Shown piece after piece: positions 1 to 64,000 of a stretch of 64,000 nucleotides of DNA. The DNA is taken from the NCBI GenBank assembly GCA_949152475.1, contig OX424566.1, positions 12,857,177 through 12,921,176 on the forward strand, given 5' to 3'. The position numbers were made by a program, and so were the translations under genes. The number at the start of each line of letters is the position of its first letter. The first letter of the stretch is position 1. This DNA is from Terebella lapidaria (Eukaryota; Annelida; Polychaeta; Terebellida; Terebellidae). The notes under the pieces are model-generated. The model did no database searches. It saw only the letters and a list, made by a program, of their open reading frames with translations, and had not been told where the DNA came from.

Positions 1-1738
1 CGTGTGTAGTAAACGGGTGAACTAACGATTCCAACTGGTTTCCAAAGGTAGGCAATGTGATCATTGACTGTTATCCCTCTCACAAGTGTCAACGATATTA
101 AGCCAATCATGATGTCAAACACGGTGGCATAATTATACGATCAGTAATGACGCTTTCAGAAGGATTAACCGAACTTAATCCTTCAGTTTTACTGGTGACG
201 CTCGGACTTTTCGTTCATGGCTAGAAGTATATTATACAGATGTTGTAGGCCCAATGACGGCATACTTTCAAAGTGCGTAATCGTCTGTAGGAATGCAATA
301 GGTGTGTTTAATCCATCAATACCAGCCAGGTGTGTGATTGGCAACACGCGCTGTTTGGGTATCAACAATTTCTATTTGTTGCTGCCAACGTGGGAAGAGA
401 TTATTGATTGCTTTTGACACGGTCCCCCAGTGGGTAAAACCCGCGTTCATTGGTCTAGAACGTCATCAGGCCATGCATAAACAAATCAATACTTGCCGAG
501 ACAGCGGTAAAGCCATGCACCAACAGACCGAGCCATTCCAGGAAAGGGGCGAAGCGTTGGATTCCTTTGTGCTCTTCATGTCCGGGATAGCTATGTAGGC
601 CCTAGAAATACGATTCGGGATTTGTACTTCGTTCGTCAAGTTGTAGAGGATAATATTTTAACAGCAATGGGCTGTGTACAGTCAGATGTTCCAGGTTGGT
701 ACTTGTATAATCTAGATCACTATTATTTTTTCACTTACATGGATATGCCACATGTTAACGTAATCTCCGTATTTTGACATGCAATAAACGATCCGGCCCA
801 AGTATCATATACTGCGTCTTCCTCTATATTCAATAAGGATTAAAAAGGTGACATACGGATTAAATGACATTTATTTAGTGAACGAGTAGTATTGAGGCGC
901 AGTGTATGATACTTGGGCCATAGATCCAATACATGTATGAGTTCTGTAGATAACATTACACATAACTCACAAAAGAGTTACATGTAAACACATATCGATA
1001 TGTAGGAATATGTTATGTTGGATCTTTTGGGGACATAATTTACGCTCACATACGTGTAGGGCCTATGTACATGTACGTGTATTTATTACAAGTACAATTA
1101 TTTGTTGGTTATGGCCGAATGTTCATTTACCGCACTTTGAAATGTGTTTTATTTATAACATACACGTATTTCCTGATTTGTTTACCACAGATGAGCGGCC
1201 CTGCAAACAAAAAGGTCATATATTTTAAAATACTTGCGGATTGATAAACACATTTATAATTGTGAATAACGTTTGTCGTTCATATGAAACATTCGCTCCG
1301 ACGTGTGTAACAAATATTGTTTAGTACGTATTATCCAGAGGCAAACAATACCTACATCAAAATACTAGAATGACCAGTCTGTCTGGCATTGATTGATTAA
1401 TTTTATGGATTATTTATATATTTTTGAACAATGACACATCTGGCCCAGATAACGAAGATCTTTGCCTCGCATATCTTTACTGATTGTTATTGTCTTTATG
1501 TAATACCAATGATATTCCATATTATAAAATGAAAAAGTTTGGGTTTGCAATGATGTCTAAATGTACATACATGTACATGTTTGCTGTGCATAAATTTTCA
1601 GTATATGAAGCATCAAAACGCACTTTTCATGCGAACTCTTGTTTTTTAAAAGCAACACGATTCGAAGGAGGTATCATGCGAATACATGTAAATATTTGTG
1701 ATCAATGACCTTTCAAACAATATCTTTTTATTTTACAG
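1..1738. other. Non-coding / intronic stretch
   Basis: I see no exon that I can support here. Short open frames exist (for example around 338-598) but they have no splice context, no family resemblance and lie in low-complexity AT-rich DNA. If the gene at 1739-4611 extends upstream, as its phase-1 acceptor requires, this stretch is probably one of its introns. It holds one small inverted-repeat element at 795-919. Confidence 0.5.
795..919. repeat. 125 bp inverted-terminal element (MITE-like)
   Basis: The first and last 22 bp (795-816 and 898-919) are reverse complements with one mismatch, starting ggcccaagtatcat on the left. The interior is AT-rich and non-coding. The flanks show a possible short repeat (gatcc on both sides). 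It looks like a very small non-autonomous DNA element; the family is not known to me. Confidence 0.5.
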
Positions 1739-4611
1739 ACCCTAACCTCATGTATGGTAACCATGGGAACAACACCAAATCTCAGCATAACGGGAACGCG
1801 ACCCCTACAAAGACCAAAAATATTGTTCACCCGAGCAAAAAGTTCTCTAAGGACAGTGGCGTGGATATTGTTGTTGACCATTCGGACACCGACTCTGTGT
1901 CTGTGACGAATAATAATAATTCAGACGCAAAAAACAACGTGATCAAGGGCGATATTTGGATGTACACGAGTGCCAAGTTGAACAGAGAACAGAAAATAAA
2001 GTCCCAAATGGAGAAACGAGACAGACTGGCTCAGGTAATGAAACTATTCTTATATGTACCTTCAAGATCAGAAGATTGCAATCTATTTGCGAACTCAATG
2101 TGCAAACACGTGAACAAATTTTACCTGCGACTTTCGTAAATATATTATTGTGAAGTTACTGCTTATATGTATTTGTTCAACGTAAATTTAATTGTTCAAA
2201 TTTAATCAGGCCTACACATATACATGTATATCTACAGTACATGCGTGTGTGTGTGTTTTTAGAACATGTTCAGTTCAAATGCGCTAGAAATGAAATGTTA
2301 TCATTTCTGCAGGAGATATGCGCCAAGGCTCTAGACGACTCCGAGCGTCTCTCCCTGTCCACATCACGGTCACGTGCCACGTCCAGAAACACATCACCAA
2401 GGCTACCACGGGACCACGGTATGTATTGGGGGTGGGGAGAGGGGGGGGGGGTATTTTATTCAATTAAAATAACTATAATTGCTCGCAACATCAGTGGCCT
2501 ATGTACCAAAGATTTTAAAGTGGGCTATCTTAATTGGTATAGTAAATTTTTGATATTACGTATAGGCCTACTGTTTTCTGGAAATACATGTAAGATAAGA
2601 ACAAGGATCATCGAAAAACTCCAGGTGGTGTGCACTATACATGTACGATATTGTAGATGTATATAGATTCTGTCTTCAATTGCAATGCATGAATAAATTG
2701 ATATATGATATCGCCGGGTGATTGCAGTATAATTCATCATCAGTTCTGCAACTAGTAGGCTACATTATTGTTCAACATGAATGCACAGACCGTTAAAGAT
2801 TGAACATGGACAATAATTATCACCCCTCATAACCAAGCTAAATGCTTGATTCACACGTAATATATAAAAATATTTTTTTTTTCGCCATTGTAAATATTAT
2901 TTATTCATGTACTACACTACAGCAAATTGTATGCATTCCGCCCCATATGTTTATGATTACTTCGGAAAAAATACAACGTTATCTATTGTATTCCAAGATT
3001 GAAGTGTCTTTTTCGGGGTTTCATCTCTATTTCAGTGGCACATAAGGATATTGTAGATTTTACACCATAAATATTGACCATTTCCTTTTTGACTTATTGG
3101 CCGAATCGATCTTACCGCTTAATATTGACTGAATATAGATGATATCTACACCTAATTCCTGTATTACATGATGCAGGATATTAGTGCCAGTTTTATGCCG
3201 TGGCATAAGGACCGGGATCGATATAGGTGCCATATAACGAGGCAAAAATATCGATGATATTCTTTGAATATTCATGTTTTTTCCCCTATAGAAAATGGTC
3301 ATTTATGCCCAAGCGTATAGCATTAATCTAAAGTTCAGTAGTTCCATGCAGTGTATACGAGTGAGGTATGTTACTATTGATGCAGTATTGAATACATCGT
3401 ATTCATTATTGTGAGTTTTTCCGAAGACGTTTCTAGTCGTCACAACAAGAACTCATTGCGGTTTCGTTATTGTACAATAAAATTGGATACATCGTAGAGA
3501 AGTAGTTTCTTAACGATTTGTATCAAATTACATGGGTGTGTTCGAACGCCACTTGAGCTACTATTACATATCATATGGTCTATAGGAAAAGTTTGCATTG
3601 ACGTAAAATTGGTCGTTGTCACGTATAGGCCCTATGCCCCTATCATTTTCAAAGGAACACAGTCCTCTCAAAATAGACAACTTTTTGCAAATTTCATACA
3701 TACGCATTTCAGGTGTGTACCTTCGTTCTATAGCGATTATCTGAGTTCAGTTGTGTTCTAAAATATCACAAAGCTCCATTCCGATGCGTCAATCGTAGGG
3801 TTCAGTTTCACATGCCCTCACATCACACCAGCCGAGAGAGGCAAATAAACCCCACTCTGCCGGACAACAATTGGTTATTTACTTTAGATATTGGTCGACC
3901 TTAAAGCCAAGTGAACGATCGGGGGTCTTGCTGTTGAGTTGGAAATGGACAAAGTGTTCGGTTGTTGGAATGTTTACCTCTGCATACAATTAATAGCGCC
4001 GTTGTGAAGTCAAGGCGATCAGTTTGTGTAGCCTACTGTTTCCCCAGGCGATCTCTCTACTATAATATGCATGGTGTATGTAGGCTATATTTCATGAATT
4101 TAATGTTAAATTGTATGCCCTTACTTCCACGTATAGCCTAGGCATGTCATTCACGCTTCTATTCTTAGATAGCCTATGTTGTAATTAATTTGATATTTCT
4201 CAAATCTCAATCCCTATTGCAGCAAACGTTGCCTTATCTGTGACATCATCCGTTGCCAATTCATCTGATGCGGCCTGCATGTCGCCTGTGGAGGAGTGTC
4301 CAGGACCATCCAATCACGTGCCTTCTAGCTCATCACGTGACAACGCCAGAGCCAATCAGGGAAGCAGATCTAATTCAGCCAATCAAAGCGCTGATACCAA
4401 AGACTCTACCAATCAGAATGGAGGCAGTCAAGCCAATGACAATGCAGATATAAATGAAGGACGTGTCGTTAATTCCACCGAAACTGAAATCGATTCCGGA
4501 GATTCGGGAAATAATAAGTCAACTTCAGCACCAAAGAAACCGAAAGTTAAAAAGAACACTGACCGCCATAAAAACATCAAGACAAAGCAAAATGATGCCG
4601 TTTCGTTGTGA
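1739..4611 (+). CDS. 3' part of an unrecognised, disordered hydrophilic protein
   Basis: Three exons with good splice sites: 1739-2034 (acceptor tttacag, donor CAG|gtaatg), 2313-2418 (donor gtatgt) and 4223-4611 (acceptor attgcag, stop TGA at 4609). Phase is continuous (enters in phase 1, then 0, then 1), giving about 263 residues. The first exon has an Asn/Ser/Asp-rich part, then a conserved-looking segment DIWMYTSAKLNREQKIKSQ continuing as a short basic/acidic helix. Exon 2 is Ser/Arg-rich. Exon 3 is Ser/Asn-rich with a Lys-rich end (KKPKVKKNTDRHKNIKTK). There is no transmembrane segment. It enters mid-codon, so the 5' end lies upstream, probably outside the window. I do not recognise the family; it could be the cytoplasmic tail of a larger protein. 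The reading frame and splice phases are what support it. Confidence 0.62.
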
Positions 4612-5690
4612 TCGCTAAAAATACAATAGGACAGTTGTCACAATTTTTTACTAATTACATGTATTGTACTGTAGGCTACATATGTTCTTACACAATTGAA
4701 TATCTAGATCTACGCCGCTACATCGCATGTACATGTATAAATACGTCACGCATTTGTAATTACATTTCTAGCTCTAAAAGATCTAGATCTATCCGTGTAT
4801 GTACACTGTATAGTCCATTCTCGTCTTTTTTTGTGGGAGATATCGAAGGATAAAATTGTTTCTCTCATGTTCTTGGAAACGTTCTTTCGAGTCACCGGTT
4901 CAAACAAAAAGGTAAAACCTATCAAAGAAAAACCATCGATCTGTATGAGGAGTACATGTATAAGACGGGGCCAAAATAACAGAATCTGAAATAATCTTTG
5001 GCGCCCTGACGTCTGATCGATTTATACTAGCCATCGAGGCAATTAATCTGGTCTCGATCGAGTCTAGCAATGCATGTACATGTATATGTGTATGCTTGTG
5101 TCCTTGATTGTCGTTATTGATGCATTTGCATGGTATAAATGTGTGAATCTCCCATGTGAAACGTGATGTTTCGCCTGCTGGCAGGCTGCCAACTACTGGG
5201 GCATGTACATCATCGATCGAATATTACACGTATAAGGACGATAATTCCCATACATGTATGCAGAGAGATAATGAGGATTTATCGATCGCTGTATCTGTGT
5301 CGCATTTGGGGGACCGTCTCCAAAGCTGGTCTTTGCAGATATTTGTGGAATATTCGTTCATTGGTTGGACTGTACACGTGTACTTTGTGTTAAAGGTGTT
5401 TAAAACAGTGTGTTTGGAATGTGTTGTTTCTCCTGTTTTCGTCCATGTATTTTGTATCATTGATTTTTGGTGGGAACCTCAATAAATATCTCGTGAAATG
5501 GAACAGCTCATGCCTGTTTTTTATACTAGCAAATACTAACGTGTGCGCAATTTCCATGATAATGTGTGAGTGTAACAAGACTATGATACATTAACATTAC
5601 AATACACTAACATACATTACATTACAATTCACTAACATGTATAAGTTCTGACACGAAATATAAACCAGCAGCGTGTCTGAACTTTGGCAT
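4612..5690 (+). other. Probable 3' UTR and downstream sequence
   Basis: No coding exon seen. A canonical AATAAA lies at 5481-5486, about 870 bp after the stop codon at 4609-4611, and could end the transcript. Open frames on both strands around 5156-5578 overlap each other and have no family resemblance. Around 5590-5640 there is a short degenerate acattacaat/cactaacat repeat. Confidence 0.4.
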
Positions 5691-5699
5691 ATTGTTGTT

Positions 5700-6290
5700 C
5701 ATTCAAAAAGAGTGATACATTTTCCCCAGACACGTTTGAGATCGAAAGTTATTAGTAACTTTTTTTTGGCATGATGAATTTACCCATAAATTTGTCAGAA
5801 CATACCTCAGGCCAATATCTAAAAAATTTTTTTTAATTTGTTTTTTGATTGAATCGTTTTTGCCGATTTGGCAGCCATTTTTGACGAAAAATTGCCAATT
5901 TTGGACTTTGGTGGCCATTTTCTCAAAAACTGTCTGATCAGTTTTGAGGTTTTTGTTTCAAAACATTCCTCTCATGTACCTCTATGACATGTATTTTTTG
6001 ACGGGTCGGCGAAAAAAATTTTTTTTTGTCCCACATCAAGTCACTATTCGTTTTGAGCCATTTCCAGCAAAAAAGAAAAAAAAAATTTTTTTGGACCATT
6101 GAAAATTTTTTTGGACTTAGAAAATTTCACCCAATTTTTCCTTCATAGTGGGAGCTATGCAGAGTAATCTCATAGATCTCATAAGTCGTTTTGATCTTTC
6201 AAGGTCATTGAAGGTCAAATTCAAGGTCACCACTCAAACCGCAATATATGATTTCCCATTTGAATGTGCCAATACTTAGGCTCTATCTTG
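5700..6290. repeat. Dispersed repeat, inverted copy of the family at 8.1-10.2 kb
   Basis: The segment 5850-5960 is the reverse complement of sequence near 8500-8630 (shared words such as ccaaagtccaaaa and aaaatggctgccaaatcgg in the other copy). At 6202-6233 lie three AGGTCA half-sites, two of them spaced by four bases, as in the satellite at 9.2-9.9 kb. This is therefore part of one local repeat family present in both orientations. No coding potential was seen. Confidence 0.7.
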
Positions 6291-7040
6291 AAGTGTTCTA
6301 TCAAACCACCCTTGTATTTATCTGTTGAAAACAATACATGATACGTACTACTTACTGGAAGGGGTGGGGACTGCTTAGGATACCTACTCATATCACCGAA
6401 CGATAAAACTTCACAACAGCGTCATGCCTACCACGAACATAATAATGATGTCCATTGAAACATGCAGATAAATGCAGTCGTATTCTTACCCCCCCCCCCC
6501 CATATATATATACGAGTATATTCAATGTATTCCATGTCATCCATATCCACAAAAAGTATTTCAAATTACAGCGTTTTCAGTTCCTCATAGTGTGATATCA
6601 TTGCCTATACGATTCATTATATTAGTTCGATAATTGAAATTGTGTGTTTACTTTAATTTAACAAATAACGATGAAATCATTTGAAGTATAGGTGCATTAC
6701 ATGCGTTCAGAAGTCATTGACTGCGTACATTGTGAAAATTATCAATTTACCAGCAAATCCAAAGTTTTGTCCGAATATTTTATCATTAAGTTTTATAGTT
6801 TTTTTTATCGAAGTGTGCTCACACCGGTCAATATACTGGGAATCTGGACGAGAGTGAGTGACTGTAACATTCGAATGGGGCGACAATAGGGATGTACATA
6901 CACTTGGTACCAAATTACACAATGTTCGCAGTGGGAGAACCCCAAACTGTTATAATTAGTGAGCCTGGATAATTAGTGAGCCTGTGACATCGGTTCCAGG
7001 GGTGTAACCGGAAATCGGCCGCCACCAGCAATCGGCCGCT
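6291..7040. other. Non-coding stretch with a C13 run and a short tandem duplication
   Basis: No exon supported. There is a run of 13 C at 6489-6501 followed by a ta microsatellite. Around 6950-6985 an 18 bp word (ataattagtgagcctgg) is repeated in tandem. Confidence 0.5.
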
Positions 7041-7052
7041 ACGGTTGATTGA

Positions 7053-7240
7053 GCACATACACGACTCGTGTATGTGCGAAAACACCCGATCTTGAACGGC
7101 ACTCATGCGGCGCGTCTACAAGCATGATTAGACATATTCGCGGCTCGTGTATGTAGGAAAACGCGCACGCGTCAACTTTTTAACGGTGCCAGATCTGTCA
7201 TATGCACGAGTCGAGTCGTGTATGTGTGAAAACGCGCCGG
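7053..7240. repeat. Three diverged copies of a palindromic 'cgtgtatgt-gaaaacgcg' module
   Basis: Near 7053, 7131 and 7199 a related module recurs, each with tcgtgtatgt followed by g(c/g/t)gaaaac and a GC-rich tail. The first copy contains a perfect 25 bp palindrome (7053-7077, one central base; half-site gcacatacacga). The local GC content is higher than in the surroundings. Open frames here are by-products of the repeat. No family assigned. Confidence 0.55.
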
Positions 7241-7359
7241 CCCTGGCTAGACATTGTCGAATGCAGAATTTATGGACTGACTTAATTACCTGCACGCGCA
7301 CAAGGAAACACACCACTGATAAGATTACTGAATCAATTCATCTTCAGATTTATTGAATA

Positions 7360-7720
7360 TATTTTCATAATTAAGAATAATTGGTATTTCAAAGACGCAG
7401 AAAGAAATGGCCACAAGATTTGTACTTGCGTCTTTGATTCCTTCTAAAAAGACTCCAGTGGACGAAACATAACACGAAAATCACCTCCACTCCTTCTTCC
7501 GCACGCAACCGTTTACTACGGGTATATGTACGCATATACAAGTTAACTTGTAGCTTAAAGACCATTTCTACACGTACGGACGGGGAGCATGGTTCCCGCC
7601 TATGGCGCTACCGTCGCTACACGGAGTGTGTCAGAGGTCGCGGAACAAGGCTAACGGACGGTAGAATTGATTTCACGTAAAATATCACACGTACAAGTAA
7701 AACTTGTAGCCTAAACTCTC
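7360..7720. other. No feature recognised
   Basis: Intergenic-looking sequence with no exon, repeat or hairpin that I can support. Confidence 0.4.
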
Positions 7721-7729
7721 TACTAAAAG

Positions 7730-8600
7730 ATAATAAATAAATCATAATGCAAGCCTAAGCTCTATGTGCAAGTGTTTCAGCCCCAGAGGCCAACTTAGAC
7801 ATTTCGTATCAGATGTGAGATGTGATATTGAGATTTAACACACAAGGTCATTTTAGGTCAAGTTCAAGGTCAACAAAAGATGTGCTATGTATTCTGTCTG
7901 TAGAGGTGAATTTACACATTTCAGATCTGAGACTCCATGACCTTGAGACTTAACCTTCAAGGTCATCTCGGTTCAACGTTAAGGCCACAAAAAGATGCAC
8001 CATGTATAACTTCCTATATGCTTATAATACAAACCTAAGCCCTATGTACATGCGTTTTCCCCATCATACGGTAATTTGTGCATATCGGGCCTTTTTGAGC
8101 ATTTTGGGTCCACACATCGGGCGTTTTGGGTGATTCAAAGCACTCAATCTTCATACACAATGTTAAGGACCCCAATAGCATGGTTTGAAACAAAAATCTC
8201 AGAACCGATAATATAGTACTGAGAAAGTAGCCAAAAACTGAATTTTGGGCCTATTGAACCTAGATTATGGGCCCTTCAAGCGATTCCAGGCAACCCATCT
8301 TCATACACAATGTCAAGGACCACAATTAGCATGTTTTTAAACAAAAATCTCAAAACTGATCATATACTATAGTAGTTTTCGAGGAAACAGCCAAAAAACT
8401 GAATTTTGGGCCATTTTGGGCCTTTTGGCCATATTTTTTTATTTTGAGCCTTTCGAGCGATTCAAGGCACTCCATCTTCCTACATGACGTCAATAACCCG
8501 TCAGCATGTTTCAAAACAAAAATCTCAAAACTAATCGAACAACTTTTAAAAAAATTACCACCAAAGTCCAAAAATTGGCCGTTTTTCCGCAAAAATGGCT
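7730..8600. repeat. Tandem ~155-175 bp repeat array with AGGTCA-rich leader
   Basis: From about 8120 the same unit occurs three times, with starts near 8122, 8276 and 8452. Each unit has gattc(c/a)a(a/g)gca, then atcttc(a/c)tacac, then a rcatg block and aaacaaaaatctcaaaac. A further copy lies at 9964-10130 and an inverted one at 5700-5960. The leader (7840-8000) carries AGGTCA half-sites, including a pair spaced by four bases near 7850. No protein coding is suggested. Confidence 0.7.
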
Positions 8601-8904
8601 GCCAAATCGGCAAAAACGATTGAAAAAAAAGCAACAACAACAAAAACGTCTCAGGGTTATAATCCAAGGAATGGTTCAGTGAATTTTCAGGAGAATTGGC
8701 ATGGAACAGCACAGGAAATCTCCACGCAGCAGTCTGAACTGACACGGGGAAAATGGGACGGGGAAGAAAATTCATGCTCTAGACAAACGAAAGACCGATC
8801 AATCTTGTCCAGAAGCACCGAAGTCTTTCTCTCCTGGCGGCCGCAACACGCAATACCGAAAAAGCAGACGAAGAGGAGGATGGGGCCGGTGAGGCCTGAC
8901 GAGA

Positions 8905-9129
8905 CTAGAACTTCTCCATGTTGGCAAGAACGGCGCCCAAAACCTGCCCACACTGCTCCCGTGTGCGTCCTTCGCACAAAGAGCATGTCAGTTGATCGGT
9001 GTGGACAGCATCGTGAACCTCCCACGCAGGCAAATGCTGAACGCACTCACAGTGGCGCATCTCGCAGGAAGCTTCAATGAATGAAGAACCGCCGAAAGAA
9101 TGATGAAATCCACAGAAGATAATCCACAT
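8905..9129 (-). CDS. Doubtful small Cys-rich ORF (74 aa)
   Basis: An ATG-initiated frame starting MWIIFCGFHHSFGGSSF has a short hydrophobic N-terminus and then seven cysteines after the start region (CEMRHCEC, later CSLCEGRTREQCGQ), ending MEKF. The patch is clearly more GC-rich than its repeat-filled surroundings, and alternative frames on both strands are also open across it. A usable splice acceptor lies just upstream (ccctcag on the minus strand near 9174), so it might instead be an exon. It could be a small secreted peptide, a captured gene fragment inside the repeat nest, or chance. No family recognised. Confidence 0.25.
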   Translation of the reverse strand: MWIIFCGFHHSFGGSSFIEASCEMRHCECVQHLPAWEVHDAVHTDQLTCSLCEGRTREQCGQVLGAVLANMEKF

Positions 9130-9184
9130 GATCACAGAAAAAATGAGTGTTTGCAACGCAGAAAAATCAGCCTGAGGGCTAAGA

Positions 9185-9890
9185 AAGGTTACCGGACAAT
9201 ATATATTTTAGATATTGGCCTTTTGTCCAGTGACTTTGAAAATAAGGTCATTGGTCAATTCAAGGTCACGAGAATATTGAACATATATCATTTCTAGTAT
9301 GTCCACAATTGATTCCTAAGCTGTAAAGTCGATAATAAGTGAGATATTAGCCATTTTGTGATGTGACATTGAAAATAAGGTCAAAGGTCAAATTCAAGGT
9401 CATCAAAATATTCGGACTATATCATTTCCTATATGTGAACAATTGATTCCTAAGCTGTAAAGTCGATAATAAGCGAGATATTAGCCATTTTGTGCTTTGA
9501 ACTTGAAAATAAGGTCAAATTCAAGGTCATCATAATATTCGGACTATATCATTTCCAATATGTGCATAATTGATTCCTAAGCTGTAAGGTCGATAATAAG
9601 CGAGATATTAGTCATTTTCCGCTTTGACCTTGAAAATGAGGTCAAAGGTCAAATTCAAGGACATCATTAATATTAGTACTATATCATTTCCTATATGTGC
9701 AAATTTGATTCCTAAGCTGTAAAGTTGATAATAAGCGAGATATTAGCCATTTTGTGCTCCGACCTTGAAAATCAGGTCAAAGGTCAAATTCAAGGTCATC
9801 ACAATAATCAGCATATATCATTTCATATGTGTCCACAATTGATCCCTAGTCTCTAATCTCAATATTAAGTGAGATATTAGGCATAATATG
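9185..9890. repeat. ~134 bp satellite, five to six units, with AGGTCA direct repeats
   Basis: The word cctaagctgtaaagtcga recurs at 9315, 9449, 9576 and 9711, with a degenerate copy at 9844. Spacings are 134, 127, 135 and 133. Each unit also holds gaaaataaggtcaaa, ttcaaggtcat and atatcatttcctatatgtg. Three units contain a perfect AGGTCA-A-AGGTCA element (9378-9390, 9639-9651, 9774-9786), the spacing bound in vitro by DR1-type nuclear receptors such as HNF4 or RXR heterodimers. Function is not implied by the match. Confidence 0.85.
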
Positions 9891-9949
9891 TCCCATTATA
9901 AAGCATAGGAGAATTTAACATGGGAAAGTCCCATTTGAGCCGAGTTTGG

Positions 9950-10180
9950 GCCAAAATGGCTCACTTCGAGCGATTCAAGGGCAACGAAACTTATACACAT
10001 CACAGGGGTAAATATGAGGAGTGTGCATCAATAAGGAAAGAAGTTACTGAACAGATTTTGAGAAAATAGTCATCAAAGTCCAAAATTGGCCGTTTTTCGT
10101 CAAAAATGGCCACCATTTTGAAATAATGACGAAAATAAAAAAAATAAAAAATAGAGCCGTAGGGCTCTGCGCTCACCGGA
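9950..10180. repeat. Further copy of the 8.1-8.6 kb repeat unit
   Basis: Starts with cttcgagcgattcaag and ends with ccaaagtccaaaattggcc and aaaatggccaccattttg, matching the units at 8452-8600 and the inverted copy at 5850-5960. It closes the repeat nest on the right. Confidence 0.7.
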
Positions 10181-10339
10181 CCCAAGATATATGTTTCAGT
10201 TTCATGTAAGCTGAGAGCAATGTCATGAAGTCATGAGAATAATTGCACATCATTCACGCCTAAAACTTGCTCTACGTAAGTCGATCGTGTTAGAGCCTAA
10301 TATACAATGATATGAAACTGGAATGGAACTGACTAGTAC

Positions 10340-10556
10340 TGTAGTGGCCTTAGTCACCTTTGACATGACAAAAACATGTGTGTGTATATCACAGTTATAC
10401 GTACATTGTACAAAGTCCAAGCTCTTAGACAAAGTGCAGTATGTTATCAGTTCGATGTTACTTGCAATAGACCACTCAAGTAAATTCTGCAAGATATTCT
10501 CAGGAATTTGATTTCATCCACATGTGCTTTATCACAACTGCCAAGTCGATTTTACA
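10340..10556. repeat. Direct duplication, copy 1 (217 bp)
   Basis: Nearly identical to 11196-11399, beginning tgtagtggccttagtcacc and ending ccaagtcgattttaca. Copy 2 lacks a short internal stretch (ctcttagaca region). Lies downstream of the AK8 stop codon and is non-coding. Confidence 0.9.
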
Positions 10557-11195
10557 GGTCACGGAACACAAAAAGAAAGTATAAGTTCGACTCAATTCAA
10601 AAGCCTTGGTACATTTTCTGCCGTAAAGATCGCGGCCCAAATGCCCAGAAACATAGGTTCATTCAATCTCTTCAATCGGCAGGAAATATTCGAGGAATAA
10701 TACATTCATCGATCTGATAGCAGTTGTAATGTGTTAATAATAGTTATATAAAATTCTGATGAATTTCCGTTGATATCATTTGGAACCGAACAATTACAAT
10801 ATTCACAATTTTTCAGAAAATTTGGCGGGAAAGTTGTGTGTCCCCAAAATGACGATATAACGCAAAATAACATGACATTTTAAATCTCACTTCGGTGCCC
10901 TATTACAAAGCCTGTACAAACAGACAATTAACTGGACACATTCATTGTGATACTGATCCATTGGAAATTGGGAGAGACAAAAAATCGTTCCGATTCGTTC
11001 GTATGATTAAAATTTATTTTCTATACAGTTAAGATTCGGCACATACAGGTCAGATTTTCAACAAGGAGGACATCCAGTTGTAAACCAGTAATATGATGTA
11101 CAAATGTATAAAGAAACAATTCTTTTGACATGGTCAAAAAGGGGTTTTCTGAATATATATATTTTTTAGTGTTCACTTTTAAATAATAAGCTACA
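10557..11195. other. Spacer between the duplicated segments
   Basis: No exon or repeat that I can support. Confidence 0.4.
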
Positions 11196-11399
11196 TGTAG
11201 TGGCCTTAGTCACCTTTGACATGACAAATACATGTGTGTGTACATCACAGTTATACGGTATATTGTACAAAGTCCAAAGTGCAGTGTTATCAGTTCGATG
11301 TTACTTGCAATAGACCACTCAAGTAAATTCTGCAAGATATTCTCACGAATTTGATTTCATCCACATGTGCTTTATCACAACTGCCAAGTCAATTTTACA
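11196..11399. repeat. Direct duplication, copy 2 (204 bp)
   Basis: Partner of 10340-10556, same orientation, about 856 bp apart start to start. The few differences suggest a recent local duplication. Confidence 0.9.
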
Positions 11400-11716
11400 A
11401 ATAAATAAATTGATAAATAACAAATATCACATCGATAACTCAAGCTTGCCATGTTTTTTAAATATAATTTTACAGAGAAAAACTTGTAAATGTAAACAGT
11501 TATCCATGTGTGCATCGCAGTATCAAACCTTATCCAAATCAATTCCATAATACTGATTGTGACACACCTAAGCACATAATGATTCATCCGATATGTCTTG
11601 TGAGTGTTGAATTTTCACAGTAACTTGAATTTAATTCTTAAAAGTCACCTCCCTCCCATAACAACATAAATATAAATAAATTAGGACAAATATCAAGATG
11701 ACAGACTGCGCTGATT

Positions 11717-14700
11717 TCAGTTGTCCAACTTTTTTGGCAACTGGTTAACGATCATGCTTTCCAGACACTCGAAGACCGTGTGAGGGTCCTGATCGCCATT
11801 GACGTGTTGTCCGCATGCGTAGAAGTCTTGTATTTCCTCCGTATACGCATGGTAACTGGACAGCCTCTGGCGGATGGATTCCTCTGTGTCTTTGGGGTTG
11901 GCTTCTAGCCGCTCTCGGACATCCAGCGTTCGCGGTGGGTTGTACAACATGTGGTAGCGATCGCCGGCGATCGGGTCCGTGGCTCTCGGCATTAGACGCT
12001 CAAAGACGGAGTCATTTGGCACTTGCAGGAAGAAAACTCTGCGACAGTAGTGAATAATCATATCAAACTCATTATACATGTATTCAGTTTCCAAAGATTA
12101 TTCATATATTGCAAATAAGGATTTTTAGCTGCTAAATTTTAGAACTAATGCTTCAGAATGACTTTATATTTAGTTAGTATCAAACCGGCAAACTCCAGTA
12201 AAATTATCATTAGATACATTTCGAAATTTCACGTCAGTGGTCAAAAAAACTTTGCCATACATGTTGAGACCTTGCAGTACCTGTTAGGCGCTAGACCTGC
12301 CCCGGACAGCTGCTCGGCCTGTTCACGTGTGAGGGGATACCCATGTAACACCCAGCCCCGGGTAGAGCAATCCAGACTCGTCAGACGGTCCTTCAGGATG
12401 TTCAACACCAGGGCGTCCGGTACTAAACAGTTGCGAGGTTATACAGGTGATAATATTATTTTGGAACGTGCTGATAATCCAGTGATGTTGTACTTTAATT
12501 TGAGTGATTTTTGTTGAATCAACGTGTATAGAATATATCTTTCACTTTGTTCTGTATAGTTTATCACTGTACAAAGCTATTTTGGTATAAGTGTTATGCC
12601 AATAAGATTTACACATCAATGTAATTATACTGGGGTAAATTGCAGAATGTAGTCCGTTTCTCACCCATGCTGCCTTTCTCAACATAAGGTTTACATGCTT
12701 GTCCTGACTTCGTCTCATCGGCTATTGCCTGCTTGATCAACTGTCCCATTGAAACTGTTCACATAAAAGTTTTTTTACCCAAGTTGAAAATAAATCCTTC
12801 ATTAAATATCTGAACTTCATAACTGTGACATCATAAACTACTGCAAGAATCAGTTTGACTATATATAAAATAGCTCACAAAGCCAACAGAAATTCACCAA
12901 AGGAAACTTGGATCAAGTTTTGTATTTCAGTCAATACACCCACCGTTGACAATGTTGTACTTGTTTGCGAGAAGCGTAGCTTGTACGCCCTTGCCGCTGC
13001 CTGTCGGCCCGCAGAGTACAATCCTTGGAGTGTGGGGGGCGATGGAGCGTGGCTTGGAGCTGAGGAACGTCATCACTGAATGACAAAACATAAAGGTTGC
13101 CATTTGCCCTTGGAATATTATTCAGTATACATCAGTTGTGTGTGTGGACTTCTGAGATAAAGAAAATTTTTGCTAATACTGAGAACTGAACCATCCAGAA
13201 ACATCTACCAGAAATTACTAAAGAAAAGTACAATTTTAACTGTGAATAAATCTGTTCGAAATAGTTATAATGAAATAGGATTCACAAAAAATACACAATG
13301 CCATGTAAAACAGTGAAGAACCTTGTGAGAAGACATCAGCTTTAGGCTGGTCAGCGTTGATGATTTTGTGGACCTTATCGTAACACTTGAGAATGCCGTC
13401 GATGTGTCGGTGATAAAGAATCAGTTGCTCGATCATCTCGTCCTCCGACGTTCCTGGAGCCTCTTGAAGTCTGGCCGCTACATCGGTGGCGGTCGGGTTA
13501 TCAAACGTCACGTGGTAGACGTCTGTGTGTGAGAAGCAGAATTTGAATGCTTTTTGATTGCATCAGGTGGTTTCAATTGATTGTTCAAATGGGGTGGTTT
13601 CCAACGAGTCTTGAAGAAGTTCAGTAAATGTATAATATGACATTCTCTTCAATGTTAAAGAAGTTGCTAAAAGATTCAACTCGGAGATACAAAGATTGCA
13701 ACAAAAGTCTAAAAACCTTACACTTATTGATGTATTTACATACCTCCCGTTTTGGGATCTATCCTCTTCCCGACGGCTCTCTCAATCAGCACTGTGTCTG
13801 GGGCCTCGAGGAGTACTGCGTATATGACAATGGAATTTCAATTGATATGAATGTGTGTCCGAGCAAGTAATAAGCTTGCAAGAAACAAAAATATATGCAC
13901 TGAAACTATGCACTGAACAGTATCAAATTATTTATATACATACAAATTTACTGACCAAGGTGTTTACAGGAAATGCCACAGGACTGCAGAGCGATTGCCT
14001 GCTCCCTCGTTTGAGGAAACCCATCCATGACCCAGCCTTTTTTCACACAGTCAAAGAGAGTCATCCTGTTCTGTATGAGCTTGACCCACAGATCTGTCGA
14101 TATTTCCTGGCCAGCTTTTTGCAGGGCCAAGGCTTCATTTTTCAAGGCTGTATCGGCCTCTTCAATGATTGAATCTTTGTGAAGATGTGCAGCTCGAAGC
14201 TTGCCAGCAACCATTTTGGCGATACTTCGCTTCCCGGATGCAGGCGGCCCCAGTACCATAATTTGCGGAACTGGTACAAAGATAATTATGAAAAATCAGG
14301 AATGATGATGAATATTTTTTAATAATTTATTCACATTCATGCCAGTCAATTCAGTGTATTACAATTTGGTATGCGATAATTATTCTCCTGACTCTAAACA
14401 GTGATAGCTCTGAACGGGTTTTCAAAACAAGAGTTTTGCAAGGTTCTTTAATGTATTGTAATTAATTCATTTAATTAATTTACCATCATCGTTGTCTTTC
14501 TTGAGTTGTTCTATGAGAAATGTCAGAGGGTCTACTGGTTTGTTGATAAGCAGCTGCTCCATCAGCCTCTGTGAACAAATTTGTATTTTTAGTACGAGCT
14601 GTCAGTCCTAACTTGGCCGCATCCCTAACTTGGCCATATTTTGTTACTTTTGTTGTAACATCTCCAGATATTTTGTTTCTTCTAATAAAGCAGATTGTTA

Positions 14701-15574
14701 CCTAGTATAGATTCATAACAGTCCAATTTCATTTATTTTCCGAGGATTATCTCACATTAAACGTTATTTATACAAATTATATGTAGTCCACTCTTTTATG
14801 CCATTCATTACGCGCCCGAGAGATAGTTATCGAGATTCATTTCCAAGTTCATGAGTTTAAAAAATGCTATCATACAAATCTTTCATTAAATTTATTGTTC
14901 ATATACTGAAATATGTATTCAGATGTTTACAATACTACACATTAATTGATGCCAAGACGATCAATTGGCTCCAGTATCCTTTCCATTCTTGAAATTGTGT
15001 TCATCCCAACATACATATTTCTATCTGTCGAAATATATTAGCAGGTGACTGAAAGATGTGCAAATTGCTTTGTTTCATGGCACAGGATATTAGTTTTGTC
15101 ATTTGATATAACATACAGATAAATTATGGCTTCAACTGAACAAGAAAATACATGGGCAAATTAGGGACTCTGTACTCTACTGTCGGCCAATGTTACATCG
15201 AGATTTAAGACACTCCTCTCACAATTCCTAGGCAATTAATGATTGGCAATGACGAACACAGACACATGGTGGAAAACATGCAGAAGGGACCTAATTTCAA
15301 CAAGGAAGAAGCCTGTTTCATCACTCGTCATATATTTCGATTTTTTGAAAGATATGACACAAAAGGTGGCCAAGTTAGGACTGACAGCTCGTAGTGAAAA
15401 TATCTGAAATATCCTTGAGCGATAATTGGGGAAAATACAACACAGATGCCTATCTGAACATCAACATAACATCGTTTCAGCACAAAATACCTTGTATAGC
15501 TCGAAAATCTCATGCTTTTCAGCATATGTGGCAAAATCAGGAGGAATTCGAAGCGGTCTTTTAGTCGTGTCCAT
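11717..15574 (-). CDS. AK8: Adenylate kinase 8, complete
   Basis: Nine exons on the minus strand: 15491-15574, 14484-14568, 13956-14270, 13744-13815, 13322-13522, 12944-13075, 12665-12754, 12281-12422, 11717-12038. They are in phase throughout and give 480 residues, against about 479 in human AK8. The start MDTTKRPLRIPPDF matches the family N-terminus. Two AK domains are visible: P-loop GPPASGK at about residues 64-70 with GWVMDGFPQTREQA, then GKRIDPKTG; second P-loop GPTGSGKG at 275-282 with GWVLHGYPLTREQA and TDPIAGDRYHMLYNPP. The end INxLPKK-type motif is present as VNQLPKKLDN. AK8 interconverts AMP/ATP and ADP and is known as a ciliary (axonemal) protein. Note GKR rather than GK[ST/G] after the first P-loop lysine. 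CFAP77 lies divergently upstream. Confidence 0.97.
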
Positions 15575-15614
15575 TTTGAAATAAAAAGAAATGCTTTCGC
15601 TTTGCTTTTTCTTG

Positions 15615-15628
15615 GCTTCCCTGGCAAC
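15615..15628 (-). promoter_or_regulatory. RFX X-box-like site upstream of AK8
   Basis: On the minus strand this reads GTTGCCAGGGAAGC, about 41 bp upstream of the AK8 start codon. The left half GTTGCC is a perfect RFX half-site; the right half is degenerate. RFX factors drive many ciliary genes in animals. A CRE-like tgacgt lies beside it. The match is by eye only. Confidence 0.4.
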
Positions 15629-17033
15629 GATGACGTGCACGTTGTGATTGCGAACTGCGAATTTTCCCTGTGGCTCACCAGATTTAAGTTCTACGGAAGC
15701 GCATTAAACTCAACCAATTGAATGCAAAAATTTTCATTTTCATATGTTAGTGAAAAAAAGGCATAAAATGTTAAACCATTTTCAAGTTTGCGCTGCCCCT
15801 AACAGTACAACAATAGGACACAAGAAAAATATTTTATCTCGTCCCGAGGAATTAGAATTACTATTTCGTCTGGACGAATTATAGTCTCCTCGATACAGTA
15901 CATTATGATTATCACATGAACGAAGCGAATGAGTCCCAAACGATGGAGGGCGAGTCTGGGGCTCTTGAGCGGGCCCCAGAAGCAAAATGGTTTCTGGGTT
16001 CAACTGCGGTTATCTGGCACTATTTAGAGTATTTAAAGTTCTGTTTCACATATCACTACTGAATGCGTATTCAAACCGCTACCGGTATGGAAATTCCAGT
16101 GTTACCGTCTATATTTTATATATTAAAAAAACATCTTTTTGTTTTTCCGGTTCAGCAAGATATAATAATAGTATATCAAAAAATACGGAAAAAAAGTTTG
16201 TGAACAGGCTTGCAAGCCTTGCATTATGCCAAATAAATGTCTAATTTGCAGATTAGTTTCTGATTAGTTTAAACGTATTTATTTGCATTGGATTACCCGA
16301 TAGCTTATAGCTAATCGAGGGGCTTTCCATAAACGTATATACAAGAACAATAATGAACATCAAAAGTGGCAAACAAGTAAAGCATTTTTTAGGAAAAATA
16401 AATTAGCCACAACCACGAATAATTACTAGAATGAACATATAATACAACCTTTTCAATGAATGAATGACTGAATGAATAATGAATGAAAATTGTTGTTTTG
16501 AAATATTATTATGCTCCCCCCCCCCCCTAATTTGTCGCATTAGGGGCCTACACAGAACGATAGAAAAAAATTAGCATTCATACTTATAATACATAAACCC
16601 TAAATCAAGGCTTCATAATTGAGTTCATTAGAATCTCAACAGAAATTTCATGTTCATTAAATATTTATTTGATGAGAAAGTATGGAAATGTAGGGATATA
16701 CCATAACCTCTCAGCTAGGAACGAATGAGACGAATCAATCAAAATTTTGTGACTTTTTACTGGACAAATTTCTACCCAAAAAGTCGGTTTTATTGAATAA
16801 AAAATTGGCGATTAGATTATTTTTCGTTACCCTTCTCATGGAGAAGGATTTTTAGACACTGGTTTGGTTCATGTGAACTGGTTCATGTTTTGTACCAGAA
16901 AGTCTCACAAAAAATCTAAAACTTGCACCAAATCCAGAAAATAGACACCGAATAAACACTGGTACATGGAAATTTTATAAGTACGAGCACCACTCCTCAA
17001 ATGTTGAAACCTAACATTACTTACTAAAGCCAG
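15629..17033. other. AK8-CFAP77 intergenic, AT-rich
   Basis: No exon supported. Contains a C12 run at 16516-16527. Short frames on both strands have no family resemblance. Confidence 0.45.
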
Positions 17034-17608
17034 GTTCAACACAATACCTCATATGATTTTTGGCCATAACTTCGTTTAGTAATGTCAGATCAATTTTGAA
17101 ATTTTGTTTGTTTCCATTTGACAAAGAAAAACATATTTTTTCACCAAATGTCAGATTCCTGTCTTGAAATATGAAAACAGTTGGCAATTTACTCCAATGT
17201 TAAATTTCACCTCAAACATGAAATTTGCTAGTCTGAACAGAATTTGACATGTTGTTCGATGTTGGAATTGCAGAGTACTTTGTGAGAACAGGTATTTTAT
17301 TAGAACATACCCGTATGTATTTTCCAACTCAAAAACTTTCCTCATATTATATTTCTTAGCGGAATAAAGACCATGAAATCACCAAATTTGCTAGAATTCC
17401 CGTGATCGGATGTGGGCCCAACATTTACCATTGGGGTAGTTTACCAACCCTACTTTCAGTTTTCAAGATAGAAGTCTGAAATTCGGTGGACAAAATATGG
17501 TTTTATGCCAAATGGAAATGTATAAAATTTCAAATTGATCCGACCACCCTAAACGAAGTCATTGCCAAAAATCATATGAGGTTTTTTTTTGTTGAACTTG
17601 ACTTCAGT
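17034..17608. repeat. 575 bp foldback element
   Basis: The left arm (17034 to about 17205) and right arm (about 17405 to 17608) are imperfect reverse complements. Shared words are cctcatatgatttttggc, acttcgtttag and gatcaa-tttgaaatttt. Related but shorter sequence recurs near 23563-23740 and 52060-52450, so this is a dispersed family. No coding capacity; a non-autonomous element with long inverted repeats is likely. Confidence 0.65.
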
Positions 17609-17950
17609 ATGCATTATTGACATCTTTAGAATATCACTAGATCTATTCCTAGTTCAACTCATTTCTGAGGTATTTCAAGTTTGTATGAACCTGATTCACT
17701 TTTACTGTGAATTGATCCAAATCCTATCTGTAGCCTGGTTTCTATAGCGGCCAGAAGGCTATTATTTGATTGAAGGATTTCAAAATAATAATAATTTAAG
17801 TTCAATAATGCCATAGAGAATTTCAAACCCAATTTTGCTATGAGATGAGACCCTCAGCAACCATGGTGTGTGTTGCCTCAGTGTGTTCTGCAACGCAGTG
17901 CCCTTCGCATTTAGCCCAGAACATAAAACCGCAGCCCGCGAATAACTGAT

Positions 17951-17960
17951 TCTCGCGAGA
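17951..17960 (+). promoter_or_regulatory. TCTCGCGAGA promoter palindrome
   Basis: Perfect 10 bp palindrome 140 bp upstream of the CFAP77 start codon. This motif is known as a core-promoter element of TATA-less, broadly expressed animal genes. No TATA box was seen at the expected place. Confidence 0.5.
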
Positions 17961-17979
17961 TTTGCAATGAGATCGAAAT

Positions 17980-17993
17980 GTTGCCATAGAGAT
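17980..17993 (+). promoter_or_regulatory. RFX X-box-like site upstream of CFAP77
   Basis: Reads GTTGCCATAGAGAT, 107 bp upstream of the start codon. The left ten bases fit the X-box consensus GTTGCCATRG; the right half is imperfect. Fits a gene for an axonemal protein and parallels the site before AK8. Confidence 0.45.
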
Positions 17994-18099
17994 TACGACG
18001 CCATTTTCCAGCAGAAAGCGCGGAGCAAGCAGCAAAAGAGGCTCTGTTGATCACTGAATAAGTTTAGCGTTTTAGAACAAGCTACAAAAAGTTGTCAGG

Positions 18100-21000
18100 A
18101 TGGCGGCCGCGGTTTCTCAGCCCTTCGAATACACTGCCACTGGCACACTCGGCGACAAACGCGACACAATGCTGGAAAACCAACTGTTGCTGCGGGTAAA
18201 TTTCAGATTGAATGAATTGTCAAATCCAACTCAACTGAACTGGCAACTTCAACTGTTTACACTTGTTTGATCCCAGTTTACACTAGATCTACAGCTGTTT
18301 ACCAGGCTGCCACTGTTCTCAACATTCAGCTCAAACATAGGAAATCAAATGCTTACAGTATAAAATGCTTACAGTATGGTCGGTCATAGATTGAATGCAA
18401 TCTCTGTGTGATCTTGACGATAAACAGAGATTGAGACCAACGTCACAAAAATATAAACATTCAAACTGTATGCCTGGGATGTATCGCATGATTCATGAAT
18501 CGATCATAGACAATGCAATATAAAACGTCATAAACGTAATATGATGGTCGGGTGGGAAACTCAAAATGGGGATCGTGACTGTACATGTAAATGAAAACAT
18601 TTGCCTCAAAAACTCTGAATACAACGACTCTGCACTCAGGATGTAAAATTTCGTGTGTATATGCAGTAAGGTGAGTTATTTTAGATCCAAACTACATGAG
18701 TTAGATGGTGTCCCGCGGTGATTTTCATACCTGTTTTGATGTTTCAAAAAGTCGTTTCTAATAAAATGTCATGTTGGTTTACAGCCGCTCTGAGGCGGCT
18801 GTATCTTATGGCTAGGTCGGTCACTAAGTTATCGTGGTAAGTTATCGTGGTAATGTTTGTTTGGTTGTGTACAATTTCGTTTTCGTGTATTTTTCTGTAA
18901 AAAAACAAATGCATGATTATGTTAATTGTCCCACCTGTCCTATGAAGAAAAAAAATGCGGACGAAGCAGTAGAATTAATAAAAAGAAAAGAAACTTTAAA
19001 AATATTATCAATAAAAATTTGTCAAATTGATGAAATTACATAAATCGTCACTTCCTCTTATGAAAACTGATAAAAGACTTCTAAGCTGATTTGATATTTA
19101 AATTATTGAATATAAAATAAAAATTGGTCGTTTTCCACAAAAGTGCAGCACTACATACTGTGGCAAAGATCAAATCAGAAATTTCACAACCTTCGAACAA
19201 TCAGTACCACGATATCTTAGTGACGTTATGAACATTTTGGGCACACGACTGAAATTCATTTTCACTTCCACTACTCTCCCTCACAGAGACGACTAAGAGA
19301 AAAAGTTATGTTATAATTTGAAAGATAGCTCATACAAGGTGATAACATAATTAGGGTTTCACATAATAAAATTTCCCATTAAATAGTTAGCAAAATTTTC
19401 TTGATGCCACGATAACTTAGTGATCCAGGCTATATAAAATCATATAAAAATACAGCCGACTCAGAGCGGCTGTAAACCAACATGCCTTTTTATTAGAAAC
19501 GACTTTTTGAAACATTAATACACATATGAAAACTGATGGGGGACACCATCTAACACATGCAGTTTGGATCTAAAATAACTGACCTTACTGCATATACACA
19601 CGGAATTTACCATCCTGAGTGCAGAGTCATTGTATCCAGAATTTTTGAGATAAATGTTTTCATTTTCAGTCATGATTATCGATCCCCATTTTGAGTTTCC
19701 CACCCGACCATCATATTAGGTTTACGACATTTTCAATTGCATTGTCTATGCATACAGCTTGAATGTTTATATTTTTGTGACGTTGTTGTCATTCTCTGTT
19801 TATCGTCAAGATCACAGAGATTGCGTTCAATCTAATAAAATCCTAAATTTTGCCGTTTCCATGTTACATTTCAGGAGCATAAAGTGGGCAATTCTCTTTC
19901 TTCTAAGTTCTAGGTAAAGTCACTTCACACTCTGGGGTGGATGGCCCGACCCACATGCCATCCACCCCAGAGTGTGAAGTGACTTTACCTAGTTTCTTCA
20001 TGATAATCAGCCTGAGCGTCGTGTCTCAGGCTGCATGATAATTAATGATAATCATAGTAAACAATTCTCTATCATAATCAATTGTCATTCCGGATGTTAA
20101 CTATAGGAAATCAGGTTCTAACACCCCGCAGCTAGACGTATCGAGACGATACTATTCCATGACGAAAATTACAACAATGATTTGAATGAACATTCACTTG
20201 TTCCGGCCATAGAAATGAATCACGTTGCTGTTGTGATACAATAATTAATGTGAAAGTCCTTGACTCGATGAGCTTGATTTCACCCATTCTTATTTTGCCG
20301 CATAATGCATTGGTCTGTGAGCAGTGGTTTTTCGGCGAAAACTCCGTCAATATTTAAGATAATCCAATTTTGACAGGTATATTATCTCGAAACTGCCCAA
20401 CTAAGAATGCAGTTTCAAGAAGATTGGATGCGAAGCAAAAAAGTTGGCCTACATGTATCTCGTCCATAGTAAAAATCAGGTGAAATCGGCCGTGCACCGC
20501 CCCTCAGGCGTCGTAGCATTCCTATAGATAAAGTTTTGTCTATTTCGTTATATTTAGACCAAATGGGCCAACTTCTTTGTTTATACACCAATCTCTCCCA
20601 CACTATATACTATTAGTGAACATAAAATAAGACTCTTTCCAAAATGTTCATCGAAATATAAAAGTTATTGACGTTATAAGCACGAAAAAAACCACTGCTC
20701 CCAGACCAATGACGCCGACTATAAACTGCATATGTTCGATAAACCTCAATCTGATATCCTCAAGCCCATGCAGCTATGGCTTTCAATTTAACTTAACTAT
20801 CGAATTTGCTACTCGGCAAAATTGTAGATGTGACGAAATTTAGACGTATCTATAGGTCTCTACTTGTACAATGCAAGATGTTTTCTTCAGCTGATGCTCA
20901 ACCCATAACATCAAATAAACTTTCACTCTATCATTGATACCTTACACAGTGTGAGCTTGGCCGACCAATGAAGCGGGGGTATACAGCCTACCCTGGCATG

Positions 21001-22732
21001 TCATATCGTTATGGCAAACCAAACGCTGTCAAGGACGGTGGCGCAGCAGAAGGTACTGGTGAAATGTTTGCCTCAGGCCAATTCTCATGTTGGCATTATC
21101 AGTTTTCTTGATAATTTTTCGAATCAAACGCTAGGTATTTAATGGATTGGATAGATCAGAAATTTCCTTTTGAAAAGTTCAGCGTGTTTAGACACTGCAA
21201 TAAAAATGTATGTCTTGAGAACTGTTTGAATCTACATGATACTAAAGTACCATTGAACCCAGCGTCTGAAGTTCTTCAATGAATAATAATTTTCGCTCCA
21301 GCCCTGAGTGAATATCCGGCAGCCGGCAATGCCAAGTACTTCCACAAGCTCAGCTCTGGCCAGGGAAACGGTGCACAGGCGGAGCGTGATTTCATGGCAC
21401 TGAACAGAAATGCTGTGCTAGCTGGTCTGACATCAGCCAAGGAGCACTACCAGTTCAGAGCGACACACGATATCCGCAGACGAACGCAGACTGAGGGCGA
21501 CAGCAAGAAAACGTCCAGGAGAATACTGCCACACATGGTCTATGGGATTGCCACCAGGTGAAATGACATATTTGGTGTTCTCTTGGTTTTTGCTCAAATT
21601 CGAAATGAAAGAATTTACGTACGTTCTTGAAATAAGCTTTCTAGTTGTGAGTATTCCTTTGGGAATGCTTGCAGAATCATGAATATTTCGATTGGTGGAT
21701 TTAGAAAAGGTTTCTGTTTGCAGGTTTGAAGCTTGTTCTTCTTTTCATGTCAATGTAAAATATGAAAAATTCAGGTATTGGTTGCAATTCGTTCATTGGA
21801 AAATAATGTACAATTTAAAACTCTTTCAGACCGTCGACTCCAATCCATGATCTGTTGGAACACAAGTATCAGGACCGCTGGCTCAACGAACGCTCGTCTG
21901 CGGAGCAATCTCGCAGACAGAAGGACGAACACAAGGTCGGTACACTGTACAGGATCATGCACTTAATTATATCTTGAGGTCCTAGTAAATGCAAAACTTG
22001 TGTGTACCTCTCTTCAAAATTATAATATATTTTTTATTGATCCCATTTCTGATTTGATTACCAATTACATGTACATGTTCTTGCAGATGTATATCTAGAG
22101 GAAATGAAAAGTTTAGCTGACTTTATGCAATTATATTTTGGCAAAATTTTAATAATGTATTTTCGCCAGCACCAAGAAGTTCTTGGCTTGTGTATTAACT
22201 GTTACGTTGTTGTCCCCCCAGCGCCTGACCCCGGGCCGAGTACACGACACGAGAGCGTCCAAGCTGAGAGCACATCAGATCCCGGTCGATTCTGCCCCTC
22301 TCTGGCAACTCCCCAAGTTTGGCGCCAAGGTTTGTATAAAGTCGTTTGAAATGTGTATCTATGGTTTAGACCATGCACTGTATTCAACTGATATATGCAT
22401 GTACATTAGGGTTTTTATTTTGCTTTTTGTATCTTGGATAAAAAATTCAGACTTGATGAAGATTACCTGAATAAGATCTGTTTGTAATCTTGGAAACCTG
22501 TAAACTGCATGTACAAAGATGGCTGGTGGGATAATTGTGAATTATTATGTAGTTCAGTGCATTTGGTAAAAAAAAAAACACTGTTTTTGTTTTACCCTGC
22601 CAGGCGACGCCACATTTGGAGACCTTCCGCACTGAGAAGGCTCGATCTGCCGCATTCCAGAACCACAGCGCGGACCGGACGTCAAGGAAGGGACTTCATG
22701 GACAGGGCTGCTACGAACCAGCCAAGTACTGA
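18100..22732 (+). CDS. CFAP77: Cilia- and flagella-associated protein 77, complete
   Basis: Six exons: 18100-18195, 20950-21052, 21302-21557, 21830-21935, 22222-22329, 22604-22732, in phase, giving 265 residues. The ATG follows a GC-rich leader (agg ATG GCG GCC GCG). Recognisable parts are CELGRPMKRGYTAYP and YGKPNAVKDGGAAE (residues 33-66), AEYPAAGNAKYF-like text in exon 3, RPSTPIHDLLEHKYQDRWL in exon 4, and an Arg-rich C-terminus ending GQGCYEPAKY. These match the CFAP77 (DUF4483, C9orf171) family, a microtubule inner protein of axonemal doublets. There is no transmembrane segment or signal peptide. Intron 1 (2.75 kb) is packed with foldback repeats. A candidate poly(A) signal AATAAA lies at 23514-23519. 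Confidence 0.95.
18388..19832. repeat. 1.45 kb foldback element with ~430-450 bp arms, in CFAP77 intron 1
   Basis: Left arm 18388-18837 and right arm 19407-19832 are reverse complements over almost their whole length, with modest divergence and a few indels. The outer ends read agattgaatgcaatctct and its complement; the inner ends read cactaagttatcgtgg. The arms include an own small palindrome (agccgctctgaggcggct). The ~570 bp interior is AT-rich with only a 69-residue frame and no transposase. As part of the CFAP77 transcript it could form a long RNA duplex. Confidence 0.9.
19910..19992. repeat. 83 bp hairpin element, perfect 36 bp arms
   Basis: Arms 19910-19945 and 19957-19992 are perfect reverse complements (outer end ctaggtaaagtcacttcac) with an 11-base loop. 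The same family recurs at 41662-41735 in the opposite orientation. It is far too short to code; a miniature mobile hairpin is the best reading. Confidence 0.95.
20308..20711. repeat. 404 bp foldback, CFAP77 intron 1
   Basis: Outer arms 20308-20334 and 20683-20711 pair (cattggtctgtgagcagtgg against its complement with small indels). A nested pair, gcaaaaaagttggcc near 20433 and ggccaacttctttg near 20566, lies inside. More degenerate than the element at 18388-19832. Confidence 0.6.
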
Positions 22733-24234
22733 CCTGGATTCCACCTGGGACCCTTTTATACCGCTGCCAGTATTTACTGATCGCCATTATGCCAAATTCT
22801 TGTTTGTGGTTGTGTGTGTCTCTCTCTGGACTTGTCAGATCTGTTGAGTTACGGAATTGTGATCTCAAGTAGATGAATTGTGTGGGGATGGGTATAATAT
22901 ATTTTTTCTGCGAAACAAGCAGAGGTGCATCGCTGATTGCCAAAAATACCACACTTGTATTTATATACAAACGGTATTACCGGTAATTACCCCATTGCCA
23001 ACTGTGATATGCTTTTTATAGTGTTTTTATCATACGTAAATATAGCTTGGTGGAGCAGTCCAAACACACGTGTGAGTGATGTGCAAGTGTTTTGTGCAAT
23101 ATAGAACAAAAACATTACCTTTAACCGCTCTTGCGGAACTAGTCTGTATATCGGTAAGCATATCCATTGCACATGTACTGGACTAGAAAAGTGCCTTCGT
23201 CTATAATCAGTATTGAATTAGGACGTGAACTGTGAGAGAAAATCCTATTCTGAAGTAGGATATATCATTTGTGTCTGTGCAGTATTATCACAGTGATATC
23301 AATGATAAACTTTCATTGTCTAGGACTTTATCTATACAAGAATTGTGCTGCAATGCTGGATACAATATTTATCACTATACATGTATGATATAATTATATA
23401 ATATACTGTTGAGTCATATTGCTTGATAGGATATTTTGTGTGTTTGTATATAATATATTTATTAATATGACATGTATATTTATGTGGTATTTCACTCGAT
23501 GCCGACAGTCTATAATAAAGTGACTGAAAGTCCTTGGGGAAGTGGTATGTAAAAATCTCCTGGAAGTCAAACGGCAATTCCATGTCAAATTTCACATCAA
23601 ACTTCTATTGCAAAAATTTAAAAACTTGGCAATCTACTCCAATGTTTAGATTTTGTGACAATTTTTTGCATTAGAAATGTGAAATTTTGTAGAAAATTGC
23701 CATTTGACTTCCAAATAAAGTATGTAAAGTTACGACACAATATCATTTGACATCGCAATAATGTGCAAAAATCAGTTTAAAGGAGTCGGCAAAATAGTTG
23801 ATCCATATTTGTATTGATGAGATATTGACATATGACACCCAGACTGTATTTGATATGATCTGATGTTTATTGAATGCCCATATGTATCCAAACACCATGT
23901 TATTTAGTTTAATCAGGGTTGCATTTTGCTATGGATAATTTCAAGGGAAGATCTACAGAGCAAAACACAACACGTTTCCCATTTTAACAGAATACACATT
24001 ATAGCAGACCATATACGCAAAAGTAGCAAAAACACTTATGACAATAGATAGTTTTAGATAATATTCCATAATGCTGTTAATGCATGCTGGAAAAAGTTCA
24101 TATCATAAAATTTTATTAGCGATACAAGGTCAAAATATCATTATAGTACCTGTATAGGGGTAAGAAAGTTATCAATAACTGAGTGTATTCGCGTCGATTC
24201 ATCTCGGTTCACGGTTCAGCTGGAGTCTCCCTGT
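22733..24234. other. CFAP77-Pif-like intergenic, convergent 3' ends
   Basis: Holds the presumed 3' UTRs of both convergent genes: AATAAA on the plus strand at 23514-23519 and on the minus strand at 24112-24117. Around 23563-23715 there is a short inverted repeat (aagtcaaacggcaatt and aattgccatttgactt), related to repeats at 17.1 and 52.1 kb. No exon seen. Confidence 0.5.
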
Positions 24235-27200
24235 TTAGTTATTTTCGAACAGGTCCAGAACTTCAGCGCTAGATAGAACTCGCTTGTAGATACGCAACTA
24301 CAATAGTAACAGAAATGGGGAACTTGAGAGTACATTATTCTCGGTAAGAACTTGTTTGTTTGTTCGGTAAGAGTTTGAGAAGATGTACAGTTATAAAATG
24401 CTTGAAAAAAATCTTTAGATAACATCCTTCCATATTCAATTTATCACTCTGAGAGAAAAGTTGGAGTGGAAATAAGGATTTTCTGACCTCATCCATGAAG
24501 CCTGTGAAATAGCCAGCAGCCAGATTGGGACCTTCATGGCCAATGTTCATCGGACACTGGCGGTTCTCAATAAAACCTGTGAGAAAGTTTACAGAAGACA
24601 TAGAATATTTGAATACAGTATCTCACCACTTCGCTAATTAGGACCCAATAAATATGTAAGTATGGCCTTGCTCTGCTTGTCAAGGCCACTTGATTTTCCA
24701 ATATGCATTCAATAAATCAAACTGAAGTAGCAGTGGCAAGCTGACCTTGGGCGGCCATCCCGGAGCCCTGGGCCACACCGTTGAGGTACATGACCAGGGT
24801 GCTGCCGTCGTAGACCATAGCCACGTGCTCCCACTCAGCTGCTCGCACCTGAACAAGGGTGAATACAGATGTATGGAAACTGTTTATTCTAATAATTAAC
24901 TTTTTAAGGGATCAGTAAATGTTTGTGATTATGATTGATGTGAACATTGTCCAAGTTTGCAATACAAAAATGTACATGTATATGAGGTTTTTTTTCATTT
25001 TTTAAAATGGATTTTGATGTTTTCTATCTTGTGACATCACTTGTAAAACGTATATATGACAGATATTGAACAGAATTCTAGAAATTGCACGGGCTAGCAT
25101 CAGAAACCCACAAGAGAATCGTACGAGACAGTTTCATGGGTTTCCGCTAGCGTGTATATATATTTACCGCGATCTGAGCCGTGGAGAGTATGGCGGCGCC
25201 GTCAGCCGTGTCCAGTTTGCCGCTGGCCACGTCACCCTCGCCCGTGTACACGTCAAAGCTGGGCCCCTGGATACAGTCTCCGTTGTTAACGAGTCCGCCT
25301 AGACCGCTCGTGTCACCCTCACGACGGAACCACAGAGCTACAGACCAGGTGGTGACGGCCTGGCCCGCGAACCTACAGTTCAGAAGGGGGGAATAATGGA
25401 TTCTGATTATGATCTACATGTACATCTGTCACATGATCAAATATACATGTATACTATGGTCTCCTGTCACGGAGGGTGTATCCTGAAAATCAACAAATTC
25501 TGAACAGCCACATCTTGTCAACAAATCTAATCTGTACCCTTACTGTCCAACCGGCCGTAGCCTATCACTGACCAGTTGTTGAGGAAGCCGACCGCCAGCC
25601 TGCTGCCGCCATCGAAGAACGCGCACTTTCCCCTGGTGACGTCATCGACCAGCTGGGGAGACCCGTACACGTCAGAGAGCGCACGGTTACATGTCTTGTC
25701 ATTGAAGTCGTCATCGAAGGGGAAGTATAGGAGCATGTCTGACTCACAGGGCTCGGCCGGGACTGCATTGGGTGAATGAAAAATGAATACATTGGGTACT
25801 AGTTGAATTGAGCAGTGTATCCAGGTGGCGATGTAACATTGTAGTGAGGAGGACGTTGAAGTGAGATGGATGTTGTAATTAGGTGGGTGTTGTAGCGAGG
25901 TGGATGTTGTAGTGAGATGGACGTTGTAGCGAGCTTAAATGTACGTATATAAAGGCAAAATTCAGCTGGGGAACTGGAGTTACTGGACGAATAAACCGGC
26001 ATTGCCCAACTCAATTCGAATGCTTTTCCCTGTCTCTACAGCCGTTCATAGGCTATATACACTCATCAATTTAATATATATAACGGAAAGACGCTGCATG
26101 TTGTAACTTACCAATTCGGTCGCAGGCGCAGATCGCCTCGTTCCAGACCAAGCTCCCAGGACAGATTCCGATCTGGAGCCAGCCTTGGTAGAGGAACGCC
26201 TGGGGGTTGACGGGGTCCGCCTTGTACGGGCACACTGTAGGAGACCGGTTAGGGGCGAAATTGTAATATCGTGACGGAGTTACTCCCGTTTGTGTGACGC
26301 GGCTCACACACGAATTGAGAGGCATGGCTTGGCGTTTTACACCAATTATTGTGGCATAATCTTTGGAGTAACCCATTTGCGAGCTTATGTTGTAGGGCTA
26401 GTTCAGCTGGGGTTTGCATGGTACACTCACCCATTGTGGGCGGGGCGTTGGTGGTTTTCGGTTCGAGGGTCGGGGCGTGGATGGCACAGCCTGTCGTGGC
26501 AGGGGCCCAGTCACAGGTCTGGTACTGCATGCTCCAGTACAGGCCATTGGCGCAGCACATGTGCGTGTGGGTGTAGCCACTGGCTCTCTGCAAAACAACA
26601 ACGTGAACTCATCTATCACAATTTCTAAGTCTCTAAATTATATCCTTGGCTAAATTATATTATTATTCTCGACCAATGATCTGTATAGATTCAACTATAC
26701 ATGTACCATTAGACTTTTTCAAAACTCACGTTTCAACCATTTTTATTTGGAATAAATTAATTCAACATATCATTTTGGATACACTAGCACCATTGCATGG
26801 CGGGAATGAATACCTTCTCGCAGATGTAGTAGCACTGGCAGTTGTCTCCATCCAAGATGTAGCCGACATCGTCGTGGTACTCGCACTGAGTGCAGTCCGG
26901 GACGAACGGCGCTACAAGATAACATATACAGTAGAACTCCAGCTAGCGGACACCCGCGAATAACAACCCCTGTCTATACCGACCACTATAACGTACCTGG
27001 CGTGGTGGTTGTCGTGGTAGGGGGACTAGTGGTTGTAGTTGTGGTAGTCGTTGAGGTAGTTGTCGTGGAAGCCACGCAGGGCTGCACGTTGCACGTTTCC
27101 GTCTCGGTTCGCGTGAACTGGCTCACAATGTTCCCGTCGCTATCGATACGGTAACAAGTCTGGGAGTGGGCTCGGGATCCCCCACCGCAGGGCACGCTAC

Positions 27201-30200
27201 AGTCCGTCCACTCCTCCCAGTCATCACACTCCACCGTGTCCACTGTATAGGGTATTATTAATGAAGTAGGTATCAATAACACAGATGCAATATTCCATCC
27301 TAGGAAGGCCTACTGTTCGGTAGAACCTACGTCCACTGTTATAAATCAGCTTCCTTTTCCAATTCGATTCCATTAACCTACATGTAGGCATACAGTATGT
27401 ACACACGCAGGTCTAAATAGCGTTCCCCAAGCAAAGATTGGAATAATCATAATTTTTTTTTTTTCAAAGTTACTTACCGATCTCGCACGTCTCGTCAATG
27501 ATGTTGTTAGTGATAGTAGACAAGGCCTCGTAATCTTGGATGTGGAACACGAACTTATCGTCCGGGTCGTCACCAATACCATTCAGCTCGTCCATGTCGA
27601 TATTACCCACGCCTGCATGAGGGGAACGGGATGGGAATTGATGTACATGACACGATCAGTTTATACGCATAATGATAGGTTGAATTAGATTTGATATTAT
27701 AACATATAACTTTTTGACGAATGTCTACTCTTAAGGATGCAAAAAAGTTTCGAGATCTAAGCGGAAATTATATTAAATAATTTCATACATTCGGCGCAAA
27801 CATTAAAATAGTCTAAAGGGATTCAGCGTCGTCAAATTACCGTACTCAGTAACTCCTTACTCAGTGTCCCCTGGAACAACAAAAACTCACCGATGGCAAA
27901 CACTGTCATGCCCTCGTCACGACAGAGGTCGGCTTCCGGGATGGTGTTCTCCGCGAGGATGTTGGACTCGCCGTCCGTAATCACCACGACGATCTTCTGC
28001 ACGCCGGCGCGGCCGTGGGTCAGCAGCATCTCCCGGACTGCTCTGATCGCGTCAGGGGTGTTAGTGGCCCCAGCCATGTACGGCAGCTCCCAGATGCGGT
28101 CGTGAAGCGAAGACGTGTCCACGTACTGGCCTTGATGTGGAAGGAGTGGGGGGTGTTCATTGAGAGGTATAGGAGTTGGAAAAATCGCATTCGTTCTGCC
28201 CTGACATTTTTTTTTATGATTACATATGATGTATTTTTTTAGGATGTATATGCATTGCCATCGGGATGTGACACCCAAGATTGACTCAATCATTTGATTA
28301 CTTATAATCTTATGATCACAAACTGATTACGAAGATTATAACCTGGTTGGTAAATATCGCAAAACGGCCAACTGTACGTACGTCGATTAGTCGGAAACAT
28401 GTAAAGAAATTGCTGACGTGCGTAGGCCTATAGTGTTTCATAATTGGTCAACTCCCTATGCTCGAAATTCACTTGAAATCTCAACAGCCAATCAAATAAA
28501 CCATCTCAAATCAGACGCGCGCTGATTGGTGCATCTTCCTCTCGCCAATCCACCAATCAGCGCACGTGGTGACTCTGCAAACACACCAAGGACGATGTCC
28601 GCGTGCACCTCGGTGGCGTAGCTCACCACGCCCACCCACGTCTCATCCGGCGTCACCTGGAAACCGCTTGTGACGTCAATCAGGAACTGCTTTGTGCGGT
28701 ACCAGTTGAGCTCGTCCAGACTGCCAGAGGAGTCGATGACGAAGGCAAGGTCGGCGCGACCGCATCCAGCAACTGTCAACGGAATTTGGAGGGACGTTTT
28801 GTAATATGGAGAGTTTCGACTGATGTGAAGATGAAAACAAATGAATGTCATTCGGGGTCCAAATCGAGATTCGCAGTAACCGAGCTCATAACATTAGGCC
28901 TACTACTAGTAGTTGGTGCGTAAAATAATAATGTCCTTATGGTCTATGGTCACGATACTTCGTGTATCTACTTGAGAGGCTATTTTGCACGACGGTTGAT
29001 TGGTTGCTATGGTTACCTGGGATACAGCTGTGTGTGTGAGGAGTGATTACTTGGGTTACCTGGAGGGGGGGGGGGGGGGTACAGCTATGGGTGTGTGAGG
29101 GAGTGGTTGTTATGGTTTGCCAGGATTACAACTGTGACTGTGAGAGATGTTTGCTATGGTCACCGGGGAACAGCTGTGGGTATGTGAGGGGACTGGTTGC
29201 TATGGTTACCTGGGGTACAACTATGGGTGTGGCAGGCGATGGTCTCACTCCCCGGCCCCAGCAGACTGCTGGGCCCTCGCTCCCTGGTACGACTCCCGGT
29301 ATCACACGTCTCCGTACACTCAGTCCAGTCCTGCCATTGGTTCTCGTCTGAAGAACGTGATCAGTTCTTCATCATAATTTTAGTAAAGAACACTTACATA
29401 CAATGTAAGTTAATATATCAATTTCGTCATGCACATTAAATAATATATAGTTCAGAATCAAATCGCGTTACTTGAAACATCCCTACTACTAATATTGACT
29501 GTTCATAGTGGCCTCGATCCAGACTACAGCAGATTGCCCTCAATTTGGCGCATTTTTTTATTCCAAACATAATCCGACTGAATTATGTTCGGGAAAAAAG
29601 TTGAACGTCGTTAAAAAAGTTACTATATATATATGGAGATAACGACCAAGCCTTATCGAACACCCACCGATACAGCTGAACCTGTTACAGCTGGCCATCT
29701 GGGAAGAACACTTGTCGCTGTAGCTGTTAGGGTCAGTCTCGTCAAGGAGACAGCCCAGGTGTCTGGCCTGCATGCCCGTGGGTCCACAGGGGTCGCTACA
29801 CGGCTCCCAGGCGCTCCATTCCGTGTCTGACAGGGCAGGAGTGGACGGGTTCATTTTTCAATACCGGTAGACTAAATTACTAGTATTAATTACAGCTTTG
29901 TTCTAATAATATGAATTTTTCAACATTTGTTAACAATAAAAATTTATTTTTAAAAAGTTACAATAATCATTATTAATCGGCTACTAATGTTTAGTGGGCA
30001 TTTTCAATACCAGCTTGGATAAACAAGAAGTCATACTAGTCGATTCACAGGAACAACTGTGATTTGTTCTCCAATTTACTCTGCATGGTAGATACATGTA
30101 CAAGTGGTTGATAAAGGCACTTAGTAACAATGAGAAGGGATTGCTCGTTACTTACCCCAGAGCTTGTCGCGCTTGGCTCTATGGTGTGCGGGACTCGCCC

Positions 30201-30252
30201 AGGTCAGCGCCACAGAGGCCACAAGGGCGAGGGTGAGTTGGAATGTCAGCAT
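24235..30252 (-). CDS. Pif-like secreted matrix protein: TSP1-TSP1-vWA-TSP1-ChtBD-LamG, complete
   Basis: Fifteen coding exons, all in phase, 742 residues: 30156-30252, 29668-29826, 29210-29347, 28587-28772, 27891-28130, 27478-27612, 26997-27242, 26814-26911, 26431-26587, 26112-26234, 25573-25762, 25168-25372, 24746-24848, 24488-24576, 24235-24297. Signal peptide MLTFQLTLALVASVALTWAS, then a furin-type RAKR. TSP1 domains lie at about 33-85 (EWSAWEPCSDPCG), 86-131 (WQDWTECTETC) and 319-370. The vWA domain (132-318) keeps its metal site: DSSGS, the Thr in GATNT, and ITDG. A Thr-rich linker (375-400) follows. Two Cys-rich peritrophin/chitin-binding-like units lie at 401-526, and a LamG fold fills 527-742, ending RIYKRVLSSAEVLDLFENN. 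vWA, chitin-binding and LamG in this order is the layout of Pif, a nacre matrix protein binding chitin and calcium carbonate; the TSP1 domains are extra. A biomineral or cuticle matrix role is inference. Confidence 0.92.
25842..25932. repeat. 17 bp minisatellite, about five units, intronic
   Basis: Units such as gtgagatggatgttgta and gcgaggtggatgttgta recur head to tail with few changes. Lies in the intron between the chitin-binding and LamG exons of the Pif-like gene. Confidence 0.85.
26912..26996 (-). mobile_element. 85 bp intron made largely of a pogo/Tigger-like transposon end
   Basis: Read on the plus strand, ta followed by cagtagaactccagctag and cggacaccc is the typical terminus of pogo/Tigger-type elements (TA target, CAGTRGAACCTC-like end). 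It starts at 26929 and similarity runs to the splice donor at 26996. Only about 17 bases of the 85 bp intron, including the acceptor, lie outside it. No second terminus is present. Confidence 0.55.
28996..29235. repeat. ~44 bp minisatellite built from the exon 3 end and its splice donor
   Basis: The block ggttgctatggttacctgggg-tacaactatgggtgtg recurs with starts of ggtt/ggtc at 29011, 29054, 29114, 29158 and 29204. The last copy is the real 3' end and donor of the second TSP1 exon of the Pif-like gene (exon end 29210). One spacing is longer because of a G15 run at 29065-29079. Three of the four extra copies keep a GT at the donor position. Confidence 0.85.
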
Positions 30253-30676
30253 CTAGAAAAAACATATATGGTGTAAAAGATATACATAGAACTGTATTGC
30301 AGTATATGCATACGTCGAGTACAGTAACTGTGCAAATTCAGTGCAAATAATATCTGAGAATGCCAATGCAGATATTCAAGCAGTCGTATCTGTCAGATAA
30401 CCAAATTAGCAGGATTAATGTGAAACCAGTATGCAATGATTAGAATGACAAATGTTTTTACGTAAATGCTTTGATTTGAATATTATGGAATAAGCTTATA
30501 CATATTAAACTATATAATAAGTTAGAACGGGGAACATGTTATCGCTAGATTGTGAAATATTATAAAATGAGAAAAAAATATAAGCTAACTAAAATACATA
30601 CTTATATTGAAAATATTTAGGCCTATATTGACTTGAATCTGAAATAAACGACATAAAGTTGATTTTGTCAGTTTAC

Positions 30677-30757
30677 CTTGGATTAGCAGAATATTCCTCC
30701 AAACTCCAAGCCCAGTAAAACATGAAATGCCCCAGTAGATTAAAACCTGGGGCCTTG
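30677..30757 (-). other. Non-coding 5' exon of the Pif-like gene (inferred)
   Basis: A good donor (CCAAG|gtaaac) ends at 30677. The upstream limit is set about 28 bp below the TATA box, so the start near 30757 is an estimate. The next acceptor (ttttttctag) at 30253 is followed directly by the ATG, so the whole 5' leader is exon 1. Confidence 0.6.
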
Positions 30758-30784
30758 AAGAATAATCCCAAGTAGACCCAGCCT

Positions 30785-30831
30785 CTTTTATAAGCCCGCC
30801 AAGCATCGTACATTTCCAGCGCTCTGATTGG
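30785..30831 (-). promoter_or_regulatory. TATA and CCAAT boxes of the Pif-like gene
   Basis: On the minus strand, CCAAT (30827-30831, context CAGCCAATCAGAGC) is followed 35 bp later by TATAAAAG (30785-30792, in GGCTTATAAAAGAGG). Both are at the usual distances from each other and from the proposed first exon. A TATA promoter fits a strongly expressed, tissue-specific secreted protein. Confidence 0.75.
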
Positions 30832-30859
30832 CTGGTACACGCCCGCGTCACCTTGGCAA

Positions 30860-32654
30860 ATTTGGGTGGGCGAGTTTAACCTACTTTTTGTCAGACGTTG
30901 CGAATATAAGATTACAAACTATATTTTGTCAAGGTTGTGTGCTGCACGCAAAGGGTTTAAAAACCTCTTTCATGTTAGATTTTCTGATTTATGTTTGTCT
31001 TTCATATTTGTCATTTGCAAGGGAGTTTGATCTTGAAGTGTTCTCCAAGACGTGATGTTTTATCTAATTTCAAGTATTTCGTTGCCCTCTTGGGGTATTT
31101 CTTCGAAAATGGAATATATTGAGTGCCGTGTTTACAGCTCTAATTCTGACGAATTTTGCTTTCCCGTTACTGATTCGAATTATGTTTGGAATGAATGTGC
31201 ATCAATGTGCAGGACAATCTGTACCTGCCCGTGAAGAAAGAATAAAAAAGTCAGGAATGTACATTGTATTAAGTGATATTTGGGCGTCTACCTGATTCAT
31301 TAATATTCAAAACGTGTTTTCAAAGTTAAATATAAAACAATGCACACACGACAAATCGTGACGCTGGTCAAACAAAATGTGATCGACTTTGTGTTTAGCC
31401 AGGTACCATGTGATGTATACACATGTGTCTGATTGTAGATAAAACGTTGTTGGTAGACTATAGATTACATACTTTACTGGTTATGTTAGTATAGTTTGAC
31501 CAGCGTGATATTGAAATAATTTTTTAAAATTATTTCCTAAATATGCATTTAAAATAATGCATCTCGTGTTGTAAAGACAATATATTATTTGCAGTAAAAA
31601 AAGGAAATTATAATTGTGTGCACACATATTAGTTTGTACGAATGTTTGCACAAGTTTAGGTATATTACAGAGTAATTATCTGCATTTTCTTGATTTTCAA
31701 TTTTTGCAATCCTTAAAGATCGAATTATCAACCATGATATCTTCTGTTCCAAATTAATTTCTTTTGCTCAGATCCTGTGATCCCTTAGATGCAATAATGG
31801 GCTACAGTGGAGTACAATACCAAAATTCTTTTTTTTCTACTCAATACTATAACAACTATACCAAAATTCTTTTTTTTACTTAATACTATAACAACTTTAC
31901 GTCACAATGCCCCGGATAAAACGAAAAGTGGAGTCCAAACACGTCTTTTCTCCTTATGTTCACATCGAATATATTGTTTTGAAAAAAAAAATTGATCCGA
32001 TCTGTCAACAAATTCGAAGTCAACACAGACAACGCCGGTTGTTCATGGCCACACCCTTCTCAAGAACCGGTAACGTTTAAAGCTACTTTTACTGGAGGGG
32101 TAAGGGCGGACTCGTAACGGGGGGGGGGGGGGGGGGGGGGTATTACCAGGTAGTTCCAGACTTAGAATCGAATTGTGTGCTTGAAAATAAACATCACGTT
32201 TACAATTTTCGATGAAAATATTGATATTTGGCCGTAATATATTCTACTTTTTCCTCTCAGAATACAAAGATGGATGTCTTAAGTGAACTATTGTTTTTTT
32301 CTTTCTGTTTGTTCTATTTTTGCGAGGAAGACCCGGGCATATTAATTTGTCACGCAACATCAATATACCAATTTGGTTGCTGTAGTGCTCTTTTCATACA
32401 GATCGATTATGATTGGGGATGCTAAATTCAAAAATAAATATTATATACAAGTAGTGGATATTTTTGTTCAAATATCACAAATAGAACTTCCACATAGCAA
32501 CACACACATAACTAGTTTCAAACGAATTTTGGGACCAAAATTCATGTATCTTATAATTTCTCTAGCACAAGACCTAATAATATGGCAGATGATGGCAATT
32601 TTTGCTGGTACCATTGACACAAATACTCAACACAATTTTCGCCATAGGTTTGCG
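30860..32654. other. Intergenic, with a G22 run
   Basis: No exon supported. A run of 22 G lies at 32119-32140. Around 31830-31880 the words ccaaaattctttttttt and aatactataacaact are duplicated 53 bp apart. Otherwise AT-rich sequence without recognisable content. Confidence 0.5.
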
Positions 32655-33971
32655 GATATACTGTCCCATATATCCAGATAGGATTACAGATATACTGTCC
32701 CATATATCCAGATAGGATTACAGATATACTGTCCCATATATCCAGATAGGATTACAGATATACTGTCCCATATATCCAGATAGGATTACAGATATACTGT
32801 CCCATATATCCAGATAGGATTACAGATATACTGTCCCATATATCCAGATAGGATTACAGATATACTGTCCCATATATCCAGATAGGATTACAGATATACT
32901 GTCCCATATATCCAGATAGGATTACAGATATACTGTCCCATATATCCAGATAGGATTACAGATATACTGTCCCATATATCCAGATAGGATTACAGATATA
33001 CTGTCCCATATATCCAGATAGGATTACAGATATACTGTCGAATATATCCAGATAGGATTACAGATATACTGTCCCATATATCCAGATAGGATTACAGATA
33101 TACTGTCCCATATATCCAGATAGGATTACAGATATACTGTCCCATATATCCAGATAGGATTACAGATATACTGTCCCATATATCCAGATAGGATTACAGA
33201 TATACTGTCCCATATATCCAGATAGGATTACAGATATACTGTCCCATATATCCAGATAGGATTACAGATATACTGTCCCATATATCCAGATAGGATTACA
33301 GATATACTGTCCCATATATCCAGATAGGATTACAGATATACTGTCCCATATATCCAGATAGGATTACAGATATACTGTCCCATATATCCAGATAGGATTA
33401 CAGATATACTGTCCCATATATCCAGATAGGATTACAGATATTCTGTCCCATATATCCAGATAGGATTACAGATATACTGTCCCATATATCCAGATAGGAT
33501 TACAGATATACTGTCCCATATATCCAGATAGGATTACAGATATACTGTCCCATATATCCAGATAGGATTACAGATATACTGTCCCATATATCCAGATAGG
33601 ATTACAGATATACTGTCCCATATATCCAGATAGGATTACAGATATACTGTCCCATATATCCAGATAGGATTACAGATATACTGTCCCATATATCCAGATA
33701 GGATTACAGATATACTGTCCCATATATCCAGATAGGATTACAGATATACTGTCCCATATATCCAGATAGGATTACAGATATACTGTCCCATATATCCAGA
33801 TAGGATTACAGATATACTGTCCCATATATCCAGATAGGATTACAGATGTACTGTCCCATATATCCAGATAGGATTACAGATATACTGTCCCATATATCCA
33901 GATAGGATTACAGATATACTGTCCCATATATCCAGATAGGATTACAGATATACTGTCCCATATATCCAGAT
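32655..33971. repeat. 34 bp satellite, about 39 near-identical copies
   Basis: The unit gatatactgtcccatatat + ccagataggattaca is repeated head to tail for 1,317 bp. I found only three variant units (near 33036, 33438 and 33845), so the array is young or is kept homogeneous. The unit length is not a multiple of three and stop codons arise in the array, so it does not code. Each unit has an AGATA and a GGATTA word. Confidence 0.98.
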
Positions 33972-35411
33972 GCACCGCAAGGCCGAATGACATTAATTCT
34001 AAAAAAAAAGACTATGTGCAGAATTCCTAACATATTATTTAAGAAATTCCCCTTGAAACTAAAGATACATTTCATACAAACTATGTGATCGTAATCTTCA
34101 TGGCACATATTATAACATCAAACAATAAAACATAATGATAGCAAAGAATATTTGCTTGATCATGGGGTACGATAAATGTGTCATTTCTTTTCTTACAGAA
34201 CCATCATGATTCATGATTCATCATGATTTATTGCAAATAAAATGGAACTGAATTTGACCAGATGTATATACGTAAAGGTAACACATAAATTAAATTACAC
34301 ACATCCAGCCATGGTGAAAAGCTGTAGCCATCAAGGATTATGAACCGAATTACTGTTTTTCTAGTGAACAATAGTACATGTAAATTTATTAAATTTATAT
34401 TTTTCAAATGCCATTCCCGACTCATTTCACAGTAAACAAATTACACCCATATCATGACCTGCGATCATGCTTCACATCAAATAACTACTGATGTTAGGAA
34501 AGCTCATATGCCGCTGATCATATCCATCTGTCAGAAATATATAGCCAAACAAACAATAGGTACATACAGTGAATGTTATGAGATACGGATCATTTCTTGG
34601 TTCATTATCCATGAGAAGATTCTGCGTCCACCAAATTTTGGGTACAAGGATTGCAATGTCTTGGCGAATTTGTTGCCTTTAAGTGGCGAATTTGGTTTAC
34701 ATGACATAATTCAATGAAACAAGTCAATCATAAGTTCCTACGAGCAGCCAATCCTTAATTGTTAATTGAACAAATGCAGACTTGCGATATGGTGTATAAG
34801 TGTAAGTGAACAGTACACTGTATTTTAATGCATTTCCATAATGGGTTTTATATGATTGATACATGAATATAGGTCGTTAATAATTCCATATGTTTAGCCG
34901 CGCCTCCTGTTGCAACCATCCACATTTAGTTGTCGAGCATTAATTTCAATTTGTGTAGAAATTGAAATATGTACCATAAAATTTACCATAATTTATTTGT
35001 CTATAAATATATATCAGTTTATCCCCAAATCATTGAATAAACCACAAATTATGTTATTCATGTACATTTTGTCGACATTTTATTGAAATAAGTCGAAAAT
35101 AAATAAATTTGCATCTAGCACCCCCTTGTTTTATCGATTGAATTACCGCATGTACTCACCAGTAAGTCGTTTATTGATTGAATTACCGGACGCACTCACT
35201 AGTAAGTCGTTAATTGATTTAATTACCGTACATACTCACTAGTTAGTCGTTTATTCAAACGCGACCGTCTGAAAAATTCCCCAACAAATCACTATCTAAG
35301 ACACGAGCAAATAACATTTATTATGAAAAATCATATTAAGTGATGAATTTGTGAGTATACAGTACATAACGAGACAGATATGAAAGTAAACATAACACAT
35401 GATCATCACAA
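33972..35411. other. Intergenic, with a 3x40 bp tandem repeat
   Basis: At 35135-35254 a 40 bp unit (attgaattaccg, actcac-agtaagtcgtt) is repeated three times with exact 40 bp spacing. A minus-strand AATAAA at 35317-35322 is a likely poly(A) signal for the Death-domain gene, 90 bp past its stop. No exon seen. Confidence 0.55.
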
Positions 35412-38032
35412 TTACACAGTCGCGGCTGACAAATCTTCCACTTTTCTCGCCAACGACACTTTGTTTATTTTCCTGAGTGACTTCACTAGCTGGTGTACGT
35501 TGCCATGGCGATGAAAAACGCGCCACTTTAGCAACGACTGCCACGCTTGTTCCTCTGTCGTCTGGTCTTTGCGCAAACACGTGGTGTAGACCTTGTCAAT
35601 GTCGGTCGTTCTTTTGTCCGAGTCGCGAGGCGGCCGGAAAGGTAATTCTTGATATAAATCCTTCCATGACCATCCTATCGACAACGATACAAAGCGACAG
35701 GCCTCTCCCAGTTCATCTATAACAAGAAAATAAATAGTAACGGATATAAATTTACGTGTCGAAATAGTTGAGGATATTGGAACAAGGTATAGTAGGGTAA
35801 CATAGTCATTCAATTGGATTGGATAAAATGTGTATTTTAATCTCCGGCTGGTTTTAATTAAATTCTGAAATACGCATAACACATAATGTGATATATTTAT
35901 CAGTGATCATAACGTAGTCTTATGTAATAGAACACAAAAATGAACACACACATGCACAACAAATGCAAGTTTGAACATAATATCAACTTAAAATGTGATA
36001 TGAGTTTTGTGTTTTCCATGCAAATTCGAATGTGACTGGTGTAGTACTATCATACACAAAGACACCGTTCACTGACCGACGTTCACTCAGCAATTGTTCC
36101 CTCTTTCAAAAAAGGGAAAATTTCTTTTTACATTGGCTACATGTATATTGATAATTGATTCATTTTCCAATGTTCTGCATCCATGATTAGATGTGAATGA
36201 TGATGAAATTAATTTCAGTAATTATTTACCACATTAACTGACCGTACCATTACATTAGTTGCTGATATCGGGTACTGTTAATTTCAATTCCAATAATTTT
36301 ACCACATAAACTGTCAATATAACTTCAACTGTCGATATATCTGCATCACACTAACCTCTAGTAATTGCGCCTAGTCTCTCATAGAATATCTTCCGCAGGG
36401 TTGACGGTGACAACTTGACGTCCCTGATCTTCTTGGCTGCCGCAATTTTGGCCTCTTTTGCCAGCAGCTCCTGTCGTTTGGCGCCCACTGATATCTCCTG
36501 TTCCGACAGCCTCTCGTCCACAGCAGACACGGCGCTGTCCCACTGTTCTCGCTCTTTCTGCAGTGAATGAATCTGTTCGTCTAGCTCCTCCGATGACTTG
36601 TCAAACCGCTGTAGTTGACGCTTGAAGCTCTCGTGTCGTTCCTCCAAACGTGCGATGTCCGCTTTGAGCGTCTCCACTTTCTTGAAGAGAACGTCGAGGT
36701 ACTTCGGCGAGTTCGATGTTCTATTCTTGATGTTTTCTTCCGTCTCGCAGAGGGTTGAGTAGAGGCTGTTGATTTCTTCCTGGGTACGGTCGGCTCTTTC
36801 CTTCAGCTGTTCGTTGTTCGTGCCGGATTTTCTCTTGTCTCTGTGGGCCTGCTCCAGTTTCTGAATTACTTTTTCTCGTGCAATCTGAAAATATGAAAAT
36901 TTACTTGATAATGCAAATTATATGGTTTATAATGTGTATTCAATTGCAAATTACATAGCAGTATATCTGCATTTTCATATATGTGAAAGAAGTCTACGTA
37001 TAAACATTATTCATATGCATTCAACAACAAATTTTCATGAAAGAATTAGGCCGATCCTATTGACAAACAACTCACCATTTTCCTCTGTTTATTCTGTTCG
37101 ATATCGTCAACTTTACGACGCAGTTTCTTCAGGTCGTCAAGCAGTTTGGTCCGTTGCATGTTACTGGCGATAATTTCGTCCCACAACTTTACAGCATATT
37201 TTCGATCATCCTGCGTCCAGTGACGGAGTATTTCACAGGTGTCTGCCAAGTGAGCACACACCCTACCCATCAACTCCTCAACCTTCGTCATTTCCTTCAA
37301 GTAGCCATCCACGAAAGGCGTTCTCAACGCCCAAAACTCTTCTAGACTTTCTTCCACGGAGTTCAGTGTCGAGTCAATTGACATATCATAGTTATCTATC
37401 CTCTCCTGGTATTCAACAACGGACTTTATTTCTTCTGGTGTTTGTGATGCCTCTTTCTGAAAGCTTCGGAAGTATTTATTGGCGTGGTTTTCCGTGAAAT
37501 TCTTTAGTCTCTGTTTTGAATGAGATGCTAACTCTTGGAATCTAATTCCGAGGGAACAGTAAGCTTCCAGTTGGTCATATTCCAGCTTCTTCTTACAATT
37601 GGGATCAGACTTGTATTCGTTGTAAATCCGTTTGAAATCGCGATAAGTCTCTACTTCCAAGTGATTGACTTTCATGTGATCCAGAATTTCTTTGGCTGAA
37701 GCTTGATACTTATCGCCACTGACGCTGGGTCCCTGTTTCGAATACACAGTAAAATTCTTGATGTCCCTTGTCACCTGTGATACAACGACCATTGCTCCAC
37801 GGTGCTCACCCTCAAGTGACGCGGGTGGCGTTGGGCGTTGCCTTGGCGACACAGGGCTTCCCGCCGCGGTCTTGACACCAGCATTGGTTTCCAGGGAAAC
37901 CGTGGACCCATAAATGCGATTGGGCTTTGCTGGGCGTCGCTTGGTCAACAGTTTGTGTACTGGTGGAAAGCTAGACGCCCGGGGCTGATTTTGCCGACCC
38001 CGGTTCCTTGCTATTGTCGACTTCGATGCCAT
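35412..38032 (-). CDS. Coiled-coil protein with C-terminal Death domain, complete
   Basis: Three exons in phase: 37076-38032, 36356-36884, 35412-35716, giving 596 residues. The ATG at 38030-38032 opens a basic, Pro-rich disordered N-terminus (to about residue 90). Residues about 100-490 are almost wholly helical and charged; 310-480 is a clear coiled coil (for example LEERHESFKRQLQRFDKSSEELDEQ). The last exon, residues about 497-590, reads as a Death domain: GEACRFVSLSIGWSWKDLY, then DIDKVY, AWQSLLKWR, HGNVHQLVKSLRKINKVSLARK. No signal peptide, membrane segment or enzymatic domain. Death domains self-associate in apoptosis and innate immune signalling; here the coiled coil would supply oligomerisation, which is inference. 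I do not know a named orthologue. Confidence 0.88.
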
Positions 38033-41000
38033 TTTAGTGTATTATTTGATGGACCATCATCTTCATATCATGATCGAGTATCAACTGTTTTATCCACCAT
38101 TCTGTTATCACACACTATGATATTCATTTACAATTCCATTACCCTTGGTTTGATATGAATTTCTGTTATTGTTTCCAGTTCTAGAATGTATTGAGAAAGT
38201 GCAGAACATACATGAAAACAAGTTAGTCTAGCTATGTGTTCGACAACCATGGCTATCAAGTTATTGATTTCCCTTGTTGTGAGTTCTGTCTTTTCGTCAT
38301 ATGTATGTATGCACATGCACCCTCTTACCAAAGTCCTGGATACTTGATCACATATAACTGGTATCGATCGAATTCCAATAGTCGATAAATGACGGCAAAA
38401 CTGTTTATTTACTTTTCTTGAGTGAATAACTCCGATCAAATCTATCAGCGGTGATCCAATACAAAAGATTGCTCCTATTCCGAACTATCCCCCCATTGAA
38501 ATTGGTGTATCGTGCAATTTTCTGGGCTTGATATAACATTGATGTTGACACACAAGTCATTCTCACTGTACGCTAGATGAACGAATGATCATCAAACTTA
38601 TGCCAGCCAAATAATGAATCCTACCGGGGGTCGGGAATCTGGGTGCTAGGAAACCAGACAAGTCACGAGCCCACTTAATGAGAGGATGAGACAGGTCATG
38701 AAGTGATATACGTGTCGGCGAAAATATTGGTGCATTCACCAGTATTATTCAATAATAAAGCACTATGATGTACCAAACCAGAATTGCATACAACAATATT
38801 ATGAAATTAATGAATATCGTTTAGAATCACCGCGGAGATAAATGCATTGGTTTCTGTAACGCTGGGGTTGAAAACTGCTAGCCTAGGTATATATACGTGT
38901 AGTTGCTAGTAAAATCAATATAGTGCCTGATTGATTTGATTGATGACTTGATTATTGTGAATGGCACAGTATTGTATTGTTACTGACTTACAGTGAGGGA
39001 TTAATCAACAAAATTCTGTTGAGCCCTTTTCAAAATTTAATGTCTGCATCAACATTAACCGGATTAAGCATCGGATCCTTAAATTTGGACGGGGTGTGTA
39101 TCTTGAATTGACCGAGGGTTAATTTAGCCGTTACGTTACTGCATGTGTTGGGGTTTGGTTAATTTCCCAAGAGATAAGAATCAATAAAAGAAGACGAGGT
39201 ATTAAATTTGATCGAACTAGTTTTCGTGTCGAATTGGCCACTGGGGTTCATGCTAATCATTAACGAAGCTTTCACGTTTCACGACTCGATCTCTTCCGCA
39301 TTTCCATTGATAGTTCATGGAGTGTTGGTCAGCGGATAATTAATGGAGATCATGCATCTAGATGAACAAACTGTGTCCAATTCATGCACAATAGACATCC
39401 TACCTTGAAATCATAGGATCCCTCTATGTTTTTTTCTTGTTTTATTAATTCTGATAAATAACACCTCTGTTTGTAGATGGTTATAAACCTCACATATCAT
39501 GCGTTGATACAACCTGGCTATAATTCTGTCTTTTGAATTCATTCTTTCCACGAGAGATTTATGAGGTTTTTCTGGAGAAACAGTCATACAACAAGGTTAT
39601 AGTTGTGATTGCATGAATAAGCATTAATTTAAATTATTGCAGAAGAAAAGAAAATCATCATGGAGAACCTAAAAAAAACAACCACGGAGCATTTCCTCAG
39701 AAAATAGAATAACTTAGTACTACCCTACCAGTATGACACGCGTTGGCGTTTGAAATCCAAAATGTTCCTTACAGGTACCTGTCATTTCAAACCAATGCAA
39801 AATCAAGCAATGTGTGTATTCTTGCTGTGAGGTGAGAGTATAATTATGGTGTGATTAATGAGCTATAGTGTATTGAGTATGACGGTTATACACATGTAAT
39901 TACTGTGGTCATATATCATATTTCACTTCAGATTTCATCAGAGTAGGCCATCACAGTAGCTTGGACCTCATATCGAGCTCAAACATAGAGTGAATGGCTG
40001 TTACAGTATTTGACCTGCTTACTAGCGTCCAGACTCAGAAAAAAGAAATTGAACGTTCAATCGGGTGTCAAGTGCTTTCTTTATAATCTGGTCGCCAGAT
40101 AAGATCCCTTTGCATCCCTTGGAATTGTTCATGAAAAAATATTCCAAAGAGTCATTGATGTGTCTTGTAAACAAAAGAAGTTGTTATCATGGTCACCTCG
40201 TAGACTGCAGGATTCGTTCGCCGGCCATTTTGAATTACGTTATGAGGCTCGTGAAAATTAAAATTTGTTTAAACTTTGGAATAAAATCCCACAGAGATCT
40301 GTGACCCCACTTAAATTCCATGTGACTTTAGCATGGTAATTTCAATGGTATGGTTATTTTTAAACATTAATACATATTTAAAACCGGAAATAAATTAAAA
40401 GTGGCAAATAAATTACATCATAAGGAGAATATTAGCCTATATGCATAGACCTATGTGGTTCCTGTGTCATCCAAGTGTAGTGTATTTTGTCTTTCATTCT
40501 ATTAATAAAAGTTATATTGGTTTACCGGTTTTTGTAGTGACATTTGATTCTATATTTAAGGAGGTTATTTTCAATACCGAGATAGCCAGCTCGACCTGAA
40601 GCTGTCAACTCACATAAACGGTGAGATTGTAGATTCCCTATCAGCAGAACACTCATGACAGGTGTGTCATAATAGTCGGCCACGCCCCCCCCCCCCCCTT
40701 CACAATCTTCCAAAAATCATATTTTTTAGTTAGTTTAAATGATACTTTGGAAAATTAGAAATGATTTAGGCCTAGATGTATAGGATCTTCGTCGAAAATG
40801 TCAAAATCTGATTCGGGCTATTTGCCTATCTCAGCCTATCTCAGCCTCTACTGCACTGCAGGAAGACATGGAAGAGATATAGGCCTATAGTTTTTGATGT
40901 GTATGTACACAAGTTATTGATTATGAAGCATCCAATTGTGGAATTACTGAAAAGGCCTACCTAATGTGACTATTGGTTGCCTCATAATTCAAAATGGCTA

Positions 41001-41319
41001 ACAATGAAGCCTAAAAAAATCATTTTCTGCCACAATGTGGTGCGACTGATATAGAAATATTGTAATTTCACGAACACTGATGGTAAGAGCAGTTCAATTT
41101 TCATAAAATCGAGTTTAGAATATTTTATATAATAGTTGATTCAAATGGTGAGCCACAATGAGCTTATAGCCAAATTTGCTAGCGCGTAAAGCCGACATCC
41201 TGCAGGATCATTGGTCTTAATCGACGTGACACCTGGCGAGTGATTCTTGAACTAGAGCAACCAGTTGGCCAACAAACTTGTTTTATGCGAGCGCGGTTTT
41301 CGAGAAATATATCACGAAT
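38033..41319. other. Intergenic, no gene recognised
   Basis: About 3.3 kb between the divergent Death-domain gene and GTF3C5. No exon, clear repeat array or hairpin was found. A C14 run is at 40685-40698. The frame at 40065-40304 has no family resemblance. Confidence 0.5.
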
Positions 41320-44300
41320 ATGGAACTGTCGATCCGAAAAAGGGAGTTCATATCGGTTGAATATCCCGGTGTTGTAAAGAACACGGACAAAATGTTGGAA
41401 TCGCTTGGTGGTGAAAGCACGATCAACCAGGTACCGACATGTTTACATGAGCGATAATACAAGAATGTAGCCGTATTAAACCTGGCATAATCACATTCAT
41501 TACACCCTGGCACTCCATCTGTCCATGTCGCTCCAGGACAGATTTCACTAATTCCTTCGGCCATACAAAACAATGATAAAAAGCCAAAATTCAAGTCTCC
41601 ATAGCTCCGTCCCAGAACAAGATGAACCTAAGCAGCTTATATACAAAGCTAGCCAATTCATAGGTAAAGTTGCTTCACTCTGGGGTGGATGGCCCGTGGG
41701 TCGGGCCATCCACCCCAGAGTGAAGTAACTTTACCTAGCCAATTCATTTCTTCATCTCACTATGTAGTAAGGAAAATATAGGTTGATAAATTTGATTTTT
41801 TTTACAGCTCGAATTCTGAGGGTACCCCCTTAAAATGACAGATTTTCATGCCTGACAACCCATGTTTATCGTTCGTGGTCCGAGCCGTTCTGTGCGTGCT
41901 GTTGCTTGGTTCCCGCCTACAGCTTGGTACTAGTCCATGCAAAAAAACGGTCGCCGAACGGCCTGAAAACCCGGGATTTTCGTGTGGTCTTGAAACTGTT
42001 TGTGTGCAATGCCAACCAGCTCTGGTCAACAACCAGCCATAGCAAAATATCCCCCACCATTCTGCGGGGGATCAAGGGCATCCCCCGTTTTCAAAATAGG
42101 GAATTCTCTGACTGTAACGGATATGACGCAATATGATTGGTGTAGTCAGGCCTCCATGTCTGCTTCGCGCTCGATGAGTGGAACACCTGGGTCTAGATGT
42201 TACTGTGCATTAACGTAAATGAAGTACTAGACCCAGGTGCCACCACTCGAGCGCAAAGAGAGTCACGGCATTTGGGTCTAGGTTTAATTTTCATCTACAT
42301 CATGATAATGTTTATTTTTTTACAGATATGAGGTATAAAATGAATGAATTGTAATCCCTTGCTTTGTCTTATTATACTCTGATAGCCCATCAACTTGCGC
42401 TCCAACTGATATCACATATACAGTGGTCCCCCTCAGATGAGACCCCCCTCAAGAAAGACTTCCCCCTCTGTAAAGACTTTTTCTTGTGGCGCTACAATGA
42501 CTTTAACATGTAAATGAACCCCTCTAATAAGACATCCCCTCAGATAAGACCTTAATTTTGTGGCAGAAGGGTAGGTCTTATCTGAGGGGGACCACTGTAG
42601 TTACATGATTTAATTTATTTATTCAGGTCTACTAGGAAAACAAATATTATCCAAATCATTAGCCAATTTGTCTCAATTTTCAATATTAAAAAATGCACCC
42701 GTTGTGTTGAAATATCCAGGTGTTCAACACTCCCGGCCAGCGCTTGGAGCTCCACTTCCGACCCACGGACCTCTACAGTAAAGCTGCCTGTGCCAACAGG
42801 CATTCCGCAACTAGCCTCGTGTTACGCATCAGACGCCGGCGACGGAAAAAGTCGAGTGGGATCGATGTCGGTGTGCAGCGGGAAGAAGATAGTGAAGAGT
42901 ATGAGTATTCCGGAGAAATCACTGGGACGATTGAAAGCACCTACAAATTTCAGAGTAAGTTCGTGCCAATTTATATGAATGATAGTTCAAACATATGAGT
43001 AGTCCGTACATTTGGCATATGCAGTGGCTGACATCGCAAATTTTTTTACGGAATACAGATAGTATGCGCATCATATTTTCAATGGAACCCTCAATAAAGC
43101 AGGTTTCATTTCTGTGTAAGCTTAATAATTCAACTGACATTTGTAAATTCCAGGTCTCGCAGATTTCCAGTACCTTCCGATGTGCCGAAAGCCAAACACA
43201 GAGACATATGAGCCACTGCTTCCTAAAATGATCTTTACCAAGGTGGAGAAACCATCGTGGATCAACCAAGACATGCCGCTGTTTCTGCCACCGAGCCTTT
43301 TCTCAAGAATTGACAACCCCTCTGACTACTACTACAGAGATGGACCATATAAATTCTTGGACGACTCCAAGGCTCAAAACCCCAATGTTATATCTGTGTG
43401 TGAGTAGTAAAAGCCATAACATGTGTGACTGAACTGAATGCACACTTGTATATACTGGGTATGCATCATGTACTGTGCATGTGAATGTACTTCGTATACG
43501 ATGGTAGTTCAGGATGAAATTGCCATGAAGTCAAGTTTCGTACTCAGAAAAGTTTTATTCCTAGACAGGTTCTAGTCAATACAACGTAAGAAAATTTTTT
43601 TGGAGAGTTCAAAATCGAACGTTTTGTCTAACAACTTGAATGAAATAATATAGTGAAGTTGTTTGATCCCAACTCCTCTGCATCGGGGAAAATGAAAATT
43701 GTGAAGGGGAACTTAATTATGTTGAATTGACTCTGCTTAAACAGTTAAATCAGTTCTCAAACAGGAAAGACTGTTGTAACATGAAACCGTTGCCTCCTCT
43801 CTACTAACAGTTCGACAGCGCCGGCCGCACTTTACACAGATCGTGTATAACGAGGATTGGCACGTTCCTGATGGTCCCATGCCACAGGCCATCGCTAAAG
43901 TGGAGTCCAAACAGAACAGCAAGGAGGAACTTAGAATGCTTAGAGAGGTAATAGGGCAGTCAGCGAGTTAGGATACAATTCACGGTTTGTTGTAGGGAAA
44001 TGTATGTAATTTTGAGAAATCCACCAGTGATTTGCATCGAGACTGCACTTGTATATATACATGTAGCTTGAACTAGAAAATAATTAGGAATTTCAATCAG
44101 TAACTGCAGCTCATAATGTTTGTGATCATGCTAATATGTATGTGTACTACACTTTAAAGTGTGTTGATCTTCATGGATCTAAGGAATGATCCCAACCTTC
44201 AATTGTACGAACTGCAAGCTAGCTGTAAAAACTGGACACTACACCATGTACACCCCCCTCACTGTTCAATTACAGTTGTTTGAGAAGCGCCCCGTCTGGT

Positions 44301-47300
44301 CTCGGATTGGAGTGGCCATTAACATTAACCGGCCAGCGGAGGTCCTCAAACTGTACTTACCTTGTGTGGCATACTATGTCGTCACTGGCCCGTGGAGGCG
44401 AATGTGGATTCGCTTCGGCTACGACCCCAAGAAAAACCCAGAGGCAAAGATCTATCAGGTGCTGGACTTCCGGATAAAGGACAGTGAGTGGTATTTCGAT
44501 GTGGGTTAAATCAGCTTGGTTAGATTTGCTAATGCTTGTCATGAAAAATCATAAATATATGTGTTTTGGTAATGTATTTGTAAATCTAGAAATTTTCCAG
44601 AGTATTATCAAGAGTTAAGGTTTTAATATATGAAAATTCATTCTATGATTGTTGGGATCATAATTGAGGAAGAAGCATTTGCATTCCATAATTCAAGACC
44701 TATCACAAAACATTTCTCGACTGTTTCAGAAACCTTGTCAAAGAAGCTAGGAATTAACATCAAGCGTAGCTCCACATCTTACAACCTCCCCAACAAGATG
44801 ACGAAGTCTTACAGCGTCACACCCAAGATTGAGAAGGCTGAGCTCGCCAATCTCAGACAGGAGCCCGAGGAAGACCCGGAAAAGGAGAAACAAATCAGGG
44901 TACTAATTTCTCTCTAAGGGTAACACCCTTAAAATTTTGGAGCATCACGTCAAAATATTGAATGCATTTGAGAAATTTATCTCCAGAAAATATTTAGATT
45001 TCTTTACACAAAAAAATGATAACGTGAAAAAAAAATGCCATCAAAATATTGGACTTAGACTCAATACTTTGATCTGAAGTATTGAGCAATAAATTAGATA
45101 TTTATTGAGATTGATTAGTGAGTTTTACGGGATTAATTCCAAGTTCCTAAAACCCTTTACAGGATTCCTACTACAAGTTCTACCCTGGGCTGATCCCGGC
45201 TTATCACCAAATCTGCTATCTTTTTTGTGACTTGGAGGAAGAACAGATTCAGAAACTGATACATGCCAATGATGGAAAGGTAACTATTACAATTATTATT
45301 AGGCATCCCGATTGAAAATCGGGAGGCCTTATGTTTTTGTCTGTTTTTTTTTTTTTTTTTTTTCTTTCTTTTTCTTCCGCCGTTTGGTTTCCGGATCATA
45401 ACTCTTGAACGCCTTGATCTATCTTCCCGAAATTTTCACAGCTCATCCGAAATACTTTGCTCATAACCCCTATTGTTTTTCGTCGAGATCCGAAATCCAA
45501 GATGGCTGCCAGCGGCCATTTTGGAAATAAAAATCGGGCGATTCCTGTCAATGTCATAATTTGATTTAAGCAATTTCCAGGGGAAAAAAAATTTTGGGGT
45601 GTATTTTTTTTGGGGGGGGGGGACTTAGAATTTTTCCCTCGCCTGCCCCCATGCAGATGCTGCCTCTCCATGCAGCCAGATACTTAAAGCCTGGTCAGTC
45701 ATACAATCAATACTATAACTGAGCCGTGCTACTATATTCACAGACTGCAGCCTGCATGTCCAGAATGAGGCTAGGCTCTGCCCTCTCAGCCAGTGCAGTA
45801 TATGAGAGCCCTGCACAGTCAAGCCTTACAAGATCAGCCAGTCTGTCCAGCACAGCCATAGGCTCCGCCCCTCTCAGCCAGCCTTGCTCAGTCATGCCTT
45901 ACAAGATCAGCCAGTCTGTCCAGTACAGCAATGGGCTCTGCCCCTCTCAGCCAGCCCTGGTCAGTCATGCCTGACAAATGATACAGCAGTATAGCTAGCA
46001 ATGTCCAACATGACCCTAGGCTCATATCCATGCATAATCCCCCCCCCCCCCCAAAGCCTGGTTTACTAGTGTGTGTACATGGTAAAATATTAATGAAACC
46101 CCACAGAAAACAATAGTTGGTTAATAAACCAACACACATGACAGGACATGCTTGTGGAATGATTTGCCCTGTCTACATTTATATTGTACAAACATGTATT
46201 GTTTAAATGTTTTGTTATTCAACTCTATCTCACATGCAATGACCAAATCATCATTGTTACATTTGACAGGGGCACCTGAAAAATATCACGGAACATCCTG
46301 ATTTAATATACTAGTACTCTGAATAATATTGGCTGGGTAATTGTCCATTAATTTTGGGTGGCAAATGTCTTGTGGGCCAAGTTGTCAAGATGATTGAAAG
46401 CATTTCTGGTAAGAACTGTCTGATGAGCTCTCACTCTTACCCACATACAATGGCCTATGTATTCTTTTTTCTCAGTCCAGTATGACCATTTGAAATGATA
46501 AGCACAAATTGGGGGATGCCACAAAGCCTATAGGCTTTTATGTCTAGTTACTATTATTATCATTTTCATAGTCTGACTAGAACTTGAAACACTTGATAAG
46601 GACAGTAAAACTGTGTAGCATTTGACGGACGACTCAATTTTGCATTTTGTGTTTAACTGTTCCGATTGCTCTGATTCTCACTCTGGTCATAGCACACTCC
46701 CTCTGACGCACTATTATTACGTATCTATCATAAGGTATCAGTTGCAAATGAAAAAAACAGTCGTTTGAACTAGTTTCACAAGGCGCGGGCGTCGAATGAA
46801 AGACGCTGGCGTCGAATGAAGAACAGTTTCATTCGAGGCCCGCGTCTTGTGTTGGGTAGCTGAAAACATTATTTGATGTCATCGGTTGCGTGAATAACAT
46901 GCGTGTATTGTTTCGTTAACGGACAGCAGGGCCCGCAAAAATGATAATAATGGTTGGTTAATAAGCCAACACACATGACACAACATGCTTGTGGAATGAT
47001 TTGCCCTGTCTAAATTTATATTGTACAAACATGTATTGTTTGAATGTTTTGTTATTCAACTCTATTTCACATGCAATGACCAAATCATCATTGTTTTAGT
47101 TAGCGGGGAAATGTTTGGCTTTGGTTATAATATGAATGCGAAAATTCCGCTGTGTTGTACAAGTTTTGAAATCACAAAATTGGCCAAGATGACGAAGCAT
47201 TCTTTTAGTCACGTATCATTTTACATTTGACAGGAGCACCTGAAAAATATCACGGAACATCCTGATTAAATATACTAGTACTCTGAATAATATTGGCTGG

Positions 47301-48237
47301 GTAATTGTCCATTCATTTTGGGTGGCAAATGTCTGGTGGACCAAGTTGTCAAGATGATAGAAAGCATCACTGGTAAGAAACTGTGATGAGCTCTCACTCT
47401 TCCCCACATACAATGGCCTATGTATTTTTTTTTCTCAGTCCAGTATGACCATTTGAAATGATAAGCACAAATTGGGGGATGCCACAAAGCCTATAGGCTT
47501 TTATTACTTATTACAACTATAATATTACATGTATCTATAAAATATATGTTTTTCAGATGAAATTTGTTATAAGCTCAATTTATAGCACATTCAAACACTT
47601 TTTTCATGATGAAAACAGGAGACTGGGTGCACTGACAGAGATGGCTGGTGTCTGCCGAACACGACCGAGAAAATACGGAAAATCGTCATCGACCACTTGT
47701 ATGCAAAGTTCCGTGAACAACCGGGAAAAATGGTCGCTAGCCGGGCTTGGGTGGGATCTGCCAGTGAGTCAATGAGTCATTATGGTTCTCCATCATATAA
47801 CCTAATACTGTACATCTATTTCCATGTAGGATGATGGCCCTTATGTTTTCCCTACCTAAATTTTTATGATGTCAAATCCATACGAAATTTTTTCCTTTAT
47901 TTGTAGAGTTCTTTCATGGTGAAAAGCCAATGTATGGCTTCACGAAAAACCTCTTCCTATTAGCATTGAAAAAATGCAAGTTCTCAATGTGAGTTATATC
48001 ACCTAGACCCATTCACACATTTTATATCCTCCAAATCGCGTGTTGCCTGTAGATTTAAGGCCAGAGACGGAACACACGACGGCTAAGACGCAGACAGCTG
48101 CTGTCACCCAGGGGCAAGTGTCGGGCATCGCCACGGCGATGGAGATTGACGATGACCAAGACGACGAGTTGAATAGCGAAGAGGAGGAAATCCTAGCCGA
48201 GGGCGAGAGTTCAGATGAGGGCGAGGAGGGAACGTGA
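41320..48237 (+). CDS. GTF3C5: General transcription factor 3C polypeptide 5 (TFIIIC63), complete
   Basis: Nine coding exons in phase, 517 residues (human protein 519): 41320-41430, 42720-42954, 43154-43399, 43811-43947, 44276-44483, 44730-44899, 45163-45279, 47619-47763, 48053-48237. Family landmarks are VEYPGVV and QRLELHFRPTDLYSKAACAN near the N-terminus, YKFQSLADFQYLP, the strongly conserved PVWSRIGV and TGPWRRMWIRFGYDPKKNP then KIYQVLDFRIKD in exon 5, and CTDRDGWCLPNTTEKIR in exon 8. The C-terminus is an acidic tail (DDDQDDELNSEEEE). The protein is a subunit of TFIIIC, which binds the A box of tRNA gene promoters for RNA polymerase III. The ATG was chosen because it starts the conserved text; an upstream ATG at 41285 is out of frame. 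Introns 1 and 7 are full of repeats. Confidence 0.96.
41650..41747. mobile_element. Miniature hairpin element with 12 bp direct flanking repeat
   Basis: A near-perfect hairpin (arms 41661-41696 and 41702-41737, one mismatch, 5-base loop) of the same family as 19910-19992. It is flanked by tagccaattcat at 41650-41661 and again at 41736-41747, which looks like a target-site duplication. Lies in GTF3C5 intron 1. Confidence 0.85.
42167..42254. repeat. 88 bp imperfect hairpin
   Basis: The words gcgctcgatgagtgg and cacctgggtctag are matched by their complements ctagacccaggtg and ccactcgagcgc, around a ~30-base AT-rich loop. GTF3C5 intron 1. Not related to the neighbouring hairpin at 41.7 kb. Confidence 0.75.
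42421..42597. mobile_element. 177 bp MITE, Tc1/mariner-pogo type ends
   Basis: Begins cagtggtccccctcagat and ends with its complement (atctgagggggaccactg), flanked on both sides by TA (42419-42420 and 42598-42599). The terminal inverted repeat is about 23-25 bp. No coding capacity. Internal words such as cccctc-aga-aagac are repeated within it. Confidence 0.85.
45301..46541. mobile_element. Non-autonomous dispersed element in GTF3C5 intron 7
   Basis: Starts ggcatcccgattgaaaatcg and ends gggggatgccacaaagcc, so ggcatccc and gggatgcc form short inverted ends. Inside: a T-rich run, a block reading ccaagatggctgcc-agcggccattttgg, a G11 run (45612-45622), a C14 run (46039-46052) and the tandem array at 45755-45980. 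The last 425 bp (46117-46541) recur at 46954-47503. No protein frame. The family is not known to me. Confidence 0.6.
45755..45980. repeat. Three-copy tandem repeat, 70-90 bp
   Basis: Blocks with ctctgcccctctcagccag, then cagtcatgccttacaagatc and agccagtctgtccag recur at spacings of about 90 and 71 bp. Inside the intronic element. Confidence 0.75.
46954..47503. repeat. Second copy of the 3' part of the intronic element
   Basis: Matches 46117-46541 at high identity from ttggttaataa to ggctttta, but carries about 127 extra bases (about 47096-47222) that the first copy lacks. Between the copies, a small inverted repeat (gcgcgggcgtcgaatgaa against ttcattcgaggcccgcg) lies near 46782-46853. Confidence 0.85.
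47907..47988 (+). other. Possible cassette exon of GTF3C5
   Basis: Acceptor ttatttgtag and donor CAAT|gtgagt enclose 82 bp open in the phase delivered by exon 8 (text FFHGEKPMYGFTKNLF). Joined to the normal last-exon acceptor it would shift the frame; joined to an AAG acceptor seven bases further (48059) it would stay in frame. Skipping gives the better fit to the family, so I left it out of the main model. Confidence 0.3.
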
Positions 48238-48800
48238 GGAGGGTTTCCATGGAAACGGGTGAGTAGGCTACACAGGGATGGGAGTCAGTGCTGAGAAGAA
48301 CTCTAAAATAAATGTTATGCTAAATTTGGTTCAATAGATACATGTATATAGTGGGAACTACATCCATGCAAATCAAATGAGAACAAAACACTTGGGTATG
48401 AATAATTACTATTTGTGTATCAGAAATGTATGATAAATTGGACTAGGAAAAAAACAATTTTGATAGGAAGGAAATTGTTTGTTGTTTCAACAATAATCAT
48501 CACCTGTTGGGTTTCTCCTTTTTCAGGCTGACTTCGTCCATGCGAGAAAGAAGCACGAAGGTCACAGCACAGGCTGGAGTGTGGAACTCAGGGGCCGTTA
48601 TGATATGAAATTTGTTGGAAAGCTGCAGGTCGGCTACTCATCATGACGTTCTAAACCTATTTTCGTTGAACGTAATGATCAACAAATCATGAAGAATATT
48701 GTTAAATGGGAACTGTCTCTCCATGTTGGGATTCAGTTACATAATGGAGCATAATATTATGGAATGCGATTGAATATCCAAATAAAGTTCATGAACACAA
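48238..48800 (+). other. GTF3C5 3' UTR with an intron
   Basis: A strong donor (ACGG|gtgagt) lies at 48258, 21 bases after the stop codon, and a strong acceptor (ctcctttttcag) ends at 48526. AATAAA at 48781-48786 probably ends the transcript. The junction is too near the stop to predict nonsense-mediated decay. Confidence 0.6.
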
Positions 48801-50500
48801 AAAAGTGAATTTTGTTTATTGATGCTATAATAAATACCCCATTCTGTACAAAACGCACAATGTAAGGAACTTTCACGCCTCGGAGGTTTCACACATTCTT
48901 CATATATCTCTCGTAGGATTTAGTATAAAGTTTGTTCTTATATTTGCGATTCAAAATTGTGAGTTTTGGATTTCGTGATGGTTCTGAATCCATTGTTGGA
49001 TAAATACATCATATGTCCTGAATATCCAGCAGAATATGACATTCAATCCTCGAAAAGAATGCTATTTTAGTCATCCCACCCTCCCTATGCTGTCTCTCCC
49101 AGAACACCGTTGCCACCTCGTGAAAGTTCCACCATTATTCCGCCATCGTGAAATATTCTCGGAACACTACCATAGCGTCGTCAAAGTCTCGCCTCCCTTT
49201 GTCATCCCCATTCACGCTCCAATGTTACCTCAAGTTCCAAGAACACTGCTGCCACCTTGTCGGAGTCCCACTAGATGAGACCCCTCTGCCACTTGTTTCA
49301 TTTCACCCGGACAAACATCAGTGTCGGTTTAGTAATTTAAAAAAAAATTTTAAAAATAGAAAACTATAATTTTCAAAATATATAATAACGTTCAAAATAG
49401 TTTAGGACGCATTATGATATTGAGAACATTCATGGGTGCTTTATGATCGTCCAAACATTTATGGCTGCGTTATGATATCAGATCATAGCACTAAAAATCA
49501 TGGTTGCATTATGATCTGCCATGAACCATCATCACGTACTAGAACCACCTGCTACGTCAGAAAAAAACCCAACGCCAACGCAACGCGCTAACTTCAAACA
49601 TGAAAATGGTGAAGCAAATTCTTAATTGTTTTTATTTTGCACATATCCAGCACTTTCCATTAGAACTGAGTGAATTATGTGCTTCAAATGGGAAATCAGA
49701 ACACCAGGGCAGAAAACTTCACATACATTTATACTATCTCACTAGCTTCAAACCAATGTAAACATTTACACTACATACATGTACAACTGATACTCCTACA
49801 AATATGTTCATTCATTTTTATACAATATGTAGTATGAAATATGCCAAGAGGTATACATATTTTCATATACATGGAATGTATATATTTTATATATTAAAAA
49901 AAAAACGTGACAAACATAAACAACTACAGGGGTCCATGTGAGGAAAAAATACTTCACCTTTTGCAAAAAAAAAACCCAAACAAACCCTATATACTTGTAT
50001 CTAGAAATCTTAATTACTTCACAGGTTCAGTCACATGATGAACTGCAATTATTGGGGAATACAGGTACGTAAAAAGTGTTTACGGAAACGGAAGTTTTAT
50101 TTGGGAGGTGTTTTTTCCTCGCAGGGACCACTGTTTACAAAAAACTTAGCGATACCGTGAAGCTCAGCATGTTCCTATTCGATACAATATATACAACTCA
50201 ACAAGTCACCAAATTGAAATCTTACGTGAGTGTATGTATAACCCTCTTACAACACTAACCAATGATTTTTGACAAATATAAAACAAAAATCTGAACTTCA
50301 TGGCAAATTTCAATTTGTTGCTAAAACAAGTTTATCAGAAAACAAGCACCAAAATTATAATGCATTTAGTTATAATACATACTAGAATATCACTGAACAC
50401 AATATTGTACTCCATGAATTGTCTGTGAATTAAAAAACCGGGCCACAACAAAAATACGTAGATAAAAGTGTGAAAAATTGCCACTTTATCGAGCCTGGTG
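48801..50500. other. GTF3C5 / sushi-gene intergenic, convergent 3' ends
   Basis: No exon supported. Around 49080-49260 there are loose repeats of (c/t)cc(c/a)agaacac(c/t)g-tgccacct, and around 49400-49510 of gcattatgata. A minus-strand AATAAA at 50096-50101 may serve the sushi gene. Confidence 0.45.
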
Positions 50501-53500
50501 TCACATGACCTTCCTAAATTTTCCTTCTGGATACGATACTAGACAGGTTGGTATTTGTGTCCATAGGCCGTCGTTACATCGACTTTCTCCGGATTTGGCG
50601 GGCAGTTTGTATCCAGAAGCACAGGTTATATCCAGAACAGCGCTATGCGGTACGTAATACCCTTCTGGATAATTTGTGACCTTGCCATTAGCTATCGTAG
50701 GGACTTCACATAAACCTGCAGAAATTGAAAACATGTATGTGCACCAATATAGAGCGTTTTAATACCCGAGGGGAATGAATCGAGTGAAAATAAATTACGT
50801 ACAGAAGTGTACAATTGTCATTTAACCAGCACCAAGCGATAGCCATTTCATTGACAAAAATTTATGAAGATTCCCAGATTAACCCCAATACCTTTCTCCT
50901 CCCAGCTTCGTAGCTGCTCAAGATCTCCAGCCTCCTTGTCCGCCACTGACCGCACCGCCCTGTTGCTAAGCGACCGCCTGCCCCTGAACAGGTAGATGAT
51001 TTTTGGGTGGCGTTTCTTGACGCAGAACGGCCGCTGGGGCGGGCTCCATTTCCCAGCAACGCACGTAGCCGCCCCTGGACCTACCCTCTTGTACTCCTGT
51101 GATTTGTTGATATATTTCCGCATTTTATTTCAATGATGATGTCCGACGTCACGAAATTATTTGTCCAATACAAAATGGTTTAGCAAATTACACGTGGATT
51201 ATAATATAATATAATATAATATAATATAATATAATATAATATAATATAATATAATATAATATAATATAATATAATATAATATATGTAGAAAAAAAACAAA
51301 TTAACAGTTCAGTGAATTTTGATGGATTCTAACCATATATTTGCATGCACAACTCACCCTGTCGCAGTGGTACTCTATTTTCTGGTTGTGCCAGATATCC
51401 TTGACATAGGAGCCATAGTCAAACTTTCCAGTGACTCCGACCAGATAGATGATGCCATGTAAAAATTCGCCAGGGTGCTCGCATGGAACTGAAACCAATC
51501 GTGTAGAAAAATCAGGCCTACAGAATGAGGTATCAGGGACACACTATCAGGGTGAACAATAATTTGTCAGTATTTTTTTTTCGGGTAAATCTATATCCAT
51601 ACTATAAGGCTATACATGTATACAGGTCCGGTTATCGGACTTACACGTCAAGTAATTATACACCATTTCATATTCAATCTATCGCATAATTCAAATATAA
51701 TTCAAATATTAATCTAAGAAATAGTAGTAAGAAGTACGTATTGATGATTATGTGTAGAAAATGGATAATCATTACAATTGATTATATGGTACTAGGACGA
51801 AAAACACTTATTATTAGGACTTACCTTTTGCGCAGATAGGCACCGCCCCATTCCACTTCCCGTAGTGACACGTGACATACTCCGAGCCAATCAGGAAGAA
51901 ACCCGTGTTACATTTGTAGCGCGCTCTGTCGCCGTGTTGCATCGTGTAAAACCGCACGTGACCGTCCCGGATGTCGTCTGGTCTGGATTTGCACGAGGCT
52001 ACAGCCAGGCAAAAGTAAAGTGTCAGGGACAAAAGTTGTAATGTCTATTCTTTCGTCATAGAATTGAAGTCTCCCAATCTACCCCTATGTTAATTTAGAC
52101 CTGTCATTTAATTTCTGGGTCCGCACACAATTTCGTGCATTTGCTCGGTTTTGTCGTGGCGCAATCTTTCAAAATTAACATCTTTGTGTGAAATACACCC
52201 CCAATGTGTCATCTGGTCTTAAATTACAACAATACTTCCATTCCGGGTGGATGTAAACAGGATCAAATCCTCGAATAAGCTCAGATTCTCGAGAATCTGA
52301 GGGGGGGCTAGATTGCCAACTTCTAACATGGGGCTAGATTGCCAACTTCTTCAATTATTGCGATAGAAGTCTGAAATTTGGTAGCAAATTGCCGTTTGTA
52401 TCTGCGGTGAAGTATGCCAAGTTATAGAACGATACCATTTAGCAGTGCAAAGATATCGTCAAAAACCGGTGTAAACAAGTTAGAAAAATCAGAGTATAGG
52501 CTCATATCGCCTACTGAACCATCCATTTTCAATTTTTAGGATGCAGTTTATAGTCAGACAGATACAGATTTCATTGATTTGTCAAAATGCTCGTGATTAC
52601 TCCGGGCCCGAAGATTGCAAGAGACACTAGAAACTAGCTCTCACAACTTTTTCATCACGCACATCGGGTATTCCATACAGTAAAAACTCCGCACAACGAA
52701 CACCCCGCTATACCGGACCCCCTATACTCCGACCACCGCTCTCGGATCCTTACCAGGCACACAGACGGGTGGGATTGTCCACGTGCCATTGTAACACTTG
52801 GGGTACTCCGTGCTATTCCTCTCCTCGCCCTCAGGGCAGTCATACTGTAAGTCGTATCCATGCTCCCAGTAGAGCCCGGTTATCGTGTTGTTAGAGATCG
52901 CAGGGACACGGCATTTGTCTGAGAGGGAACAGGCAGCATATTAGCGGGTATTTGATGTATATTTGTCAGTGATACATTTAGCTCATCTCGCCAGTTTTAA
53001 AGCTACTGTCTTAGAATGTATGCAATATTTTTTTTCAAAACTAAACTTTTGTGCAACACATCTAAATGCAAGATAACAAAATGGTGTGCTCAATGATTTT
53101 GACCATTACAAATGTCCGAGTTGTCTTTTCATCCGTTTCAATACACATTTTGTACCGGTTTTGTGTATAAACAATCGAAGTGTATCCATCAAACCCGAAT
53201 GTAAACAAATGCTCAAATCGCGCTTAAAAGTCCACATCGAGTACATTTCCCAGTTCGTATGTTCATATGGAATCCTATATAGTGTAGTAATGAGAAAATA
53301 GTCAGTGATATACCATGAGGTACGTGGAATTTTCAGTCTATCTCGCACTTCTATGCTTTGTTCACATCTGCGTGTGATGGATACAGTGCCTGTATTCACG
53401 CGAGAACCGCCTGTTAAAATGAGCAAAATTTCCCTGAGTACTGGTTATAGTCATTACGTATTGATGTGAGTGCGTCTAATTCAGTTAATTTAGCATGTTT

Positions 53501-56500
53501 AATATGAAATATAGTTTCCAAAAAGTATTGACTGGTTTTGAAGGCAGTTGCTTCAACCTTCTCTCCTGGCGGTTTTAATCTTCTCTCGTGGCTTGGGCGA
53601 TGGAGGAGACAAATTTGAAGACGATAATTGGATACTGATGGGCTACTGTCCAGAAGGCTGAAATCACTTCAAATTTGCATTGACGTTGAAAACTATGGAT
53701 TGTGCGTCTTTACATGATAAGCTCATCTGAATGTCATTTCCAGGTCGATCAAATACATTGTACTACTGTTGTGTGAACTTACTCCAGCACGTTGGTAACG
53801 GTATGGACCACGTCCCGTCTTGTTGACACATCGTCTCAATCCCCTTCCCTTCAAACGTCGTGCGACCGTTGCATCTAAACGAAACAGACCACGCACAAAG
53901 AATTTCAATTGTTTGGATTCGCTACAGTATTTCAATACAATACACATGTGAACATACAAACAAGTCAAAGTAGTAGTTTTTAAAACAAAGTCCATTACGT
54001 ATCGACTACAAACCTCGTATTATTCGGACAAAGCTTGTAAGTGTTTCCATATTTAGGCATCACCGTGAACTCACGCGTATTTTAGCCGCTCACCTGAACT
54101 TTATGATGGAGTTATATGTGGTGCCCTCAATATCCAAGTAACCGTTTATGAGAGGTCCCGGGATTCCACAGTCTACCTCTGTGGTGTGAAGTGTCACCCA
54201 TTAGCTTACATAAACCCCATCTACATGTATATGTCAATATGTGAACCCATTATTCAGTGCAGAGTTTCGTACTTTGATGTCGGACATCCAAGTGCAACTG
54301 TGAGCGTTTATTTTGTGACTATGAAATGTTGAATACTATGGAATCATTGTGGTATCCTGCAGTTTGCTAGCTTCCCATCTATTGGGAATTCGCCGCAATT
54401 GAAATAAGCCAACACAAGGACCTTACGTTCACAGTAGACCTCCTTCCCCGTCCAGGTTCCGTCAGTGCGACATTTCCTCCGAGAATCCCCGATGATCTTG
54501 AAGCCCTCCAGACACTGGAAGAACGCCACGCCTCCGTATGCCCGGTCCAGGCCCCGCACCGTGCCGTTCGCTGGTCTAGCCAGGACTGGACACTTGATTG
54601 CTGGAATCGGAGGGATATAATTCAATGCAATAGTAGTACTAGTACCACGAATGAGTTTCAGTCGTTGTACTTTTGATGAGAAACAAAATGCATCCAACAT
54701 TACTTTTGGTCATGCACATTTTGATGAGCCGAATGTGGGGCAAGAAATTAATAGGTACTTCATTGTAACCATGGAGACTCACGGTGACAGAGAGGGGTTC
54801 GGCCTGACCATTGTCCGTTGGCCTGGCAGGTGCGCACGCCCGTAGGCGAGGGCAGGGTGGGGTCCATCATACGGTACCCCTCCAGACAGACGTACTTCAC
54901 TTGGAAAGGGTACACAAACACGTTGCCATGGCGATCTGAGTTCTCCACCTTGCCCGGATGTCCACAGGAAATCGCTGAAAAAATTAAAAATTGGCTCTGG
55001 TGATTATCTGACGTTTTCATCATTGAAAAATCAACAGATTGTCCACCACATATGGACAGATTACTTACTGGTTCATATGATATATAATCGGTGAGCGGAA
55101 TTAAGTTAGATAGTGTAGCATTCTATTTATTATGCTCGTTGTTTATGTTGCTTTTTGATACCCACAATTAGATCTACATTTTTTTCTACATCTTGTGAAA
55201 TCAAAATAAATTGATGGGAATGAATAAATCAATATCAATTAGATTGATAATTCGTTGAGTTAGAGTTACAATCAGTTTCCTGCATACTCACGAGAGCAAG
55301 ACATTTTGGGGCCCCACCAGCGTCCCTCTCCTATACAGCGGGCCCTGTTGAACCCGTGCATGATGTAGCCGTGCTCACACCGGTACTGTACCTCCGTGCC
55401 CAGGGGGAACAGCGCCATCCCCATCGGGGTCTTGTGCTTGGCGAACGGCACCCAGGGCGGCAGCTTGCACTGGGCCACTGGAGAGGGAAGGGGGGGGGGG
55501 GGTATGTTGATTCGGGGAATTAAATGACAAAGCTTCCAAAATCGAACTAACGACAAAGTGTGTTAACCTTAGGCCTACTATCGGTTTATTCGCAATGATA
55601 TATATATCGTGCCATTAAAAGACATCTATGACCCATACTGATACTAAATCGGTCTATTAAAAACAAAACTATACAGTGTGAAAAAAAAAGAAATGAATTT
55701 CATGAGAGATTAATACATTATTGATGAAAATGTGCAGTTGGGATAATGTTTAGCAATACTAAAAACCCTTTTGAACAAAGAGTAAGCCTACCGGTAATTG
55801 TTTTTTTGTTCTGATATCTACTATAGCTATAGTGTTCGCTCTGGACAATCACATCTGTATCACGATTTCGTCAAGTGGTACCGTTATGAGGTGTTAAGCT
55901 TGGACGTATTGTGGTAAAATTTTGGCATTCATTTTAGATGGATGTTCAAATGTGCCGTTACTATTGGAGACAAAACTGTGAATCCCTATATATATCGACA
56001 TTCCTATTTATGACATGTGACCTCGAATGCTAGAATTTAGGATGACATTAAGTCACTTTGTAACCGCCCCAACCTTTCAGTGCAAATATTCGTACCCATG
56101 TATACTGAAAATATGCCCCTGTCGTTCGCATCTTGAGATGCTACTTTATCTACAGTGAATTTTGTTACAGATAAAATTAATAGAATAGAACAGTATCCAT
56201 TCCCCAAATCACTCAGAGAATTCCTAGTGTCCACTGATTTCTACAACAAAATTAATGGGGTTTTCGACTTTGTTTTGTGTCGAGCTATCAATCAACAAAC
56301 AGGGGGTACGGTTATTTCCCATGTTCCAATAAATCGCGATCAAATCGGTCATTTGATTGACGACGCAACGCAATTGCCATTGTCTGCAGGGGAATTGGGC
56401 GTGGCATAAGAAGAAAACTGACGCTGTGATTCAATTCGATGTAACGTTGCTTTCAGAGAGGATAATGTTATGACAACCATAAAATACCCCCAGTCATTGT

Positions 56501-58476
56501 GCACAAATCCCTGTTGTTCTACATGAAAGCGGAAATGTTCTGAACTAACGTTGCCTCGACTCGATGGATGCATTACTTTAAGTTTGTTGCTGATGGTCAT
56601 GTTATCACTGTAACTCACAAGTTATATATAATGAATAAATTTTGATACATTACCCTCAATCTTTCGTTTTACTATATATACCCCCGTCTATCGTGAAATG
56701 AAACGGCTCTCTAAGATGAATGCATTCATTCAGAGGTTGTAGTTTATTCCACACCTTATCACATTTTGCAATCTCCAAGCGAGTTCTTATCTATCTCGGG
56801 CCAATTGTGTCCATGTAATAGTGTCTCGAAGTTTAATACGATTTGGGCAAATCCGAAATCTCTTTGTCTTGCTTTGTGCGCAAAGGGTATAGAAACCTAT
56901 GCATCTTAATGCTTTCTATGTAGTAATAACTCGCGATAAAATCACGGTTCTGGGACCGTTGTTACCACAAGAAAGGCGACGCCCTAACCACTAAGGGAGT
57001 GGCATAACTTCAAGCGTCATGGTTACAAAATGATTGTCAATGCATGGTAAATATCTATGGAATATCCCATAACCTTCTACAGGGAAAAACGAAAGTTTCT
57101 GAGCCAGTCCACCAAATCTTATATATGTTTAGAACCCACAAATACAATGTAAAGTCTATATTTGCCACCCACGCGATAGTAAGGTTTTTTCTCCCTGAGA
57201 AGAAGCTATAAATCGATTTTCGTGTAGAAACATTATTCCTTGCATTGTCATAATGTTACATTGTCTATAATTGACTTTTATCAATTGTTTTAACTGTGTA
57301 TGTAGAAAATTGATAAGGCAAGGGGCATCTGTGTTTTCTCAACTATTATCGCTATCGATATACGTAAAATGTTTATTTTCGGCGTTTCAAATGCCAATAT
57401 ATCGGGGGATATCCTGTTTTATCCGTGATATACTTTCCCTTTACAAGAGGGGCGCAAGATCTCACAGAGTGAGAATTATCATAGGCCAGGCTATTTTGTT
57501 TCACGCATTTCCTTCCAGCATTAATTAAATTATTACCGTTCTCCCATCCTTAGGATGATTCAAATAGTGCACGCAAGCATGCATAGAACTCTTCAGATGT
57601 CAAATTTGAGAGCAACTCATGCAAAAAATATTCTGTTTGTTTTAACCTACGAATTGTCAGATGGAATACTCTTACTGTTGAATTTCGTATATAGTTTATA
57701 GTTTACCATAATATACGGTAGATTTCTCAGTAATACACACACCGTTGGTTTCACAGGTAGGAAGTACAACGCTCCACTGTCCATCTCCTCTACATATGCT
57801 CTCCATAGCGCCTTCCAACACAAACCCCTCCACACACACGAAGCGGATCCTTGCGCCGAAAGTATAACTCCCTTTCTTGTTAGCCTTCGTGTCGATGAGC
57901 ACGTGGCCATTCTCGATCTTACCAGGCTGTGGGCAAGGTTTCTCTGTAAAATAAGTAACATAAAGAAATGATTTATTGTTTGGTGCCACATGTGGAGCAG
58001 GAAAAGTATTTGCATGCTTGGTGACACAAAGTACAAGCATGTAATGAACTTGTACAAAATATTAGTGTATGCACCAACTGTGTGGTATGTTATTGTTGTT
58101 GTTGTTTTGTTGTTGTTGTTGTTGATGATGATGCCATTTTCACTGTTGCTGATCATGATGTTTATTTTGTTTCGCAGGAAAAAAAAAAGGTTTTACTGTA
58201 TATATTGTAGCAAACTCAGGAAGAACAGTTTGACCGAATATATTGGAAACCTTTACAGCTACTTAAAAATACTTAATATATTTGAATTTTCTAAAATTCT
58301 AACATAGAGACACATACTTGGTTTGACACAGGACATTCCACAAGGGAAGTCGCAGAGACATTTCCTCCTGGATTTGCAGTCATCGTCAATTAGACACTTC
58401 TTGGCGCAGTGGCGCCCCCTGGCGAGTTCTGGATCACGTGGACACGTCGGATGGTTGACGAACGGACGCGCGCCAT
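50501..58476 (-). CDS. WAP-like plus nine sushi (CCP) domains, LEV-9/Hasp-like; 5' end missing
   Basis: Twelve exons in phase, about 660 residues: 58318-58476, 57743-57943, 55292-55477, 54783-54974, 54427-54600, 54094-54178, 53783-53874, 52754-52918, 51825-51998, 51358-51488, 50892-51096, 50501-50715 (stop TGA). The first exon is an eight-Cys WAP-like domain (RGRHCAKKCLIDDDCKSRR, then CLCDFPCGMSCVKP). Then come nine CCP domains, most one per exon with the family's four Cys and Trp; CCP5 and CCP8 are split by an intron. Between CCP8 and CCP9 is a basic linker with RGRR. A WAP domain before a row of CCPs is the layout of C. elegans LEV-9 and insect Hasp, secreted synaptic scaffolds that hold receptor clusters. 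The phase-1 start of the first exon demands an upstream signal-peptide exon, which I could not find to 64 kb. Orthology is inference from architecture. Confidence 0.88.
51199..51284. repeat. (ATAAT)n microsatellite, about 16 copies
   Basis: Perfect pentanucleotide run in an intron between the two exons of CCP8. Confidence 0.98.
52060..52450. repeat. Dispersed repeat related to 17.1 and 23.6 kb
   Basis: Shares words such as agaagtctgaaat-tggt, aaattgcc-ttt and cc-atgttaa with those copies. It also contains an 18 bp palindrome (cagattctcgagaatctg) at 52282-52299 and a doubled word ggggctagattgccaactt. Lies in the intron after CCP6. Confidence 0.5.
52678..52740 (-). mobile_element. pogo/Tigger-like terminal fragment next to a splice donor
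   Basis: On the plus strand, TA then cagtaaaaactccgcacaac and gaacaccccgctataccgg, a pogo-type end like that at 26929. It stops about 13 bp from the donor of the CCP6 exon (52754). No partner terminus seen. Confidence 0.5.
55503..57742. other. Large intron of the sushi gene
   Basis: Between the exons of CCP1 and CCP2. Apart from the retroelement remnant at 56155-56300 I see no recognisable content. Confidence 0.5.
56155..56300 (+). mobile_element. Degraded LTR (Gypsy-type) reverse-transcriptase fragment
   Basis: A short stretch resembles the part of Gypsy polyproteins just after the reverse transcriptase (text YPFPKSLREFL). It is a small broken remnant; no LTRs, integrase or gag were seen nearby. 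Lies in an intron of the sushi gene. Old and inactive. Confidence 0.35.
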
Positions 58477-61400
58477 CTGTCGGGGACAAAGTAGAATGAA
58501 GTAGATATCCAATCTTGAGAAAAGTTTTTGTTTGTTTTGTAACTCATAACTTTTTCTATTGTGTAACGCATAATCATTAGAACTTGCCCTAATTCATCTG
58601 AATACAAAATGATGTCATATTACCATACTGCGATAACGCAAATGTTTTTAAAATGGTATGTCCCAATATGAAACCCACTGCTAACAATCCAGACAATTAT
58701 GATCAATAACCGGGTTACCAGTTTAACATCATACTGTGCATGATAAGTGGCATCCAAATATAGTCAGCTCAAGTTATTCTAGTTTATTATAAGTCCTTTA
58801 TCAGGTAACAGACTAAATTTGTCTGAACTGAGGAGCAATAAAACGACTTTGCAATCCCTGACAAGGAAACTACTCGATCGTAGGTTCACTTCATGTGAAA
58901 GCTACAGGTTTCTTTGTCATCCCATAGAAATATGAAACGTTACATTCCTGACAGTGTCGTCTGTGGAAATTAACTGCGTATAATCATGAAAGACTCATTA
59001 ATCAAATCAAAGTGTAGTGTCATCGCATGCGATATTTGTTCTTGCCAAGGATGATGGGAATTGAAAGAGTGGATAAAAAAACATGATTTTGAAATCGCGT
59101 AAAAAAGAATAATTGGTGCTGATCAAATTGTTATACGAGATGTTATCATTAATTGTTGGAACATAGAAGGAAATTTATTATAATACTAGTAACGAAAAGC
59201 CTTGTATTTATAGTGTTAACTGCCCCAATGTTTGTTTTCGGATGCTTGGCTATTTTGCCATTGACCATCTGATGGTACAGTATTATGTTTACACAATGTG
59301 CAATTTTTTATCCTATCGTGTTTGTCAGGTTTGTTACATGAGATTGATTTTATTTCTTTGTAGCGTTCATGAAAAGCAGAAGAAAATGATTGAACGTTTG
59401 TCACTTTGTGTATTCGTTCCGGAAACCTTTTCGGTACAAAGCCCACAATAAGTCTACGTGCATTGCAAAAAAACTCAAGTTTTCTCCCGAGCTTGTAACC
59501 TATTCTCCACCAGAATACATGTTACTACACAGAAATATAAAGTTCCTGTTTATGTCGATTTGTACGTCACAGGACAAACGCTGACATATTATTCTATGAA
59601 TATACATGTGTTTAAGCTAAAGAGTAGGTCTAAAATTAAGGTTTGGCGGATCGGGATATCAGAAAGTCGAATGAATTCCTTCATAAAAGATACGTTTATT
59701 ATTCTTATTACCCGTTACTCCGCTCCTAAAATATAACAGTGGAATCCACTTCACTCAGACCTCTTTGATCATGCCTGATCGAGGTCAGACGTTCAATTAG
59801 TCTCAATTACAGATCGAACAAGCAAGTTTGCGATTCCCCGTTCGACCTAAAACTTTAGCATGTACAATGTACATGTAACGTTTGACGGGGAATTTGTAGC
59901 AATAGTATTTCTGTCGGAGTTGATTCGGTACACTGTACTTTTTAGAGGGGTGTTTGATGGTTACAACACCCCTGTGAAGGTATACACAGGGGTTAACAAC
60001 GTCTTGGACATTCGTGCATGGTGCAATGTTTTGTTTTAAGTTTTTGTATGTGAGAGTGAATATAAGTTATATTGAATATAAAATTGAATGAGAGAAATAT
60101 CATTGATATGCGTACCTCATACTATTAAGTGTAACCATATTCTCTCCCTTGGAAAAAAAACAATGCAATTCTTGAATATTATGATATATATTTTCATTGC
60201 CATATGATATATGTGATAAGAAATATTGTTTCCTTGGATATATCTAATCATCAAAGGAATTAAAATGAAACAATATATTGGAACATATTGTCCCAAATGG
60301 AAACCAGAAACATATGAAACTGGTATGACCTCACTGTGAATTGCACTGCGTTTTTTTTCCTTTGGAAGTTTGCCATAAATGTCCTATCACTTATGACTTG
60401 TAAGTCATTCAGTTACCTGTAACCATTATTTCCTTGTGAAGACAACAACAATCTTGCTACATATGTCTTTAAACATGACAGCCTTCTTGTGGAAAATATA
60501 CTACTAGCCCGGGGCCTGAAGAGCGGCAGAGTGCAATATACGACAAAAACAAACTTTCCTTTGTTTTCTTTTCATCATAAAATTATCCCAATGTTTTCAT
60601 ATTTTCACACACAAACTGGAATGAAGCAATAAATGCCATGTTACATGTAATAACAATTACAATTACTGTACGAAACGATTATTTAAATATGTACATGCAA
60701 ATTTGATTAGAAAAACAATAGCGTATCTGTCTTGTAATTTTACTCCTCTATGAAGAAAAGTGGTCAGCTATTTGTTTACCCAGGTATGAGTTCAACACTT
60801 CGCTCGTAACGGATTCACGACTTTATGCTAACCAAACACAGGTTTATTCCTCAGTACACAAAAGTAATTGTAGACACGGAAAAATGATGCAACTCTTCTC
60901 TTGTTAGCGGTATATTCCACTTACTATTCTTTGAAAGACAATTTCTAAATTTCACAAGTAAATGTTGAATCATGAACGGTATTTGGTTCTGTTTGTCAAA
61001 GTATCTGTTTGTTCACAAACGTTTTCTGTTCTACGGTGTACTTTTGTTTCTCAAAAATGTTATTGTAATATTTTGTAGCCATCGCCACTTTGATCTTTTA
61101 ATATTCAATCAATTATTCATCAGTCATCGACTGCAACATAATCGATCTCTTAAAGTTTAGTGTCCTAAACAATTACATGAATGAAGCCAGTTAATGGATC
61201 AGTTTTTTTTTCATCAAGATCCTGGATTTTGCGGATAAAAAATAGTCACATTGGGTAACATCCAAAATGTCACAATTTTGCACCTCTGCCTTTGAACATT
61301 GCGTGGTTAAATGTCACATATCATGTAAGATATCACCTCAACACCAGCACAACAAGGGAACAGTTACAGTCATCAATCGACGCCCATGTAAATTATGAAC

Positions 61401-62337
61401 ACGCGGTTATGTCCTGAAGGCAGAAACGCATGTGTGAGCGTTGATGCATGGTTACACCAGAAAAAACAAAAAACAAAAAGAAGTGACTTATTTTGCTGTC
61501 TTATACCAAGCATAATAATATGTAAAACAGAATGATCACTGATATCTATTTGTACAAGTAACAAATTCCAAGCGTTTTGAATGACTATGTTCTTATTGTT
61601 CTGACATATATACCGTACGTACGAGATTGGGAACATGTCGACATAATTCATAACAGAAGCGTGCACTGGTTCACCTATTGTTTGCACTTTGAATGGTGCA
61701 CATATTTGCACGTTGGCCTTGAGAACCACACTCAGTTGTAAAGCTAGAGGCAAACAGCTCTACCTTGTGGCAACGATTGTCACAAATTGCTCTGCAGATG
61801 CTACAACGCAACGCATTTTCATAAATAGATACTACAATATATTTCGTTCATTTTTGGAATAGTAATGTTTAAATATATTTCACTGAGATATGGATTGAAA
61901 AAAATAACGCAAAAAGAAAGATCTAATGAAGAGTAATAAGCATAAACAATATTTTTTAAAATTAACGCATTGACTCATGCGACGTGCCTACATGTACATG
62001 CATTAACTAATTTTCACAGTTGTATATATAAAAAATAATGTCAAGTCTACAAGTATACGCCAGGGCTAATTCAACACTACATATGGTATCAATTACATCT
62101 TTATTCCAATGAAAATCTTGCCACTAAAAATACTTCCACGAACAATAAATGTTCAATACCATGTGATATTAGAATTCCAAACTCAGATCACTCAAGCTAT
62201 CTGTCTTCAGGGGACACAAATAATACCGAGATTTGAGCTATCAATTATTGAACGTACATCGTCACAGAGTTCGAACAACGAAGTAATCAACGAAGTGATC
62301 TATCCCAATTGCTTATGCCTAAGACACATTTGCACCG
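58477..62337. other. Upstream of the sushi gene, no exon recognised
   Basis: Nearly 4 kb of AT-rich sequence. I looked on the minus strand for a signal-peptide exon with a phase-1 donor and found none convincing. A short inverted repeat (ggggtgtttgatggttac and ccctgtg-acaggggtt) lies near 59946-59996. Frames at 59216-59736 and 61373-61753 have no family resemblance. Confidence 0.45.
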
Positions 62338-62559
62338 ATGCCACCTCGGATGTGGTTACGATGCGTGAAAAGGCTGAAATTTGGCCATCTCGGCCGGTCA
62401 CCCACCGAGCGCCGGAGGGTCATCCGTGACTATCGGGCGCAATCGGACATCGTAGACACGTCGATGGAGGCATCGGAAGAAAATAACGCATCGACCGGCG
62501 ACCGGTCCAAATGTGACCTAGGCATTACGTGTAACAGTGTGTGGAACATCGGAGAGTGA
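62338..62559 (+). CDS. Doubtful 73-aa ORF in a GC-rich island
   Basis: ATG-initiated frame starting MPPRMWLRCVKRLKFGHLG, basic at first and acidic later (DTSMEASEENN), stop TGA, with an in-frame stop upstream. Base composition is far more GC-rich than its surroundings, which is why I list it. No splice site is obvious and no family was recognised. It could be a terminal exon, a captured fragment or chance. Confidence 0.25.
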   Translation: MPPRMWLRCVKRLKFGHLGRSPTERRRVIRDYRAQSDIVDTSMEASEENNASTGDRSKCDLGITCNSVWNIGE

Positions 62560-62636
62560 GCTAGAGATATGAGTGTTGAGTGTCCCGATATTCAAGCTGG
62601 TAGGTTACTTTAACGATGCGACAGTGTGAAAAAACT

Positions 62637-63190
62637 TCAATTCAATTCAATTCAATATAGTTTATTTTACATCGCATATATTCAAACTGTACACATACAC
62701 ACACAGTATATATGAATGTATACAATTTACAAGCTTTGTAAAGCTTCTGTGCGATAGATAGATTGTGTAACATAGACTTGAACCATCACCAATGATAAGA
62801 ACATAAGCTTGCGAGGTACATGTGGGTTTAGGCTAAAACTAGTACGATGATAAAACAATAATACAGGCACATGGTTAAATTTAAAAGAATTCGGATTTAA
62901 TACTTGCGAGATCAGCATTCAATATCCAGATTTCAACAATTCTTTTAGATTGAGCCAGGGAATTAGTATTTTTAACAGATGTATCCAAGAAATTCCACCG
63001 CCTTACTAGCCATAAATCGGAAAGAGTGGTAACCATACCTCTTATTATTATACTTGACGTTCATGAAGTTTCATACAAGAAGAATTGAGAACAAATCTTC
63101 TGATATTAGATGATCTGTCTCGATTCGAACAAGATGATAGAAATAACTGAAAGCCACATAGAGGTACCCTGTATGAGGTTATTCAAAACA
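62637..63190 (-). mobile_element. Probable 3' end of a LINE-like element with (TTGAA)n tail
   Basis: Read on the minus strand the segment ends gtaaaataaactatattgaa followed by three more attgaa units, the microsatellite tail typical of CR1/L2-like LINE 3' ends. No protein frame remains. It may be a separate insertion lying next to the LINE at 63200-64000. Confidence 0.4.
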
Positions 63191-63199
63191 TACAGATTT

Positions 63200-64000
63200 C
63201 AGATTCATTCGTTTATTATAGTGACAAGAGCAAGGATATATACAATGTAAACAAACATAATAAAACCATACGCTCCCAGCCTCACAGGGCTTATTTGTCA
63301 CTATGAACATAGTACATGCAGAGTGGCAAAATGGCAGAGAATAAAATTATTAAGGTACAGCACTCAACCTTTCCTGTCTGAGTTTATATGCATTGGATAT
63401 GAATGAAGCTAAATATTTATCACTAGACTTTACTATCACAATTAGTTTTTCAGAATCATTAAATGAGTATAGATTTTCAACCAGTTTTTGTACATTGCCA
63501 AACAGGATGGAGCGTAAACTTTCATACAAAGGACATTTAATAAGGAAATGTAACTCGTCTTCTATTTCATTAGCATTACAAAGTTGGCATATTCTTTCAT
63601 TAATTGGAACACATGTATAACAACCGGTTTCTATTCTCAGGGGTAAAATACCTAATCGGAATTGTGCTAGTGAAGATCTTAAAGTTTTACTCAAATGGTA
63701 CTTAACATAACTCTCAGGGGACAAATTTTGTTTAAATAATACATATGTGCGCAGTTTGGGCTTGTTTCGAGTAGTATTAAACCATTCTTCCTCACATACA
63801 TTGAACAGTTTATGTTGAATTAATCTCACATCTATACAAGAACCACTTTCAAACGACTCACTCAGACCCAACAAAGAACAAATATCCTTAATCTCACTCG
63901 ACCAGTTTTGAAAACAATTTAAGTAATCATACATAAATATGTTTTGCGAGTCTATCATCACACATAACACACAATCTATTCCAAAAACGTAACATACAAC
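63200..64000 (-). mobile_element. LINE retrotransposon, C-terminal ORF2 end and 3' UTR
   Basis: A minus-strand frame from 63970 to 63350 (206 residues, open towards the window edge) ends in a zf-RVT-type domain: LAQFRLGILPLRIETG, then ERICQLCNANEIEDELHFL and KCPLYESLR. This is the region downstream of the reverse transcriptase in non-LTR elements of the Jockey/CR1-like groups. The 3' UTR continues to about 63200 and includes a minus-strand AATAAA. The reverse transcriptase itself would lie beyond 64 kb. The frame is intact over 600 bp, so the copy is fairly young. Confidence 0.85.

Follow-up and report, generated by a model that had tools for sequence, protein, structure and literature searches.

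A Pif-like gene with TSP1 modules on both sides of its VWA domain

In a window of 64,000 nucleotides (the whole stretch of DNA analysed), we found one gene that probably encodes a secreted Pif-like matrix protein, which would tie soluble matrix proteins to chitin in a shell, a cuticle or a similar layer. Its domain anatomy was observed: from the N- to the C-terminus, a Pfam search of the joined exons returned TSP1, TSP1, VWA, TSP1, CBM_14 and Laminin_G_3, with CBM_14 unit 1 above its cut-off only when scanned alone. This bears out the order that an earlier note on this DNA had proposed (TSP1-TSP1-vWA-TSP1-Thr linker-chitin-binding-LamG). Secretion, processing, partners and tissue are suggested by the named families and by published work on Pif. 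The published comparisons below draw on the available parts of the cited papers.

Gene model and domain anatomy

We rebuilt the gene from the window as 15 coding exons on the minus strand, from 30252 to 24235. As the earlier note had it, these join into a single frame of 742 residues. The coding length is 2229 bases including the stop, with the ATG at 30252, the final stop base at 24235 and no internal stops. All 14 coding introns have GT..AG ends and compatible phases, and the coding part has a GC content of 0.598 (GC3 0.755) compared with 0.384 in the introns. When 15 minus-strand segments matched to the exons in length were drawn from positions 1-23000 of the window, none of 20,000 such random chains was open. 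A tblastn search detected no further copy of the gene in the window (best match outside the gene, E 3.6), and neither Rfam at gathering scores nor a tRNA scan gave a match anywhere in it.

All features that follow lie on the minus strand. Exon 2 (30156..30252) carries the start codon, a stretch judged by eye to be signal-peptide-like, and a furin-type site, RAKR, at residues 25-28. By Pfam and motifs on the joined protein, exon 3 (29668..29826) encodes TSP1-1 (residues 33-85, six Cys, WxxW) and exon 4 (29210..29347) encodes TSP1-2 (residues 86-131, four Cys, WxxW), which holds the sole CxxTC O-fucose-type site. The whole protein has three WxxW motifs. The Pfam VWA domain is divided among exon 5 (28587..28772; first part, with DSSGS at residues 145-149), exon 6 (27891..28130; middle, with GATNT and TDGES) and exon 7 (27478..27612; end), and we take the three motifs to be MIDAS elements. 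Exon 8 (26997..27242) encodes both TSP1-3 (Pfam, residues 326-374) and the Thr linker. Chitin-binding unit 1, a CBM_14 domain by Pfam, begins in exon 9 (26814..26911) and ends in exon 10 (26431..26587), followed there by a linker. Most of the CBM_14-like unit 2 lies in exon 11 (26112..26234); its last Cys is encoded in exon 12 (25573..25762), where the Pfam LamG region starts and where we preferred the donor GTCAGT to GTTGGA, with a small uncertainty. By Pfam, LamG continues through exons 13 (25168..25372), 14 (24746..24848) and 15 (24488..24576) to its C-terminus and the stop codon in exon 16 (24235..24297).

The Pfam matches were strongest for the single VWA stretch (residues 139-309, E 1.6e-38), followed by Laminin_G_3 (residues 597-735, E 5e-20, without a large insert) and TSP_1 (three stretches, E 3.6e-14). 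Scanned alone, TSP1-1 passed TSP1_ADAMTS (27.2 against a cut-off of 23.8) and missed PF00090 by 0.1 bit (21.5 against 21.6). The earlier note had counted two chitin-binding-like units. Unit 1 (residues 411-467) scored 19.6 bits in the full protein against a cut-off of 22.1 and passed alone with 25.6 bits (E 1.4e-5). Unit 2 stayed below the cut-off even alone (14.0 bits, E 0.055). Against solved chains, unit 1 gave a weak alignment to a chitinase chain (E 0.0039). The lone NCBIfam match, at the LamG end, reached 24.8 bits where 410 are needed. In viral contigs there were 7 pattern matches to exon 6, and in bacterial and archaeal genomes 252 to exon 13, with no confirmed relative in either case; these misses say little, because those collections are not invertebrate genomes.

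Could the model have fused two neighbours, a TSP1-VWA gene and a CBM_14-LamG gene? Proteins with a chitin-binding (CB) domain and a ConA-like or LamG (LG) domain but no VWA are known, namely abalone CLC_303 (PMC6003135) and the LamG3 proteins of PMC10543319. Here, however, the frame is unbroken over all 14 junctions, and TSP1-3 shares exon 8 with the Thr linker, after which only 85 bases of intron precede CBM_14 exon 9, leaving little space for a terminator and a promoter. Further, the model has a single signal-like exon, and the published listing of one abalone nacre protein, idb_25730, contains both halves (PMC6003135). Given the single frame and the 85-base intron, we hold such a fusion to be very improbable.

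The earlier note had also called the gene complete with promoter. A putative CCAAT box (30827..30831) lies 33 bases ahead of a putative TATA box, CTTATAAAAG (30785..30794), identified by motif only. Downstream lies a candidate non-coding exon 1 (30677..30763), placed by a GTAAAC donor and by TATA spacing, with its start assumed about 30 bases past the TATA motif; it contains an upstream ATG with an out-of-frame ORF of 17 codons. At the other end, an AATAAA polyadenylation-type signal (24112..24117) was likewise assigned by motif only. Across the window, each strand has one CCAAT-TATA pair, compared with about 0.77 per strand expected from 60 first-order Markov sequences. We therefore dropped the pair as strong promoter evidence, since at a frequency near chance only its place before the candidate non-coding exon is suggestive. 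A promoter here is plausible by position, from motifs no rarer than chance.

Relation to Pif, BMSP and LamG3 proteins

An "ancestral Pif" combines VWA, CB and LG in one protein (PMC10543319). The protein described here has the same VWA, then CB, then complete LG, and differs by three extra TSP1 modules, two before VWA and one after. In PifN, VWA and CB are separated by poly-Thr; PifCCP carries Sushi/CCP repeats at that place, and LG is complete in both PfuPifN and PfuPifCCP (PMC11291548). Both thus resemble our protein in having extra material between VWA and CB together with a complete LG. In contrast to PifCCP, the extra module here is TSP1 rather than Sushi, of which Pfam detected none in the protein, and two more TSP1 modules precede VWA. 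The Pif-like layout put forward in the earlier note is supported, and VWA-CB-LG as in PMC10543319 and poly-Thr after VWA and before CB as in PifN fit it.

In PMC11291548, membership of the molluscan Pif/BMSP family is assigned by the place of the VWA domain in a clade, using BLASTP to the PfuPif VWA below 1e-10 and then a tree, and 38 of 50 members have a CBM_14 or CBM_14-like domain downstream of VWA. This trait is present here: both units fall within the CBM_14-like range of that paper, unit 1 lying just outside its line for full CBM_14 (1.4e-5 against 1e-5). We also aligned the published molluscan LG N- and C-terminal segments, with sequences from the methods of PMC11291548. The N-terminal segment matched at chance level (424 of 1000 shuffles as good; 280 of 5000 when restricted to the region), and its best local alignment fell outside LamG. 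The C-terminal segment gave a weak match (26 of 1000 shuffles as good; 94 of 5000 region-restricted).

Other proteins of this kind compare as follows. PfuPif, the Pif sensu stricto, has an Asp-rich insert (the Pif80 part) between its LG halves, which is absent here; the protein has no Pif80-like Asp-rich part, and no acidic frame occurs in the 360 bases after the stop. BMSP has tandem VWA domains, four in bivalves and a single one in some other classes (PMC11291548), compared with the single VWA here. LamG3 as described in PMC10543319 has CB and LG without VWA, a domain that our protein has. LamG3 as described in PMC9635652 (one VWA, three ChtBd, one LamG) shares VWA, chitin binding and LamG with it, but has three ChtBd where we find one CBM_14 and one weak unit; the term TSP has no occurrence in that paper's main text. 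The name LamG3 is thus used differently in the two papers, without VWA in one and with it in the other.

We also considered a cell-adhesion or defence-type protein, with VWA-TSP1 as its main function and a lectin half at the C-terminus that would bind glycans of microbes or mucus. In the best 60 of 120 solved chains, MIC2 was the best match extending past VWA into TSP1 (query 129-348, E 1.6e-27), and the matches listed for VWA included collagen VI and integrin I domains. Laminin_G_3 belongs to the lectin/glucanase superfamily in Pfam, and among solved chains the C-terminal half matched extracellular arabinanases best (E 8e-5). Any VWA would give VWA matches this strong, however, and although MIC2/TRAP-type proteins also have TSP1 directly after VWA, they come from other organisms with another function, and the match lacks chitin-binding and LamG domains, so that the likeness is at the level of modules only. 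Such a protein would leave the CBM_14 and the Pif-like order unexplained, and we saw no membrane anchor by eye. We consider this reading improbable.

The TSP1 modules

The earlier note had regarded TSP1 units around VWA as foreign to the known layout, a view that published listings do not support in that form. The Haliotis laevigata nacre protein idb_25730 (Comp68740_c0_seq1_1) is listed as "VWA, TSP1, chitin-bd_II (2x), ConA_like; G/T" (PMC6003135). Compared by listed modules, not by sequence, and with the listing not established as N-to-C order, this set is matched here from VWA onward, our second chitin-binding unit being below the Pfam cut-off. It differs in having one listed TSP1 rather than three, and G/T repeats rather than a short Thr linker; because no signal peptide is listed, its N-terminus may be incomplete. 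By its listed modules, taken without regard to number or order, Tcr_684094 from the Tridacna crocea shell proteome likewise combines TSP1, CBM_14 (PF01607) and VWA, with a signal peptide, but LamG or ConA-like is not among its listed domains and a transmembrane segment is predicted (PMC8217771). With these two proteins, the addition of TSP1 is not wholly new, and only the two modules before VWA may be undescribed so far. The available text of PMC7333891, PMC8700984 and PMC10969987 yielded no further VWA-TSP1-CB protein, and TSP1 or thrombospondin is absent from the main text of the Pif/BMSP classification (PMC11291548). The protein is a neat variant of a known layout rather than a novel type.

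Binding of sulfated glycans through TSP1 had also been suggested. The chain is acidic (residues 30-742, pI 4.24; 101 D+E against 38 K+R), and the three TSP1 modules have net charges of -5, -5 and -8. Because all three are net acidic, we marked this idea down. An R-rich strand, SRTRERG, is kept in TSP1-2.

Proposed function and its meaning

We propose that the chain would enter the secretory path via its putative signal peptide, and that trimming at RAKR probably leaves the N-terminus just before the first TSP1. The C-terminal half (CBM_14, the CBM_14-like unit and a complete LamG) would anchor the protein to chitin or related matrix sugars, and a Thr-rich linker, probably modified, would separate it from the N-terminal half. 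There, the VWA with intact metal-site motifs and the acidic TSP1 modules may recruit matrix proteins and perhaps calcium. In published pull-downs with the VWA of Pinctada Pif, the partners recovered were Pif80, nacrein and two protease inhibitors (PMC11291548). The gene is most likely that of a mollusc or another lophotrochozoan, but proteins with VWA and CB are also on record for two chordates, Branchiostoma and Ciona (PMC10543319), which leaves this assignment less than certain.

For many Pif and LamG3 genes, expression in the mantle is not high, and biomineralisation may not have been what these proteins first served; the available text of PMC10543319 also reports no Pif from brachiopod shell or tubeworm tube proteomes; a role outside the shell is therefore quite possible. 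One such reading is a Pif-like VWA-CB-LG paralogue that works outside mineralised or shell structures, for instance in the peritrophic lining of the gut, in mucus, in haemolymph or in wound matrix, with VWA and TSP1 being adhesive. At least two origins are likely for VWA-CB proteins, some of which fall outside the Pif/BMSP family (PMC11291548), and the acidic mineral-binding tail is absent here. Against this, the closest module set described so far, that of abalone idb_25730, is from nacre (PMC6003135), and the Tridacna TSP1-VWA-CB protein is from shell (PMC8217771). We regard this specific alternative as somewhat unlikely, and favor a chitin-tethered matrix protein of a shell, cuticle or similar layer.

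All seven introns on module borders are in phase 1, which fits exon shuffling. Each of the TSP1 exons (3, 4 and 8) forms an in-frame cassette of phase 1-1. On a more speculative reading, which we think rather doubtful, the gene would belong to an unrecognised TSP1-bearing branch of Pif (abalone, giant clam and this animal), in which these cassettes let splicing switch between plain ancestral-Pif and TSP1 forms; if this were true, splicing would tune which partners get tied to the chitin scaffold.

Arguments about the evolution of shell matrices through the shuffling of modules draw on Pif-like proteins. With most modules between phase-1 introns and TSP1 on both sides of VWA, shuffling is visible here at the level of exons. 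The gene leaves the general idea of a Pif-like protein unchanged; it links scattered abalone and giant clam proteome entries with the Pif/BMSP classification (PMC11291548), and it is a concrete target for evolution and splice tests.

Gene model and flanking elements

Placing exon borders at phase-matched GT-AG sites, using the sequence and a six-frame listing, we rebuilt the Pif-like gene as a minus-strand model of 15 coding exons and 2229 bases including the stop (742 residues), with its ATG at 30252 and its last stop base at 24235. The same protein length, exon number and start coordinate (24235) had been proposed in an earlier note; the interval proposed there extends to 30831, where a CCAAT motif ends. 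All 14 coding introns are GT...AG and range from 85 to 456 bases. GC content was 0.598 in coding sequence (0.755 at third positions) and 0.384 in introns. As a random control, we assembled 20,000 chains of 15 minus-strand segments with matched lengths from window positions 1-23000, and none had an open frame. For exon 12 we preferred the donor GTCAGT over GTTGGA, a judgement that affects a few residues only. No further copies of the gene were found in the window.

The minus strand also carries the CCAAT motif (30831-30827), a TATA motif (30794-30785), a candidate non-coding exon 1 that ends at 30677, and an AATAAA motif (24117-24112). The gene had been described as complete with promoter. Both motifs are present, but we saw one CCAAT-TATA pair per strand where about 0.77 per strand is expected from 60 Markov sequences, and thus the putative promoter is suggestive through position only. 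If real, the putative exon 1 (30677-30763, minus strand) would supply an upstream ATG that opens a 17-codon out-of-frame ORF running over the main start codon.

Surrounding window

We scanned 20 further ORFs with Pfam. Seven exceeded a curated cut-off, through matches to ADK (one), Tau95 (one), Sushi (four) and WAP (one), while another ADK fragment and a death-domain fragment narrowly missed theirs. The WAP domain and four Sushi repeats lie in minus-strand ORFs at 54344-58543, probably one gene, on the same strand as the Pif-like gene and about 23 kb away; bivalves have Sushi-bearing Pif relatives. The ADK ORF at 13948-14295 (minus strand) scored 44.9 bits, over the cut-off, and the second at 11717-12097 (minus strand) scored 25.2 against 26.8. 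Judged by these matches, 11717-14295 on the minus strand probably encodes an adenylate kinase of the AK8 type. An ORF at 44183-44509 (plus strand) matches Tau95, a TFIIIC subunit (E 1.6e-26). AK8 and GTF3C5 are near neighbours in the human genome, so by analogy the ADK/Tau95 neighbourhood may be old synteny. Within 35412-38041 (minus strand), the death-domain match (22.5 bits, cut-off 22.6) adjoins a pair of long ORFs of like orientation that gave weak, sub-cut-off coiled-coil-type matches.

A near-perfect minisatellite occupies 32644-33971 (34-base unit, 39.1 copies, 99% matches). The tandem repeat at 9210-9884 (134-base unit, 5.1 copies) contains AAGGTCAAAGGTCA-type motifs, which are common in mollusc genomes and so point weakly to the host. 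By eye, the open frame at 63350-64000 (minus strand) looks like the C-terminus of a polyprotein from a non-LTR retrotransposon; a Pfam scan of it gave no match over cut-off.

Domain anatomy and proposed function

The domain anatomy shown here is TSP1, TSP1, VWA, TSP1, Thr linker, CBM_14, CBM_14-like and LamG, the order read in the earlier note, with the second chitin-binding unit under its Pfam cut-off at 14.0 bits. TSP_1 matches three stretches, VWA residues 139-309 (E 1.6e-38), CBM_14 residues 411-467 and Laminin_G_3 residues 597-735 (E 5e-20). By itself, TSP1-1 fell 0.1 bit short of the PF00090 cut-off, yet exceeded that of TSP1_ADAMTS. The first CBM_14 scored 19.6 bits in the full-length scan (cut-off 22.1) and 25.6 when scanned alone. 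The VWA contains DSSGS, GATNT and TDGES, which we take to be MIDAS elements. WxxW, presumably the C-mannosylation motif, occurs in all three TSP1 modules, and CxxTC, presumably the O-fucose motif, in TSP1-2 only. TSP1-2 has four cysteines; TSP1-1 and TSP1-3 have six each. There is no N-glycosylation sequon in the 742 residues. A hydrophobic stretch is followed by RAKR (residues 25-28), and therefore an N-terminal signal peptide and short propeptide are likely. Residues 30-742 are acidic (pI 4.24). The net charges of the TSP1 modules (-5, -5 and -8) disfavour the suggestion that they bind sulfated glycans.

The protein is most likely a secreted cross-linker. Its CBM_14/LamG half would anchor it on chitin or sugar, the VWA and TSP1 modules would draw in partner proteins, and the Thr-rich stalk would keep the two halves apart. 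We infer the secretion, trimming, chitin binding, partners and tissue. For Pinctada Pif, partner recruitment by the VWA was demonstrated by pull-down (PMC11291548). The main rival explanation is that the Pif-like protein works outside shell; the best 60 of 120 PDB matches, with collagen VI and MIC2 on top, were uninformative on shell use. 

Comparable known proteins and possible exon shuffling

VWA-CB (chitin-binding) proteins are reported from Mollusca, Nemertea, Phoronida and Brachiopoda (PMC7747718) and from two chordates, and one bivalve Pif gene acquired SCR repeats via shuffling (PMC10543319). Mollusc Pif/BMSP proteins form eight subfamilies, with Sushi in PifCCP and a poly-Thr stretch in PifN between VWA and CB; a word search of the main text returned neither TSP nor thrombospondin (PMC11291548). 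The molluscan LG N-terminal segment (PMC11291548) aligned with our protein no better than shuffles (424/1000 equal or higher; 280/5000 in a restricted region), and its best local alignment fell in the VWA. The C-terminal segment was weakly above shuffles (26/1000; 94/5000 in the restricted region).

The earlier note held TSP1 units around the VWA to lie outside the Pif layout known to it, a view that three sources do not support. The abalone (Haliotis laevigata) nacre protein idb_25730 is listed with VWA, TSP1, two chitin-bd_II and ConA_like domains, all shared with the Pif-like gene (PMC6003135), the Tridacna crocea shell protein Tcr_684094 with TSP1, PF01607 and VWA (PMC8217771), and a tubeworm tube proteome is enriched in LamG, VWA, ChtBD2 and TSP1 domains (PMC8476170). 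Because nacre, shell and tube proteins carry it, TSP1 is at home in this toolkit. The nacre and shell proteins are decisive for novelty. Two TSP1 modules before the VWA may be new, as no such pair was described in the accessible parts of the literature searched.

All seven module-border introns (after exons 2, 3, 4, 7, 8, 10 and 11) are phase 1, a pattern consistent with exon shuffling. Across the coding introns, 10 of 14 are phase 1 (binomial tail 0.0017 against a background frequency of 0.3). Symmetric 1-1 cassettes are exon 3 (TSP1-1), exon 4 (TSP1-2), exon 8 (TSP1-3 and Thr linker) and exon 11 (most of the second CB unit). We predict from these phases that skipping exons 3 and 4 would keep the frame and leave the protein with the modules given for abalone idb_25730.
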